Origin: Romanomermis culicivorax
Taxonomy: Eukaryota > Nematoda > Enoplea > Mermithida > Mermithidae
Assembly: GCA_963922205.1 (NCBI GenBank)
Contig: CAWUHX010000213.1
Location: 1 to 64,000 of the forward strand
DNA length: 64,000 nt
Direction of reading: 5' to 3'
Position numbers and translations under genes: made by a program. Below the pieces are notes generated by a model. That model saw only the letters and a list, made by a program, of their open reading frames with translations. It had not been told where the DNA came from and made no database searches. Shown in pieces: positions 1 through 64,000 of the stretch; the stretch's first letter is position 1; each line of letters opens with the position of its first letter.

Positions 1-858
1 TAATCGATTGCGCATTTTTTGACGTCAGCAATGATAATCTTCAATTTTGACTTTTTAACTGCAAAAGCATTGATCGATCGTAAATCGGTCAATATTGTTT
101 TAATTTCGAAATTCAAAAAAGATTCTGGTGGAGCTCGTTAAGAACTATCTATTACATAAATAGAACGCCTGTCTTACTGTAGCTATAGGCAAAGGTTTCG
201 AGCGCAACTTTACACTTCAATAATTTTGTCAATTTTGGTGCTATATTTATGAAAGCTATACATTTTGGTAGACCAGGACCTGAACTTTTAAGAAAAATTT
301 TTGAATGCTTTTAAAGTGTAAACTGTAAAGTAAATGTGTCATACAAAAATTTCAATTTTCGAAACATTGTCTTATTGAATCTCCTATACCATAATTTCAA
401 TCGACATGAAACGGATATCAAACGTCTTGTTTTTGAAAGCTCTAGAATATATTAAAAAACGAAAAATTTTGTATCATTGAATTTTAAAGATTTTACACCA
501 CATGTGAGCAATTTACACTCCATTTACGCCGACTGTTGAACTTTACACTCTGAATGAAACATCAATCAACTCAGTTTTATACGGCCTGTAAAATAAAAGC
601 AAAAATTTTATAGATAACACTGATAGCAAAAAAAATTATGATGTGGTGTAAAGTAGCTGAATCCAAAAATAACAGTTTTTGCTTATGTCAGAGTTTTCAT
701 TCCCCCTTATATGTTGCATGTATTATCTTGCTCAAGACGTTAAGGTGCATCGAATGGCACCTTTTTTAGTGGAGTCCGAGCGACTTTTTTTGGACCCTCC
801 GAGCGACTTTTTTTGGACCCTCCGAGCGACTTTTTTTTGGACCCTTTTTCTGAGTATT
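1..858. other. gene-free AT-rich stretch
   Basis: I see no gene here. The only structure is a run of three tandem 24-base units built around CCGAGCGACTTTTTTTGGAC at about 773-845. The open frames across it are products of that repeat. Confidence 0.6.
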
Positions 859-1238
859 TGTTGTATGGCACCATACAACATTCCATCCATAGGATTGATG
901 ATTCAGCCATTCCAGGGGTCCCGACCCCGACCATTTTTATTGAGCCCTGGTCGGGATCATCACACCTACCCCGACATTGGCTAGTGGTGGAACAGCTCGG
1001 GCGCCACCCAGGAAGCCTTTCAACACTGGTGACCATACCAGGGGCCCCCTGTTGCTCCACGGCAGGGGTATGTTCTATGGCACCATACAACATTCCACCC
1101 ATAGGATTGACGATTCAGCCAACCCACGGGTCCCAAACCCAGCCATTTTTGTTGAGCCCTGGTCGGAATGGTCACACCTTCCCTGACATTGGCCAGCCGA
1201 TGAACAGCTCCAACGCCAGCCAGGAAGTCCTTCAACAT
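859..1238 (+). repeat. TGTTGTATGG repeat family, two tandem units
   Basis: Two head-to-tail units of about 200 bases. Each opens with an inverted repeat, TGTTGTATGG and CCATACAACA separated by two bases. It is followed by a shared GC-richer body with the phrases TTGAGCCCTGGTCGG, ACATTGGCC and CAGGAAGTCCTTCAACA. A second two-unit copy lies at 18223-18605 and a single inverted unit at 57477-57640. The open frames on both strands are repeat-borne and do not look like a protein family. It could be an LTR-type fragment or a non-autonomous element. Confidence 0.75.
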
Positions 1239-1517
1239 ATTTTAAATTATTTTAATTCAGTGAATTTTCAGTTTATACTCGAACTTTTTATACCAAGCAG
1301 GAGCTTGCAACGCGACGGATCAAATGTATATCCTCAAATTTGAGATTTACACCCTACCAAAAGAGCAATCATGCCCCGAAAATCATTTTAAATTTTTTTG
1401 TAAAGATATTCTAGATTCCTGAGAAAAAAAGGTTGGGCCTGAGATCCTTTGCTTGTTCCAAAAAGCATTCCCCAAAAGCCATAGCTCGATTTGAGGAAAT
1501 CTGCCCCAAACTCAGAG

Positions 1518-2067
1518 TGTTGTATTTTTGGATTCGTCCGCAGTTGATGAGTCACAGGCAGGATTGGGATCCCAGGATTCGTCCTTAATGTACGTGTTTC
1601 CCACGCTCACGTTTACCCGATTAACTTAATTACTTGTACTTAAACCCGACACAAATATACCACTAATTAAGGAAAAGATGTTTCCTTAATTGTCTCCCTA
1701 ATTACGTGAAAACTGAAAGGAGATTTTTCCTTTTTTATATTATGCAATTGAAAAACACTTACTTACAAACGAAAAAAGGGCGAGAATATAAAGGGAATCA
1801 CTCCCAGGCACTGGGAGGAGAAAACAAATGGGTTTCATGCGGGGAGGCGGCGAGTGGCAAAATAAAAGTGGCCAGTGGGGCACACGTTTAATACGAGAAA
1901 CATATAACAATAATAATGCACAACGAGAGAGCCAGCGCACGCATACGGACGTGTGCTACAGTAGGACGACTGTTGATGGTCCGTGTTGCTCACTCCACTT
2001 GCTACCTGTGGGCCTCATGCGCGCTTTGACAAAAAACAACAAAATCGGCGGAAAACACACTACAACA
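1518..2067 (-). mobile_element. solo-LTR-like element, complete copy (family 1)
   Basis: A 550-bp element bounded by TGTTGTA and TACAACA and flanked by the 4-bp direct repeat AGAG (1514-1517 and 2068-2071). Short TG...CA inverted ends, about 550 bp length and a 4-bp target duplication fit a solo LTR. A MITE with a 7-bp TIR is the alternative. Read on the minus strand it shares conserved blocks with copies at 5412, 26227, 40054 and 42305: GAGTGAGCAAC, TACTGTAG, a hairpin of ATTAAGGAAA with TTTCCTTAATT, GGGTTTAAGTAC, and ACATTAAGGACGA followed by CCTGG. No protein is encoded. Confidence 0.8.
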
Positions 2068-2071
2068 AGAG

Positions 2072-4868
2072 TGTAAACAAGAGTGTGAACTGACTGTAAA
2101 TTTGAGACGACCAAAATTTGCAGCATTTGTTGCCTATCAATTTCATATATTAGGATGATGTAGAAAAAATGTGTTTTTCACATCGATAATCGCATTTATT
2201 TAGTTTAAATCTTCATTGTAAACTAACCGTCAGGTTTACACTCATTTCGAGCGCAGTTTAGAAATCATCATACTCGTTTTTTGAATTTTGTTGCATCCGA
2301 ACATTAAAGCTCGAAATTCTCAACTGATTTGGGAAACGTACGACTTGTACATTGCTTTCTTCATTCTGAATTCTGCGGATCTGCAGAGCATAGAACAATC
2401 ACAAAAATTATATAAAACAAGAATAATTTCACAATCTTTTTTCCTTCTTTCTCTGGTGCTCCATTGCGATGCAAATTTGTCTGCACCTGCTGGATGCCAA
2501 TCATTGATTTGCATGTGGACTTCCGGATCGGGAAATCGGTATCAACAGAGTGCCCAACAGGTCCAGCTAGTGACAGGCTAATTGGCACTCACATGATCCC
2601 TCTGTCGAAAGTCATTAAAACGATTGCAAAAATATTTTCATAGTGCTTGGGGGCCATACCCAACTGACCAGTGGTCACTTAGATGTCATTTTGTCCAAAA
2701 TGTTTGGATTGATCACGAAAATATTTCCAGAATAATTTGATAATCTAACTAACTGCTGGTCACTCATATGGTTTTTTCATTAAAAATGGCTGAAACGATG
2801 CAATGAGCTAATCCGAGGTCATCCTCAATAAGTCATGCAACTAAAAGTTGTGGAAATTCCGAGAAAAAGTTTTCCCGATTAACCAAGCACATCTGAAGTT
2901 ATCCAGGTGACCAGTGGTCACTTTGGCCAAAAAATGGTTTCTGAATTTTATTTATATCACACTCCAGCTAGTATCTGGCAAATGTACAATATTTCATCAA
3001 AATCAGTAATTTACACATTCAATCAGACTACTAAACTATTTGCAACATGACACACTTTGAATTGCCATATTTTGAGGTTTCACATTTGAGGGTCAAGCTT
3101 ATCCATGGAAGAACATCATCTTCCTGAAAAAGCCCCTAAAAATATCCCTGACCTGCATCTTTCAAGCATTTCCTCAGTCTTTAATTCTGAGCTTTTTTAT
3201 CACTGTGAAATTCAGGTCTAAATTCTCTACCTAGTTCTAGTTGCAGTGGCTAAAATGATACAATTTCCTCAAAATATGTGGTGGCTGAATCGACCTTTTC
3301 TCTGTGTAGACTACATTTTTTTTGTCAATGTCCAAAACTGAGTTTTGTTTACTGTAGTTTACACCAATTCACAATTTACGGAGTACTTTTGATCATCAGC
3401 GTTCATTGACCTTTTGTGTCTTGATTATCAATGGTGAATTATTGTTAAGCGAACTAGGTTTGCTTGATAAATTCCGGTTTATGTAAAATTGTAAACTTCC
3501 TAAGATTGTGAAAAATTGTCCAACCTTGTCAAAATTGTAAAGTTGGAATGTAAAAGCTGTCAAAAGTTGTAAAAATGGAATGTAAAAGCTGTCAAAAGTT
3601 GTAAAATGTGAAATAAGATTGTCACAAATTTGTCAAAATCTGTCAAAAAATGTAACATTGTAATGTAAAGCTGTCAAAAAGTAATCAAAATTTACACTTC
3701 AGTTGTTTATGTGTTTCATATACACGTTTTGTTTACATACCTGTAGATATGTGTTCAAAAAATTTGTCGAAAGGTTTACTTTCTTCGAAGCACTTTTCAA
3801 GCACTGACTTGGTCTTGCTTTAGCATACTGTAGGTCAGTCCATATCTTAATACAGTAAGTAAAAAGAGCATGCACACACTAACATGTTACAGCATAGCTA
3901 TATGCTTAACTATTCTCCTTGTACAGACTTGTACTACTTCAGTTTCCGATATACAAACTGGACTAAAATTGGAATCATTTGAGTTGCTTGAGCTCCTATG
4001 CTATACAATTTTGAATTAATAGGGCCAGAAAAGAGCTAACCTGCATGCTAAATTGTTGAAAAATGTTGTATAATGCTGCGTATACCCTCAGCAACCTGAG
4101 TGCGGTTCTTGGGAGATCCAATCTGGTACGACCCCTGAGGCTTACCCGGCAAGAGAACTCAGAGAGAGAGACAGACAAAACACAGTACCTAGCTGAAGAC
4201 CTTAACAAAATGAAATTATTATTAAAGACAAACGACAAACAGTAAACAAAGTTAGAGTACAAATACAAATGTGCCAAAACACGTAACACCTTCTCCTAGG
4301 CCTGCACAAAGAGTCACAGGTGGCCAGGGTGACTCTCGCGAGTTCTGCTCCAACCTTTCCCTGAGGCAAACGTACAACTAAAAACCCACCAAGAAATAAG
4401 AGACAGACCAAGCTGCCTCTCCAGTAAAAATACTCACTATCTCCAAAACGATTCGATGACACAACTTCTCCTGTCGGCGTGGGACGCCAGTATGTGGATA
4501 TGCAAATTAGTATAATAAAAATAAATACAAAAAACAATCCGCCTTTTCCAATAAAAGTATTTTTCGAATAATGACCAAATCCCCATGGACGCCCATCATC
4601 AAACATTGACAAAAATGTCTTCTATGCAAAACATTCTCATCCATTTTTTAGTTTTTTGTACCAAAAAGTAATATGAGACAAACCGTTTTGAAAGGTTTGT
4701 TTACCTAATAAAAAGTGAACCTACTTTATCAACAAAGAGCTCTAGAGAACGAAAATAATAATAAATAGAGGACCAAAGGTCAGAGGAATTGACCCTATGG
4801 CAAATACACTGTTGTAAAGATGTATGAAAAATCAGAAAAATGTAAATTTACGCTACAGCAATTTTGAG
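2072..4868. other. gene-free stretch with short repeats
   Basis: No convincing gene. The motif GACCAGTGGTCAC recurs near 2667 and 2909. From 3480 to 3690 there is a degenerate run of TGTAAAA/GCTGTCAAAA units. The segment 4066-4607 begins TGTTGTATAATGC and ends CATCATCAAACA. That could be another LTR-like element, but I see no matching flanking duplication, and the minus-strand open frame in it (4202-4612) resembles no family I know. Confidence 0.45.
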
Positions 4869-6583
4869 TTATCCACATAAGTCCTGCCCGTTCCAGAATT
4901 TGCTCAAATTATCGATATAAATGTTGGTAGCAGCATCAATTTTCATTTTATTTTCATCGACCACATTCTTCGGTCGCCCTTCTGCACATCCAATTCTATT
5001 TTTGCTGCAGCCAACAGTGAAATATTGAATATGTCTTCGAAAATCATCTCGAAGCAGTTTCCTAAACCACTTGTTAAATGAAAATAATATCAACGGCTGT
5101 AGTGTTATGTTCAAATTACCAAAAAATAGAGTCAAATTTGAATAAACGGCTTTTTCTTTGTAAGATGAGATGGATGCAAATAGACATAAATCGGCAATGA
5201 TGAAAAAAATCAAGCTGATGGCAGTCGATAGTAACAATGTTTCATTGATTTGCAGATTGAATGACAAGTGAAATCTGATCATTAGACGATTTTGTGCTTG
5301 GTTCATCGTTAGATGGCAGTATTTTTTTGTCAGAAAAATGTATGAATACATAAATAATAGTCGCTATCTTTTCTACACAGATTGTAAAAATTGTGCCATA
5401 AACACCATAGCTGTTGTTCTCTGTTTCCACCAATTTTATATGTTTCCGTGATAGGTTGTAGATTTCGAGAAGATGCCGCAGGTATGAGTTGGATCGAGCA
5501 AAACGAACCATCTCAGGCGTTTTACTGTAGTACAAATTCGGTATGTGTGCAGTTAGCTCTCTTTTTGTTGTTATTATTGTGCTTTTCTATTAGCCACTCT
5601 AGTATTCCCTGTACATTTTCCTTAGTTTTCCAGCTGGAGGGATTGGTTGTATAACTCCGCCCCCATGCGTTTTATACTAGTGGCCATTTCATAATCGTTT
5701 TTGTTGGTTACCAAGTGTATAGTTTTATTAGGTAAAATTTATATAGGAGGAATGTCTCCTTTCCTTTAGCTAAGCTTTTGGGAATTCAAGTTAGGAAACA
5801 GTATGTTTTATAATTTTGATTATTTTATTGTGCGGTAGTACTTTAAGTTTAATCTATTTCAGGTAAGCATGGGCGTAGGAAACGCATGCATTAAGGACAG
5901 TCCCTGGCTATCTCTCCTGCCACCCATCTACTTCTCGTCTGACTTACAGACTAGGACAGGTAATGGCGTGAGGGATCTCTTAACCCCTCACTCATTTTCA
6001 AATAAAACACAGCCAGAATATTCTATTCCATCACATGGACTCATCATTGTTTCTTTAACATCAGGAATAACAAAAAAACTAGCAACAGCATGGCAATCAT
6101 GATTATCATTCCACTGCAAAATAGTATTAACAGTAGAGCTATATGCTTCAAATAATCATAATGTTTGTAATAAACTGATGCCCAAAGTCTCTCCATGGAC
6201 AAAGCCAGAATGATGATGTGTACACCAGCCATTGGACTGTATAAGAGATTAATTTTTCTACAATCCGTATTTAACATAATTAGCCCGCAAAAATTATCAC
6301 TGGTGTAATTTATAATAATCCTCATGCTATTGAAAAATACGCCCACTGAGTACAATAAACCAAAGAAATAAAAACTTCCCAAGAAAAGCTTAAAATTCAC
6401 ATCAGATAGTGCAACTTTCAATAAATAGTAGATGGTTGTAATGCTTGAAATTAGTGGTAAGGGCGTCATATAAATAAGAATATAATTTTGAAATACCAAA
6501 ACACGTCCATTAGACCCTGCTTGAATGATTCACAAATTTCCGTGTAATTGTACGAATAATTGTTCATCATTGATGATAGAATT
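4869..6583 (-). pseudogene. 7TM chemoreceptor (Sra/Srab/Sre type), disrupted
   Basis: Remains of a nematode serpentine chemoreceptor. From the 5' end: a TTTTTTTAG acceptor at 6584; an N-terminal segment with the EICE cysteine (ATG at 6570); TM helices 1-4 (about 6499-6044), including MERLWASVYY, the E-R-x-x-A signature after TM3; then SPCDGIEYSG; then TM5-7 (5411-4869), with LSFNLQINE corresponding to the family's LS-x-R-F-Q-x-x-E-N motif. The frame is broken near 6500, at a 7-T run near 6070 and at a 7-A run near 5325. A 600-bp LTR copy sits between SPCDGIEYSG and the next coding segment (5412 to about 6014). Two of the three frame breaks lie in homopolymers and could be assembly errors, but the LTR alone would abolish the protein. 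In life the family are sensory-neuron receptors. The exact subfamily is not certain. Confidence 0.8.
5412..6014 (+). mobile_element. solo-LTR-like element (family 1) inside the chemoreceptor
   Basis: A diverged copy of the family at 1518-2067. It starts TGTTGTTCTCTG. Conserved blocks include GGATCGAGCAA, TTTTACTGTAGTAC, GGTAAGCATGGG and GCATTAAGGACAG followed by CCCTGG. The right end is eroded (AATAAAACACAGCC instead of ...ACAACA), so the target duplication is incomplete; GC/TA bases flank both sides on the coding strand. It interrupts the coding sequence between the cysteine-bearing loop and TM5. Confidence 0.75.
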
Positions 6584-7586
6584 CTAAAAAAAAGTTTTTG
6601 TTAATTAGAGCAATATTCATATGAGAACGAGAATTCATAAGTGCTAGAAATACCAGAAATAAGGTAACTCATTGACCAAGCACACATGTTACATATCAAA
6701 AGTTTGAATTCAGTTGGACAATCAGATTTTTGATCCCAAAATCTCAGACTACACTTTCGACTATTGAGCCTCAAATTTGATATTAATCAGAGCTAAAATC
6801 TTTCCATATAAGACATACTAAAGTTAACTTTGCAGTTTGGCTCTAATGATTCGAGCGAACATCTGAACAAGATTCATCAACAATATCATGACCCTGAGCT
6901 GTTGGTCGTCATTACCTTTCTTATGTGCACTCAAATGACGCAAATGGCTTTAAAGAATTTGATTCTGGAAATTGGAGCATAATTCTGTACAAGCTTCAAT
7001 TTTCTACGGGATATGAAACTAGTATGATTATTTTTATTCCTATATAATTTTGTTGTACGATTATAGTAAGGACTATAGTTAGGCTTGGAGTAGTTAGAAA
7101 TACTCATTGGCTAGGCCTCAGATCTAGTTTAATGGTCCTTGTCCTGACCTGGCACAACTCTAAGCAGAGTTTCACAGAGCAGACCTTGTAGAGTCCTAGT
7201 GGAAAAATTGTGTCTACCAGATGAAACTAGAATGGACAGATCCTTTATGGTATATCTCCAATCTGACGTCAGTACCTGGGCTATAGGCCAAACTGTTGCC
7301 AACTGTAGGGCGATAAATATTCAATTTAATAACAGTAAACAATACTGGATGGACCACCAACTTTGCTTAAATGAATATTCAAAGTCAGAAGAAGGATTAA
7401 CTTTGGGTGTTGGCACATAGTCAAAAATTACATCAAAAGTCGAGAATGATTTTTCATCATCACTATGTTCCTCTCTCTGGTGATCCTTGCACAAAACGCC
7501 AAGACAAAATTAACGTTGATAAATGAAAGTTAGCTCAATTTTAGCCATTAAATTAATGGGACTGATATAAAAAGAAAAAATACAAG
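6584..7586. repeat. dispersed repeat, first of a pair
   Basis: The stretch has no gene. About 6690-6960 resembles 8330-8600, sharing AGTTTGAATTCAG, AGACTAC, GAGCCT and AAATTTGATATTAAT, so both belong to one dispersed repeat family of unknown type. The rest is unremarkable AT-rich sequence. Confidence 0.5.
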
Positions 7587-7915
7587 TGTTGTGTCTTGAA
7601 TAATGACTGGACTAAATTGAAAATAGATTAGCCTTGGGATAATTTGGAAATATCCAACTGGAATATTAACTAGAGAATAGCTAAGTTTAATTGGGCTATC
7701 TAATTAACACAACACACAATAGTAATGTACTGAATAGAAAAACAAATGAATGAATATGCAAGGTAGCATTGCTTGTATACTATCATGGAAAATCGCAGAC
7801 TGTAGAATATACATGAACAGAATTTCGTAGAATATTGTGCAAGTTTCTAGAATGTTTCAGGAAAATCAAGTGCATATAACGTACCTATACATCACATTAC
7901 ATCATCACACTTGGT
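7587..7915 (+). repeat. dispersed repeat family 2, copy a
   Basis: Starts GTGTTGTGTCTTGAATAATG and continues with TTGAAAATAGATTAGCCTTG, a run of TTCTAGAA-like motifs, and GTACC...CACATCA near the end. Other copies are at 19005-19365, 28364-28438 (5' fragment only) and 49240-49640 (inverted). No coding capacity is visible. The TGTTGTG start suggests an LTR-like end, but the far end is not defined well enough to say. Confidence 0.7.
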
Positions 7916-7929
7916 GACATTAACCTCAT

Positions 7930-8305
7930 TTCCGATCTATGGATCTGCATTCAACACAACCACTATAACTACAATTTTGGAACCATCCATGTGGAGCTGT
8001 TAGCACGGGTAGTAGTGCATCTGCTTTGTATGCAAAAGGTCGGGGTTCGAGCACCTCACTGGGTGTTATTTTTTGGGCCTGATGGCCTTGCAGATTTGGG
8101 CATACAACATTGGTGACCATAGCAGGGGCCCTTCCTCCTGAGGGTGTTATAGTGGTCCACCTGGCTGTTCATCACAGGGCAGTCCCACCAAGCACCACCA
8201 CAATCACAACGGCAATTTCTGAACCATACACATAGCTCGGTTAGCACAGTAATAAAGCACATCTGCCTTCCACATGGAAGGTCCAGTGTTCGAGCCACTC
8301 AAGTT
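7930..8305 (+). repeat. tRNA-derived SINE, two related units
   Basis: Two tandem tRNA-like units. The first has an A-box-like TTAGCACGGGTAGTAG and a B-box GGTTCGAGC (about 7998-8052). The second has GTTAGCACAGTAATAAAG and GTTCGAGCCA (about 8236-8300). Between them is the phrase ACCATAGCAGGGGCC, which also appears in the repeat at 859-1238. Related units form the larger array at 20640-21818. The tRNA folds are incomplete, so these are SINE heads rather than tRNA genes. Confidence 0.7.
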
Positions 8306-8329
8306 GGCATTAACTTTCTATATTACATA

Positions 8330-8608
8330 GTCAAAAGTTTGAATTCAGGGCCCTGCAATGTGCAAGAAAATTTCTGATTCCAAAATCCCAGACTACTCTG
8401 TAGACTGGCGAGCCTGAAATTTGATATTAATTAGAGGGAAAATGTTTATATACATATTATCACCAACTGAACATAAGTGTGCAGCTTACTTTGAACAAAC
8501 ATCTTCTGAACAAGACGCAACAACAACAGACTGCATTTCAATTTGCCAAATATTGACACTTTTGGTCCTCATTAGTCTTTTTATGTTTATCCAAATTAGG
8601 GTTAACGC
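8330..8608 (+). repeat. dispersed repeat, second of a pair
   Basis: Diverged relative of about 6690-6960 (shared AGTTTGAATTCAG, CAGACTAC, AAATTTGATATTAAT). Its right end runs into the long inverted repeat at 8609-8684. Confidence 0.5.
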
Positions 8609-8684
8609 TTTTAGAAATAAGGGCTTAGCAATATGAGCCTCAAATTTGTTTGAGGCTCATATTGCTAAGCCCTTATTTCTAAAA
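8609..8684. repeat. perfect 36-bp inverted repeat
   Basis: Two perfect complementary 36-base arms (8609-8644 and 8649-8684) are separated by only TTTG. The arms begin TTTTAGAAATAAGGGC and end GAGCCTCAAA on the left. A transcript would fold into a long hairpin. Confidence 0.95.
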
Positions 8685-8695
8685 TTTGTGAAGTT

Positions 8696-9520
8696 ACCGA
8701 AAATTTCTATAATTGTAAAGTGTAACATTTCCAAAAGCTGTAAGAAGTCGTAAAGTTGTAAGGTAAAGTTATAAATTTGTAAAGCAAAGCTTTGATGTCG
8801 TAAAGTCGTAAAGTTGTAAAGTAAAGTTCTAAAGTAAAGTTGGAAAGTAAAGTTGTAAAGCAAAGTTGTAAAGCAAAGTTGTAAAGTAAAGTTGTAAAGT
8901 AAAGTTGTAAAGTAAAGTTGTAAGGTAAAGTTGTAGAGTAAAGTTGTAAAGTAAAGTTGTAAAGTAAAGTTACGAAATTGTATATTTTTAAAGTGAAGTT
9001 AGGAAGTTGTAAAAATTAGAAGTGAAATTATTAAGTGGTAAACTAAGTTGTGGAGAAAAATGTGAAATAAAATTATGAAGTTGTAGAGTAAAGTTATGAA
9101 GTTGTAGAGCTGTGAAGTGAAGTTATCAAGTTGTACAGTTGCAAACCAATGCTATGAAGTTGTAAATTTATAAAGTGAAGTTATCATGTTGTAAAATTGT
9201 AAAGTTAAATCATGAAACTGTAAAGCAAAGTTATGAAGCTGTAAAATTTTGCAGTAAAGTTATAAAGTTGTACAGTTGTAAAGTACATTTATGAAGTTGT
9301 AAAGCTGTAGAGTGAAGTTTTGAAGTTGTAAAGTTGCAGAGTAAGTTGTAAAGTTGCAGAGTAAAGTTATGAAGTTGCAAAGCAAAGTTATGATGTTGTA
9401 GAGCAAAGTTATGAAGTTTTAAAAATGTAAAATAAAAATACAAAGTTATAAAATAAAGTTTTGAAATTTTACAGTTGTAAAGTAAAGTTATGAAGTTGTG
9501 AAGTTGTTGAAAGAAAATTT
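8696..9520. repeat. GTAAAG(TTG) minisatellite
   Basis: Degenerate tandem array of short units such as GTAAAGTTGTAAAGTAAAG and TATGAAGTTGTA, cleanest around 8800-8970. Open frames on the minus strand are repeats rich in LQLYN and are not genes. Confidence 0.85.
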
Positions 9521-9951
9521 GCCAAATGTTGTTGAAAAGTTTTTCGAAAATTTACTTGTCTCAAAACACTTGTCGAAACATTGACATAATTTTAATTAAA
9601 TTTCCTAAATAAACAGTATGATTTTATTACAGCCGCTGATGAACATGCATTTTTTGATGTAAATCATTGAATCATTGACAATCAAAACAAAATCAAAATT
9701 GAGACTTTATTAGTGGATTATGTGAAGCAAAGTGCTGGAGAGGTACAGAAAATTTTTAAACTGAGGACAAGTGAGCTGAAAAATAATGTTTATCATTCGA
9801 ATTTTGTTTTATTTGTAAGGCAACTATGGTTATTGGATGGGACTGGCCATTGGATTAATACAAAAGAAAATTGTGATAGTTCAACCACAGGCTAACAATA
9901 CATGAACAATTTGTAACTGTCTCTGGACTCTCAGATACCTCACCAAGTGGT
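9521..9951. other. no feature seen
   Basis: AT-rich sequence with one short open frame (9713-9895) that resembles no family and lacks recognisable splice structure. Confidence 0.4.
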
Positions 9952-10197
9952 GCATATGCACATGCACTTGATTTTTGGGCATGTGGATCTCGTGAAAATT
10001 TGTTTGTCGTTTTTCATCCACCTGCAGAAACATGTAAATGTATGTTTGCATCATCTTTCATGTATAAATAGTTGGGTCTTTGCCTCTTTCGTCCTTCATT
10101 TACAATCCTTTGTTTATGAATAAATTATGTTAATCAACCAGTGGATTGACTACATCATGAAACTTGTATGTGTGTGCTGCCAGTAGAGGATAAACTT
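9952..10197 (+). mobile_element. LTR-like repeat, copy a
   Basis: Similar to 62774-62992. Both share GCACATGCAC, a downstream AAATTATGYTAATCAACCAG block and GGCTGCCAGTAGAGGATAAAC-like ends. This copy has a TATAAATA box at about 10063 and AATAAA at about 10119, the promoter and poly(A) arrangement expected of an LTR. Downstream, GCTGGCGACATAAG near 10239 looks like a primer-binding-site region. Ends and target duplication are not resolved. Confidence 0.5.
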
Positions 10198-10384
10198 ACT
10201 GACCCTAAACTCCCTAAACCAACTGCAGAACACCTTGATGCTGGCGACATAAGTTCCTAACTCACCTGCATTCTCCTAATCTTATGAGACCCTTCCCCTG
10301 TGCTCGCAAAATTAACCAACAAGTTACTGTGTTGAGCTTGTATTAGAGTAAGCAGTGGATTATTTCCTGGATTATCTTCAGTTA

Positions 10385-10915
10385 GATAAGATAAGATAAA
10401 TTTATTCGTCTTTAGAAAAAATAAATTCAGAAAAGAATAAAGGAAAAATATTATCATGAGCTTAGACGCAATTAGTATCACGCAGATATAAGCTCAAAAT
10501 GGCTATACATCGTTTTTTAAATACATGAACATTAACAGCAGATGTAACATGACTAGGTAGCATATTCCACGTATCTATATATCTATTACAAAAACCGTTT
10601 TCGAGTAATCATGTGCGAAATTTTGTTCTATATAATTTATATGGGTTGTTAATACAATGATTAAAATTACTGTATACAAAAAAATTATTTGAGTCCAAAA
10701 TGCGGTTGCAGATTATAGAATAAACATAGCATAAATCAGTTATAGTCCTCCTGAATTCAAAAGAATGCAGACTGGCGGACTCCAATCTTTCTTGATAATT
10801 CCTAGAATTGAAGCCATATAATCGTTTTGTGAGCCACCTCTGAACTTTCTTTACCCTTTGTATTTCACCCATTAGGGAAGGATTCCAAATAGGACTACAG
10901 TTGGCATTCCAGAAA
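10385..10915 (-). mobile_element. non-LTR retrotransposon, 3' fragment
   Basis: 5'-truncated LINE of the CR1/L2/Jockey type. The minus strand encodes the end of reverse transcriptase: WNPSLMGEIQRVKKVQRW (about 10895-10835), TKRLYGFNSRNYQERL, then EFRRTITDLCYVYSI. This is the usual E-K-V-Q-R-x-F-T-K ... S-Y-x-E-R-L ... L-E-x-R-R-x-x-x-D-L sequence of these elements. An in-frame TGA (about 10607) separates it from the typical last segment, RYIDTWNMLPSHV, which ends at about 10476. The 3' tail is a short (TTATC)n at about 10385-10397. Dead copy. Confidence 0.85.
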
Positions 10916-12129
10916 GAGGAGTAAAGAGAAGAGAAGAGCAGAGTAGAATATATCGGTATGCCAGAAAGGGGAGTAGGCTAATTCACGGATTAACTGGTGG
11001 AGTAATCAGTGGATTATCTTTTTTCAGTATGCTAGAAAGATATTCCAGTTCAAAGACCAATTCTACCAACAATCAGATGACATGGCAATGGATTCACCAC
11101 TATTCCCTGCACTTTGTAACATGTTCATGGACAAACTTGAAACATCAGCATTGAAAACAGCACCAGACAAGCCAACAATCTGGCTGCAATATGTGGATGA
11201 CACATTCATCCTGTGGGACTATGGTGAGGAAAAACTAGGATCCTTCCTAGAGCATATGAATCAACAGAATCCAGCCAAACAGTTCACCATGGAAACAGAA
11301 ATCAATGGGCAGTTACCCTTCCTGGATGTGCTTGTCAAATGGCAAGGACAGACAATGGCAACAAGTGTCTACCCTAAACCAACTCACACAGACCAATATC
11401 TGAACTTCCAGTCAAACCATCCTGTAAACACCAAAGCAGGAATTTTAAGAAACCAAGAAAGTGAAAGAAAATAACATCAGGCAAGCCTTCAAGAAAAATA
11501 TTTATCCCACAGCAATCATTAACAAGGCAAATATAACGAGTTATGCAAATGACCAAGAAAAAATTAAATACAAAGGCACTGTTGTAATACCTTACAGTGG
11601 CTAACTAACACAGAAACTGAAGGGAATATGCCACAAGTACAAGATTCGACTAGTTGCCATAGGTAAAGACACAATCAGGAAAAAAGTCAGAAAAGTAGCA
11701 CCACCTAGAAACAAAGAAGATACACAGGGTGTAGTATACCAAGTGCCTATTGCTCGATGTGGGAAAGTATACACAGGAGAAACGGGCAGAACACTTAAGA
11801 CCCATATTGCAGAACACAGGAATGCCCTTAAGAACCTGAGCCTTGAGAAAAGTGGTGTGGCAGAACATTGCCTATCATGTGAATATACACCTAATTTTGA
11901 CAATACCACCATACATGCCCAAGAGCCTAAGGCCTACAAAAGGAAGATCAGAGAAACCATTGAGATGGAAAAAGTGGGGTCAAAAAATGTAGGTAGTGAG
12001 AGCATTGAAATAGGCCACATATGGAACCAAGCATTCCTTAGAACGGCAACAGACAGGAACCCAAGTCTGAACTAGTAACCCCCAGTCAGGATATATAGCA
12101 CTTCTAAACAAGTTACTACTGGCCCCCAT

Positions 12130-12195
12130 GGCCCAATGGTAGCGCTCTAGACTCTCATTCAAATGACCAGGGTTCAATTCCCTCCACCAGCAAAT
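12130..12195 (+). ncRNA. tRNA-like sequence after the Penelope element
   Basis: TGGCCCAATGGTAGCGC resembles an A box and GGGTTCAATTCCC is a near-perfect B box with its stem. The acceptor ends do not pair, so this is a degenerate tRNA or a tRNA-derived head rather than a working tRNA gene. It lies 55 bases after the endonuclease stop and about 25 bases before the hammerhead-like motif. Confidence 0.5.
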
Positions 12196-12215
12196 TTTGT
12201 AGAAAAGGAGTTTAT

Positions 12216-12275
12216 TGTGGCCTGAAGAAGGTAGTAGGTAGACTACCGAAAGGTCGCATTACCATAACCACTGTA
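12216..12275 (+). ncRNA. candidate hammerhead ribozyme motif
   Basis: CTGAAGA (12222-12228) is followed by a 5-bp stem, GGTAG (12230-12234) with CTACC (12243-12247). Then come GAAA (12248-12251) and GGTC (12252-12255). GTGG at 12217-12220 can pair with CCAC at 12268-12271 to close stem I. This is the order of a type I hammerhead with a minimal stem III. Hammerheads are known in Penelope-like terminal repeats. One extra A lies between the core and stem II, which weakens the match. Confidence 0.35.
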
Positions 12276-12413
12276 TTATTTGTTCATTGTGTGCCTACGG
12301 GCAAAATAAAAGTGTTATATAATTTTCATGCAATTGTAAGGCCAAGAAAATGAGAATCATAAAGAGTAGAGCAAACAATGAACTAAAAAAGCTTTCCTGT
12401 TGTCATTTTCTAA

Positions 12414-12842
12414 ATGCACCAGCCTGGTGTATTGGGTAGAGGAAGACTGATTTGTAGCAGTATATCTATGGAAGTCGTTGATTTCATCATTTTTTTTAGA
12501 AATTTGGGTGAGGAAAATGAGCATGCAAACAACATTACAGGGGTTCTTTTTCGAAGATCAGGTCCATTCGAAATGCATAGTGATTTTGACTTTCAGCTAC
12601 AATATCGATTTAATAGAGCAATAGTGTGTGAATTGTTAGGAATTTTGCATAATGAACTAGAAAATTCAACAAAGTGGCATAAAAGCCTGACACCTTACTT
12701 TTTTCAAAATTCTCCATTTTGTCATCCCTTGTTCGACATTCCTCTTGGGTTCTGGATTTTCTTGAAAGTCTTTCTCAATGCTGACCCATGCCAATTTATG
12801 TGTCCTATTAATCGAAACTGTCCGTCATTTTATTTTCCATAA
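12414..12842 (+). pseudogene. PIF/Harbinger transposase N-terminal fragment
   Basis: Open frame whose middle (about 12560-12700) reads DFDFQLQYRFNRAIVCELLG, then LHNELE and KSLTP. This resembles the start of Harbinger/HARBI1-type transposases (acidic F-x-x-x-[FY]-R-[FM] ... L ... L-x-x-x-L ... L-[ST]-P). The DDE catalytic core is absent. A second, independent fragment of the same type lies at 14515-14720. Confidence 0.5.
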
Positions 12843-12943
12843 AATTATTTGGACTTTATGGATTCGTTTAGAATATTAATTTCAAGCTCCAAAAAATTAT
12901 CACCTCTTTTTTCTTGCTCAAATTCAACAAGTCTCAAATTTGT

Positions 12944-13297
12944 TGAGGCACCCTTTTCCTGCTACTCGGGGCTTCAGTAAAAGTTAGGCTCGGTCCCGGA
13001 CTTGAACCTGGGACCTTGCTGCTACCATACGCATGCTCTAACTAACTGAGCCAACTGAGCAGCGGGAAAGGCACTCTCTTTTTGCAACAATTTGTAGTTG
13101 AGGTGGCTGCTTTGGCCACTTTCAGCATCCCTCCCCCATCGAGTTTGAGGGACCGTCAAGGGCCAGCAGTGTTGAGGCAACCTGTTCCCCGTACTAAGGA
13201 CTTCAGTAAAAGTTAGGCTTGTTCCGGGACTTGAACCCCAGACCTTGCAGCTACCATCGACACGCTCTAACCAACTGAGCTAACTGAGCAGCAGGAA
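12944..13297 (-). repeat. tRNA-derived SINE, two tandem units
   Basis: Two units about 226 bases apart, each beginning GTTGAGGCA on the plus strand. On the minus strand each has an A box (TTGGCTCAGTTAGTTAGAGC at about 13056-13037; TTAGCTCAGTTGGTTAGAGC at about 13283-13264) and a B box (GGTTCAAGTCC at about 13010 and 13236). The tRNA ends are extended by unrelated sequence, as in SINEs. This is a different family from that at 7930 and 20640. Confidence 0.75.
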
Positions 13298-13299
13298 AT

Positions 13300-13960
13300 A
13301 TGGGTAAACAGAATGAACTTCTGCTTGAAGTTATACAAATTTCAGTTCTCCTCAAGATATTAAGCGAACCGTCATTTGGAAAATACATAAAAACACAAAA
13401 TTTAACTTTTGAATTGTCAAACTTTTTGTCAGGGTTACTGTGGGTGCACGTATTGTTATTATCAGTTTTTGACTATTTTTGATGCCTCGCCCAATCGCCT
13501 ACATTTTTATTGTATTGGTGTCATCATCTTATTTTCCCAATACAAGCTCAACACGGTAATTGTATTGTTTTGTGAGCATAGTAGAAGTTCAATAAGATTA
13601 GGATTAGAGACCAGGGTAGGATCTACTGAGGTACGTTTGAAGGTGTTCTGCCTGAGACAGCGAAGTACTGGTGAAGGTATCCATGAGTCCGGTGACAGAG
13701 TTTTGGTGTGTTTGTGTTTTGTTAGCTTGTGGTCAGAACTGTTGCAACTTCCTTTGTATAAACCCAAACGTCAGTCACATCATCTAACACCCACAGCAGT
13801 GTAACATTTTTGAATCTCTTTTCCAGCCTGCCGCATGAATCTTAATTCTATTACTACATATAAGCTATATTAATTTATGTAAAAAGTACAAATAACTGTT
13901 ATTCAAATGATAATAATCAATAAAATGAATATATTTTTGTTTCACCCATCGTTTCTTCAA
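13300..13960. other. no feature seen
   Basis: Downstream flank of the antimicrobial peptide gene. Overlapping short open frames on both strands (13300-13804) show no family similarity I can recognise. Confidence 0.4.
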
Positions 13961-15625
13961 TCAACAAGATGCGCAAATGCAACTCTCCGCTGGGCTACAG
14001 TATCCATGATTACACCCTCTCGATTTGCATTTGGAATAGCAATCGCCCCTGTCTGAAAATTTAAAAACCAATTTCAATATCGTGATTTTATAAAATATTC
14101 TGTAATAAATAATGAATACCATGATTCCTCGTGCATACACTGCTCATTCTATATTTTTTAACCTGCAAGCACTATTGCCACTATAACAGTAATTCAAAAC
14201 TATTAATAGTCCTTGTATTCACGGTGTATGCAGAAGATGGCTGGGCTCAAGGCTCCAGTAGTAATGTATGCCTTCGTGGGACCGTATGACAGAACACGGG
14301 TTAAGTCTAACCTGGAGTTAAATCTTGGGTTAAACCAAGGGTTAACTTTAACCCATAGTACAGAAGGAGGGTTAGAACTAACTCTAGGTTAAATACAGCC
14401 AATTCAACCCAAGATTATAACCCTGCTACGAGCAGAGTTAAATCTTGGGTCGAGGCATTTTTCAACTATTTTGAATGGGGCTTGATGTTGTTGATTTTCT
14501 TGAATTGTTAGATTTTGAAAATGAAGTGCAAAACAAAGTTGATTTGGATGCACTGGTCTTTACTAGAAAAAATCCGTTCGAATTTTACAACAACCAGCAG
14601 TTTTTTTTCACATTATCGTTTTGCCAAACCAACAGTGCACATGCTGATTGACATTCTCAAAGATGACTTGCAACGAACAACAAAACGGCATGACAGTCTT
14701 GCCATGGATACACAGGTATACACTATATTTTCAATTTTTAAAATCGATTCTTCTTATTGCAACAACACACACTTCCTGTGTTCGAGCATGGGAACGCTTG
14801 CTCAGACATTGAATAAGTAGCACGTGCTTTCTTTAACCCAAGGTTAATGAAATTGTCTCTAGGTTAGTGGCATTAACCTTAGGTTAACTAACCCTACTTT
14901 AACCCGCCTTCTGGCATACCGGTTTGGGTTAACCCTAACCCGACAGTTAACTCTAATTTACGTAACCTGAGGTTAATGCTAACCTAAGGTTACCTTAACC
15001 CACCTTCTGTCATACGGCACTTAGGGGGGTCGGAGTTACTATATGTGATGATGTGCAAAAGGTGCCATCGTGCATTTTCCTGTGAACCTGTGGACTTGAT
15101 GTTGCTCGTCCATGTCAGGGGCCCTGACCTGGATTTTTGTGACGGGCACTGCTGCAGTCACAACAGGCGATACAGGGCTGTGCAGTCGGTGGTAGAGAAG
15201 CTACCAGCCCAAGTGCGAGAACGGTTACAGATATATATATGCCAAAGTATAGCAAAGGGGCGGAGCTTACAGTGGCATTCCCAAGAAGGGCGTTATGCAA
15301 TCATGTACCTACAGCATGGTATTACGGAATCTATTACTACAGAAGAATGTTACGCAATCCTATGTACCTGCAGTATGATAGGCTCCTCATGCAGCATTTT
15401 TTTGTGATGCTGGATTTTAACACATGGCATTTATATCCTGTGTTTTTTTAACAAAATTATTTACTTCAAAATGTGCTCAATTGTTATTCCTTTATCATTA
15501 GGAAGTGTAAACTGTTGAATTTTCTTACCGCATTTGGCTTCCACAAAGGATACCGAATTAGACTGCAATATAGGATCCATAACAGCTAACATGAAGATGG
15601 CTATGACAATGAGTATGGCTTTCAT
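13961..15625 (-). CDS. ASABF-type (CS-alpha-beta) antimicrobial peptide, two exons
   Basis: Exon 1 coding 15529-15625 and exon 2 13961-14052 make a 62-residue secreted precursor. Exon 1 starts MKAILIVIAIFMLAV, a clear signal peptide. Exon 2 carries the rest of an eight-cysteine domain: C-x3-C (CYSKC), then C-x4-C containing G-x-C (CNHGYC), then C-x-C-x2-C (CICASC). This spacing, with eight cysteines, is that of nematode ASABF/ABF defensin-like peptides, which kill bacteria by membrane damage. Splice sites: TTTCAG acceptor just before exon 1 (15650), suggesting trans-splicing or a 5' UTR intron; GTAAGA donor at 15528; TTTTCAG acceptor at 14053. Both exons join in phase 1. The intron (14053-15528) holds a Harbinger-type element. 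The mature domain is short for the family because it lacks the usual C-terminal tail. Confidence 0.8.
14279..15017. mobile_element. PIF/Harbinger-type element with 24-bp TIRs
   Basis: Lies in the intron of the peptide gene. Ends are inverted: CCGTATGACAGAA then GGGTTAA on the left, and their complements TTAACCC and TTCTGTCATACGG on the right. Subterminal regions are full of GGTTAA/TTAACC motifs in both directions. The centre (14515-14720) encodes SHYRFAKPTVHMLIDILKDD, similar to a Harbinger transposase N-terminus, then stops. No flanking 3-bp duplication could be matched, so the superfamily call rests on the internal fragment. Confidence 0.65.
15045..15407 (+). other. unrecognised open reading frame
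   Basis: A 120-codon frame with C-x2-C and a CDGHC cluster near its start, in the intron of a minus-strand gene. I do not recognise it. It may be a remnant of a mobile element or a chance frame. Confidence 0.2.
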
Positions 15626-15649
15626 GTTCAAAGTGTTTGGGCAGCAAAC

Positions 15650-16435
15650 CTGAAATAGTAAACAATGTTAAATAACCCGTTGCATTGACTTTTATCCAAA
15701 ATTTTGTCCTTATCTCACTGAACTAATTATTGACAGCATGGATAGGCATTGCAAACTCAGCAATAAATATTTGAACAATCAGCACAAACATTGCTAATGA
15801 AAATTTGAAGAGATAAAAAGTTTTTCAGTGGTAAATGGAAGAAACATTTTATGCATAAAGTTTAATAATAGAAGAATCTTGAAAAATTCAGAAATATGAC
15901 TATTCTTGGTTGAAAAGACCTAATTCTGATATCAAAATGTCTTGTAGTATAAAAGCATGAATTTTTATATTTTTCGTGTTACATGTCTTTTTTGGAAGTG
16001 GTAAGCAAGGAATGATCATAATTAACATCGGTGGACTTCCTCTGCAACAGTTACTGTAAGTTGCATATTGTTGTCCATTGATCTGTGGAGCATACAGTCT
16101 TCAATTCTTCTTTTTATTGTTAGTTCACTTGAAAAACCAAAAGTTCAACAATGTGGGTTCATTGCCTTCTACACAAAACCTAAAGTTGTGAGAATACATT
16201 TGCAGTCTGAGATGGATGCATTTTTTGGTACTAACTCTAGTCTTGTACTTCTGACAACTTTCTGCTGCTTTCCAACACCATGGACGTACAATTTATCATC
16301 TGCATTTACAACACCCAAGAAAAAACAGAATGTTGTGCAGTTGACTCAAAACCTTTTGCTCGAGGCCGAGGGGGTCAGAGCCAGGAATTTTTCTGTACGT
16401 GCCCAATTGCACATGTACAAACAGTAGCCAAGATT
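15650..16435. other. no feature seen
   Basis: AT-rich spacer between two minus-strand genes. Open frames at 16068-16462 on the plus strand are mostly antisense to nothing known and lack family similarity. Confidence 0.35.
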
Positions 16436-16989
16436 TCATTTGTACAGCAAAAATGGATATAAATTAAATAAACTGTGTTTTTGTCTACATCCCGGCCAAA
16501 TATTCATAACCAAAGCTGTGTTGACTATGAAACCATTATCTATATTCATAAACGTTAAATTTTCCATGAAAATGTCTGCCTTGTCCATTTCATCTTCAGT
16601 TTCTTTGATCAATAGATGCTTTGGCTGCGGCCCACAACTGTTTCCGAGGTTGTAACAATCACCCACAGTCAAACCAGTCCATTTAGTGAGCAACAGAGTC
16701 AAATTGGCGGTTTTGTACATTGTTGACAAAAGGCGAAGATGTAGCAAGGAATCAATAGGGCTAACTTGCAAATTTGAACGAGCTTTGTTTTCGATCATGT
16801 GTGCCAATCCTGGAAAAATAAAATTGTTGAATAATAAAAATAAGAGCCTTTTAATCCAGCTATTCTGTAGTAATAATTTTGTTTTACTTACTACATATAT
16901 TATTATAGTGTATGTTGGAGATGCACTTATAGTAGCATCCCATCCATGCAAATTGTGAAAATATGTGACATGTTATGATCATCCTCACA
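16436..16989 (-). CDS. unknown protein, at least two exons
   Basis: Last exon 16436-16809 begins after a TTTTTCCAG acceptor and encodes about 124 residues, ending NLYPFLLYK. It contains several cysteines (VGDCYNLGNSC, WPGCRQ) and an acidic stretch (KETEDEMDKADIF). The exon before it is probably about 16889-16989, ending at a GTAAGT donor (16888). Read in the phase that fits the last exon, it contains FAWMGCYYKC. I chose this phase because the other frame on this exon does not join in frame. The true start is not certain; an in-frame ATG lies at about 16970. I recognise no domain. Confidence 0.5.
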
Positions 16990-17016
16990 ATTTGTTGTAC
17001 TTTCTGTGAGCCTTGT

Positions 17017-17410
17017 TAAGGGTCTGCTATACTTCGCAGTATGACACCATATGGTGCCCTACAGTGCAGTACGGCGCTGTATGGCGTATAAGTATAGCAG
17101 CTACTCATCATGTGCCATATGGCGCCACACAGTGCCGCAGAGTGCCAACCGTGCCCTATAACACATAAGTATAGCAGCTATTTATCATGTGCCATACAGG
17201 GCCGTCCATCCAGCCTTTTCTACCTGCTGGTAGATTATTGACTCAATCGAGATATTTTAAAGCATTGCTGTCCCATGCTGCCATATGAAAAATGTTGAAA
17301 TTGTCAAAAAAGCCATCAGGAGCTGTATGGTGCTGTACAGCATGAAGTATTAGCAGCCACTCATCAGGCGCCATACAGCGCTGTACAGCAAAGTATAGCA
17401 GGCCCTTAAT
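17017..17410. mobile_element. MITE with 22-bp TIRs and TTAA ends
   Basis: Ends TTAAGGGTCTGCTATACTT (left) and, complementary, AAGTATAGCAGGCCCTTAA (right), matching over about 20 of 22 bases. TTAA at both edges could be a piggyBac-like target duplication. TTG also flanks both sides. The interior repeats GCCATACAG/CTGTATGGCGC palindromic phrases, so the whole element can fold back. No coding capacity. Confidence 0.75.
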
Positions 17411-18222
17411 TGTTCTTTTATGCCAGTAAAGTGGGGCGGCCAAACTGGTGTTCACTTATCAGTTCTTAATTGACCGTCTATACATATACATATTGGGCCA
17501 CTAAATTCCTCTACATCAGTGTCTCAGATTCCTGACTTTCATGAGGACCATTAGGCAAGGTTCTCTGGAGTACTCTGGTAGTTTTTCGAGTGCAAGCTGA
17601 CTGAAGATTGTGTTTAGCTCTGCTAAAGGACTGTTGCGCTGTATCAGCCTTTAACAATAGTGAGCTCATTTGAGTGACCTATAGTGGCTAGTTTAGTAGA
17701 AGCCAATAGACTATTTGGTTATATTGCTGACGTCTTTTGACCAAAGCAGACGGATCTGAACATAGCATGTATAAAGTTTTATCCAACCTGAAGCTGCACT
17801 CAACAACAGCATTCTGCACATTTACAATCAATAGAATCTAGCAAATTTTCGACAAATTTGGGAAAGCATCTGGTTTTGAGGCCACCATAATACAAACTTT
17901 GTGCCACGAGTCTTCCCACAATGGCTTTTTGGCCGCCAGAAATATATATCTGCAGTAAATTTCACAAATATACAAGTTATTTCATGTAGGCAAGATTGTT
18001 CAGAATCCATGAACTGTAATTTCAGGATCTTCAAACAGGTGAGATTTCCTTCACTGCTCGAATCCTGCCACTCAGGTTTTTGGAAGCATCAACTGGCTAA
18101 TAACTTAAAACTTCCAAATTTTTACAGTAACATCAACATTATATTAGTGAAATAGTGTATATTCTCATTTTGATGCCGACTGAGTAGTCGCAACAGTGTG
18201 GTTTGAAAAATCCCAAAGGAGA
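17411..18222. other. no feature seen
   Basis: No gene or repeat recognised; short open frames only. Confidence 0.35.
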
Positions 18223-18605
18223 TGTTGTATGGTGACATACAACATTCCATCCGTAGGATTGATGTTTCTGCCAATCCAGGGGTTCTGAACCCAGCCATTT
18301 TTGTTGAGCCCTGGTCGGGATGGTTACACCTACCCCGACATTGGCCAATGGTGGGACAGCTTTGGCACCACCCAGGAAGTCCTTCAACACTGGTGACCGT
18401 ACCAGGGGCCCCTCTGTTGCTCCAAGGGGGGAGGGATGTTGTATGGTGACATACAACATTCCATCCGTAGGATTGATGTCTCTGCCAATCCACGGGTTCT
18501 GAACCCGGCCATTTTTGTTGAGCCCTGGTCGGGATGGTTACACCTACCCCAACATTGGCCAATAGTGGGACAGCAATGGCGCCACCCAGGAAGTCCTTCA
18601 ACAGA
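18223..18605 (+). repeat. TGTTGTATGG repeat family, two tandem units
   Basis: Two head-to-tail units starting at 18223 and 18436. Each begins TGTTGTATGGTGACATACAA and carries GGATTGATGT, TTGAGCCCTGGTCGG and CAGGAAGTCCTTCAACA. Closely similar to 859-1238 and, inverted, to 57477-57640. Confidence 0.85.
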
Positions 18606-19004
18606 GAGGCTTAATTCATTGCCCTCTACAATGCATTGTACATAAAAACACTGAGAATTTACCCATTAAATTGAAAAATAGCTCTTCTTTAACCTGCACA
18701 AAAAAATTCTGGCCCATTTGATTAGTCAGGGATTTTTGTTGTGAGGTCTAGGCGAATACTGATGCACTAGATCCAAGGCCTAGATAAGGAGTAGTTCTAA
18801 CTAGTCAACGCAACTATAATTCTTGTTTAACTTGTACAACATTGTTATGTTTAGAGCTAAAATTGGTCAAGCGTGTAAATTTATTTTTTCTGATTTTTGT
18901 GCACACTGTACCAGAGAACTAACTGTTTTTTAATGTTTTTAATATTTTTTTCAGATTTTTAACATTTTTCCAAATGACTATTTGTTTTTCCAAATGACCA
19001 AAAT
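18606..19004. other. no feature seen
   Basis: AT-rich spacer without recognisable genes. Confidence 0.35.
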
Positions 19005-19365
19005 GACTATAATGACTGGAATAAGTTGAAAATAGATTAGCCTTAGGATAATTGGTAAATATCCAACTGAAATAATAGCCAGCAAATAGCATATAATATC
19101 AAAGTACTAAATAGTACAATAAACAAATGGAGGAATATACCAAACAACATGGCTTATATAGTATCACGGAAAATCACAGAATGTTCTAGAACCTTGAAGA
19201 ATATAAAAGAATATTATTGAATATTGTGAAAGGTTCTAGAATTTTCCAGAACAATGCAGTACATGTAATGTACCTGCACATCATTTTATGTGATCATACC
19301 GTAAGGTATGCATCACTTGTACTTGCACATCATATTATGCTATCATACTGCAAGATATGTGTGAC
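19005..19365 (+). repeat. dispersed repeat family 2, copy b
   Basis: Matches 7587-7915: AATGACTGGAATAAGTTGAA, AATAGATTAGCCTTAGGATA, TTCTAGAA motifs, GTACCTGCACATCA. Its right part adds the imperfect palindromes ATACCGTAAGGTAT and ATACTGCAAGATAT, also seen in the inverted copy at 49240. Confidence 0.7.
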
Positions 19366-19706
19366 TATTCAATCTATTCCATATCGATTGAAGAAAATGG
19401 AGCACTCAATAATCTTAGAAGTTCACCAAAATAGGAGTGATACTACAGAATTATTCATAGGGGAGAAGTTCAAATTCAAGTTCAATACAGGCGATTGAAA
19501 AGAAGGCACAAATGTAAGATGATGATGATGATAAGTGACTACTGTACTGTATGCATGTTTTATTTATTTTACACTGCTCATCTTACTGTAGTATTTTTGA
19601 AAAGATGGGGAATTAATTTTACTTTTTTTACAGTAGAGCAAATACAATTCAAAAAAATTGAGTGTTTCCAAATGAAGCAAAAATTTTTTAAAACTTTCCA
19701 AACGTT

Positions 19707-22101
19707 TCATAATTGAAAATCGTTCCTTTTGATGGCATCAATTTCATCGTAAAACTCTTTCGACATCCGCCGCGCTGAGAACGCTTTGTGCGGAGCGACC
19801 ATTTTGCATACGTCGATTTTCATATGGCCCATACAGACGATCGAACCACGGCCCACCAAATTAGGATCGACGAATCGATTGATCTCCTTATCAGCTCGAT
19901 TCCCCACCAAAACTTTTGTGGTATCGAATTCCAATGATGACGATCGTAAATGAATGGCGGCATCTTGCGCTTTGGGACGTTGATGCATTAATCTATCATT
20001 TGAGTCACTGTTGACTGAATTGTCGCTGCCTGATGATGAAGCTGAGTCATGTGGGCTATCAACAACTGGGCATGATGAACAAGCCATGCTGTTCTGCAGG
20101 GACCCTGGCAGATCTGAACCGGGCGGCAAGTGTCGACCAAAAAAAACGGAGACATTTTCTATATTGAATTCAATGCCGCTATCGTGATCAATCACTATTA
20201 CACTACAAGTCAGACCAGCTTCTTCTTTATCTGAAAGATTTTAAGCAATACAGTATACTTTATGATAATATCATTGTTACACCCAGTGGTCCAAATTGTC
20301 ATGACAACGATTGTGAACACACTGTTTCATTACCAAGTCATGAGCTGTGACAGATCTTGTTCCAGTTGCTAAGGGATGATGCTGGGCTTTGCTACCCCGT
20401 ACTGTCTGACAACCATGACACCATACAGGGGGATCCCCTTGCTTCCCCCAGCCGAGGGGATGTCATGGCTATGACGTCACTCTTCAATGGGCAACCAGGG
20501 GAATTGATGTTTAGAATCCAAATCAGGGGTCCAGACCCTGCGCAGTTGGTATTGGAGCATCTACTGACTAGTGTGCCCATGACATGATCACTGTACCAGG
20601 GGCACGTTTCCTGACTCAATGAGGGTGGAGTTTGGTGATGCATCACAGTTGGTAATGTGTCTGTCTTGTATGCAGAGAGTTCCAGCCCCTCACCATTGTT
20701 CTGACATGCCAGCTGTGTGGATTCAGGGACTGTCCAGAACTCCTTGATACTTTAAGGGGTGGGTGTTGCAGTAGTGAGTCCCCATCAGTTCATCACCTGG
20801 CCTGTTCATCACATGCCATCCACCACTACAACTACAATTACTGAGTCATCCACATGACTTGGTTAGTACAGTCGGAAACACGTATAACCTGTATGCACTA
20901 TCCAGGACCCATTGCTCTTCCAATGGGTACAAGAGTCCAGGACCCCTGCTCTTTAGAGGAGTGGGTGTTTGAATGGTCTCAAGGTCTGCTCAGTATCCAC
21001 TACGAGAACTCTAACTACATCCACTTGACTTGGTCAGCACAGTTGGGCGTGTCTATAATATGAGTACTGCGCAAAGCCCCTTGTTCATTAGATGGGTCCA
21101 CTCTGTCCGGGGCCCCTTGCTCTTTTGAGGGGTGGGTGTTGGAATGATCTCAAGACCTGTGTTCAGCACACACCGCTACGACGACAACTACATCTACAAG
21201 CTTAGTTAGCATAGTTGAGCATATCTACCACGTAAGCACTCTACAGACCCCCTTGATCTTTAGATGGATCCACTCTGTCCAGGGCACATTGCTCCTTTGA
21301 GGGTTGTGTGTTGGAATAGTCACCTGGTCTGCCCAGCACACACTGCTACAGCTACAGCTACAATTTCTGAACCATCCACATGACATGGTTAGCAGAGTCG
21401 AGCATAGCTACCATGAATGCTCTGTCCAGGGCCCATTGCTCCTTGGATGTTTAGTCACTGCCTAGGGCCTCTTGGTTCCTTTGGAAATTGGGTGTTGGAA
21501 TGGTCACATGGTCTGGTCAGCATACTCCACCACAACTACAACTACAATTTCTGAACCATCCACGGCACTTGGTTAGCACAGTCGAGCATGCCTACCATGT
21601 ACGCTCGTCCAGAGCCCTTTGCTCCTTGGATGTTTAGTCACTGCCTAGGGCCTCTTGGTTCCTTTTGAAATTGGGTGTTGGAATGGTCACATGGTCTGCT
21701 CAGCATACTCCACCACCACTACAACTACAATTTACGAACCATTAACCAGACATGGTTAGCACGGTCAGCAACCCGTCTATTATGTACACTAAAAGTCGAG
21801 GGTTCGAGCCCCGTGCCAAACTTTTTTTCGTGAGCAAACAGATAGCCTTCTCACCAGGTTGTGTAAATCTTCCTTTCAAAACGAAGCTGTCGTTCGACGA
21901 ATTGATCAAAACTCCGTCGAATTGCGTGAAATCAGCCTCTGGAAAAACCAATTTCGCTTCACCCTCTTCTTTAAATTGCACAAAATTGGAAGGCCTTCTT
22001 TTATTATTATTGTTTTGATTGCTCATTTTGAACAATTTTTGATTTTCTTCTTCTTGGCGCTGTACTGGTGATGATAATGTGGAAATATCTCCCATCTCCA
22101 T
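19707..22101 (-). CDS. unknown two-exon protein, intron is a SINE array
   Basis: Exon 1 (coding 21822-22101) and exon 2 (19707-20230) join in phase 1 to give about 267 residues. Exon 1 opens MEMGDIS after a TTTTTTTAG acceptor at about 22134. It has a basic/Asn-rich stretch (NQNNNNKRRPS), then VFPEADFTQFDGVLINSS and GRFTQPGEKAICLLTK. Exon 2 continues VIVIDHDSGIEFNIENVSVF, a Ser/Asp-rich low-complexity part (SASSSGSDNSVNSDSND), and a basic C-terminal part with VDPNLVGRGSIVCMGH and FYDEIDAIKRNDF. No signal peptide or membrane segment. The donor is GTTTGG at 21821, the first bases of a tRNA-like SINE. The codon bias and clean splice phases argue for a real gene, but I recognise no family. Confidence 0.65.
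20640..21818 (+). repeat. tRNA-like SINE array in an intron
   Basis: About six head-to-tail units of 170-200 bases. Each has a phrase like GAACCATCCACATGACTTGG, TTAGCACAGT (A-box-like), CCAGGGCCC-TTGCTC, GGTGGGTGTTGGAATGGTC and CACTACAACTACAATT. The last unit has a B box, GGTTCGAGCCCC (21800-21811), and ends against exon 1 of the gene above. It belongs to the same family as 7930-8305. Confidence 0.75.
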
Positions 22102-22194
22102 ATTTTAAGAAGCGAAAATATTTTTGAGCTAAAAAAATTAAACTTTTTATCGGAAGTTTAACAGCAAAAGTTATTTCAGCAACTGCCAATCGAG

Positions 22195-23150
22195 CCGCTG
22201 AGGTTTTTCAACCAATGTCCCAATTCAGCTACTCAGGCTTTTCAAACTTTGCCTCAATTCAGCACTGAGGCTTTCCAGCCACTAACTCAACTTAGCCGCT
22301 GAGGCTTCTCAACCATTGCCCCGATTCAGCTACTGAGAGTTTTCAAACTTTGCCTCAATTCAGCCACTGAGGATTTTCAACCAATGTCCCAATTCAGCTA
22401 CTGAGGCTTTTCAATTTTTGCCTCTATTCAGCCACTAAGGCTTTTCAACCTTTGTCTCAATTCAGTTAATGAGGCTTTTCAGCCACTGTCTGGATTTAGA
22501 TAGTGAAACTTTCCAACCTCTGTGTTATTCCAGCTCCTGAGACTTTCAGCCACTGCCTAGGTTCAGCCACTGAGACTTTTCGGCCATTGTTCCAATTCAA
22601 CCACTGAGGCTTTTCAAGCACTTCTCAACTCAGCCACTGAGACTTTCGACCTTTGTTTCAATTGAATGACTGAGGCTTTTCAACCAGGGTCTCAATTCAG
22701 CCACTGCAGCATTTCAAACATTGTTGTAATTCAGAAACTGACTCTTTTGAACCACTGTCTCTATTCAGCCACTGAAACTTTTCAACATTTGCCCCAATTC
22801 AGTGACTAAGGCTTTTCAACCAGTGTCTAAATTTGGCCACTGAGACTTTTCCGCCATTGTCTCAATTCAGCCACTGAGGCTTATCAACCAGTGTCTCAAT
22901 TCAGTGACTGAGGATTTTCGACCACTGTCACAATTCATCAACTGGGGCTTTCCAACCACTGTCTCAATTGAGCCATAGAGGCTTTTCAATGAGTATCTCA
23001 ATTCAGCCACTGCGGCATTTCAAAACAATTCTCAATTCAGGTGCTGAGGCTTTTCAACCACTGTCTCAATTCAGCCACTGAGGGTTTTTGAGCACTGTTT
23101 CAATTCGGCCACTGAGACTTTTCTACCACTGTCTCAATTTAGTCACCATT
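22195..23150. repeat. minisatellite, unit about 35-38 bp
   Basis: Some 25 degenerate tandem copies built on CAATTCAGCCACTGAGGC followed by TTTTCAACCACTGTCT. A few related units recur near 23780-23815. No open frame of note. Confidence 0.9.
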
Positions 23151-26100
23151 CTTGAAAGGATATACAAATGAATGAAAAAAATTGGGAAAGAACTAAAAAA
23201 GTCACTTACAGAATAAACGTTACATAAAAATTGTCTATTCAATTACTGTCTGAATTTAGCCAGCTACCCCAGAATGATGTATGATAAAAGAGTATTTTAT
23301 CAGGAAAAAACTGAAAATGTCAAATGATAGAGTAAAAGTTCAATGCAAATGTCAATCCGGTTACTATCCCAATTCTGATTGACATTAGCAACAATTGGAA
23401 ATTTAAATGTTATTATGTATAAAAATGAGTTGTCATACTTCAAAAACACATTTTTAAAAAAAAGAGAAATTTTTTTCCAGGATATTAACATTCAAAACAT
23501 TCTAGAAAACTAGTTCCTAACGTTCCAACTGTTATCTCTGCCTAGAATGTTTATCCTTCTTTTAAAAAAAGAATCGATTTTTCTTACTCTATACTTTAGT
23601 TAGTCGTCTCTGAGATACAGACAGTACAAGAATCGATAAAAACTTGTGAAAATTATTTTTTTTTGTATTGTAGCCAAAAATATTCAAATGCAAGAATGAC
23701 CAAGATTTTTATAGATTCAAAACTATTTCAATACGGCCTCTCTTCTTAGAATGGTGGAATAAAAGTTACTTAGCAAGTGTCAATTCAGCCACTGTCTCTA
23801 TTCAGCCACTTTTCTCAATCACCTAAATATCAACACACATTCCAAAAATTTCGATGCATAAATCTAGCAAAATCTACATATAACATGGAAAAATAATGCG
23901 AAATTTGATGTCGCATGATATGACATGTAGTGTAGAAAATGACCATTGTCCAGCAAAATATACAGGACCAGTTTTTTTCCAGGGCACCGTTTCTCAAAGC
24001 TATGAAACATAATTCGTCAGTGAAATTGGCAGTTCATTGATGAAATTTCCGAACATCATTAATAAAATATTTTTTGGGTTTCCCCGAGAAAATTTCGTCG
24101 GCGAGATTTCAATGACAAAATATTCAGTTCTTTGATGAAATTTTCCGACTTTCTGGACATAATGTGGCTTTGAGTTTTTCAAAGCTACCTAAATATTTTC
24201 CTGTCGGAATTCCTAACTCGTTGATGAAAAATAAACTAGGCAGGTTCAGACCACTCTAACTGTAGTCACGTGCTGATCAATTTTGCCCAATGTCAGGTGA
24301 TTTACATCGTGTTGATACTTTATGTTTTTTGCCACTTTTTGTTTGACAGTTTCTTACTTTATTTTCGTTTTGTTCATTTCATTTCACATGCATTTTGTGA
24401 CCTTTAATCAGAATTTTCACCAGATAAGCTCTATGGGCTCATGGACATAATTGGAGCATAACGTGCACCTCTTATCAGTAAAAACTAGCAATGTTTTGCA
24501 ACGCAAAATGACTAGTTTGGAAGTTCTCATTAAAAGATGTTCATATGTTTAGCATGAGAGTGAAACTCATTCCCAATGCTTACCATATTCGGACTGGAAA
24601 ATGTCTATGTGACCATATTCATCTTCCGGCACCATTTTTTGCTGCAGAAGTTAGCTTGGGCGTTGTTAGCTCCACCCATGGCATACTATGGGCCTATGGT
24701 CCTTAGAAGAGCCTGTTTTATTAGTTTTGTGTCTTCTTTTGAGCTCTCGAACTTTGCTTTCTGTCTTAGCTCCACGTCCATCATCCAACTTACATATATT
24801 TCATTTACATTGTACTGCGTCTGCCGTCTTACCTTTTCATCAATAAATTTGCATATGTTTATTGTGTCCACTGCATCCGTCGCCTGACTCTCAACCAGCA
24901 ATAAACCTGTCGCCCTTTATTGCCCAGTTACTCCTGCCTTTCTGCTCTTGGAACGTTTGTGCATCGCCTGCCAACCTCCTAAGCCAGCCCACCACGGGGA
25001 ACCAACTGGATCATTACTGCTCCCGTTCCTGCCAATCAATACCCGTGAATCCACAAGGACCCGTGGTATTTGAGAACAAGACTAGGTAAGTCTTCTCAGG
25101 TGATTATTGTTGTTGAGGGTGTATTTTGGGGAGCTCTTTCCTAAGTCGGTTTTCCCTTGAGATTCCCCTCAGTTAGAGGAGCCCTTGTACCTCTTGGTTT
25201 AGGGCTAAAAAAGGGATTTAGGTTTAGGGTCAGGTCCTCTACATCAGGCCATTCTACAAGTGACCTTGTCCCTCGTTCGCACTGAATGAGACCAGGGATT
25301 GCCACCCCTGACCTGTCGGCGTTGTCCATTACTCTACAGCAGAACCCCAGGACAGCACCATAGTATCCTATAGGTCTTCCGATAGCCAGTACTAGCTGGG
25401 TCAGGTTCCCGAGATGAAATAAGCGAGCCACCCAAGGGGGTCACAGCATGTCACTCACAGTGACATGGCATTATTTTTCTATCAATATGGCATGGGTTTT
25501 TTCCATCAACGTGACTGCCCACATATCATTTAACGTGACATGGCTCCAATTTCACTCAATGTGACACTGTTCATAACAGTCGTTTTTTACTGTGCGAAGA
25601 ATTGGACAAAAATCAAAAATTCTCTTTAGTTATCCAAATGTATAAATACATCAATTTTGTAATTTTTTTTTTATTCTATGTTGCCAATTTGTTAAATTTA
25701 CTTCGCCAATTTAGTTCTTTTTATGTATTTTTTATATTGATTTTATCTTCTTCTTTCAAAAGTTTTTTTAGGCATATTTTTCTAGTATTTTTTGTTGTAT
25801 TTTTTATTCTGCATTTTTAAGTATTTTATTTTATTTTGTATATATTATAAGTATTTTTTGAGACATATTTTTAAAGTAGAACAGTAATCAAAAATTGAAA
25901 CTTCAATCTATGCTGAAAAACAATTATGTTTGGAGAAGCTGTCTTATGTCATAAGCTTAAACAAAGTGGTCATTGGCGGTCAAGGGACATGAGGAAAATC
26001 GAGGATGAGATTTAGATCACAAAATTATCAATTGCGGAGTTGGTATCAAATTAGTTTCTTAAAATTCACAAAAAAATTTACATTCTATTTTCACAAAGGA

Positions 26101-26226
26101 ATGCTAATTCCTGATGCTACTCCTCGTAGAATGCAACCTAAAAGCTAGGCAAATTGACGAAGAAACAAAAAAATTTAAAATACAGTAATCACTTTGACAA
26201 ACCAGGAAAATTGAAAGCCTTTATGT
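23151..26226. other. gene-free stretch with scattered repeats
   Basis: No convincing gene. Segment 23984-24240 shares CCGTTTCTCAAAG, CGTCAGTGA and GATGAAATTT with 27540-27715 in the opposite orientation, so both are copies of one repeat. AACGTGACATGG-like phrases repeat at 25455-25570. Region 24560-25130 is GC-richer and could be a retrotransposon flank, but it shows no protein family. Confidence 0.4.
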
Positions 26227-26675
26227 TATTGTAGTGTGTTTCCACCGATTCTGCTAGTCATTCGTAAAATTTGTCGATTTTTGTAAGAGGCCCGCAAGTA
26301 CAAAGTGGAGTGAGCGATGCGGGCCATCGACAGTCGTCTTACTGTAGTGCATGTCGGTACGTGTGCGTTTGGTCGCTTTCTCGTGTGTTATTGTTTTCTT
26401 ATATATTTACCATTGGTTTTATTTTTATGGGCGTCCCAGCATGCCCAGCCCTTTCTTCGTACTTTTCTCATAGCACTTGGGAGTGATTGTTACCTCACCC
26501 GTTTCGTTTTGTATTAGTAAGTGTTTATTTCTTTTTTGTGTCGGATAAAAATCGGGGAGAATTCTCCTTTATTCTTTCTTATTTTAATTGGGGGACAGAC
26601 TAAGGAATTAAATCTTCCTTAATCTGTTGGGTAATTAGTGTCAGGTTTAAGTACATCTAGTAAGTCAATCCGGTA

Positions 26676-27401
26676 GGTGCACCGACAATTGAGCACCGGA
26701 AAATTGAGCGCCATGACAACTGAGCGCCAGACATTTGAGTGCCGACAACTGAGCGCTGACTATTTAATGCATTATAATTGAGCGTTTTTTTCATTTACTG
26801 AGCGCTACGGAATACTCTCATTTCAGTGATTATCTACCGTAAGGTATATATGTCCATACGTCTAATATTATGAATCAAACGAATATGGTCATTTTTGATT
26901 CGTGTGACGAAGCCTAAGCCTAAGCCTAAGCATAAGCCCAAACCTAAGCCTAAGCCTAAGCCTAAGCCTAAGCCTAAGCCTAAGCCTAAGCCTAAGCCTA
27001 AGCCTAAGCCTAAGCCTAAGACTAAGCCTAAGCCTAAGCCTAAGCCTAAGCCTAAGCATAAGCCTAAGCCCAAGCCTAAGCCTAAGCCTAAGCCTAAGCC
27101 TAAGCCTAAGCCAGAGCCTAAGCCTAAGCCTAAGCCTAAGCCTAAGCCTAAGCCTAAGCCTAAGCCTGAGCCTAAGCTTAAGCCTAAGCCTAAGCCTTAA
27201 GCCTAAGCCTAAGCCTAAGCCTAAGCCTAAGACTAAGCCTAAGCCTAAGCCTAAATGCAAAATAGTTACTTCAAACTGATTAGGTTATTTATCTGACATT
27301 AAATAGTTGGGGCTCAGTTGTCGGCGCTCAGTTGTCGGCGCTCAGTTGTCTGGTGCTCAGTTGTCGGCCCTCAATTGTCGGCGCTCAATTGTCGGGTCAC
27401 A
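26676..27401. mobile_element. nested TIR element carrying a TTAGGC array
   Basis: A 726-bp insertion flanked by the exact 9-bp duplication AATCCGGTA (26667-26675 and 27402-27410). The ends are inverted: GTGCACCGACAATTGAGC on the left and, complemented, GTGACCCGACAATTGAGC on the right. Both ends consist of several tandem CGACAAYTGAGCGCC units pointing inward. The centre is a 344-bp (CCTAAG)n array. The 9-bp duplication and long repetitive TIRs fit a Mutator-like or foldback non-autonomous element. No transposase is present. Confidence 0.8.
26911..27254 (-). repeat. interstitial telomeric repeat (TTAGGC)n, about 57 units
   Basis: CCTAAG on the plus strand, so TTAGGC on the minus strand, with scattered variants (GCATAAG, GCCAGAG, GACTAAG). 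TTAGGC is the established nematode telomere repeat. Lys-Pro and Leu-Gly open frames across it are artefacts of the repeat. Confidence 0.97.
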
Positions 27402-27504
27402 AATCCGGTAAGTGTGGGTGTTGGAAATACATGCATTAAGGACGATCCCTGGACTCCCACTCCGGCCTCTATCCTAAAACCCCGACCATTTTGAAAATAC
27501 AACA

Positions 27505-28363
27505 AATCACAATTATCAATGCGGTCAACAAACCAAAGTTTGTTGACAAAATCCTCGACAAGATTTCATTGGTGAATTAAAAATGGTTCGAAAGCTTTAG
27601 GAAACCCAAAAAATGAGGGTCGTGAAATGTCATCAATGAATTGAAAAATTTCGCTAACGAACTCTCCTCACTGACGGAATTTTCCTCAACTTTGAGAAAC
27701 GGGTCCCGGATAAGTAAAAATCTGTGTCGCCAAAAACATGTGGTAAACAACGATATAGAAAAATTTGATTTGTATATCCAAATTTGATTTGTATATCCAA
27801 ATTTGATTTGTATATCCAAATTTGATTTGAATATCCAAATTTGCATACTATATTGTCAAAAATCACGAGTTAAATCTTTTAAATAAACAAGCAAAAATTT
27901 TAACATTCCAAAATTCGAATGATGCCTAAAATTTATACTCTCGTCTAAAAGATCGTCATTGGGGCTGTGAGAAAAAATTATTTTTTGAAGACAAGCCTAA
28001 AACAAGATAAGAGCAATGTGTCTATTTGAAAAATGGGTAGTGCTTGAAGCACGAAAAAAGTAGAAGAATGTTATTCTTCGAAACTTCTAGATAATTCAGA
28101 AATAGAAAAAATACTAGTTTTTTAAGCCTATAAATTTTCCACTATTGATTACGTTTTTCTCCAAATTTAGGAAAATTTCTGGCGCCTGTCAAATGTGATT
28201 GATGACGACAAAAAAATTTCATTTCTGGAGTATAAAAGTGGCGAGAAAAAAAATAAAAAAACAAAAGAACAAAAAGAAAAGAAAAAAAATAAAGAATAAA
28301 AGTAATGAATGAAATAATATAGGAAAAGAAAAAAAACAAAAAAAATGAACAAAATTAGTTCAT
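27505..28363. repeat. short repeats, no gene
   Basis: 27540-27715 is an inverted copy of the repeat at 23984-24240. 27766-27842 is a tandem run of about four 19-base units, TTTGATTTGTATATCCAAA. The rest is AT-rich. Confidence 0.6.
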
Positions 28364-28438
28364 AGTTGTTGTGTTTTGAATAATTACTGGACTGAGTTGA
28401 AAATAGATTAGCGTTGAAATAATTAGTAAATATGAATG
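28364..28438 (+). repeat. dispersed repeat family 2, 5' fragment
   Basis: AGTTGTTGTGTTTTGAATAA, then TTGAAAATAGATTAGCG, then sequence matching the start of the copies at 7587 and 19005. It stops where the A-rich satellite begins. Confidence 0.65.
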
Positions 28439-28439
28439 G

Positions 28440-30960
28440 AAAAGAAAAAACAAAAAATGTAAAAACACAAAATATTCATAGAAGAAAAAAGCACAAAAAA
28501 TACAGTACAAAAAATTGAGACGAAATCAAAAAAAAAGAAAAAACAAAAATTGTAGATACTAGACAATACAACAAAGCACGAAAAAATGAAATACAAATAG
28601 AAATTCAGCTGTAATCAGAAGAAAAAAGAAAAAAGTAAAAAAACAACAGATATAACAGAAAAAAGCACCAAAAATGAAGTACAAACCAAAATTGAGATAA
28701 GATCAGAAGAAAAAACAAAAAATTCAGAAAACAAAATAGATATAACAGAAGAAACCATAAAAAATGAAATACAAATAGAAACTCAGCTAAAATCAGAAGA
28801 AAGAAAGGAAAAATGTAAAAAACAAAATACATATAACGGAAAAAAGCAAGAAAATGAAGTACAAATAGTCTTTCAGCTATAATCAGAAGAAAAAAGAAAA
28901 AAAGTAAAAAAACAACAAATATATATAACAGAAAAAAGCACAAGAAAATGAAGTACAAACCAAAATTGAGATAAAATCAGAAGAAAAAAATGAAAAATTC
29001 AGAAAACAAAATAGATATAACAGAAGAATACATAAAAAATGAAATACAAATAGAAATTAAGCTAAAATCAGCAGAAAGTAAAAAAAATGTAAAAAAAAAC
29101 AAAATATATATACTAGAAAAAAGCACAAAAAATGAAGTACATACCAAAATTGAGATAAAATCAGAAGAAAAAAATGAAAAATTCAGAAAACAAAATAGAT
29201 ATAACAGAAGAATACATAAAAAATGAAATACAAATAGAAATTAAGCTAAAATCAGCAGAAAGTAAAAAAAATGTAAAAAAAACAAAATATATATAATAGA
29301 AAAAAGCACAAAAAATGAAGTACATACCAAAATTGAGATAAAATCAGGAGAAAAAATGTAAAAATTCAGAAAAAAAAGATATAACAAAAGGATACATAAA
29401 AAATGAAATACAAATAGAAATTAAGCTAAAATCAGCAGAAAGAAAGAAAAAATGTAAAAAAACAAAATATATATATACTAGAAAAAAGCACAAAAAATGA
29501 AGTACATACCAAAATTGAGATAAAATCAGGAGAAAAAATGTAAAAATTCAGAAAAAAATAGATATAACAAAAGAATACATAAAAAATGAAATACAAATAG
29601 AAATTCAGCTGAAATCAGGAGGAAGAAAGGAAAATGTAAAAAAAAATACATTTAACGGAAAAAAGCATAAAAAATGAAGTACAAACAAAACATTGAGATA
29701 AAATCAGGAGAAAAGAATGAAAAATTCAGAAAACAAAATAGATATAACAGAAGAAAGCACAAAAAAATGAAATACAAATAGAAATTAAGCTAAAATCAGA
29801 AGGAGAAAAGAAAAAAAGTAAAAAAACAACAAATGTATATAACAGAACAAAGCACAAAAAATGTTTTACAAATCAAAATTGAGGTAAAATCAGGAGAAAA
29901 AATGTAAAAATTCAGAAAAAAATAGATATAACAGAAGAAAGCACAAAAAAATGAAATACAAATAGAAATTCAGCTAAAATCAGAAGAAAGAAAGGAAAAA
30001 TGTAAAAAAACAAAATACATATAACGGAAAAAAGCACAAAAAATAAAGTACAAAACAAAATTGAGATAAAATCAGGAGATAGAAAAATGAAAAATTCAGA
30101 AAACAAAATAGATATAACAGAAGAATACATAAAAAATGAAATACAAATAGAAATTCAGCTAAAATCAGGAGGAAGAAAGGAAAATGTAAAAAAAACAAAA
30201 TACATTTAACGGAAGAAACACAAAAAATGAAGTTCAAACCAAAATTGAGAGAAAATCAGGAGAAAAATGTGAAAATTCAGAAAAAATAGATATAAAAGAA
30301 GAAAGCACAAAAAATGAATTACAAATAGATATTCAGCCAAAATCAGAAGGAGAAAAGAAAAATGTAAGAAAACAAAATACATATAACGGGAAAAAGCACA
30401 AAAAATGAAGTACAAATAGTCTTTAAGCTATAATCAAAAGAAAAAAGAAAAAAGTAAAAAAACAACAAATATATATAACAGAAAAAAGCACAAAAAATGA
30501 AGTACAAACCTAAATTGAGATAAAATCAGAAGAAAAAAATGAAAAAAAACAAAATATGTACATGCAACAGAAAAAAGCACAAAAAAATAAAATGCATATA
30601 AAAATTGATAAAATTGAGACGAAATAAAATAAACAAAAAAATGTCTAAAAAAATAGACATTACAGAAAAAACATAAAAAAAGAAATAAACCAAATTGAGA
30701 TATAATCAAAAAAACAAAAATTGTAAAAAACAAGGCATACATAACACAAAAAAAACAAAAAATGAAGTACAAAGAAAAATCATAAAAATTGAGATATAAT
30801 AAAAAAACAAAAACTGTAAAAAACAAGGCATCCATAACACAAAAAAACAAAAAATGAAGTACAAAGAAAAATCTTAAAAGTGAGGTAAAATCAGAAGAAA
30901 ATAAAACAAAAAACAAACAAAAATTGCGGAAAACAAAATATATATAACAAAAAAATATAG
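28440..30960. repeat. A-rich satellite, period about 184 bp
   Basis: Tandem array in which AAAAAATGAAGTACAAACC and AAAAAATGAAATACAAATAG alternate about 92 bases apart, so each full unit is about 183-185 bp. The cleanest part runs from 28900 to 30500. The plus strand is strongly purine-rich and T-poor throughout. Long Phe/Leu-rich open frames on the minus strand are by-products. Confidence 0.9.
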
Positions 30961-31254
30961 CGACAATTCTTTTGAAACCTGCTTCCAAATCTCGACGCGA
31001 AAAATAAGACACAAATCGAGGCAAAAAAATGTATAAAGTAAAACAAAACGCGTTTTCTGACGTTCGTCGAAATGAATGTTTAGAAAATAACACATGACAC
31101 TGCAAAAAAAAAGCATGATCGAAGGCACATGCTCGAAACATGCCCAGTGCACATGCAAGGTCACGTGACTCGAAAACATGCGAAAAAATATTTTTCCGAG
31201 ATAGAGCGTGGCGACGGAAAATTAAGGTTGATTATTTAAGTTTATATATCAATG

Positions 31255-34200
31255 TGTTAAAGGGTTTGACCAAACCCCAAACTTGGATTTTACTCCTGAT
31301 CCAAAATTAGACATGTTGGGTATCAATCGACAGATTTCGTCGCGATCTATTCAAAAACGTCTTTTAGAATCTTTTATTCCATTTTTTGACGCAGTTATAG
31401 CTTGTTGAAAATACATAAACTTTCCTGGAGCAATGTGCTGAGGGGTTTGACCAAACCCCACACTTGGATTTTTCTTCTGATCCAAAATTGAACGTGTTGG
31501 GTATCAATCGATAGGTCTCGCCGCGATCTATTCAAAAACGTATTTTAAAATGTTGTATCGTGATCTTTGACGGATTTATGGCTTGTTGAATATACATAAA
31601 TTTTGGTGCATCAGCTTGCTGAAAGGCTTGACCAAGCCTCAATAGGCATCGGAAATGGGGCGAATTCGGCACCAGTCGATAGATTTCGTCGAGATCTACT
31701 CAAAAACGTATTTTAAAAAGTTGCATCTCATTTTTGACGGATTTATGGTTTCTTGAAACTGCATGCATTTTGCAGCAGCAGTGTACATACAAATGCTTAA
31801 AGGTTTGACCAAACCCCGATAGTCATTTTTCGATCGGGAATCGGTCAAATTTGGCATCAATCGATAGATTTTGTCGAGATCTATTCAAAAACGTATTCAA
31901 AAATGTTTTATCTCAATTTTTGACGGATTTATGGCTTGCTGAAGTTGCATTAATTTAGATGCACCTGTGTTACATACCAATGCTGAAGGGTATGACCAAA
32001 CCCCAATAGGCTTTTTTTCGACTGAATATTGGGAAAATCGGGTACCAATCGATAGATTTCGTCGAGATCTATTCAAAAACGTACTTCAAAATGTTTTACC
32101 TCAATTTTTGACGGATTTATAGCTTGTCCAAGTTACATAAATTTGCTGCAGCAATGTGCATACCAATGCTTGAAGGGTTTGACCAAACCCCGAACCATAG
32201 ATTCATTATTTTTTCAAAACGGATTAAATTGGGTGTCAATCGATAGATCTTGTCGAGATCTATTCAGAAACGTATTTTAAAATGTTATAGCTTCTTGAAG
32301 CTAGATAAATTTCGCTGCAGCAGCATACATACCAATGCTGAAGGGTTTGACCAAACCCCAATAGAAATTATTTTATGAAATCGGAACATGTTGGATATCA
32401 ATCGATAGGTCGTTTTGGGATCTATTCAAAAACGTATTTTAAAATGTTGTATGTCAATTTTTGATGAAGTTATGGCTTGTTAAAAATACAATTTTACTGG
32501 ATTAGTGTGCTGAAGGGTTTGACCAAACCCCAATAGGCATTTTTTTAAATCGAAAATGAAACAAATTGTGTAACAATCAACAGATTCCGTCCAGATCTAC
32601 ACAAAAACGTAACTTAAAATGTTGTATTCCGAATTCTGACAGATTTATGGCTTGTTGAAGTTATATGAATTTTGCTGCAGCAGTATAATTAACAATGATG
32701 AAGGGCTTGACCAAACCTTGAACCGTCAATTTATTTTTTATCTAGAATGGAACGCATTGGATATTAATCGATAGATCTCGTTGATATCTATTCAAAAACG
32801 TATTTTAAAATACTGTATCTCAATTTTTGAGAGATTTATGGCTTGTTGAAGTTACATAAATTTTATGCAGTAGTGCACATACCCATGCTGAAGGGTTTGA
32901 TCAAACCCCCAGACCATCGATTTTTTTTTATCTAAAATAAAACGTATTGGGTATCAATCGATAGGTCTCGTCGGGATCTATTCAAAAACGTATTTTAAAA
33001 TACTGTATCTCAATTTTTGAGAGATTTATGGCTTGTTGAAGTTACATAAATTTTGCTGCAGTAGTGTACATACCCATGCTGAAGGGTTTGATCAAACCCC
33101 CAAACCATCAATTTACTTTTCCTTCTAAAATGGAACATATTGGGTATCAATCGATAGGTCTCGTCGGGATCTATTCAAAAACGTATTTTAAAATACTGTA
33201 TCTCAATTTTTGACGGATTTATTGCTTGTTGAAAATACATAAATTTTGCTGCAGTAGTGCACGTACCCATGCTGAAGGGTTTGATCAAACCCCAAACCAT
33301 CAATTTACTTTTTCATCTAAAATGGAACATATTGGGTATCAATCGATAGGTCTCGTCGGGATCTATTCAAAAACGTATTTTAAAATGACGCATCTCAATT
33401 TTTGAGAGATTTATGGCTTGTTGAAGTTACATAAATTTTGCTGCAGTAGTGCACATACCCATGCTGAAGGGTTTGATCAAACCCCAAACCATCAATTTAC
33501 TTTTTCATCTAAAATGGAACATATTGTATATCAATCGATAGGTCTCGTCGGGATCTATTCAAAAACGTATTTTAAAATACTGTATCTCAATTTTTGAGAG
33601 ATTTATAGCTACATAAATTCTGCTGCAGCAGTGTACATACCCATGCTGAAGGGTTTGATCAAACCCCCAAACCATCAGTCTACTTTTTCATCTAAAATGA
33701 AACATATTGGGTATCAATCGATAGGTCTCGTCGGGATCTATTCAAAAACGTATTTTAAAATACTGCATCTCAATTTTTGAGAGATTTATGGCTTGTTGAA
33801 GTTACATAAATTTTGCTGCAGTAGTGCACATACCCATGCTGAAGGGTTTGATCAAACCCCAAACCATCAATTTACTTTTTCATCTAAAATGGAACATATT
33901 GTATATCAATCGATAGGTCTCGTCGGGATCTATTCAAAAACGTATTTTAAAATACTGTATCTCAATTTTTGAGAGATTTATGGCTTGTTGAAGTTACATA
34001 AATTTTGCTGCAGTAGTGTACATACCCATGCTGAAGGGTTTGATCAAACCCCCAAACCATCAATTTACTTTTCCTTCTAAAATGGAACATATTGGGTATC
34101 AATCGATAGGTCTCGTCGGGATCTATTCAAAAACGTATTTTAAAATACTGTATCTCAATTTTTGACGGATTTATTGCTTGTTGAAAATACATAAATTTTG

Positions 34201-35420
34201 CTGCAGTAGTGCACGTACCCATGCTGAAGGGTTTGATCAAACCCCAAACCATCAATTTACTTTTTCATCTAAAATGGAACATATTGGGTATCAATCGATA
34301 GGTCTCGTCGGGATCTATTCAAAAACGTATTTTAAAATGACGCATCTCAATTTTTGAGAGATTTATGGCTTGTTGAAGTTACATAAATTTTGCTGCAGTA
34401 GTGCACATACCCATGCTGAAGGGTTTGATCAAACCCCAAACCATCAATTTACTTTTTCATCTAAAATGGAACATATTGTATATCAATCGATAGGTCTCGT
34501 CGGGATCTATTCAAAAACGTATTTTAAAATACTGTATCTCAATTTTTGAGAGATTTATAGCTACATAAATTCTGCTGCAGCAGTGTACATACCCATGCTG
34601 AAGGGTTTGATCAAACCCCCAAACCATCAGTCTACTTTTTCATCTAAAATGAAACATATTGGGTATCAATCGATAGGTCTCGTCGGGATCTATTCAAAAA
34701 CGTATTTTAAAATACTGCATCTCAATTTTTGAGAGATTTATGGCTTGTTGAAGTTACATAAATTTTGCTGCAGTAGTCTACGTACCCATGCTGGAGGGTT
34801 TGATCAAACCCCCAAACCATCAATTTATTTTTTCTTCTAAAATGGAACATATTGGGTATCAATCGATAGGTCTCGTCGGGATCTATTCAAAAACGTATTT
34901 TAAAATACTGTATCTCAATTTTTGAGAGATTTATAGCTTGTTGAAGTTACATAAATTTTGCTGCAGCAGTGTACATGCCTATGCTGAAAGGGTTTGATCA
35001 AACCCCCGAACCATCAATTTACTTTTTCATCTAAAATGAAACATATTGGGTATCAATCGATAGGTCTCGTCGGGATCTATTCAAAAACGTATTTTAAAAT
35101 ACTGTATCTCAATTTTTGACGGATTTATTGCTTGTTGAAAATACATAAATTTTGCTCGAGCAGTGTGGTGAAGGGTTTGACCAAACCCCGATAAACTTTT
35201 TTTTGATCGAAAATAGGAGAAATTGGGTACCAATCGATAGATTTCGTCGAGATTTACACAAAAACGTAATTTAAAATATTTTGTTTTGACTTTTCACGCA
35301 TCAATATCTCTTTAAGTTCACATAAATGTTGATGCATCAGTTTGAATACCAATTCTGAAAAGTTTGACCAAACCCCAGTGACCATTATATTTTCGATCAA
35401 AAACAACACATATCGGGTAT
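31255..35420. repeat. satellite, 23 units of about 186 bp
   Basis: Units contain GAAGGGTTTGAYCAAACCCC, GGGTATCAATCGATAGG, GGGATCTATTCAAAAACGTA, TTTTTGAGAGATTTATGGCT and TTTTGCTGCAGTAGTG. Outer units (31255-32880 and 35150-35420) are diverged; the central twelve are nearly identical. About 33050-33800 recurs at about 34000-34750 (offset near 952 bp, five units), a higher-order repeat. The central units carry the perfect palindrome GGGTTTGATCAAACCC. Confidence 0.95.
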
Positions 35421-37740
35421 GAATCGATAGATTTTCGCAAGATCTGCTTGAAAATGCAATTTTTGTTCCGCGATTTTCAATTTTACGTAAATTATTGAAA
35501 TTTTAGTTTCGAGAAACCCTGTATCTTTGGGAACATTATAATGTAATATCACGGTCAAAAATCAAAATTTCACGATAAAACAGGTACTCCCGGATAGACA
35601 TCAAAAAAATCTATCGATTGATATGCAATATTCATGGTTTACATTGAAAGCGAAATTTGATTTTTTCAGGAAATTTTTTAACTTGATGAAAAATTTGATA
35701 TTGGGATTCACATTGCGATTAAATCAAACTCAGGATCAAAAAAATTGAAAATTGAAAAAAAATCAAGAAAAAAATTACACCAAAAATTTTTTAATATCAC
35801 GGAAAAATTAGATTTTTTACAGAAAAATCATAATTTTATAAAAAAAAAATAATTTTCAAAAGAATTTAGAAATTTACAGAAAAAAAATGAATTTTTCGAA
35901 AAATATAGAATTTTACAAGCAAAATTCAACTTTACACAAAAAATTTTAATTCAACGAAAATTTTTTTTCACAAAAAAAGCTTTAGAAGAAATAAATTAGG
36001 ATCTTATAAAAAAAAGAATTTTACAAAAAAATTTCGAATTTTACAGAAAGAAAATTGAAATTTTACTAAACAGGATTAACATTTCAAAAGAATTTTGAAT
36101 GTTTGATGCGTAAATTTTTGATGAGTAATTTAAAGAAGGAAAATTTTGAGTGTTAAACGAGAAAATAGAATTTCCGAGAAATTTAGAATTTTACAGAAAA
36201 AAAAAATTTCAAAAAAATTAGAATTTTACTAAAGAATTTTGAATTTCACAAAAGAAAATTTATCACTTTATTAAGAAAAACCATAATTTTACGAAACAAA
36301 TTTGAGAATTTTTTTTATAATAGCGAAAAAAATTCAAAGGAAAAAAAATTTAATTTTCTTATAGAATTCAGAATTTTATTAAGGAAAAATTTATGATTTG
36401 AAAAAAATTAAGATTTTGCAGAAAAAATTAGAATTTTACCGAATAAGTGTAATTTCACACTCAAAAGCTTGAATTTGACCAAAGCTTTTCGAGAAATCAA
36501 ACTTCAGGGGTTTAGAAATTGACAAACAAATTAACAAAAAAATTTAAAATTCGAAAAAAAGAACTTAAAATAAATAGAATAGTTCAGAATTTAAAAAAAA
36601 AACAATTTTAAAAAAATTATAATTTTACCAAAAAATTCAGACAAAAGAAATTGAAAACTTCATAAAGAAAAATTATAATTCTACAAAAAAATTTAATTTT
36701 ACTGAAGACAATTTGTATTTTACAAAGAAATTTAGAATTTAAACAAAAGTTTAGAATTTTACACAAAAATTGGAATATTTCAGAGAATAACATTTCAGAA
36801 GAGTTTAGAAGTTTGCAAAAAAATTTAAATCAAAATACAGTAGAATTCCACAAAATAATTTAACATTTTTCAAAAAGATTTAGCATTTCTAAAGAAAAGA
36901 AGAATTAATGATTTTGCAAAAAAATTAGAATTTTAGAAAATGATATAGAATAAACAAAAAAGTTCAGCATTAGAAAAAAATGAAATTTTTCACCAAGAAA
37001 ATCAAATTTCAAGAAAAAATTATAAGTTTACAAAAAATGTATAAATTTAAAGGAAAAATCAGCATTTTCAAATTAAAAAATTAAAATTTTACAACAGAAA
37101 AATAAAATTTCCGAAGAATTTCAAATTTTGTAGGAAAAAATTGAAAAATTGAATTTTTTCAGAAGAATTCAGAATTTTACCGTCAAAAATTCAAAATTTT
37201 ACGGAAAACAATTGAATTCGACAGAAAATAGAATTTCGAAAAAGTATTAATTTAGAAAAAATTACAAAAAGCTTTGAATTTTGAAAAAAAATTTTGTAAT
37301 TTCACCAGAAAAATTGAGATTTTTGATTTTATTTCCAAATTCATCATTCTAAGTTAATTTGAAAAAATTGAAAAAGTAAAAATTCTAAATTTTGAATTTT
37401 TTTTAATTTCAAATTTTTTTAAATTTCAAATTTTTTTTAAATTTCAAATTTTTTTTAAATTTCAAATTTTTTTTAAATTAAAAATTTTTCCATCATCTCA
37501 TCAATGATTGAATAAATGTCAAAAAATTTTATTTTCAATAATCACAAAGTTACGCAACACATTTTATTAAACACAAACTTAATCCAAAAAAAATCATTAA
37601 AAACGTGCAAAAAAGTAAAAATTCGAAGTGAAAAAAAAATTTCAGTCTCTGAAAAACTTCCATCTTGTAGTCCAATTAGCGATTAATCAAATCTCCGACA
37701 CTGAAAAATTTGGCATTTTAATTCAGACTGGATATTAGGG
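35421..37740. repeat. degenerate A/T-rich repeat
   Basis: Low-complexity sequence of AGAATTTTAC/GAAAAAATT units without a fixed period. 37141-37400 is clearly related to 44425-44670 (shared CAAAAAGCTTTGAATTTT and GAATTCAGAATTTTACCG). Ends with four TTTTTTTAAATTTCAAA units. No genes. Confidence 0.7.
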
Positions 37741-37744
37741 CCAA

Positions 37745-39990
37745 GAGGTATAATGTATCTTATAACGTACAAAATATGTTATAACATATAAAAAAGTGTG
37801 GGAACATGTTATAACATAGGACTATGTCATAACATGTCTGTATATTATAATATGCCAAAAACAGAAACGTTGTTTCGTGTAATAACACAGGCTATGTTAT
37901 AGCATAGGGCTATGTTATAGCATGGGACTAATTTATAACATGGGACTTTTTAACTTGTGCAAATATGGGGAAAAAATTTTTGTGATGTTATAACATAGGA
38001 CCATATTATAACCTGTCGAAAAATGAAAAAAATGTGTATTTTATAGCATGGTACTTTACTTTAGGGCAAAGAGGTATAATGTATCTTATAACGTACAAAA
38101 TATGTTATAACATATAAAAAAGTGTGGGAACATGTTATAACATAGGACTATGTCATAACATGTCGGTATATTATAATATGTCAAAAACAGAAACGTTTTT
38201 TGTATAATCACATATAACTATGTTATAACATGTGACTATGTTTTAACATGTGAAAAAATATGGAAAAAATTTTTGCTATGTTATAACATAGAAGCACATT
38301 AAAAGATGTCATGCAATGAAAAAAAATTGTGTGTTATACCTTAGGATTATGTCATTGCATAGGGCCATCTTATAGCACGTCAGTATGTTTGGATCATGTT
38401 ATACCATTATGCGATACGATAACAGTGTATTATAACATGTTGGAAAATCAAAAAACTTCCTATGTATGTTATAGCATGGGACTACATAATACCATAGCTC
38501 GATGTTATTTGATGTCAGTATGTTATAACATGTCGGAAACAGAAAGTCTTTTTGTACAATAACCTACGACTATGTTATAGCATTAGACTTTGTCATAACA
38601 TGTGACTATGTTTTAACATGTGCAAAAAAGAGAAAAAAATATTTGTCATGTTATAACATAGGACCATATTATAACCTGTTGGAAAATGAAAAAATTTGTA
38701 TTTTATAGCACGGGACTATGTTATAACATGTCGCTATGTTGTGACATGTTGGAAAATTTGAAGAAAAATTTTGGTGTGTTAGAACATAGGACTATATAAT
38801 AACATAAGAAAATGTAAAAACGTGATACATGTTATATTTTGATCAAATAGGAGAAAAACAAATTTTGATATGCTGTAACATAGAAACATTTTTATAACAT
38901 GTCGAAAAATGAAAAAATTTCTTCACCATAGGGTTATGTCATTGTATAGGATTATAAGATGTCATTATGATATACCACGTGGAAAAATAAAAAAATGTAT
39001 ATTACAACACAGGGTCATATTATACTATGGGGCAATGTTATAAGTATGTTATTGCATGTGGAAAAAATTTTTTTGTATGTAATAACATAGGATCTTGTTA
39101 TAGCATCCTGTTGTACAATATCAGTGTATAATAACTTGTTGGAAATTCGAACAACTTTTATTGTATGTTATAACATAGGACTATGTATTACTGAAGAACT
39201 ATGTTAAAAGATGTCAGCGTACTATAATGTGCAGGAAGAAGAAATTTTGTATGTTATAACATAGGGCTATATTATACAATGGGAATATGTTATGCGATGT
39301 ATGTATGTTGTAAAATTTTGTCAAATGGAAAAATTTTTTTGTTTCTCATAACATGATAGCATGTTATACCATAGGATTATGTGATAGTGTGTTGGTGACA
39401 GAAAAAATTTTTTTTGTATGGTATTGCTTCTGACTATGTTATAGCATAGTACTATTTAGTTAGATGTCATGATGGTACAACTTCTTGGGAAATGAAAAAA
39501 AGTTATATGCTATAACATATGACCATGTTCAAACATACAGGTGTTTTGTAACGTGTCAAAAAATGAGAAAAAGAAACAAATTTTTGGTGAGCATGTTATA
39601 ACATAGGTCTATGTTATATGGTATCATGTTATAACACAGGACTATGTTATAATATGACACCATGTTATAAAACAGGTCTATGCTATAACATAGTATTTCT
39701 TGTAACATATTGAAAAATTGGAAAAAAATTAATTTTTATGTCTTATATAACAGGATTATGTTATAACATATCAGTATGTTATAACTTTCAACATGTATGT
39801 TAAGATTTTTGTATATTATAGCATGTGGAAAAATAAAAAAAATTGTGTGTTGCAACACAGGACAATGTTGCATCATAGGGCTATTTTATACCAAAGGCAA
39901 TGTTATAAGATGTCAGTAAGTTATTGCGGTCGTCATGTTATAACATGTCAGTGTGTTATAATATGTTGAATAATGGGAAAAATTAGATAT
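37745..39990. repeat. palindromic ATGTTATAACAT array (array 1)
   Basis: Dozens of copies of the self-complementary ATGTTATAACAT and near variants (ATGTTATAGCAT, ATGTCATAACAT) at 20-40 base spacing, often as GGACTATGTTATAACATG. 37744-37865 is repeated almost exactly at 38064-38190. No genes. Confidence 0.9.
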
Positions 39991-40053
39991 GTTAAACCAT
40001 TGGTCTATGTTATGACACAGGGTCATGCTATAACCTAAGTATGATAGGGTTAT

Positions 40054-40624
40054 TGTTGTAGTGTGTTTTCGGACGATTTTCACCATTATGTCAAAGTGGG
40101 TATGAGGCCGGCAGGTGGCAACTGGAGCGAGCAACGTGGACTACCAGCAGCCATCTTACTGTAGCCCACGTCTGTACACGTGCACTGGGCTCTCCCCATT
40201 ATTATTCGTTTTTATATTATTATCCTATTTCTTATATACTAAGTGTGCGCCCCGCGGGCCACTTTTATATTTTCACCATTAGTCACCTCTCACCACGCAA
40301 CCTTCGTTCTTGCCCCAGTGCGTGGCAGTTGATTGTTCGTTTTCCTCGCCAGTTTTTCGCTTTGTATGTAAGTTTTCGTTTTTGTTTTATTGCATAATAT
40401 TAAAGGTAGAAAATCTTCTCCTTGGGCCTTACGCAATTAGGGAGACAATTAAGGAAAACACTTATTCCTTAATTGGTCAGGTTTTAGTGTCGGGTTTAAG
40501 TACAAGTAATTTAGTTAATGGGGTAAACGTGGGCATGGGAAACACGTACATTAAGGACGAACCCTGGAATCCCAATCCTGCTTGTGACTCATCATCGCCG
40601 CCCGACCAGAATATAAATACAACA
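40054..40624 (+). mobile_element. solo-LTR-like element, complete copy (family 1)
   Basis: 571 bp from TGTTGTAGTGTGTTTTCGG to ATACAACA, flanked by the 4-bp duplication TTAT (40050-40053 and 40625-40628). It contains all blocks of the family: GGAGCGAGCAAC, TTACTGTAGCCC, the hairpin AATTAAGGAAA/TTCCTTAATT, GGGTTTAAGTACAAG, GTAAACGTGGGC, ACATTAAGGACGAACCCTGG. It is the best reference, with 1518-2067, for the uninterrupted element. Confidence 0.85.
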
Positions 40625-40764
40625 TTATGTTGTAATATACGAGTATGTATTGCAGTTGATCATAATTCTTATTAATTATTGAAATTCATAATCATAATAA
40701 TAATGGTAACAGTAATATTGATAACTGTATTAATAATATAAAATTACAACAATTAAATATTTAC

Positions 40765-43700
40765 CACAAGCTTGTGTAACCTTTATAACATCACTGCCCT
40801 CTTCTATTTCGAAATAGTCAAAAGGAGCTGCTTTTACAATTTTATAATTTCCAGATTGACCATTAAAATAAATCTGCAATAAAGAAATCACTAATCAGGA
40901 TGTCTTTTTTTGAATTACCAACTTCTTACTATATATTTGTTATTTGATTTCTGTTTGCGTTTTATCGTCAATTGCGCAATTTTTTGGCCAAAATCAAATT
41001 TTTTCTGGACACCTATCCAATTGTTATTCATGTGGGAATGGAAATAACCACCTTCATATTTGTGAAAATATATTATTTAAAAATTAGCGAAACAAGAAAC
41101 TTATTGCCATTTTTGTAAGAAATTTTCAAGAAATTGCCCACAATGCCTTTTTTCTTCAATTTCAAATTAAGTTGTCGACATAGGAAGGCTCCGAGGTGAT
41201 TGAATTTGATATCAAGATTGACTTGACGGGTTGCATTCCATACCAACTTTTTTCCTTCGGATTCTATAGACTGAAAAGGTAATATTAATATAACAATTTT
41301 TACTCTTACTTATTGCCTCATTTTACCATTGATTTTAAACAATTTTGTTGACCTGAGCAAAAAGAAAGAAAATTTAGTAAATGTACATTAAAGAGTTTTA
41401 ACACTTTTGGAATCTCGATATCAGTTACATGGGCCCATACGTAGGGTACACAAAAGATACCCCTGTACAAAACATATACATCACAGTTTGCAGCCTTGAC
41501 TGTGTGGTGCGATACAAGGGGTGTAGGAAGTAGACTCGAAGCTTCAACCTGTAAAACTCCACTTCCATGTAGAAAGTAAGCCCGGTGCATCAATGGCTAA
41601 AATTCAATCTCAATATTCCTCTTGACTCAAACGTTGAAATTGAGAACGCAATGTCTTCCAAAAAATAGAAAAAGACGCCTGATGCTTTTAGAATCTAACA
41701 ATCTATTGGTTTTAATCATTTCTTGTAAATTTTCACAAAAAATTTTTTTGCAGCACATTTCTCACATATCCAGGATATGTTTTTCCATGATCTCCAATGC
41801 TTAAGCATTTTCTTCGGCGCACGTTTTCCATAGTTTGAGGGCACAATTTTTTACAAAATTCATGGAAAAATGTGTCCTGAATCAGTAAAAAATCTCTTCT
41901 CAACTAAGTTTTCCATAAAAATTTTGTTGAAAAATGATTAAAATCGTTAGGTCGTTGGATTTTATGACTCTCACGCGTTTTTTTTTAATTTTTCCAGAGA
42001 CATTGCCTCATCAATTTTAACATCACAGTTAGTCAGAATACATGGAAATCGAATTTTAAGAGTTGAAGCTTTCTATGACCACTTTCTACATGGGAATGGA
42101 ATTTTACATTTTGGAGCTTCGGATGTATTTTCTACATAGAAGTGAAATATTACAGGTTTAAGCTTCAGGCATACTTTCTACATGGAAGTGGAATTTTACT
42201 GATTGAAGCTTCAGGTGTACTTTCTACACCCCCTGTATCACCTGACGCTGTTAAGGCCGCGAACTTTGGTGTAATATGTTTTTTACAGAGGTGAAAGTAA
42301 GACATGTTGTAGTGTATTTCCGCCAATTTGTTGAACATTCTCCTATTTGTCATTATTCAAAAGAGGTGCGCAGGTTCGAAGTGGAGCGAGCAATGGGGAC
42401 CATCGAGAGACGTCTTACTGTAGCACAAATGGCCATGGGGGGGTTGGGCTCTCTTTTTCCTCATTATTAGTGTTGTTATATTTTGTGCGTACTAACCCGC
42501 CTTCCTGTGCACTAAGCATACTGTGTATTTTGCCAGCATGAGGGAGTTTCTTATTTCTCACCCATTCGAGTTTAGTACGAGTAAGTATATTTTTGTGTTA
42601 GATAGAATCAGAGAAAACTCTTCTTTTTTCATACAAAATTGGGAGGCAGATCAAGGAACTTGGTTTGGCTAATTTTAACAATACGGTAAGTAACCAAAAT
42701 TGCCTGAAGTTGTGTTTTCCTTGTTGGTGGTTGCTCAAAAGCACAGAATTAGTTTGGTTTTTAGGGCGGTCGGAGTGGAATGGTGAATGACGAGGTAAAA
42801 AGAAGCATCTTTGGTCTCAAATAAAAACGTATTATTTGTGTATATAAATGAGAATAAACCAAATTTCTTGGATTTGATTGTGTTTGAGGTTGTATTATGC
42901 ATTTCAAGTGCTTAGGCTTAGGCTTAGGCTTAGGCTTAGGCTTAGGCTTAGGCTTAGGCTTAGGCTTAGGCTTAGGTTTAGGCTTAGGCTTAGGCTTAGG
43001 CTTAGGCTTAGGCTTAGGCTTAGGCTTAGGCTTAGGCTTAGGCTTAGGCTTAGGCTTAGGCTTAGGCTTAGGCTTAGGCTTAGGCTTAGGCTTAGGCTTA
43101 GGCTTAGTCAAAAACTTGATATATTTTGGTAGAAAGGTATGATTACTGTAATTTCCATGGAAAACTTTCCAACTTTTTTTAAAGTTTTTTTTGGAAATTA
43201 CTGTTTTCCGCCCTTTTTTTCCAAAATTTTTTTAAAGTTTTTGATTTGAAACATTGAAAAATGGGGGTTTTTGGTAAAAAGTCGAACTTACCGTATTGTA
43301 AATTCCTGCCCTTGCTTTTCTTAGTCTGTGGGTTAATTATCGTCGGGTTTAAGTACTCTAATTTAGTAACTAATCGGGTAAGTGTGAGCGTTGGAAATAA
43401 CATACATTAAGGACGAATTCTGGAATCCCACTCCTGCCTCCTCGCTCAAAAACCCTGACTTTATAAAACACAACATACATTTATAACATCAGATACCTGT
43501 TTTATTTTCTAGAGTAAATTTTTTCAGGTTTTTACGGAAGAGGAACATGTTCAAAACTGTAAATAGATAATTTAGTAATTCACACCTTCTACAAAAACAT
43601 TTACAACTTTTTTTGGACATTTTTCTGTTATTTTTGGTTTTTCAAACTTTTGAATGCATTTTTAATGTCGTATTCTACATTTTCCAGTCAAAAAATTGGA

Positions 43701-43808
43701 AACATTTCTACTTGGCATAGGTAAAAAGAAAAAAAAATACAACTCACATTTTCCCTCCATGCAAAATAGTACTATCACGATAAAATATTTGGTGATTGAT
43801 TCCATGAT
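40765..43808 (-). CDS. secreted galectin-like protein, five exons seen, 3' end missing
   Basis: Exon 1 (43748-43808, ATG at 43805) encodes MESITKYFIVIVLFCMEGK, a signal peptide, right after a TTTTTAG acceptor. Exon 2 (41327-41352) gives CQQNCLKSM; exon 3 is about 41092-41270; exon 4 is 40930-41051; exon 5 is 40765-40873, ending at a GTAAAT donor. Exons 3-5 read like a diverged galectin-type beta-sandwich: SIESEGKKLVWNATRQVNLD, then GGYFHSHMNNNWIGVQKKF, FGQKIAQLTIKRK, KYIIYFNGQSGNYK, FDYFEIEEGSDVIKV. The galectin H-x-N-P-R and W-G-x-E motifs are not intact, so sugar binding is doubtful. Exons 1-2, 2-3 and 4-5 join in phase; 3-4 does not, possibly because of an error in an A6 run. Intron 1 holds an LTR with a TTAGGC array. 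Confidence 0.5.
42677..43300. mobile_element. second nested element carrying a TTAGGC array
   Basis: Bounded by inverted repeats ACAATACGGTAAGT (42678-42691) and ACTTACCGTATTGT (43286-43299). It lies within the LTR copy above and carries the perfect (TTAGGC)n array in its middle. Its ends are unrelated to those of the element at 26676. The target duplication is not resolved. Confidence 0.55.
42911..43107 (+). repeat. interstitial telomeric repeat (TTAGGC)n, about 33 units
   Basis: 197 bp of TTAGGC with a single variant unit (TTAGGT near 42975). Much purer than the array at 26911 and in the opposite orientation relative to the surrounding LTR. Confidence 0.98.
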
Positions 43809-43809
43809 C

Positions 43810-45040
43810 TAAAAAGTAGCAAAGTTTAATATTCAAAGTTTCTTGATTTGAGTAAGCATGTGCAACTTTTGATAAGGAATTGTGAAGCATTTAGCAGCAT
43901 TTGATAACATAAATTTAATAGCTAGGAAGTAGATATGGAAATAAAAATCTTACTTCTGGTTAAAATATATGCCAATTGAAGGATCCGAAAAATAAAAAAT
44001 CACTGTACGCACAACTATTAAATATAGAATGTAGGATACTGCTATAAATTATAATTAGCTGATAAAAATTCATATTTTCCGTGGAATCGAGAATGTAGCG
44101 TTACCACATTAATTTTCATGAGCTCTTGTGAAGGGAAAATATGCTAATTTTGAAGCATTTTTCCTAATAATAAAAAAATATGCCAAAAAATGATAGGAAA
44201 TAGGAACAAGAAATTGCACTTTTCCTGTCCTTACTATATTTTTTGCTACTGAAGTTGAATTTTTTTGTACAGGTTTATGTTTGCTAACAAAAGCAATTCA
44301 TTTGCAGTCAGTCATCTTTTTAGAACATAGAACACAGATTTCAGTGCCAAAATATCCATGTTTATTATATATATATATTGATCAATATAATAGATATGAA
44401 TTTAGAATTTTACATAAAAAAATTTGAAAAATTGAATTTTTTTCAACAGAATTCAGAATTTTACCGCAGAAAATTCATTATATTATGGAAAACTATTGAA
44501 TTCTACAGAAAATAAGATTTAGGAAAAGTTCTTATTCTGAAAAAATTTACAAAAAGCTTTGAATTTTGCAAAAACATTTAGAATTTCACCTGAAAAAATT
44601 GATATTTTTGATCTTATTTCCAATTTCATCACTCCAAGTAAATTTGAAAAAATTAAAAAAGTAAAAATTTTAAATTCAAGATTTTTTTTCAAATTTCAAA
44701 ATTTTTCGAATTTTCAATTTTTTTTTTAATTTTGCAAATTTTAAATTGTGTCAATTTTCCAAATTTTGAATTTTTTCAACTTTTGAATTTTTCCAACTGT
44801 TCAAATATTTTCAAGTTTTTTTGTATATCACGCACAAAAAATTGTTTGCAAAAAGTGCTGAAAATATTAGAATTTACTAGAAAATTTTAAATTTTGCTAC
44901 GAAATTCTTTTTTGCGTTTCAATTTCCCATCAAATTTTTTTTTTTAAATCTAGAAAAAAATTAAATTTTCGAAATATCGGTTTGATTGTAAGAAAATTTT
45001 AAAATTTTAAAGTCACGTGTCTTGTATAAAAAGTGACGTC
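43810..45040. other. AT-rich stretch, no gene seen
   Basis: 44425-44670 is a copy of 37141-37400. The rest is degenerate A/T sequence, including an ATATATATATT run near 44370. Confidence 0.55.
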
Positions 45041-45049
45041 ATAATGTTT

Positions 45050-45235
45050 TTCCATCCCGGGTTTGATCCAACCGGGTCAAGGCCACCAGCATCACCAGGC
45101 GTCCAGGCAGGCGTGGACGACGGCCGTCGTCGTCGGGCAACAGGCCACAATCAAGGACGCCGGCGGCGCCTGGTCCTCCGACGACAACGTGCCCAAGGCC
45201 GCCGCCCTAGCCGCTACGCCCATGCCCGGCAATTA
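45050..45235. other. abrupt GC-rich island with coding-like composition
   Basis: About 185 bases that are strongly GC-rich in an otherwise very AT-rich region, with edges within a few bases on each side. One plus-strand frame (about 45079-45237) reads protein-like with strongly C/G-ending codons: TIKDAGGAWSSDDNVPKAAA, then LAATPMPGN and TAA. It has no start or splice acceptor I can identify. Overlapping frames on both strands are Arg/Ala-rich. I do not recognise a family. Confidence 0.5.
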
Positions 45236-45366
45236 ATTAAGATACCCGAATTAATTAATCAAGAATTAATTAATTAACTGATTAATTTATTAATTTATTG
45301 ATTAATTCATTAATTAATTCATTAATTAATTCATTAATCAATTAATTAATTAATTAATTAATTAAG
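45228..45366. repeat. TTAATTAA array
   Basis: Tandem TTAATTAA/ATTAATTC units, directly abutting the GC-rich island. A shorter AATTAATTAATTAATTA run is at 47935-47952. Confidence 0.9.
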
Positions 45367-48330
45367 ATTCTCGAAATATCAAACTTACCAGTTTAGAAAA
45401 AAAATTGGGAAAAACGATGGACGTGAAATTTTTTCGAAATTCAATTTTATATGATTTTCTTGGTAAATTTTCGAATTTTTTTTTAATTTATAAAAAAAAT
45501 TTCAATTTCCTTTGGAAAATTCTGTATTTTGTTTAGAAAATCCTGAATTTTGTTTAAAATTACAAAATTTTGTTTAGAAAATTTTTAAATTCCTTCGGAA
45601 AATTAAAAATTTTGTTTAGAAAATTTTAAAATTCCTTTAGAAAATTGAAAATTTTGCTCGGAAAATTTATAATTTTCTAGAAAAATCTAAATTTCGTTTG
45701 GAAAATTCTGAAATTTGTGTAGAATATTAAGTTTCTATAGAAAATTCTGAATTTCGTTCGAAAAATTCTGAATTTTGTGCAGAAAATTCTAAATTTTATT
45801 TGGAAAATTTGCGAATTTCGTTCACTAATATTCAAATGTTGTTTAGAAAATTTAAAATTTTGTTCAGAGAATTCTAGATTTCCTTCTTAAAGTTCGACTT
45901 TTTGAAAATTCCGAATTTTGTTCTGAAAAAAACCAAATTATGATTGAAAATTTCTTAATTTTCTCGGAAAATTCCGAATTTTGTTCAAAAAAATTCCAAT
46001 TTTGCTATTTCTTTCGAAAAACTTTGAGTTCTGTATAGAAATTTTTGAATTTTTTCGACAAAATTGTAAATCTCGTTTAATTCTTTTAGAAAATTATAGA
46101 TTTTGGTGGAAAATTTGTAAATTCTTTTCACCGTATAATCAAGATTTTGTTTTAAGATTTGAAGTTGTGTTTTACAAATTCTAAAAACTTTTTTAGAAAA
46201 TTCTGGAAATTTGTTGGGGAGAATTCTAAATTTTGTTCGCAAAATTAAAAACTTTTTTTAGAAAATTATGATTTTTTTTGGAAGTTTGTAAATTTTGTTC
46301 GACGAAGTTCAAATTTTGTTTAAAATTCTGAATTTGGTTTCTGAAATTCTGAATTAAACTATGTTGTTTAAAAATCTTAATTTTTTTCTGAAAATTCAAA
46401 ATTTTGTTTGAAAAAAATTTTCTCCAGACATTTCTGAATTTCGTGCTTTCAAAAATGATAAAATTTCGTTTAAAGGTTTAAAATTTTTCTGAATGGACTC
46501 CATTGGAAAGTTTTCTAAATTTTGTTTCGTTTAATTTGCTAAAATTGAAACTTTGTTTCGAAAATTTAAATTTTGGAAAAAAGAATTCAAATTTTAAATT
46601 AAAATTTCAATTTTGATTCAAAAATTTGAAATATTTTTGCATTTTTTTAGGCTCTCAAATGCAAAATTCGACTTCGAATCCGTCTCTATTGAACGAAACG
46701 GGCAAAACTTGACCGTTTAAAAAAAGGAAAAAAGTGCGAGATTCAAGCATTTTTCGGCATTTAAAACCAAAAATTTTGAAAAGTTGGATCGGCCGTTCGA
46801 AAATTTCGCTAGAAAATGGTTCGTTTTTTCTATAATTTACACTTTACAATACGTTATTATTTTTTTTAAACTAGGATTATGTAAAGTAAGAGTTTCTGCG
46901 GTTTAGTTTACAAAATTGGTGTAAAGCATGTTATGGTATACTGTAGGAGGCAGGTGGATGTTTCATTTTTCCCGAGTGTAAACAACGTTTTACGAATTTA
47001 TATCTATTTTCCCGCGTGTGTAAACCGATGTAAAAAAATCGTTTTTTTCCGTCGTCTCTCCTACCATACTTTATTTATTTGTAAACATATTGTGCATTTC
47101 TTGTTTTAGTATAATAAATATTGCTTAGAAAAATTTGCCGGCTACAGTAAACTTGAACTTTACACCAATGTTGGAAATTGGGTTTGCTGAACAGGTTTAC
47201 ACTTTGAGACCAGTATGATTTTTAGCCACTCTAGTAAACTGCAGATTTACACTGATTGCTTTACATTTTTTGGATATTTTTTGTTTTCAATTTTCATCAC
47301 ATTACATCATGTGGATATTTTTTTGTTTACAAAGATTCATCACTTTAGTTGATTTGGATTTTTTTTTATTTTCTAAATTTCTAAAAAGAAGTGCCCGAAA
47401 TCTTGGAATTTTTTCCAAAATTATAGTTTTTTCGAAAAAACGCCCGAAATTTTTAGTTTTTTCGAAAACGTGTGGTAATTTATCAATTTTTTCCGAAAAT
47501 GAGGCAATTTTTAAGAATTTTTTTTGAAAAATTTTTGGAATTTTTTAACTTTTTCTGATAAAATTTTAAAGTTTTTGAGAAAATTCTCAAGATTTTAAAT
47601 ATTTTTTAGTGGAAAAAATATCGAAAAATCTTGAATTTTTTCCAAAGAATTTCGAAAAATTTAGAATTTACAAATTTTTTCGAAATAATGCCCGAGATTT
47701 TTAAAATATTTTTCTAAATTTCTACTTTTTTAGAAAAAATGTGGAAAATCAAGAAAAACGTGCGAAATATTAGAATTTTGCCGGGAAAATGCCAAAAATT
47801 TCTCAATATTTTTAAAATGTTGAAAATTTGGAATTTTTTTGAAAATTCTACAATTTTTTTTGTTGGAAAAATGGCAAATAGTTCGATTTTTTGCGCAGTG
47901 GATTTTTCTGGAAAAATGACCAAAATTATAAAATTAATTAATTAATTAATTATGAATGTAAAAATATCAAGCTTACCAGTTGAGAAAAAAATATTTAAAA
48001 AATTTCGTGGCAAAGACTTGGGCGAAAACCTTTTCTCGAAATTCTGAAAATTTGATCAAAATTCCAGAAATTTCGAATTTTATGAAAGTTTCCTCCGTAA
48101 ATTTTCAAATTTTTCTAAATTGGAATTAAAGTTTCCGCTTTAGAAAATTTAAAAATTTCTTTTGCAAATTCAAAATTTTGTTGGAAAATTTTAAATTTTG
48201 TTTGTAAAATTCTGAATATTGCTTAGAAAATTTTAAATATTATATAGAAAATTTTAAATTTTCTTCTGAAAATTGCAAATTTGTCGGAAAATTCTCAATT
48301 TTGTTCTTTTGTCAACAAACTTCTCCTAAG
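45367..48330. repeat. degenerate GAAAATTCTGAATTTTG-type repeat
   Basis: Low-complexity A/T sequence built from TAGAAAATTCTGAATTTTGTT-like units (45500-46650 and 47390-48300). The part between (46700-47270) is a less repetitive spacer with several TTTACAC phrases. No gene; open frames are Phe/Lys/Asn-rich by-products. Confidence 0.7.
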
Positions 48331-48334
48331 AGCT

Positions 48335-49240
48335 ATGTTGTAGCATAAGGCTATGTTATAATACGTGGCTTCGAATATAGGAAATTTTTGAAAAAAAACT
48401 TTTTTATGCCATAGGGCTATGTTATAGCATTTAGCGTTATACTGTACCTGCATTCAATGTAGCATGTTTATATGTTGCTGTATATGGCATTAAGGTCATA
48501 TTTTGCTTCAAAAAGTATATCTGTTAACATAATGTGTGTTGTGACAAATATAACATGACATAGGTTATAACAACATGGGACTGATGATGATGACTGATAC
48601 CCTATGTTATAACATGGGATATGTTATAACACAGAGTATGTCAAAACAAGGGGTATACTATAACATGCATATGCTTTAATCTAGTATATGTCATGATGAG
48701 TGACATGTTATAACACCGATTATGTTAATACAGGTGATATGTCATAACACACGTCATGTTATACCATGTCAAATCTCTTAATAACATACACTATGTTATA
48801 AAACACCTCGTGTTATAACATACCCAGTGTTTACCTACCCATTTTGTAACATACATTGTGTGATAACATACCATGTGTTATAACATAGCTCCTAATGTAT
48901 CCCATGTTTTCCAATCCTTCCATGTTATAACATATCCTGTGTTATAACATAGCTCCCAATGTTTTAATGCATCCAATGTTTTACAATCCTCCCACTTTAT
49001 AACAGATCCTGAGTTACAACATAGCTCCTCATATTATAATCTATAACATGTTATACCATCCTCCCATATTATAAGATACTCAGTTGTAACATGCCCCATT
49101 TTTCAACATGTTATGTGTTATAACATAGTATATGTTGTAAATGTTATTACATGGTGCATAGCATTGTATATAATATAACTTATAGTATATTACAACATAG
49201 TATTTTTTATTACATGGTATGAACATATAACACATTTTAC
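48335..49240. repeat. palindromic ATGTTATAACAT array (array 2)
   Basis: Second, more degenerate block of the motif at 37745-39990, for example CATGTTATAACATATCC and GTGTTATAACATAGCTCC. Ends against an inverted copy of dispersed repeat family 2. Confidence 0.85.
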
Positions 49241-49640
49241 ATATGCATATGATACATATCTTACAGCATGATCATGTAACATGATGTGCAAGTGCCACTG
49301 ATTCATATCTTACAGTATGATCACATGACATGATGTGCAGGTACTTTTTGTGTACTGCGTTGTACTGGGAAGTTTTAGAACTTTCCACCATATTCTGTAA
49401 CATTCTTTTATGTTCTACAATGTTCTAGCATATTCCATGATTTCCCCTGATAGTATAGAAGCTGTCTTGTTTTGTATATCCATTCATTTATATATTGTAC
49501 TATTGACTATTGTGTGTTGTGTTAGACAGCTTTATTATACTTAGCTATTTACCATTTAGTATTCCAATTGGATATTTACCAATTGTCCCAACTCTAACCT
49601 ATTTTCAACATAGTTCAGTCATTATCCAAGACACAATGAT
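49240..49640 (-). repeat. dispersed repeat family 2, inverted copy
   Basis: On the minus strand it starts TTGTGTCTTGGATAATGACT and continues AATAGGTTAGAGTTGGGACA, then TTCTAGAA motifs and GTACCTGCACATCATG. A pure (AT)n microsatellite follows at about 49681-49715. Confidence 0.7.
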
Positions 49641-49677
49641 ATAATATATACAAGTATAATACATATAATTTATAACT

Positions 49678-49718
<41 letters not shown>

Positions 49719-50369
49719 TTTTTTTGATACAGTCATGATGATTTTTTTAAAGATACAGTCATGATGATTTTTTTGCAGGCAATATAATAACTTTGGATTT
49801 AAAAAAAATTTAGTTGTTGCAAACAAGTTGACAGATAACAAATAAAGTGCTGTTTTCGAATGGAATATAGTTCTCTATTCTGGTAGTGGTAACACATTTC
49901 TTCGATGTATCATTATAATCTGGACAACCTGATTACCAATTCAGATTTCTTTGATGAGATTTTTTGAATTCAAACTTTTGTCGCGACCATCTCATTAAAC
50001 ATCTTAATGTAGAAAAAGTTGTTCTCATATATTTAAACCACTGAAAATGATAAAATGTATGTACCTAAGCAATGATTCAATGATTTCAATAGCTTAGATT
50101 TTGGCTTGCAGCAATTTCCTTGAAGTTGAAAAAACCAGCATGTCACGACATCAATTTCAAACTGAAAATAGTCAAAAACTGCACAAACTGACTATACAAA
50201 TAAGCAGAATGAATTGAAAATTCTGTTTTTTTTTTTGCTTTGAAGAACAGTTAAAAAGCTCACTTATAATAATGTAGTAAAATACAGTAAGCTGATGAAG
50301 AAATGATTATTAATAAAAAGAATATGAAAGAATTTTATTATGGTAGAACATCTACATAAGTAAAAATAA
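49641..50369. other. 3' flank of the lectin-channel gene
   Basis: No other gene seen. On the minus strand AATAAA (50339-50334) lies about 31 bases after the channel stop codon and is the likely poly(A) signal. Confidence 0.5.
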
Positions 50370-51933
50370 TCAAGCAAGAATTTGCTTGTAAACAAAGTGA
50401 AGACAAAAACCGATTGCAATCATTGCTTCTGGTACAGAAATCATGTCAATACCCACTGCCAAGCCGCATATATTTGAAATGTCACCAAACAGTTGATATA
50501 TCTAATATTGGAAGAAAATAATGTTGTGTTATTCATAGAAAATCACTATAAACTCACTGAATATGATGCAATTTCGTTATAAGTCATCGACATTTCTGTG
50601 TAGTAGTATACGTATATCACAGAAGTATGTTTGGCATTGAAACAAGTCGCATTACTGTCATTTGGCTTCCTATTACACATTTGCTACAAAACAAAATTAT
50701 TCATGAAAATTGATGTATTAAAAAAGTTCTACAAACTTTCATCGATCGCATGTTCATCCTGGTTTTGGTGAAAAATTGCTTATACACAGTGGATCTAAAA
50801 ATTGATTAGATTATGAAAAGAAAACAGGAGTTATTGTTTGACCTACTGGCATTTAGGTGGGCATTCGCATGAATTTGCTTTATTCGGATAACAATTTTCA
50901 TGGTATGCTTCAATACATTCCTCTAGAATAATTTCCTTGTTTTGCTCCACATTTTTACTTACTAGCAAACTTACTCTGATGAATTAAACAAACAGTATCC
51001 ACATTTATACTCTCCCATGGATCAGTACAATTACAGAACTGCATCAGGTTACATTGTGAACATTGAATTTGACAGGCCTGGAAATACCCTATTAATACAT
51101 TTGACATGCATGCATGGACCTGATCTCACTTCTACGGAATAATCATGGTCTGCATTGCAGTACTGTGAGGAACGACTCTTCTTTTCATCGGTCTAGAAAT
51201 ATCTACAAAAGTTAACATGGCCAATGTAAAATCAAAAAATTATGTTAACCTGAAACAAGCTAATGTGAGTTACAAATCCTGGATCAACTTTACTGCCTAG
51301 AATATGTGGCAATGGTGTTTCATCTTGTTGAGTGATAAGGAGAGAAAATCCGACATCTTCGGAAGAACTTGTTAATTCGTTTTGGTCAATGGTAAGTATT
51401 AATTGTAAACCTGAAATATGAGCATGATAGTGTAAACCATTTTTTCCACTTTAAATTAAATATACCTTCAGATATCCCTGATCTGGTTTTAGTGACGGCA
51501 ACATCTGGTGCAGTTGTGGATGGGCCAATCTTGAAACAATTATTGTAAATTGGGTTGTGCAATAATGTGACGTTTCTAGAAAAGATTAGGTCATACTACA
51601 TGTTAATACATACAACATACTAACCTGAAACCATTATCGCAATCTAAGCGTCCAAATTTGCAATGAATGACCATATCTTGGAATGAATATCCCAAATTTG
51701 ACATTACGTCTGGTGTGAGCATAGAAAAAATATATGGGCTGAAATCTTTAACACGTCCATTGACAGCCAAGGAATTGGTTTCAATATTTGGGGTCTAAAA
51801 TCACATATATTTCCAATTAGGATACAAGAATATTGAACATTGAATATTACGTTCAACAAGTCCTCCATTTGGAACAATTTCAATTTTTCGCTTACTAGTA
51901 GAGCCTGGAACTGCACTGGTGGAATGTTAATTT
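50370..51933 (-). other. DEG/ENaC channel: extracellular domain and TM2 (ten exons)
   Basis: INIPPVQFQALLVSEKL may be a decayed FPAVTICN motif (51851-51933). Then DMVIHCKFGRLDC (51625-51794), YNNCFKIG and TRSGISEGLQLILTID (the G-L-x-L-x-L strand, 51466-51410), GSKVDPGFVTHI, QYCNADHDYSVE, ACQIQCSQCNLMQFCNC (50975-51077) and CECPPKCQSTVYKQ (50847-50794): the cysteine ladder of the thumb. SVIYVYYYTEM (50558-50683) leads to TM2, YQLFGDISNICGLAVG then IDMISVPEAMIAIGFCL (50370-50501). The family's G-x-S selectivity filter is G-I-D here (50453-50445), and the cytosolic tail is only about eight residues. These channels are trimeric, amiloride-sensitive, sodium-selective channels. Confidence 0.9.
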
Positions 51934-54900
51934 CTAAAAATTGAAAACTAAAATGCATATATTGTAATTATAAACTTTTTTGAATGTTACTGTCAAACAA
52001 CTCCTTGTCAATGGGTGATATGCTCAATTGTTGCTCATTCTTCAACAATTCGTGGAAACCTTGCACAGGGGGATAACTATTGTTATTTGGAAAACTCTTT
52101 GATGGTGTAGAATTTAATTTCGGGATTTCCCCAACATCAACTAAATATTCAATTCTATTTTGTTCAAGCTCCTCTTTGGAACTTTTCTTCTTCATTGAAT
52201 AAGTGGAAATTTTCCATGGTGGATCCAAAGCTATATTTTCCAGAATTTGGTCAGATGATATACTAAATGAATGAGTTACAGAGGATATTTCTACAGGAGC
52301 TTTTGGTTTATAAGTCAACCTTGCAATTGAAGTGTTTGAGGAAAGTTGTACACCATTCTGTGACAACTTAGATACTACATCTTTCACACTGTTCTGTTCA
52401 TGAATTGGATTAATTCTATTTTGTGTTCTTCCATCCACCGTATAATTTTTTTCAGTCCAGAAAGATTGTGTGATAACGTTTGATCTAGCAACTAATGATG
52501 AAACAATGATTTCAGCAGACTCCATTCTCAACGTAGATTTTTCCAGTGCAATCTGGCTTTTTGTGATAGGTGGTTGATCATTCAGGGTTGGTGATATATT
52601 TTTGTTCAGCATTTGGTCATTAGAATCCGACATTGATTTAACCTGTAATAAAGCAAATATTGCATGTATACCTTATTCACAACCTTACATAAACAACAAA
52701 CTTTTATTTACTTTTACAGACTGTGTATTCTCCACACTTTGTTGTAATCGAATTTCGGTTGCTTTTGGTCTTTCATCATTTGTCAATTTTTTGTTGATAT
52801 CATTGGTAACATTGAGCCATCTGTACTGGTTGCTGTTTGATGTTGTCTTAATTCTACTAGCTAAATTAAACATCAAGTAAGATCAGTTAAATGTGCAAAA
52901 TTCAATATGATATAAAATTGTAATAAAGGTTATAGAAGTAAAATCAAAATCAGTTTTACCTAAACTGTCAATCGGAGTAGTAATTTTCTCTACATTTCGA
53001 CCGGGTTGTGAAATCAATTGGTTTGTAGTCCTCTTCTGTATCAATTTATAGTCAACATTGTAAGGTATGGTTGTTCCTATGACATTGCTTTGCTCGATTT
53101 TCTCTGTATTTCTTTGTTGTGAATTTTCAGTAGCATATGTAAATTGACTATTTATTGCAGATGTTTGGGTAACAAAGTTTTGAAATTCTGGTACTGATTT
53201 TTTAGAAATTGAGTTGCTTTTTGAAGTGGAACCTGTAGTAATACTTGGGTTTCTAGAGTGCCTTGTAATATTGTATATTAGTTCTGTACTCATAGACAAA
53301 TAATGAGGTGAATTCAGAATCAAAGCTGAACTATAAATGTCATTAATGTATGGATTTTTCATATGATGAGTACCTATTGTCACGTATTCTGTTTTGAAAT
53401 TATTTGGGAATGTAAAGGACTGATTTCTCGGCATTTTCCTTGTTGCCATTCGCAAAGTATCTAGCTTTCTATCCAATGCTGTATATGCTGATTTGGATCC
53501 TATAAAAAATGACATCATTCTCTACATGTAATGTGGAATTACAGTAAAACTTACTGAGTTGAGCTGAGCTTGATTTGGATGCCAGTGTTGAAATATCCAT
53601 GTGTAACACTAGCATATCTGGACTATATGAAGATGTATTATTTGTTACCACTGTACTGCCAAGGGCTAGCACCCTTGTAGTAATTGAGATAACTTCCCTG
53701 GAAAAGGTACTTTTTTCTACTATTGGAGCACTTTGTTTCACAAATAATTCCATTTCATGTATTGACGGAATTGATAAAGAGGTAAGTGCACTTGTTGTTG
53801 TTAATGCATAGCTAGTTTCAAAATTATTTGTATAGTTTGTTTTATGGGGTGCATTCCATAGTGATGCTGTCATTTTTGGCATAGCCTTGTGTAATGTACC
53901 AGCACTAAAAGTACCTGGTGTTGAAGAAGAATTAACTTGAATTTGATAATTTTTCACTTTGGAATAGCTTTGTGTAGTGGTATGTTCCCCATGAATAGTG
54001 GTGGATAATGAATCTGCATCATTTCTAGTTGTGGTATCTGGATTTATTGCAATTGATGATTGGTTATTTTTAAAGAAAGTTTTGGTCATAACAAGTGTAT
54101 CATCTTCGACGTATTCAGCAAATGCATTATGACTAATAGAAAAGTAGCTATCAGTATGTAATAAACCAGTCAGGCTATTGAAAGTTGTTGCAACAAAGGT
54201 GTATGGAATTGATTTTTGAGTGATAATTGTCATGTATTGTATAGTTGCATTATTCCTTGTGGAGAATATCTCGGGAAGATTTGTGTAGAAATAAGATTCA
54301 GTAGTCTCTGATGTATTTTGCAAAACCTTGGTAGTAGATTGCATGACTGAGCTCTCCTGAAACCCAGTACCAACTGTTTGGGTAGGAAAAATATTTGTAC
54401 TAATACTCATAATAGAACTATAATATTGGGGAGAATCAGTATTTTCACTAAATGAACTTGTAATGTCTTTGTATTGAGAAGTAGTGGTACCTTCTGCTAT
54501 TAGAGTTGTTGTTTTATTGTCATACATTATAAATGTTGTATTAATAGCTTTTGTTATGGAGTCACTATGTTCAAGCATAGTTGCCAGATAAACACTTGTT
54601 GTTTCATCCTCAAGTTTGGTTACTGAAAGTGCTTCACTATTAAAATAGGGCATGTTTACTGTAGATACTACCAATGATGAACTATCAGTGATTTCCTGTT
54701 CCACTGACAATGTGGTAGTGGTTTGGTTTACTTGTGGTGTGCTGGAAGTTTCACTCTTAATGTCAATTATAGTTGAAATGCTTTCATCTACAGTATTTTG
54801 GGTAGTGATATTGATCACCGATTGACTATAAACTATTGTAGATATTTTTGTTGTAAAAATAGAATCAGTTGATAATGGTTGGGATGCTAAAGAAGTTATT

Positions 54901-57900
54901 AGTTCATTTGATGATTGTAATGATGTGCTTGCTGAGTTGAGCAGCAATACTGTTGTTCCAGAGTTGATATTGACGGTGTCTGAAACAAAAAAAATTCCAT
55001 TGAACTAAACCACCTACCCTTTAAAATTATCACAAATGAAGTTACATTAATAATACTGTTCCAAAATATCACAAAATTCTTAAGGAAAATATAGTGAGGT
55101 ATAAAGTAAAGAAAATTAATAAAAAATGGGACAGAGATTTAAACTGCACTGAAACTACAGTAAGTGCTGGTTACAATATACGATGCTTCATGATACATAT
55201 GACCATAGATGCACATTGTAGGTTTAGGGGAACTTGACCTACAGCTGATTTTAAGTGACTCTCAGCAGATTCCAACGCCAGCATTGATTATTAACATATT
55301 GAGGAAAATGAAGAAAAAGAAGAGAAGTACAATGTCACAGTTTATCAATGCTTTTGAAGGAAACATATTCTTGATTAAAAACAGTAACACTGAAACTTAA
55401 AAAATTATTGACCAAGTATGTAAAGCATTTTTGCAGGTTATGGCTTATCCAATTTTCTTCAAGTTTTTCAATGTGTAAGGTATATACAGCACATGGGTAT
55501 TAGCAATGTAGAATGTGCATGTATACACAATGTATAAGATAGGGTAAATGGATGTTACTGTAAAGATGACCAGTTGCCCCGAAGTAATGTAAACGGCTGT
55601 GTATTGCATGTAATTTACCTACTTAATTCTTACACACTGAAAGTTAGCCAGTGTACATTGCCTAGACATACATGATGTATATACCTTCTACGTTGAAAAA
55701 CTTGGAAAAAATTGATATACCATAAAGTGCATGAGTATCTTATATAGAAACTTATTTATATGGAACAATTTGCTGCTTGAATGTTGCAACACTTTTCTTT
55801 CTTCTTGTAATAAAGAAAGAAAAAATATCTATCCCAACCCCTGTCACGGCTGAACTCCAGCAGAAGTTCCATGCTGTGCATATGTGTTGAGGTACCACTT
55901 GTTGACCTGATCTTGGTGTAGATTGTACATATCAATGGAGCATGTTAAATTTTATCTTAGTTTCTTCAATAAAATAAAAATGATTATTTCAATTCACACA
56001 CTTGTGTTAACAAAAATGTTTCAAGAAAAAATGTTTTTTGTATTATTCTCAGACTATTGGGAAAAAAGTTGGATAAAGACCAAAATATGCATTTTTCAAA
56101 TTCACCAATGTGTGTATTGACAATTTACATGTGAGTGATATACAATAGATTAACTTTTTATATACAATACTTCTTACATAGTAACACAGTGAACTTCAAA
56201 CAAATTGAATTAATATGCTAACTTTATAAACGTTAGTTAGGACCATGCTATTCTACATTATACAATTCATACTTGTGAAGTTTTACTGTAGAAAAAAGCA
56301 CATACTTGTCATTACGTTAGTATTTCTAGTGCTCAAAACTTGCATAATTTCAGTTCCAACTGGCAAAGATGGTATTGACATGGTGACTTAAAAAAATGTG
56401 CAATAAACATATAAATTCTTCATCATGAGGTTTTTCAAACCATATCAGAAGCACTGGTGGACTCTATGGTACCAAAAAAATTTTCACCAGTATTTCTTAC
56501 CTAATTGATCGGATGATGTAAGGACTACAGTTTCGCTTTGTGCATTAGATGACACCAATTTAGTTGTAGATATGACTGAAAGGATACATTTTCAAACCAT
56601 TCCAAAGCTGACAAATAAACTACCTTGCTTAGTATCTTTTGCTGTAATTGTTGATGATGATACGAGCGCTGATGTAATGACCATAGTTGAACTCTCAGTG
56701 TATGACTCGACAGTCCTGGTTATAGGTATACTAACAACAAAGCTTGAATATTTTACGTCCATTCCAGAACTAGAAGTTGGAATTTGATGCGACTCTGCGG
56801 CTAGAAAGTATGGAACAGCAAGAATGTATGGCAAAATAAGCATGTATTGCATACATAAAACTCAATGAATAAAATTATATGGACAAGTGACTATTGCTAA
56901 AAAATCATGGTGATAGAGTTTTAATATGGCAAGTCCTCCTGAAAATCTATTTCAAGACCATTATTGACCAAAAAATTAACTTTTCATTGCAAACCAGTGA
57001 GTCAGCTATATTTAAATAAAAAAATCATCTTTGAAAGCTTCGTGGTTAACATACCTTGAGTACCAGTAGACAAGGTACTGATTGATAACCTAACAATCAA
57101 AGAACTTGAGTATACACATGTTGCCCTTGTATCCAAACTAGTGGTAATACTCGGATTAGGTGGAGTAGCTTGAAAAATCAATGTTAATTCAAACCATGAC
57201 CAATTTAATCCACAGAAAATGTGAGTTGAAAATTTGTAAATAAGTTGTCCTTACTTGTTTTCAGACTGATGCCCGTTCCAGTTGTTATCCAACTACTGAT
57301 AGCAGAAATGGTAAATGATGAAGGCAGAGTGGAGGTTGTTGCTAAAAATAATTTAAATGAGAAATAACACAACTTAATAACACTCAATAATGTCTCATAC
57401 TGTTCCATAGCATATAATGTGTTTGATATGAATGAAATTACATGTCTTGATTGCAGTTCTGGGAGTCATTACTAGTGTTGAAGGGCTTTCTGGGTGGGGC
57501 CATAGCTGTCCCACCATTGGCCAATGTCAGGGTAGGTGTAGCCATCCCGAACAGGGCTCAACAAAAATGGCCGGGTTCGGGACTTGTGGATTGGCTAAAA
57601 CATCAATCCTACAGCTAGAATTTTGGTTGTTTCCGTACAACACTAGAATAATGAACTTGGAACAAATTTTTGCATATCTTACATAATAGTAAAATCTGTT
57701 TTGACACATAACCCTCTGTTTACGCATATACTTGTGTTGATAATGATTGTTTCACAAAGGGAGTCTAATTAATAGAAAATATACCAGACTTAGAATTTAT
57801 CAGACAGAATAATTCAAGTCAATCATACCTATGGCTTACTTCTCTTGGAGCTAGATGAACTTTCATCATACATGGTTGCAAATGTAGAAGCAGATGAATA

Positions 57901-60900
57901 AAGTGAGTCATTTGTACCTGAATCCATTCCAAAGGATGTGTGAAGTAACATTGTGGTATAATTTATATTGAATATTTAAAAATGTTCAAAATGCTATAAC
58001 AGAAATAGTTTGTACATCTACTGTGTAAGTGTAATTTAACCAGTAGACGCGACACTTTTAATAGCATTGTTTGAAGGTGTAGGTACAAAGAATGATGGAA
58101 GTAACTGTAACATGTAGGAGAATTTGATGACTATGATGGTTTAATACATACTTGGAGAAGTTGACAAGCGACTTATTGATAATGTAACAATTAAAGAACT
58201 TGAGTATACCATTGTTGCTGCTGTTTCAAAACTACTTGGACTAGTTGGAGTAGCTAGATAATTGAACATACATTTAAACAGTGGTAAACTCAGCAGTCAG
58301 AGACGTCTCAAATATTCAGGGAAAACTTTTTGACAATGACTCACCTGTTGTTTGAATCGAAGACTCTTTTTTCACACTTGTAATATCTGTTGCAGAATGT
58401 GTAGATGTCCATTGTGACGTATAGGTATCTAAATTTGTATAAAATATTCTGGGCAAACTTCACAAATTCAGTGGATGAAATGATGCAATCCATAACAATG
58501 CAAATGATATTAAACCACAATAATTTACTTCTATTAAAATTTGGATACACCTCCAGCTTACTTTTTGTAGAACTCGGAGGTGATGCACTGGAACTTTGCC
58601 CGGACATTGTAGAAAATGTGGAAGTCAATGAATAATGCAATTGTGTTGTGGCTAAATTAATTTAAAGTACAAGTGACATTTATATCACTAGTTTACATTA
58701 AATACATAGAAATGTTTAAAATGTCAGAACAGAAACATTTCATACATCTATAGCCTACTTGTAATGTAACCAAGTGACATTGTCCCAACACTTCTAATCC
58801 CATTGGTTAAAGGTGTAGATATTGAAAATGGTATATTTGGAGTAACTGTAACATGTAGACAATCTTGTAAGAAGATAACATATAAGCACTCATTTATACA
58901 GGTAGAAGACTACCCTGCATCTGACCCTATATGACAGTGAATAATGCAGCTAGCATAATAAAACTTTTTGGTCTTGTTGCTTAATGTAAAGCAATTTAAA
59001 GTATAAAGTTTGAGAGTTCCATAAGTTTATAATTTATGCATTACTGAACCCTTATAGCTAACGAATCTTCACTGAAAAGTGCCCTAAAACAATAAAGTAA
59101 TGTTATTTTTTTTAATTTTTGCTTTTTAAAAAATTTTCTAAATATGTTAAATATCCTTGGAGCCACATTGAAAGAAATGTTTTTCTCTATCTACAGGGAA
59201 TTTAAGAATGTTTTCAACACATATGACATGGGAGATTAAGGCACTCAGTTATTGCTTACTTGTTACATAATTGGAAAATGTTTTACCAGTACTTCCATAG
59301 GACAATGTAGAAATTGTTTCTGTTGATGAATAAGATGAGCCATACGTAGCTGAATCAGTTAAAAGTGTACATGGCATTTAGCAGAATCAGGTTCCTATAT
59401 ACTTTTAATAAACTCACATTTATTGTATATCAAAAAACTGTTCAGAATGCAATAGTGGAAATTGTTCACACATTGATTGCTTACTTGTTACAGAACCAAA
59501 AAAGGTTGTCGCTATTTTTTCACTGGCTTCAATTGATACTGTAGATGTTGGTGATGGTGTATACATGACTGAAGTTACTGAATAGTCGCTGGTTCTAGTT
59601 GAAGTTGTAGATGTTGAGAATGGAGTATGAGTAAGTGAACTAGCTAAAACAATTACATAATGTAAAGCAGCTAAGAAACGTTCAACGCCTAGTTATGTGT
59701 CATTATGGCACATAGTCACTATTTGATAATATGATCATCACAGATATCATGATAGAGTAGGGAATTCACTATTCACTTGTTGTGTATATGGTAATGTTGA
59801 CATGGTTTCCTCACTGGACACAGTTGAAGTTATTTTCACAGATGAATAGTACGAGATATTTGAATTCGATAATATTATGCATAACAGGCATGTTATAGAT
59901 GCCATAACTTTCTAAGGAAAATTTTTTATGATCATTATACTAGTTTACATGCATTGATGAAAAAAAGTTGCAAAAAAACAGAACTGTCACCAAAGTCTTT
60001 CAAATGAAGTGTTTATTATAAAAATTTCCATCAAAAAATTAATTATCATATGTTTTTTGATTTTGCTCACCAATTTCAAATCTTATTTGAGATGTGCTTT
60101 GGCGTAAAATTCTAAAAAAATGACGTAGTACTTTCTTTCCCATCTTTTTTCACCTGCAGTGAAACAAAAACATACAATATTCTATTGCTTACCTATTACG
60201 GAATTGTACAATGTTGTCGCTGCACTTTCAGTTCTCATAGTTGCAGTTGTTGATGTTGATAATGGCATATTTGTAGCTAAAATAAGTGCATTCAGGTCAT
60301 AGATTTTATCTGGTTGAGAAAATTTGGACACCTATGCACTGATTTTTATGGCTTTATATCAAGTATTTGAGAATATTTTCAAAATATATGATATAGTAGA
60401 CTAAGCTATTCAAATATGCCTCACTTGTTTTGTAAGTAGGAAATGTTGTACTAAAACTTCCACTTGATCTAGAGTCAGTTGTTGCATCTGATGAAGTATA
60501 TGAGGCATATGAAGCTGAATTGATTAAAACAGTGTATGACTTTTATATTGTGACAATTTTTGCAGTCTGATGAGTAGATTTTCTGTATCATTATCATAAA
60601 ATTGCAATCAATAAAATGATTTCAGGGAGATGATTTTTCATATAAAAGTCAGTTTAAATAAGCATCAAATAATCATTTTTCCGCATGTGATTTTCATCAA
60701 ATTGAGTTTTCAAATTGTGCACATTGTTTTGACTTTTAGACTTTCGTTTAGAGGCATTTTAGACTAGGGTGTCAACAGAATTTAGGTTCAGTTTGTTAAA
60801 TAGCCTGTTTCTTTTTCTTCTTTCTATTGGAACAATAAAATGTATATGTTTTTGATAGAAAAGTACTTTTTATACTGTTTTTGGAGTGTGTTTATTTCAT

Positions 60901-63820
60901 TTAAACTATGTTGTAGATATTTGAGGTAATACCTTTTTGATCAGATGATTTTGGACTGCAATAACACTGAATTAGATTAAACTGAGTTTCAAGTCAGTTT
61001 GATGTATACCTCAGTTTGATAAACCCTCTTGCAGAAAATCAATGAACACTTATAAAAGTGGTATGATTGAAATCACACATGCATCCATTGCGTACACTTT
61101 AGATGTTGTCTCTAAACTTACATCAAATACTCTTTCAAGCAATATTATACACTATGAATTCACATCAGCTTGGAGTTGTCTGATGACAACCTAATTTAAT
61201 GCACATTAAACTAAATTAAATTATGGAACTACCATACAACTAACTTCCATTAGGGCATATAAGTTGGCAAACAATGAATAAAGTTGTATTTTCACAGGTT
61301 GCACTGCGCCACATTAAGTCGTCGAGAAAATTTATAGTGACGCATTGTTTGGAGGAATTGTTGAAATCTGGTTCACCGGGAAACCACTTCGAATAGGTTA
61401 TTGACACATTTTTGAACAAGTAACCTTTAGTGAGTTCATTACGGTAAATGTTAAGTGGTATATCCCAATTTAGGTAACGTGGTGGGGCAAGGCCTGTAGA
61501 GCTGAAGTGAAGAAGCATGGTTACAAATATAATACCCTCATGGTTATATGAACTCTAAAATTTGAATCAAAACTAGAACACAAAATTCTCTCAGCATAAT
61601 GATCTTAGCAACTAAAAATGTTTTAGTGGTCAGACTATTCTAGGCAATTCAGGTAGGCATTTTATGAATCAGCTGAAAAAATTTCATGTATTTTTTTACT
61701 ATGGGTGGTGCAACTCTTACCTAAATAGCAATTTCATATTTGTTGTGTAGGCTCCCAAAGGGTCCAATGGTAAAGTAGCATTAGGATGAATCTTACGACA
61801 GGCAGCCAGTGCTTGGGAAATGCTATTGTACAAAGTGGAGAAATTATAGTAATAGTAGAATCCTGCTATTTTGATCCATGGAGCTGGGCAACCTTGAAAA
61901 AAATAATCATCATGAAATATTAGACATGTTCAACTCTGGATTTTTGTATCAGAAAATCAGAGCAAACAATCAGGGGATGAACAAGTTAAATTCAAAGTCA
62001 ATTAATAATTATCACAAAATTGTTTGTTCAGAGATTTCAAATCAATATCTCCTGAATAAAAAACTAGTTGTACTTGCCAGTATATATTGCAACCTTGAAA
62101 CATATACAAGGATTAAAGTATTCGAGTGGAGTGGAGTCACCATCATATAACCAAGATTGGGTGACAAGTAGAAGTGAATGTTTACCCCCAACTGGTCTTT
62201 AATGCCACTAGAGACTTCATGACTACAAGGGTCTTTAGGGCCACTGACATCCATACAGCCTCCAAGGTCCTTATTGCCACTGCTTTCTTTACTGTTACTG
62301 GGGTCTATGTTAGCCAAAGTCAACATCCCTGCTGAAGATACACTTGATGATTCATACACCTACCAACCTGTCTTTAGTGCCACTAGAGACTTCACGATCA
62401 TTAGGGTCTTTGTGCCCACTTAGGCCCCAACAGCTACCAAAGTAATCACTGCCACCAGTACCTTTACATTTACTGGGGCCATTCACTAGAAACATTGCAC
62501 ATCCCTGCAGATAATGCTTTAAAGTGCAATTGAGGTAATGTTGTGACCAAATTCTTGATAAGCACGCAAAGTATTCAATTGGAATGGATAGTTTATAGAT
62601 AAAGATTTAAATTTAAATACACAATTAAGAAGTGTCATATAGAAAAATTGAGGGTATAATCAGATGTTGCATAATGATAAAATTTTTACAGTATGAACAT
62701 CCCAGATTCTACAGAGGACGAATTTTTTCTGAAATTAAAGACCCTGGTGGTGATAAAGACATTGGTTGGGGTGATGTGTTTGCACATGCACATCATGTTG
62801 GTCCATGTGCATATAGTTTTTAGACATTTTGTCAACTATTCATTCATCCCCATTTGTCTCCTTTCGTCCAATTTGTCTTCCTTTTCATCCTTATTTACCA
62901 TTGTTGTGTGTATGAAGAAATTATGCTAATCAACCAGCATAGATACCTCTTCTACTACATTGTCTGTGAGGGCTGCCAGTAGAGGATAAACCTACTGACT
63001 CACACAACAGGTGGCAAAGACTCCAGTGGAGGTAAAGGCTGTGCTGGTAGTAAGAAACCAAGTGGCAGGCAAGGACTGGGTGGTGACAAAGACTCCGGGA
63101 TTCTTGATCACATGACATTGGTTGGCTCAGCCCCATTCCTATACTGTATACCCTAATATTGAACCAAATAGGGGCCAGGAGTACTAGTTCTGGACATATT
63201 GTTTGAAAGTAGCAGAAGAAGAACAAGGATTTACTTCCACTAGTTGGTTTAGTTTGTGAATCATAAAGCGGCTTTTGCTCAACAGGTGGCAGACTGCTGA
63301 CATTATAAATGTGACAATATATATAGGCCGTGTTGTAACAAGATTCGTCATTGGCTGCAGATGTTGATGAAAATTGAACGCATGAAGAAACTTTGTTAAG
63401 ACTTTTTCCTTTCCCATTTGGTTCACCATTGCTCCACAAGTTGGCACTGAATGGAGCAGTTTGACGCCCCGAACTTGTTGGCATAAACCAATAGTACGAT
63501 GATGCCTGGATACTACTTTGGTTCCTGTAGGCTCCCAGCCAATAAGGCCCAGAATGACCTCTGGAAGATTGATTGAGAAATTGGCTAAAACAGATATGAT
63601 GAATGCAAGATTGAATATTCGACTATTGTAGTCTATTACCCAAGTTCAATCAAATCTGTTCCATTCTCCAAGTCTGGAAGATAAATCAAATGTGCTCTTT
63701 TGTCATTTGACTGGCATTTGGTCAGGGCATTGGAGAATCCAAGTCGTAAAACTGTTATCACTCTGAAACATCCCGGAAACTTCTTCGAAGGTCCTGCGAG
63801 CCATTTAGATGGGCACATGG
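50370..63820 (-). CDS. C-type lectin / Ser-Thr-rich / DEG-ENaC channel fusion gene (5' end off window)
   Basis: Thirty-two exons, about 2070 codons. From the 5' side: 63640-63820, 63235-63584, 61721-61892, 61245-61501, 60425-60514, 60193-60276, 59485-59643, 59260-59349, 58759-58845, 58562-58651, 58345-58428, 58152-58253, 57840-57917, 57255-57341, 57055-57168, 56624-56800, 56501-56575, 56306-56386, 53555-54979, 52960-53499, 52712-52860, 51976-52642, 51851-51933, 51625-51794, 51466-51575, 51250-51410, 51130-51192, 50975-51077, 50847-50922, 50737-50794, 50558-50683, 50370-50501. Every junction is GT-AG and every exon length fits the neighbouring phases. Domains: two C-type lectin domains, a long Ser/Thr-rich part, then a DEG/ENaC extracellular domain and TM2. 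TM1 and the start are not in the window. Degenerated exons occur near 59773-59880 and 58035-58110. It could still be two genes if an unseen end and start lie between the segments. Confidence 0.7.
51976..54979 (-). other. large Ser/Thr-rich exons linking stalk to channel
   Basis: Exon 53555-54979 (475 codons) is open throughout and very rich in Ser, Thr, Val and Ile with many N-x-S/T sites (NNTSSYS, NTTFIMYDNKTTT). Exons 52960-53499, 52712-52860 and 51976-52642 follow, becoming less Ser/Thr-rich and more mixed (for example KKKSSKEELEQNRIEYLVDV). No membrane helix is visible in any of them. A 1.3-kb intron (54980-56305) without recognised content separates them from the short exons. Confidence 0.85.
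56306..60514 (-). other. Ser/Thr-rich exon array, 14 intact short exons
   Basis: All fourteen exons have lengths divisible by three and begin in the same phase, so any of them can be gained, lost or skipped without shifting the frame. They fall into recurring types: SYTSSDATTDS (60425) with TYGSSYSSTETIS (59260); NMPLSTSTTATM (60193) with PFSTSTTSTRTS (59485); SSLIVTLSISRLSTS (58152) with SSLIVRLSISTLSTG (57055). Composition is dominated by Ser, Thr, Ala and Pro with few cysteines, as in O-glycosylated stalks. At 59773-59880 an exon-like copy lacks an acceptor AG, and at 58035-58110 another has lost frame and donor: decayed duplicates. Confidence 0.8.
57477..57640 (-). repeat. TGTTGTATGG-family repeat in an intron
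   Basis: Inverted single unit of the family at 859 and 18223: TGTTGAAGGGCTTTCTGGGT, CCACCATTGGCCAATGTCAG, AGGGCTCAACAAAAATGGCC, ending near CCGTACAACA. It sits in the intron between the exons at 57255-57341 and 57840-57917. Confidence 0.8.
61245..61892 (-). other. C-type lectin domain 2 (two exons)
   Basis: Exon 61721-61892 gives CPAPWIKIAGFYYYYNF, then SISQALAACRKIHPNA. Exon 61245-61501 gives APPRYLNWDIPLN, YSKWFPGEPDFNNSS, QCVTINF, MWRSATC and TLFIVCQ. The motif is EPD rather than EPN. The final cysteine set is complete (QCV, ATC, VCQ). Donor GTAAGAG at 61720 and acceptor CTTCAG at 61502 are clean. The intron between the two lectin domains (61893-63234) contains a minisatellite and an LTR-like repeat. 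Confidence 0.92.
61893..63234. repeat. intron with minisatellite and LTR-like repeat
   Basis: Two blocks (about 62195-62330 and 62370-62480) share GTCTTTARTGCCACTAGAGA and further GTCTTTAGG-GCCACT phrases, about 178 bases apart. Complementary GGTGGTGATAAAGAC / GGTGGCAAAGACTCC phrases flank the LTR-like repeat at 62774-62992. So one minisatellite appears to have been split by the insertion. Open frames across it (SGNKD/SGPKD) are repeat-borne. Confidence 0.6.
62774..62992 (+). mobile_element. LTR-like repeat, copy b
   Basis: Resembles 9952-10197 (GCACATGCACAT, AATTATGCTAATCAACCAG, GGCTGCCAGTAGAGGATAAA). Precise ends and target duplication are not clear. Confidence 0.5.
63235..63820 (-). other. 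C-type lectin domain 1 (two exons)
   Basis: Exon 63640-63820 gives CPSKW, PGCFRV, then FSNALTKCQ, the usual start of a C-type lectin domain (C-x2-W, CY/F, A-x3-C). Exon 63235-63584 continues PYWLGAYRN (the W-x-G strand), YYWFMPTSSG and LWSNGEPNGKG, then SSCVQF, DESCYN and YIYCHIY. The EPN tripeptide is the calcium/sugar site motif of mannose-type lectins. The partner WND motif is absent, so binding is uncertain. The domain ends about eight codons after YNVSSLPP at a GTAAAT donor (63234). A possible upstream exon (63865-63962) is in frame on paper but its junction does not fit. Confidence 0.9.
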
Positions 63821-64000
63821 CTGAAAGCAAAAATGTATTGAATGTACCATTCAAATTTCCCTGTACATTAGTAGTTATCGAAGCTGCATGCCAAGCCCAA
63901 TTTGCTCTTGATTTTTCAACATTAATCAAAATTGTAGTCATCAGACAATGTAGTTGTGTCATGATGATTTGTTCACTAGTTAGTTTGCAAGCAAAAAAAT

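Follow-up and report, generated by a model that had tools for sequence, protein, structure and literature searches.

A nematode gene predicted to encode a surface lectin with a mucin-like stalk and a truncated DEG/ENaC anchor

Introduction

C-type lectins bind sugars in a Ca2+-dependent manner through EPN/QPD and WND motifs, and paired C-type lectin domains (CTLDs) occur in secreted nematode CLEC proteins. The DEG/ENaC sodium channels form a separate family, in which the nearest named precedent for extra modules on the ASC domain is the EGAS group. C. elegans EGAS-1 to -4 combine EGF with an ASC domain and reportedly gave no currents above control in oocytes (PMC10424705). The same paper reports that deletion of the GAS belt abolished the currents of the C. 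elegans family members DEL-9 and UNC-105h, and that the HG motif before TM1 contacts the GAS belt and is said to stabilise the pore (PMC10424705). Here we describe a locus at which CTLDs, Ser/Thr-rich exons and a DEG/ENaC module follow one another on one strand, and we compare it with these systems.

Results

The window analysed in this study is a stretch of DNA comprising bases 1-64000 of contig C213 (648 kb), and the genome searched with it consists of 359 Mb in 595 contigs. This genome contains 38 matches to PF01060 (TTR-52), a family restricted to nematodes, against none in 14 control genomes; the weak Sre chemoreceptor match in the window (E 3.8e-4) agrees with this, and the source organism is accordingly treated as a nematode. 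On the minus strand, from 63820 to 50370, 32 exons can be spliced into a single frame of 2067 aa, with AG at all acceptors, GT at all internal donors, every phase consistent and the first stop at 50370 (Table 1). This confirms the original prediction, made from the window alone, of 32 minus-strand GT-AG exons with fitting phases, and the boundaries that it gave for the exons 61501-61245 and 51077-50975 are exactly those found here. The product runs from two CTLDs through Ser/Thr-rich cassettes and a linker into the DEG/ENaC part, and only one stretch of its 2067 aa has a mean hydropathy above 1.4, at TM2. A Viterbi chain, with a codon table partly trained on eight of the 32 exons, returned identical boundaries for 29/32 exons and differed at one boundary in each of the other 3/32. 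The chain itself contains 53 exons, i.e. 21 beyond the curated model, which are mostly tiny and probably spurious; it overcalls small exons and was dropped as a gene model, so the curated 32-exon model is used throughout. Exons 1-2, exons 3-4, each of exons 5-18, exon 19 and exon 20 are modules that start and finish in phase 1 and could therefore be easily shuffled or multiplied. Since the lectin, Ser/Thr-rich and first long exons are all of class 1-1, however, agreement of phase is weak evidence for their joining.

Table 1. Features of the gene and of other parts of the window
Feature	Positions	Strand	Basis or remark
Signal-peptide-like start (MTQLHCLMTTILINVEKSRA...)	63821..63962	minus	ATG at 63962; aligned with the C213 upstream copy and C223
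Exon 1, CTLD1 first half	63640..63820	minus	Splice model; PF00059
Exon 2, CTLD1 second half, EPN and ND motif residues	63235..63584	minus	
Exon 3, CTLD2 first half	61721..61892	minus	Mannose receptor match
Exon 4, CTLD2 second half, EPD, no WND	61245..61501	minus	
Exons 5-18, fourteen small class 1-1 Ser/Thr-rich cassettes	56306..60514	minus	
Cassettes 1-5	60514-60425, 60276-60193, 59643-59485, 59349-59260, 58845-58759	minus	
Cassettes 6-10	58651-58562, 58428-58345, 58253-58152, 57917-57840, 57341-57255	minus	
Cassettes 11-14	57168-57055, 56800-56624, 56575-56501, 56386-56306	minus	
Exon 19, 1425 nt, Ser/Thr-rich, class 1-1	53555..54979	minus	
Exons 20-22, linker	53499-52960, 52860-52712, 52642-51991	minus	Block 51991..53499
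Exons 23-31, DEG/ENaC extracellular part	50558..51933	minus	PF00858; ASIC2 match
Exons 23-27	51933-51851, 51794-51625, 51575-51466, 51410-51250, 51192-51130	minus	
Exons 28-31	51077-50975, 50922-50847, 50794-50737, 50683-50558	minus	
Exon 32, TM2 with GID replacing the GAS belt, very short tail, stop	50370..50501	minus	
ATG and hydrophobic segment MASITCLLCIILSNSNIS... running into a degraded Ser/Thr cassette	59905-59770	minus	Ends in phase 1
CTLD2 second-exon fragment with stops	49813-49980	minus	36.7% identity; 0.4 kb behind the channel stop
Sre-type chemoreceptor-like frame	4869-5363	minus	Neighbouring frames to 6529; E 3.8e-4, under the Pfam cut-off
Reverse-transcriptase fragment	10977-11474	plus	E 6e-4, under the cut-off
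tRNA	12987-13060	minus	35.4 bits; sole Rfam match in the window
Satellite-like tandem arrays	32285-35156 and 28573-30872		Units of about 192 and 184 bp
Runs of 17-18-bp units	37756-39693 and 48603-49147		Palindromic core TATGTTATAACATA; flanking a repeat-rich stretch

Both domain types expected by the original prediction are detected with Pfam. CTLD1 matches Lectin_C (PF00059) at 24.9 bits, over the cut-off of 22.6, and the channel part matches ASC (PF00858) at 132.9 bits along profile positions 130-451 of 455. CTLD2 scores 19.0 bits against PF00059, under the cut-off, and matches the macrophage mannose receptor (E 1.1e-5). In CTLD1 the residues EPN and ND align to those of collectin-11, a weak match (E 0.087), and the sugar-site positions of CTLD2 read EPD and WRS, with WND absent. 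The window product lacks profile positions 1-129 of PF00858, which cover TM1 and the beginning of the ectodomain. The channel part matches ASIC2 with E 8.2e-20, and the alignment with ASIC2 TM2 sets GID of the window TM2 (GDISNICGLAVGIDMISVPEAMIAIG) against GAS. All five copies read, namely the window, C393, C391 and two on C223 that are nearly identical, carry GID instead of GAS. In pairs of TM2 paralogs dN is smaller than dS wherever nonsynonymous differences exist, over only 34 codons. By homology, the window gene is a DEG/ENaC derivative. The DEG/ENaC family is large in this genome, with at least 96 PF00858 matches (93 of 388 candidates scored), many of them in long open frames with few or no stops.

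The Ser/Thr-rich region was compared with two controls. Between 55000 and 61240 the minus strand has 11 strict stand-alone Ser/Thr-rich exons of class 1-1 and the plus strand none. The mean was 0.01 (maximum 1) over 100 dinucleotide shuffles and 0.09 (maximum 1) over 54 stretches taken elsewhere on the contig, which places the cassette region far beyond chance. Serine and threonine together account for 35-49 per 100 residues in residues 301-1000. Three exon pairs, each with its flanking intron, are 70-72% alike, suggesting that the cassette array grew through tandem exon copying. A further sequence at 58117-57959 on the minus strand, outside the 32-exon model, is a 71% copy of the exon 58845-58759 and looks frameshifted, which suggests that exons of the array are born and die. 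EGF-type cysteines were not found in the stalk, where residues 401-1700 contain one cysteine, and the Pfam scan of the CTLD and ASC pieces gave no EGF match.

The original prediction pictures a channel whose TM1 and TM2 are separated by a large insertion, with TM1 to be sought by extending upstream of 64000. We built a TM1 profile from 16 regions (15 from this genome and one from ASIC1) and ran it over open frames of at least 15 aa on both strands of C213:1-203000. A leave-one-out control ranked 16/16 TM1s first, with E values no higher than 2.4e-10. In C213:1-203000 the lowest E value was 0.06, in a search of open frames of this length that a split or far diverged TM1 would escape, and with the 16/16 control this speaks against a TM1 further upstream within C213:1-203000. 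The best match, m59911_59750 (E 0.06), sits between Ser/Thr-rich exons and was rejected, its second half being read as a degraded Ser/Thr cassette. Plain tblastn with whole ASC open frames returned mostly noise and repeats.

Instead, homologous hydrophobic, signal-peptide-like starts are read from the sequence directly before CTLD1 in four copies. Those of the C213 upstream copy (at 85188, MIRLNYLLITILINVQKSRC) and of C393 (MIQLDFLVITVLIQIQKSRC) end in the donor GTGAGT; that of C223 (at 74138, MIHLDFLCILSATILINIEKLRF) has the donor GTATGT and is followed by a Ser/Thr-rich class 1-1 exon before CTLD1. In the window, an 8-base alignment gap removes the splice donor that the upstream copy has, so that the frame from 63962 runs across what was an intron and on into CTLD1; a product from this start would have 2115 aa. 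When the C213 upstream copy was used as a DNA query, the C393 start was recovered; the window and C223 starts were not found at E up to 1 and rest on reading of the sequence. With no TM1 found in C213:1-203000, signal-peptide-like starts in four copies and GID in 5/5, an insertion between two transmembrane segments is no longer the best description of this gene.

The upstream copy occupies C213:85188-65880 and consists of the signal-peptide-like exon, CTLD1, CTLD2 and one Ser/Thr-rich exon. Its lectin exons, at about 85031, 84787, 84281 and 67844, are all open, a Ser/Thr-rich class 1-1 exon lies near 65966, and it has no channel exons of its own. The two exons of its CTLD2 are separated by 16 kb that include repeats and GC-rich sequence. 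Compared with the window lectin set, dN/dS is 0.36 over the four exons (0.20 to 0.64 by exon). Since the window start has lost its donor and the upstream set is open, the gene may start at 85188 with four CTLDs across a 16-kb intron, or at 63962 with two. Two other segments near the gene deserve mention (Table 1). The CTLD2 fragment at 49813-49980 is probably the relic of another tandem copy, and the segment at 59905-59770 is a possible alternative first exon without lectins, or a product of chance.

Searches of the genome gave 57 matches to the channel part, 66 to the lectin part and 15 to the linker. Manual grouping gave 13 channel and 32 lectin clusters. At 5/13 channel clusters (the window on C213, C223 copy 2, C393, C205 and C431) a lectin cluster lies 7.0-12.7 kb upstream on the same strand; the binomial tail, roughly estimated, is 1.7e-13. 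Since tandem copies do not count as independent observations, the tail of 3.5e-5 obtained from the two distant loci alone (C205 and C431; about 31-47% identity) is the fairer figure. The remaining 8/13 channel loci have no lectin match in the 15 kb that precede them on their own strand; they comprise two more C223 copies, C391, another C393 fragment, two loci on C2 and one each on C50 and C126. The contig C391 begins about 20 kb upstream of its channel locus. No channel match accompanies the lectin clusters on C332, C280 and C537, the last of which lies near the contig end. On C393 and C223 copy 2 the linker separates lectin from channel, and in three copies without lectins (of which C223 copy 3 was read) it precedes the channel, its order being conserved on C393, C223 (3 copies) and C391. 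Order and strand are repeated elsewhere in the genome, and for this reason the sequence evidence favours one gene carrying the lectin, mucin-like and DEG/ENaC parts as the best reading, and this lends support to the single lectin-mucin-channel gene proposed originally. Elsewhere, on C50, weak CTLD matches form a large array at about 687-1043 kb, every one of them minus-strand, and a channel exon is weakly matched once, at 649 kb.

The strongest alternative is that two adjacent genes are present, i.e. a secreted two-CTLD lectin that stops after CTLD2 and a channel-like gene with a Ser/Thr-rich stalk and a start of its own. The donor of exon 4 in the window is GTTAGT, at phase 1, and the next codon if it is left unspliced is an in-frame TAG. 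Such a TAG lies right behind the CTLD2 donor in 6/10 copies read, which belong to a close family, and this makes a secreted two-CTLD lectin from read-through into the TAG possible. As described above, some channel loci lack lectins and some lectin loci lack channels, and a hydrophobic exon begins with an ATG near 59905 and finishes in phase 1 at 59770. However, GT at phase 1 ends CTLD2 in 10/10 copies, including the 4 that have no immediate TAG, so the splice position, rather than the stop, is the shared feature. On C393, CTLD2 is followed by two Ser/Thr-rich class 1-1 exons, the nearer one some 150 nt away, and no ATG opening a signal peptide into them was seen by eye in this ~150-nt gap. A Ser/Thr-rich class 1-1 exon stands between signal peptide and CTLD1 on C223, and order and strand are kept at five loci, two of them distant. 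An SL1 RNA search, which bears on whether operons are likely, gave no match, and its controls were equally silent. Taken together, we regard two separate genes as unlikely.

Discussion

The likeliest product of this locus, as judged from its sequence, would be a single-pass surface lectin with a mucin-like stalk and a truncated DEG/ENaC anchor. We consider it reasonably probable that one gene of a nematode family encodes such a large type I surface glycoprotein, acting as a receptor or tether; this explanation builds on the exon chain, the domain matches, the recurrence of the module order, the TM1 search in C213:1-203000 and GID in five copies. A putative signal peptide would take the place of TM1 and direct the protein into the secretory route. 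The two C-type lectin domains would stand furthest from the membrane and may bind glycans, and they would be raised by a stalk of multiplied Ser/Thr-rich cassette exons, probably O-glycosylated, together with the long linker. The membrane-proximal module would be the distal DEG/ENaC ectodomain, comprising the finger end, the thumb and part of the palm, and TM2 would be the sole membrane anchor. Provided that the parts are joined in RNA, the protein may bind glycans on cells, cuticle, matrix or microbes, and it presumably would not conduct. We prefer a receptor or tether to a channel acting alone, since the product has neither a GAS belt nor, as far as C213:1-203000 shows, TM1 with its preceding HG motif. 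With both the HG motif and the GAS belt missing, by analogy with the C. elegans channels, the window protein is unlikely to conduct alone.

A different role can be imagined if other subunits take part. A DEG/ENaC subunit may have become the base of a surface lectin that still docks in trimers with subunits bearing TM1, and glycans, or a pull on the lectins, would then gate a mixed channel with aspartates in its filter. The thumb and TM2 are kept, TM2 is little changed at nonsynonymous sites among paralogs, and many DEG/ENaC genes with TM1 exist in the genome, all of which would suit such a heteromer. On the other side, GAS has become GID in 5/5 copies, the amino-terminal part of the ectodomain is missing, and TM1 and the HG motif were not found in C213:1-203000. 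We give this heteromer only a small chance. The glycan-gated channel of the original prediction is thus unlikely for the protein alone, in view of GID and with no TM1 found in the searched region, and would be possible only if subunits that supply TM1 join it. The earlier view of an ordinary, full DEG/ENaC channel with a TM1 exon further upstream, either split or too diverged, fares worse. C213 does extend to 648 kb, past the 203 kb searched, and the search was confined to open frames of at least 15 aa; however, the 16/16 sensitivity of the TM1 model, the signal-peptide-like starts directly before CTLD1 in four copies and GID in TM2 all make it very improbable. Least probable of all is that the window gene is a decaying tandem copy, a young pseudogene of an intact family member, since the lost donor of the signal-peptide exon and the relic exons within and behind the gene are outweighed by 32/32 intact, in-frame exons and by dN/dS of 0.36 over all four exons between its lectin set and the upstream one.

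If transcripts confirm the single surface glycoprotein that we prefer, an ion-channel fold would have been put to new use at the membrane-proximal end of a lectin receptor, in which a signal peptide has replaced TM1 and the pore motif is altered yet conserved. Such a protein would provide a natural test of the function of thumb, palm and TM2 without TM1, and would add a channel-derived class to the nematode surface lectins. Were it joined to other subunits, it would offer a direct route from glycan recognition to ion flow. We suspect that automatic annotations of parasitic nematodes may already name a combination of lectin and channel of this kind. The original prediction knew of no described protein with this order, and we likewise found no lectin joined to a DEG/ENaC protein in the open-access literature, including the available portions of PMC10424705 and PMC9822975; subscription papers and preprints were outside the scope of this search. 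Such absence from the literature is weak evidence of novelty.

In comparison with known systems, the window protein shares parts with four of them. Its homology to ASIC and DEG/ENaC proteins, among which ASIC2 and then ASIC1 are the closest with a solved structure, extends from the finger end through thumb and palm to TM2. It differs from them by its signal-peptide-like start, GID in place of GAS, a very short tail, the lack of a TM1 in C213:1-203000 and the roughly 1700 additional residues, made up of lectin, stalk and linker, that precede the homologous part. Lacking two tested features of the family, TM1 and the GAS belt, it is not filed here as a DEG/ENaC channel. Like the EGAS proteins of C. 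elegans, it carries additional modules on the ASC domain, but lectin and Ser/Thr-rich modules replace the EGF repeats. With membrane mucins it shares a long Ser/Thr-rich stalk, for which O-glycosylation is predicted from composition, whereas its stalk is low in proline and its base is channel-derived. As in C-type lectins, CTLD1 passes the Pfam threshold and CTLD2 resembles the macrophage mannose receptor; unlike in those proteins, the membrane anchor and the membrane-proximal part appear to derive from a sodium-channel subunit.
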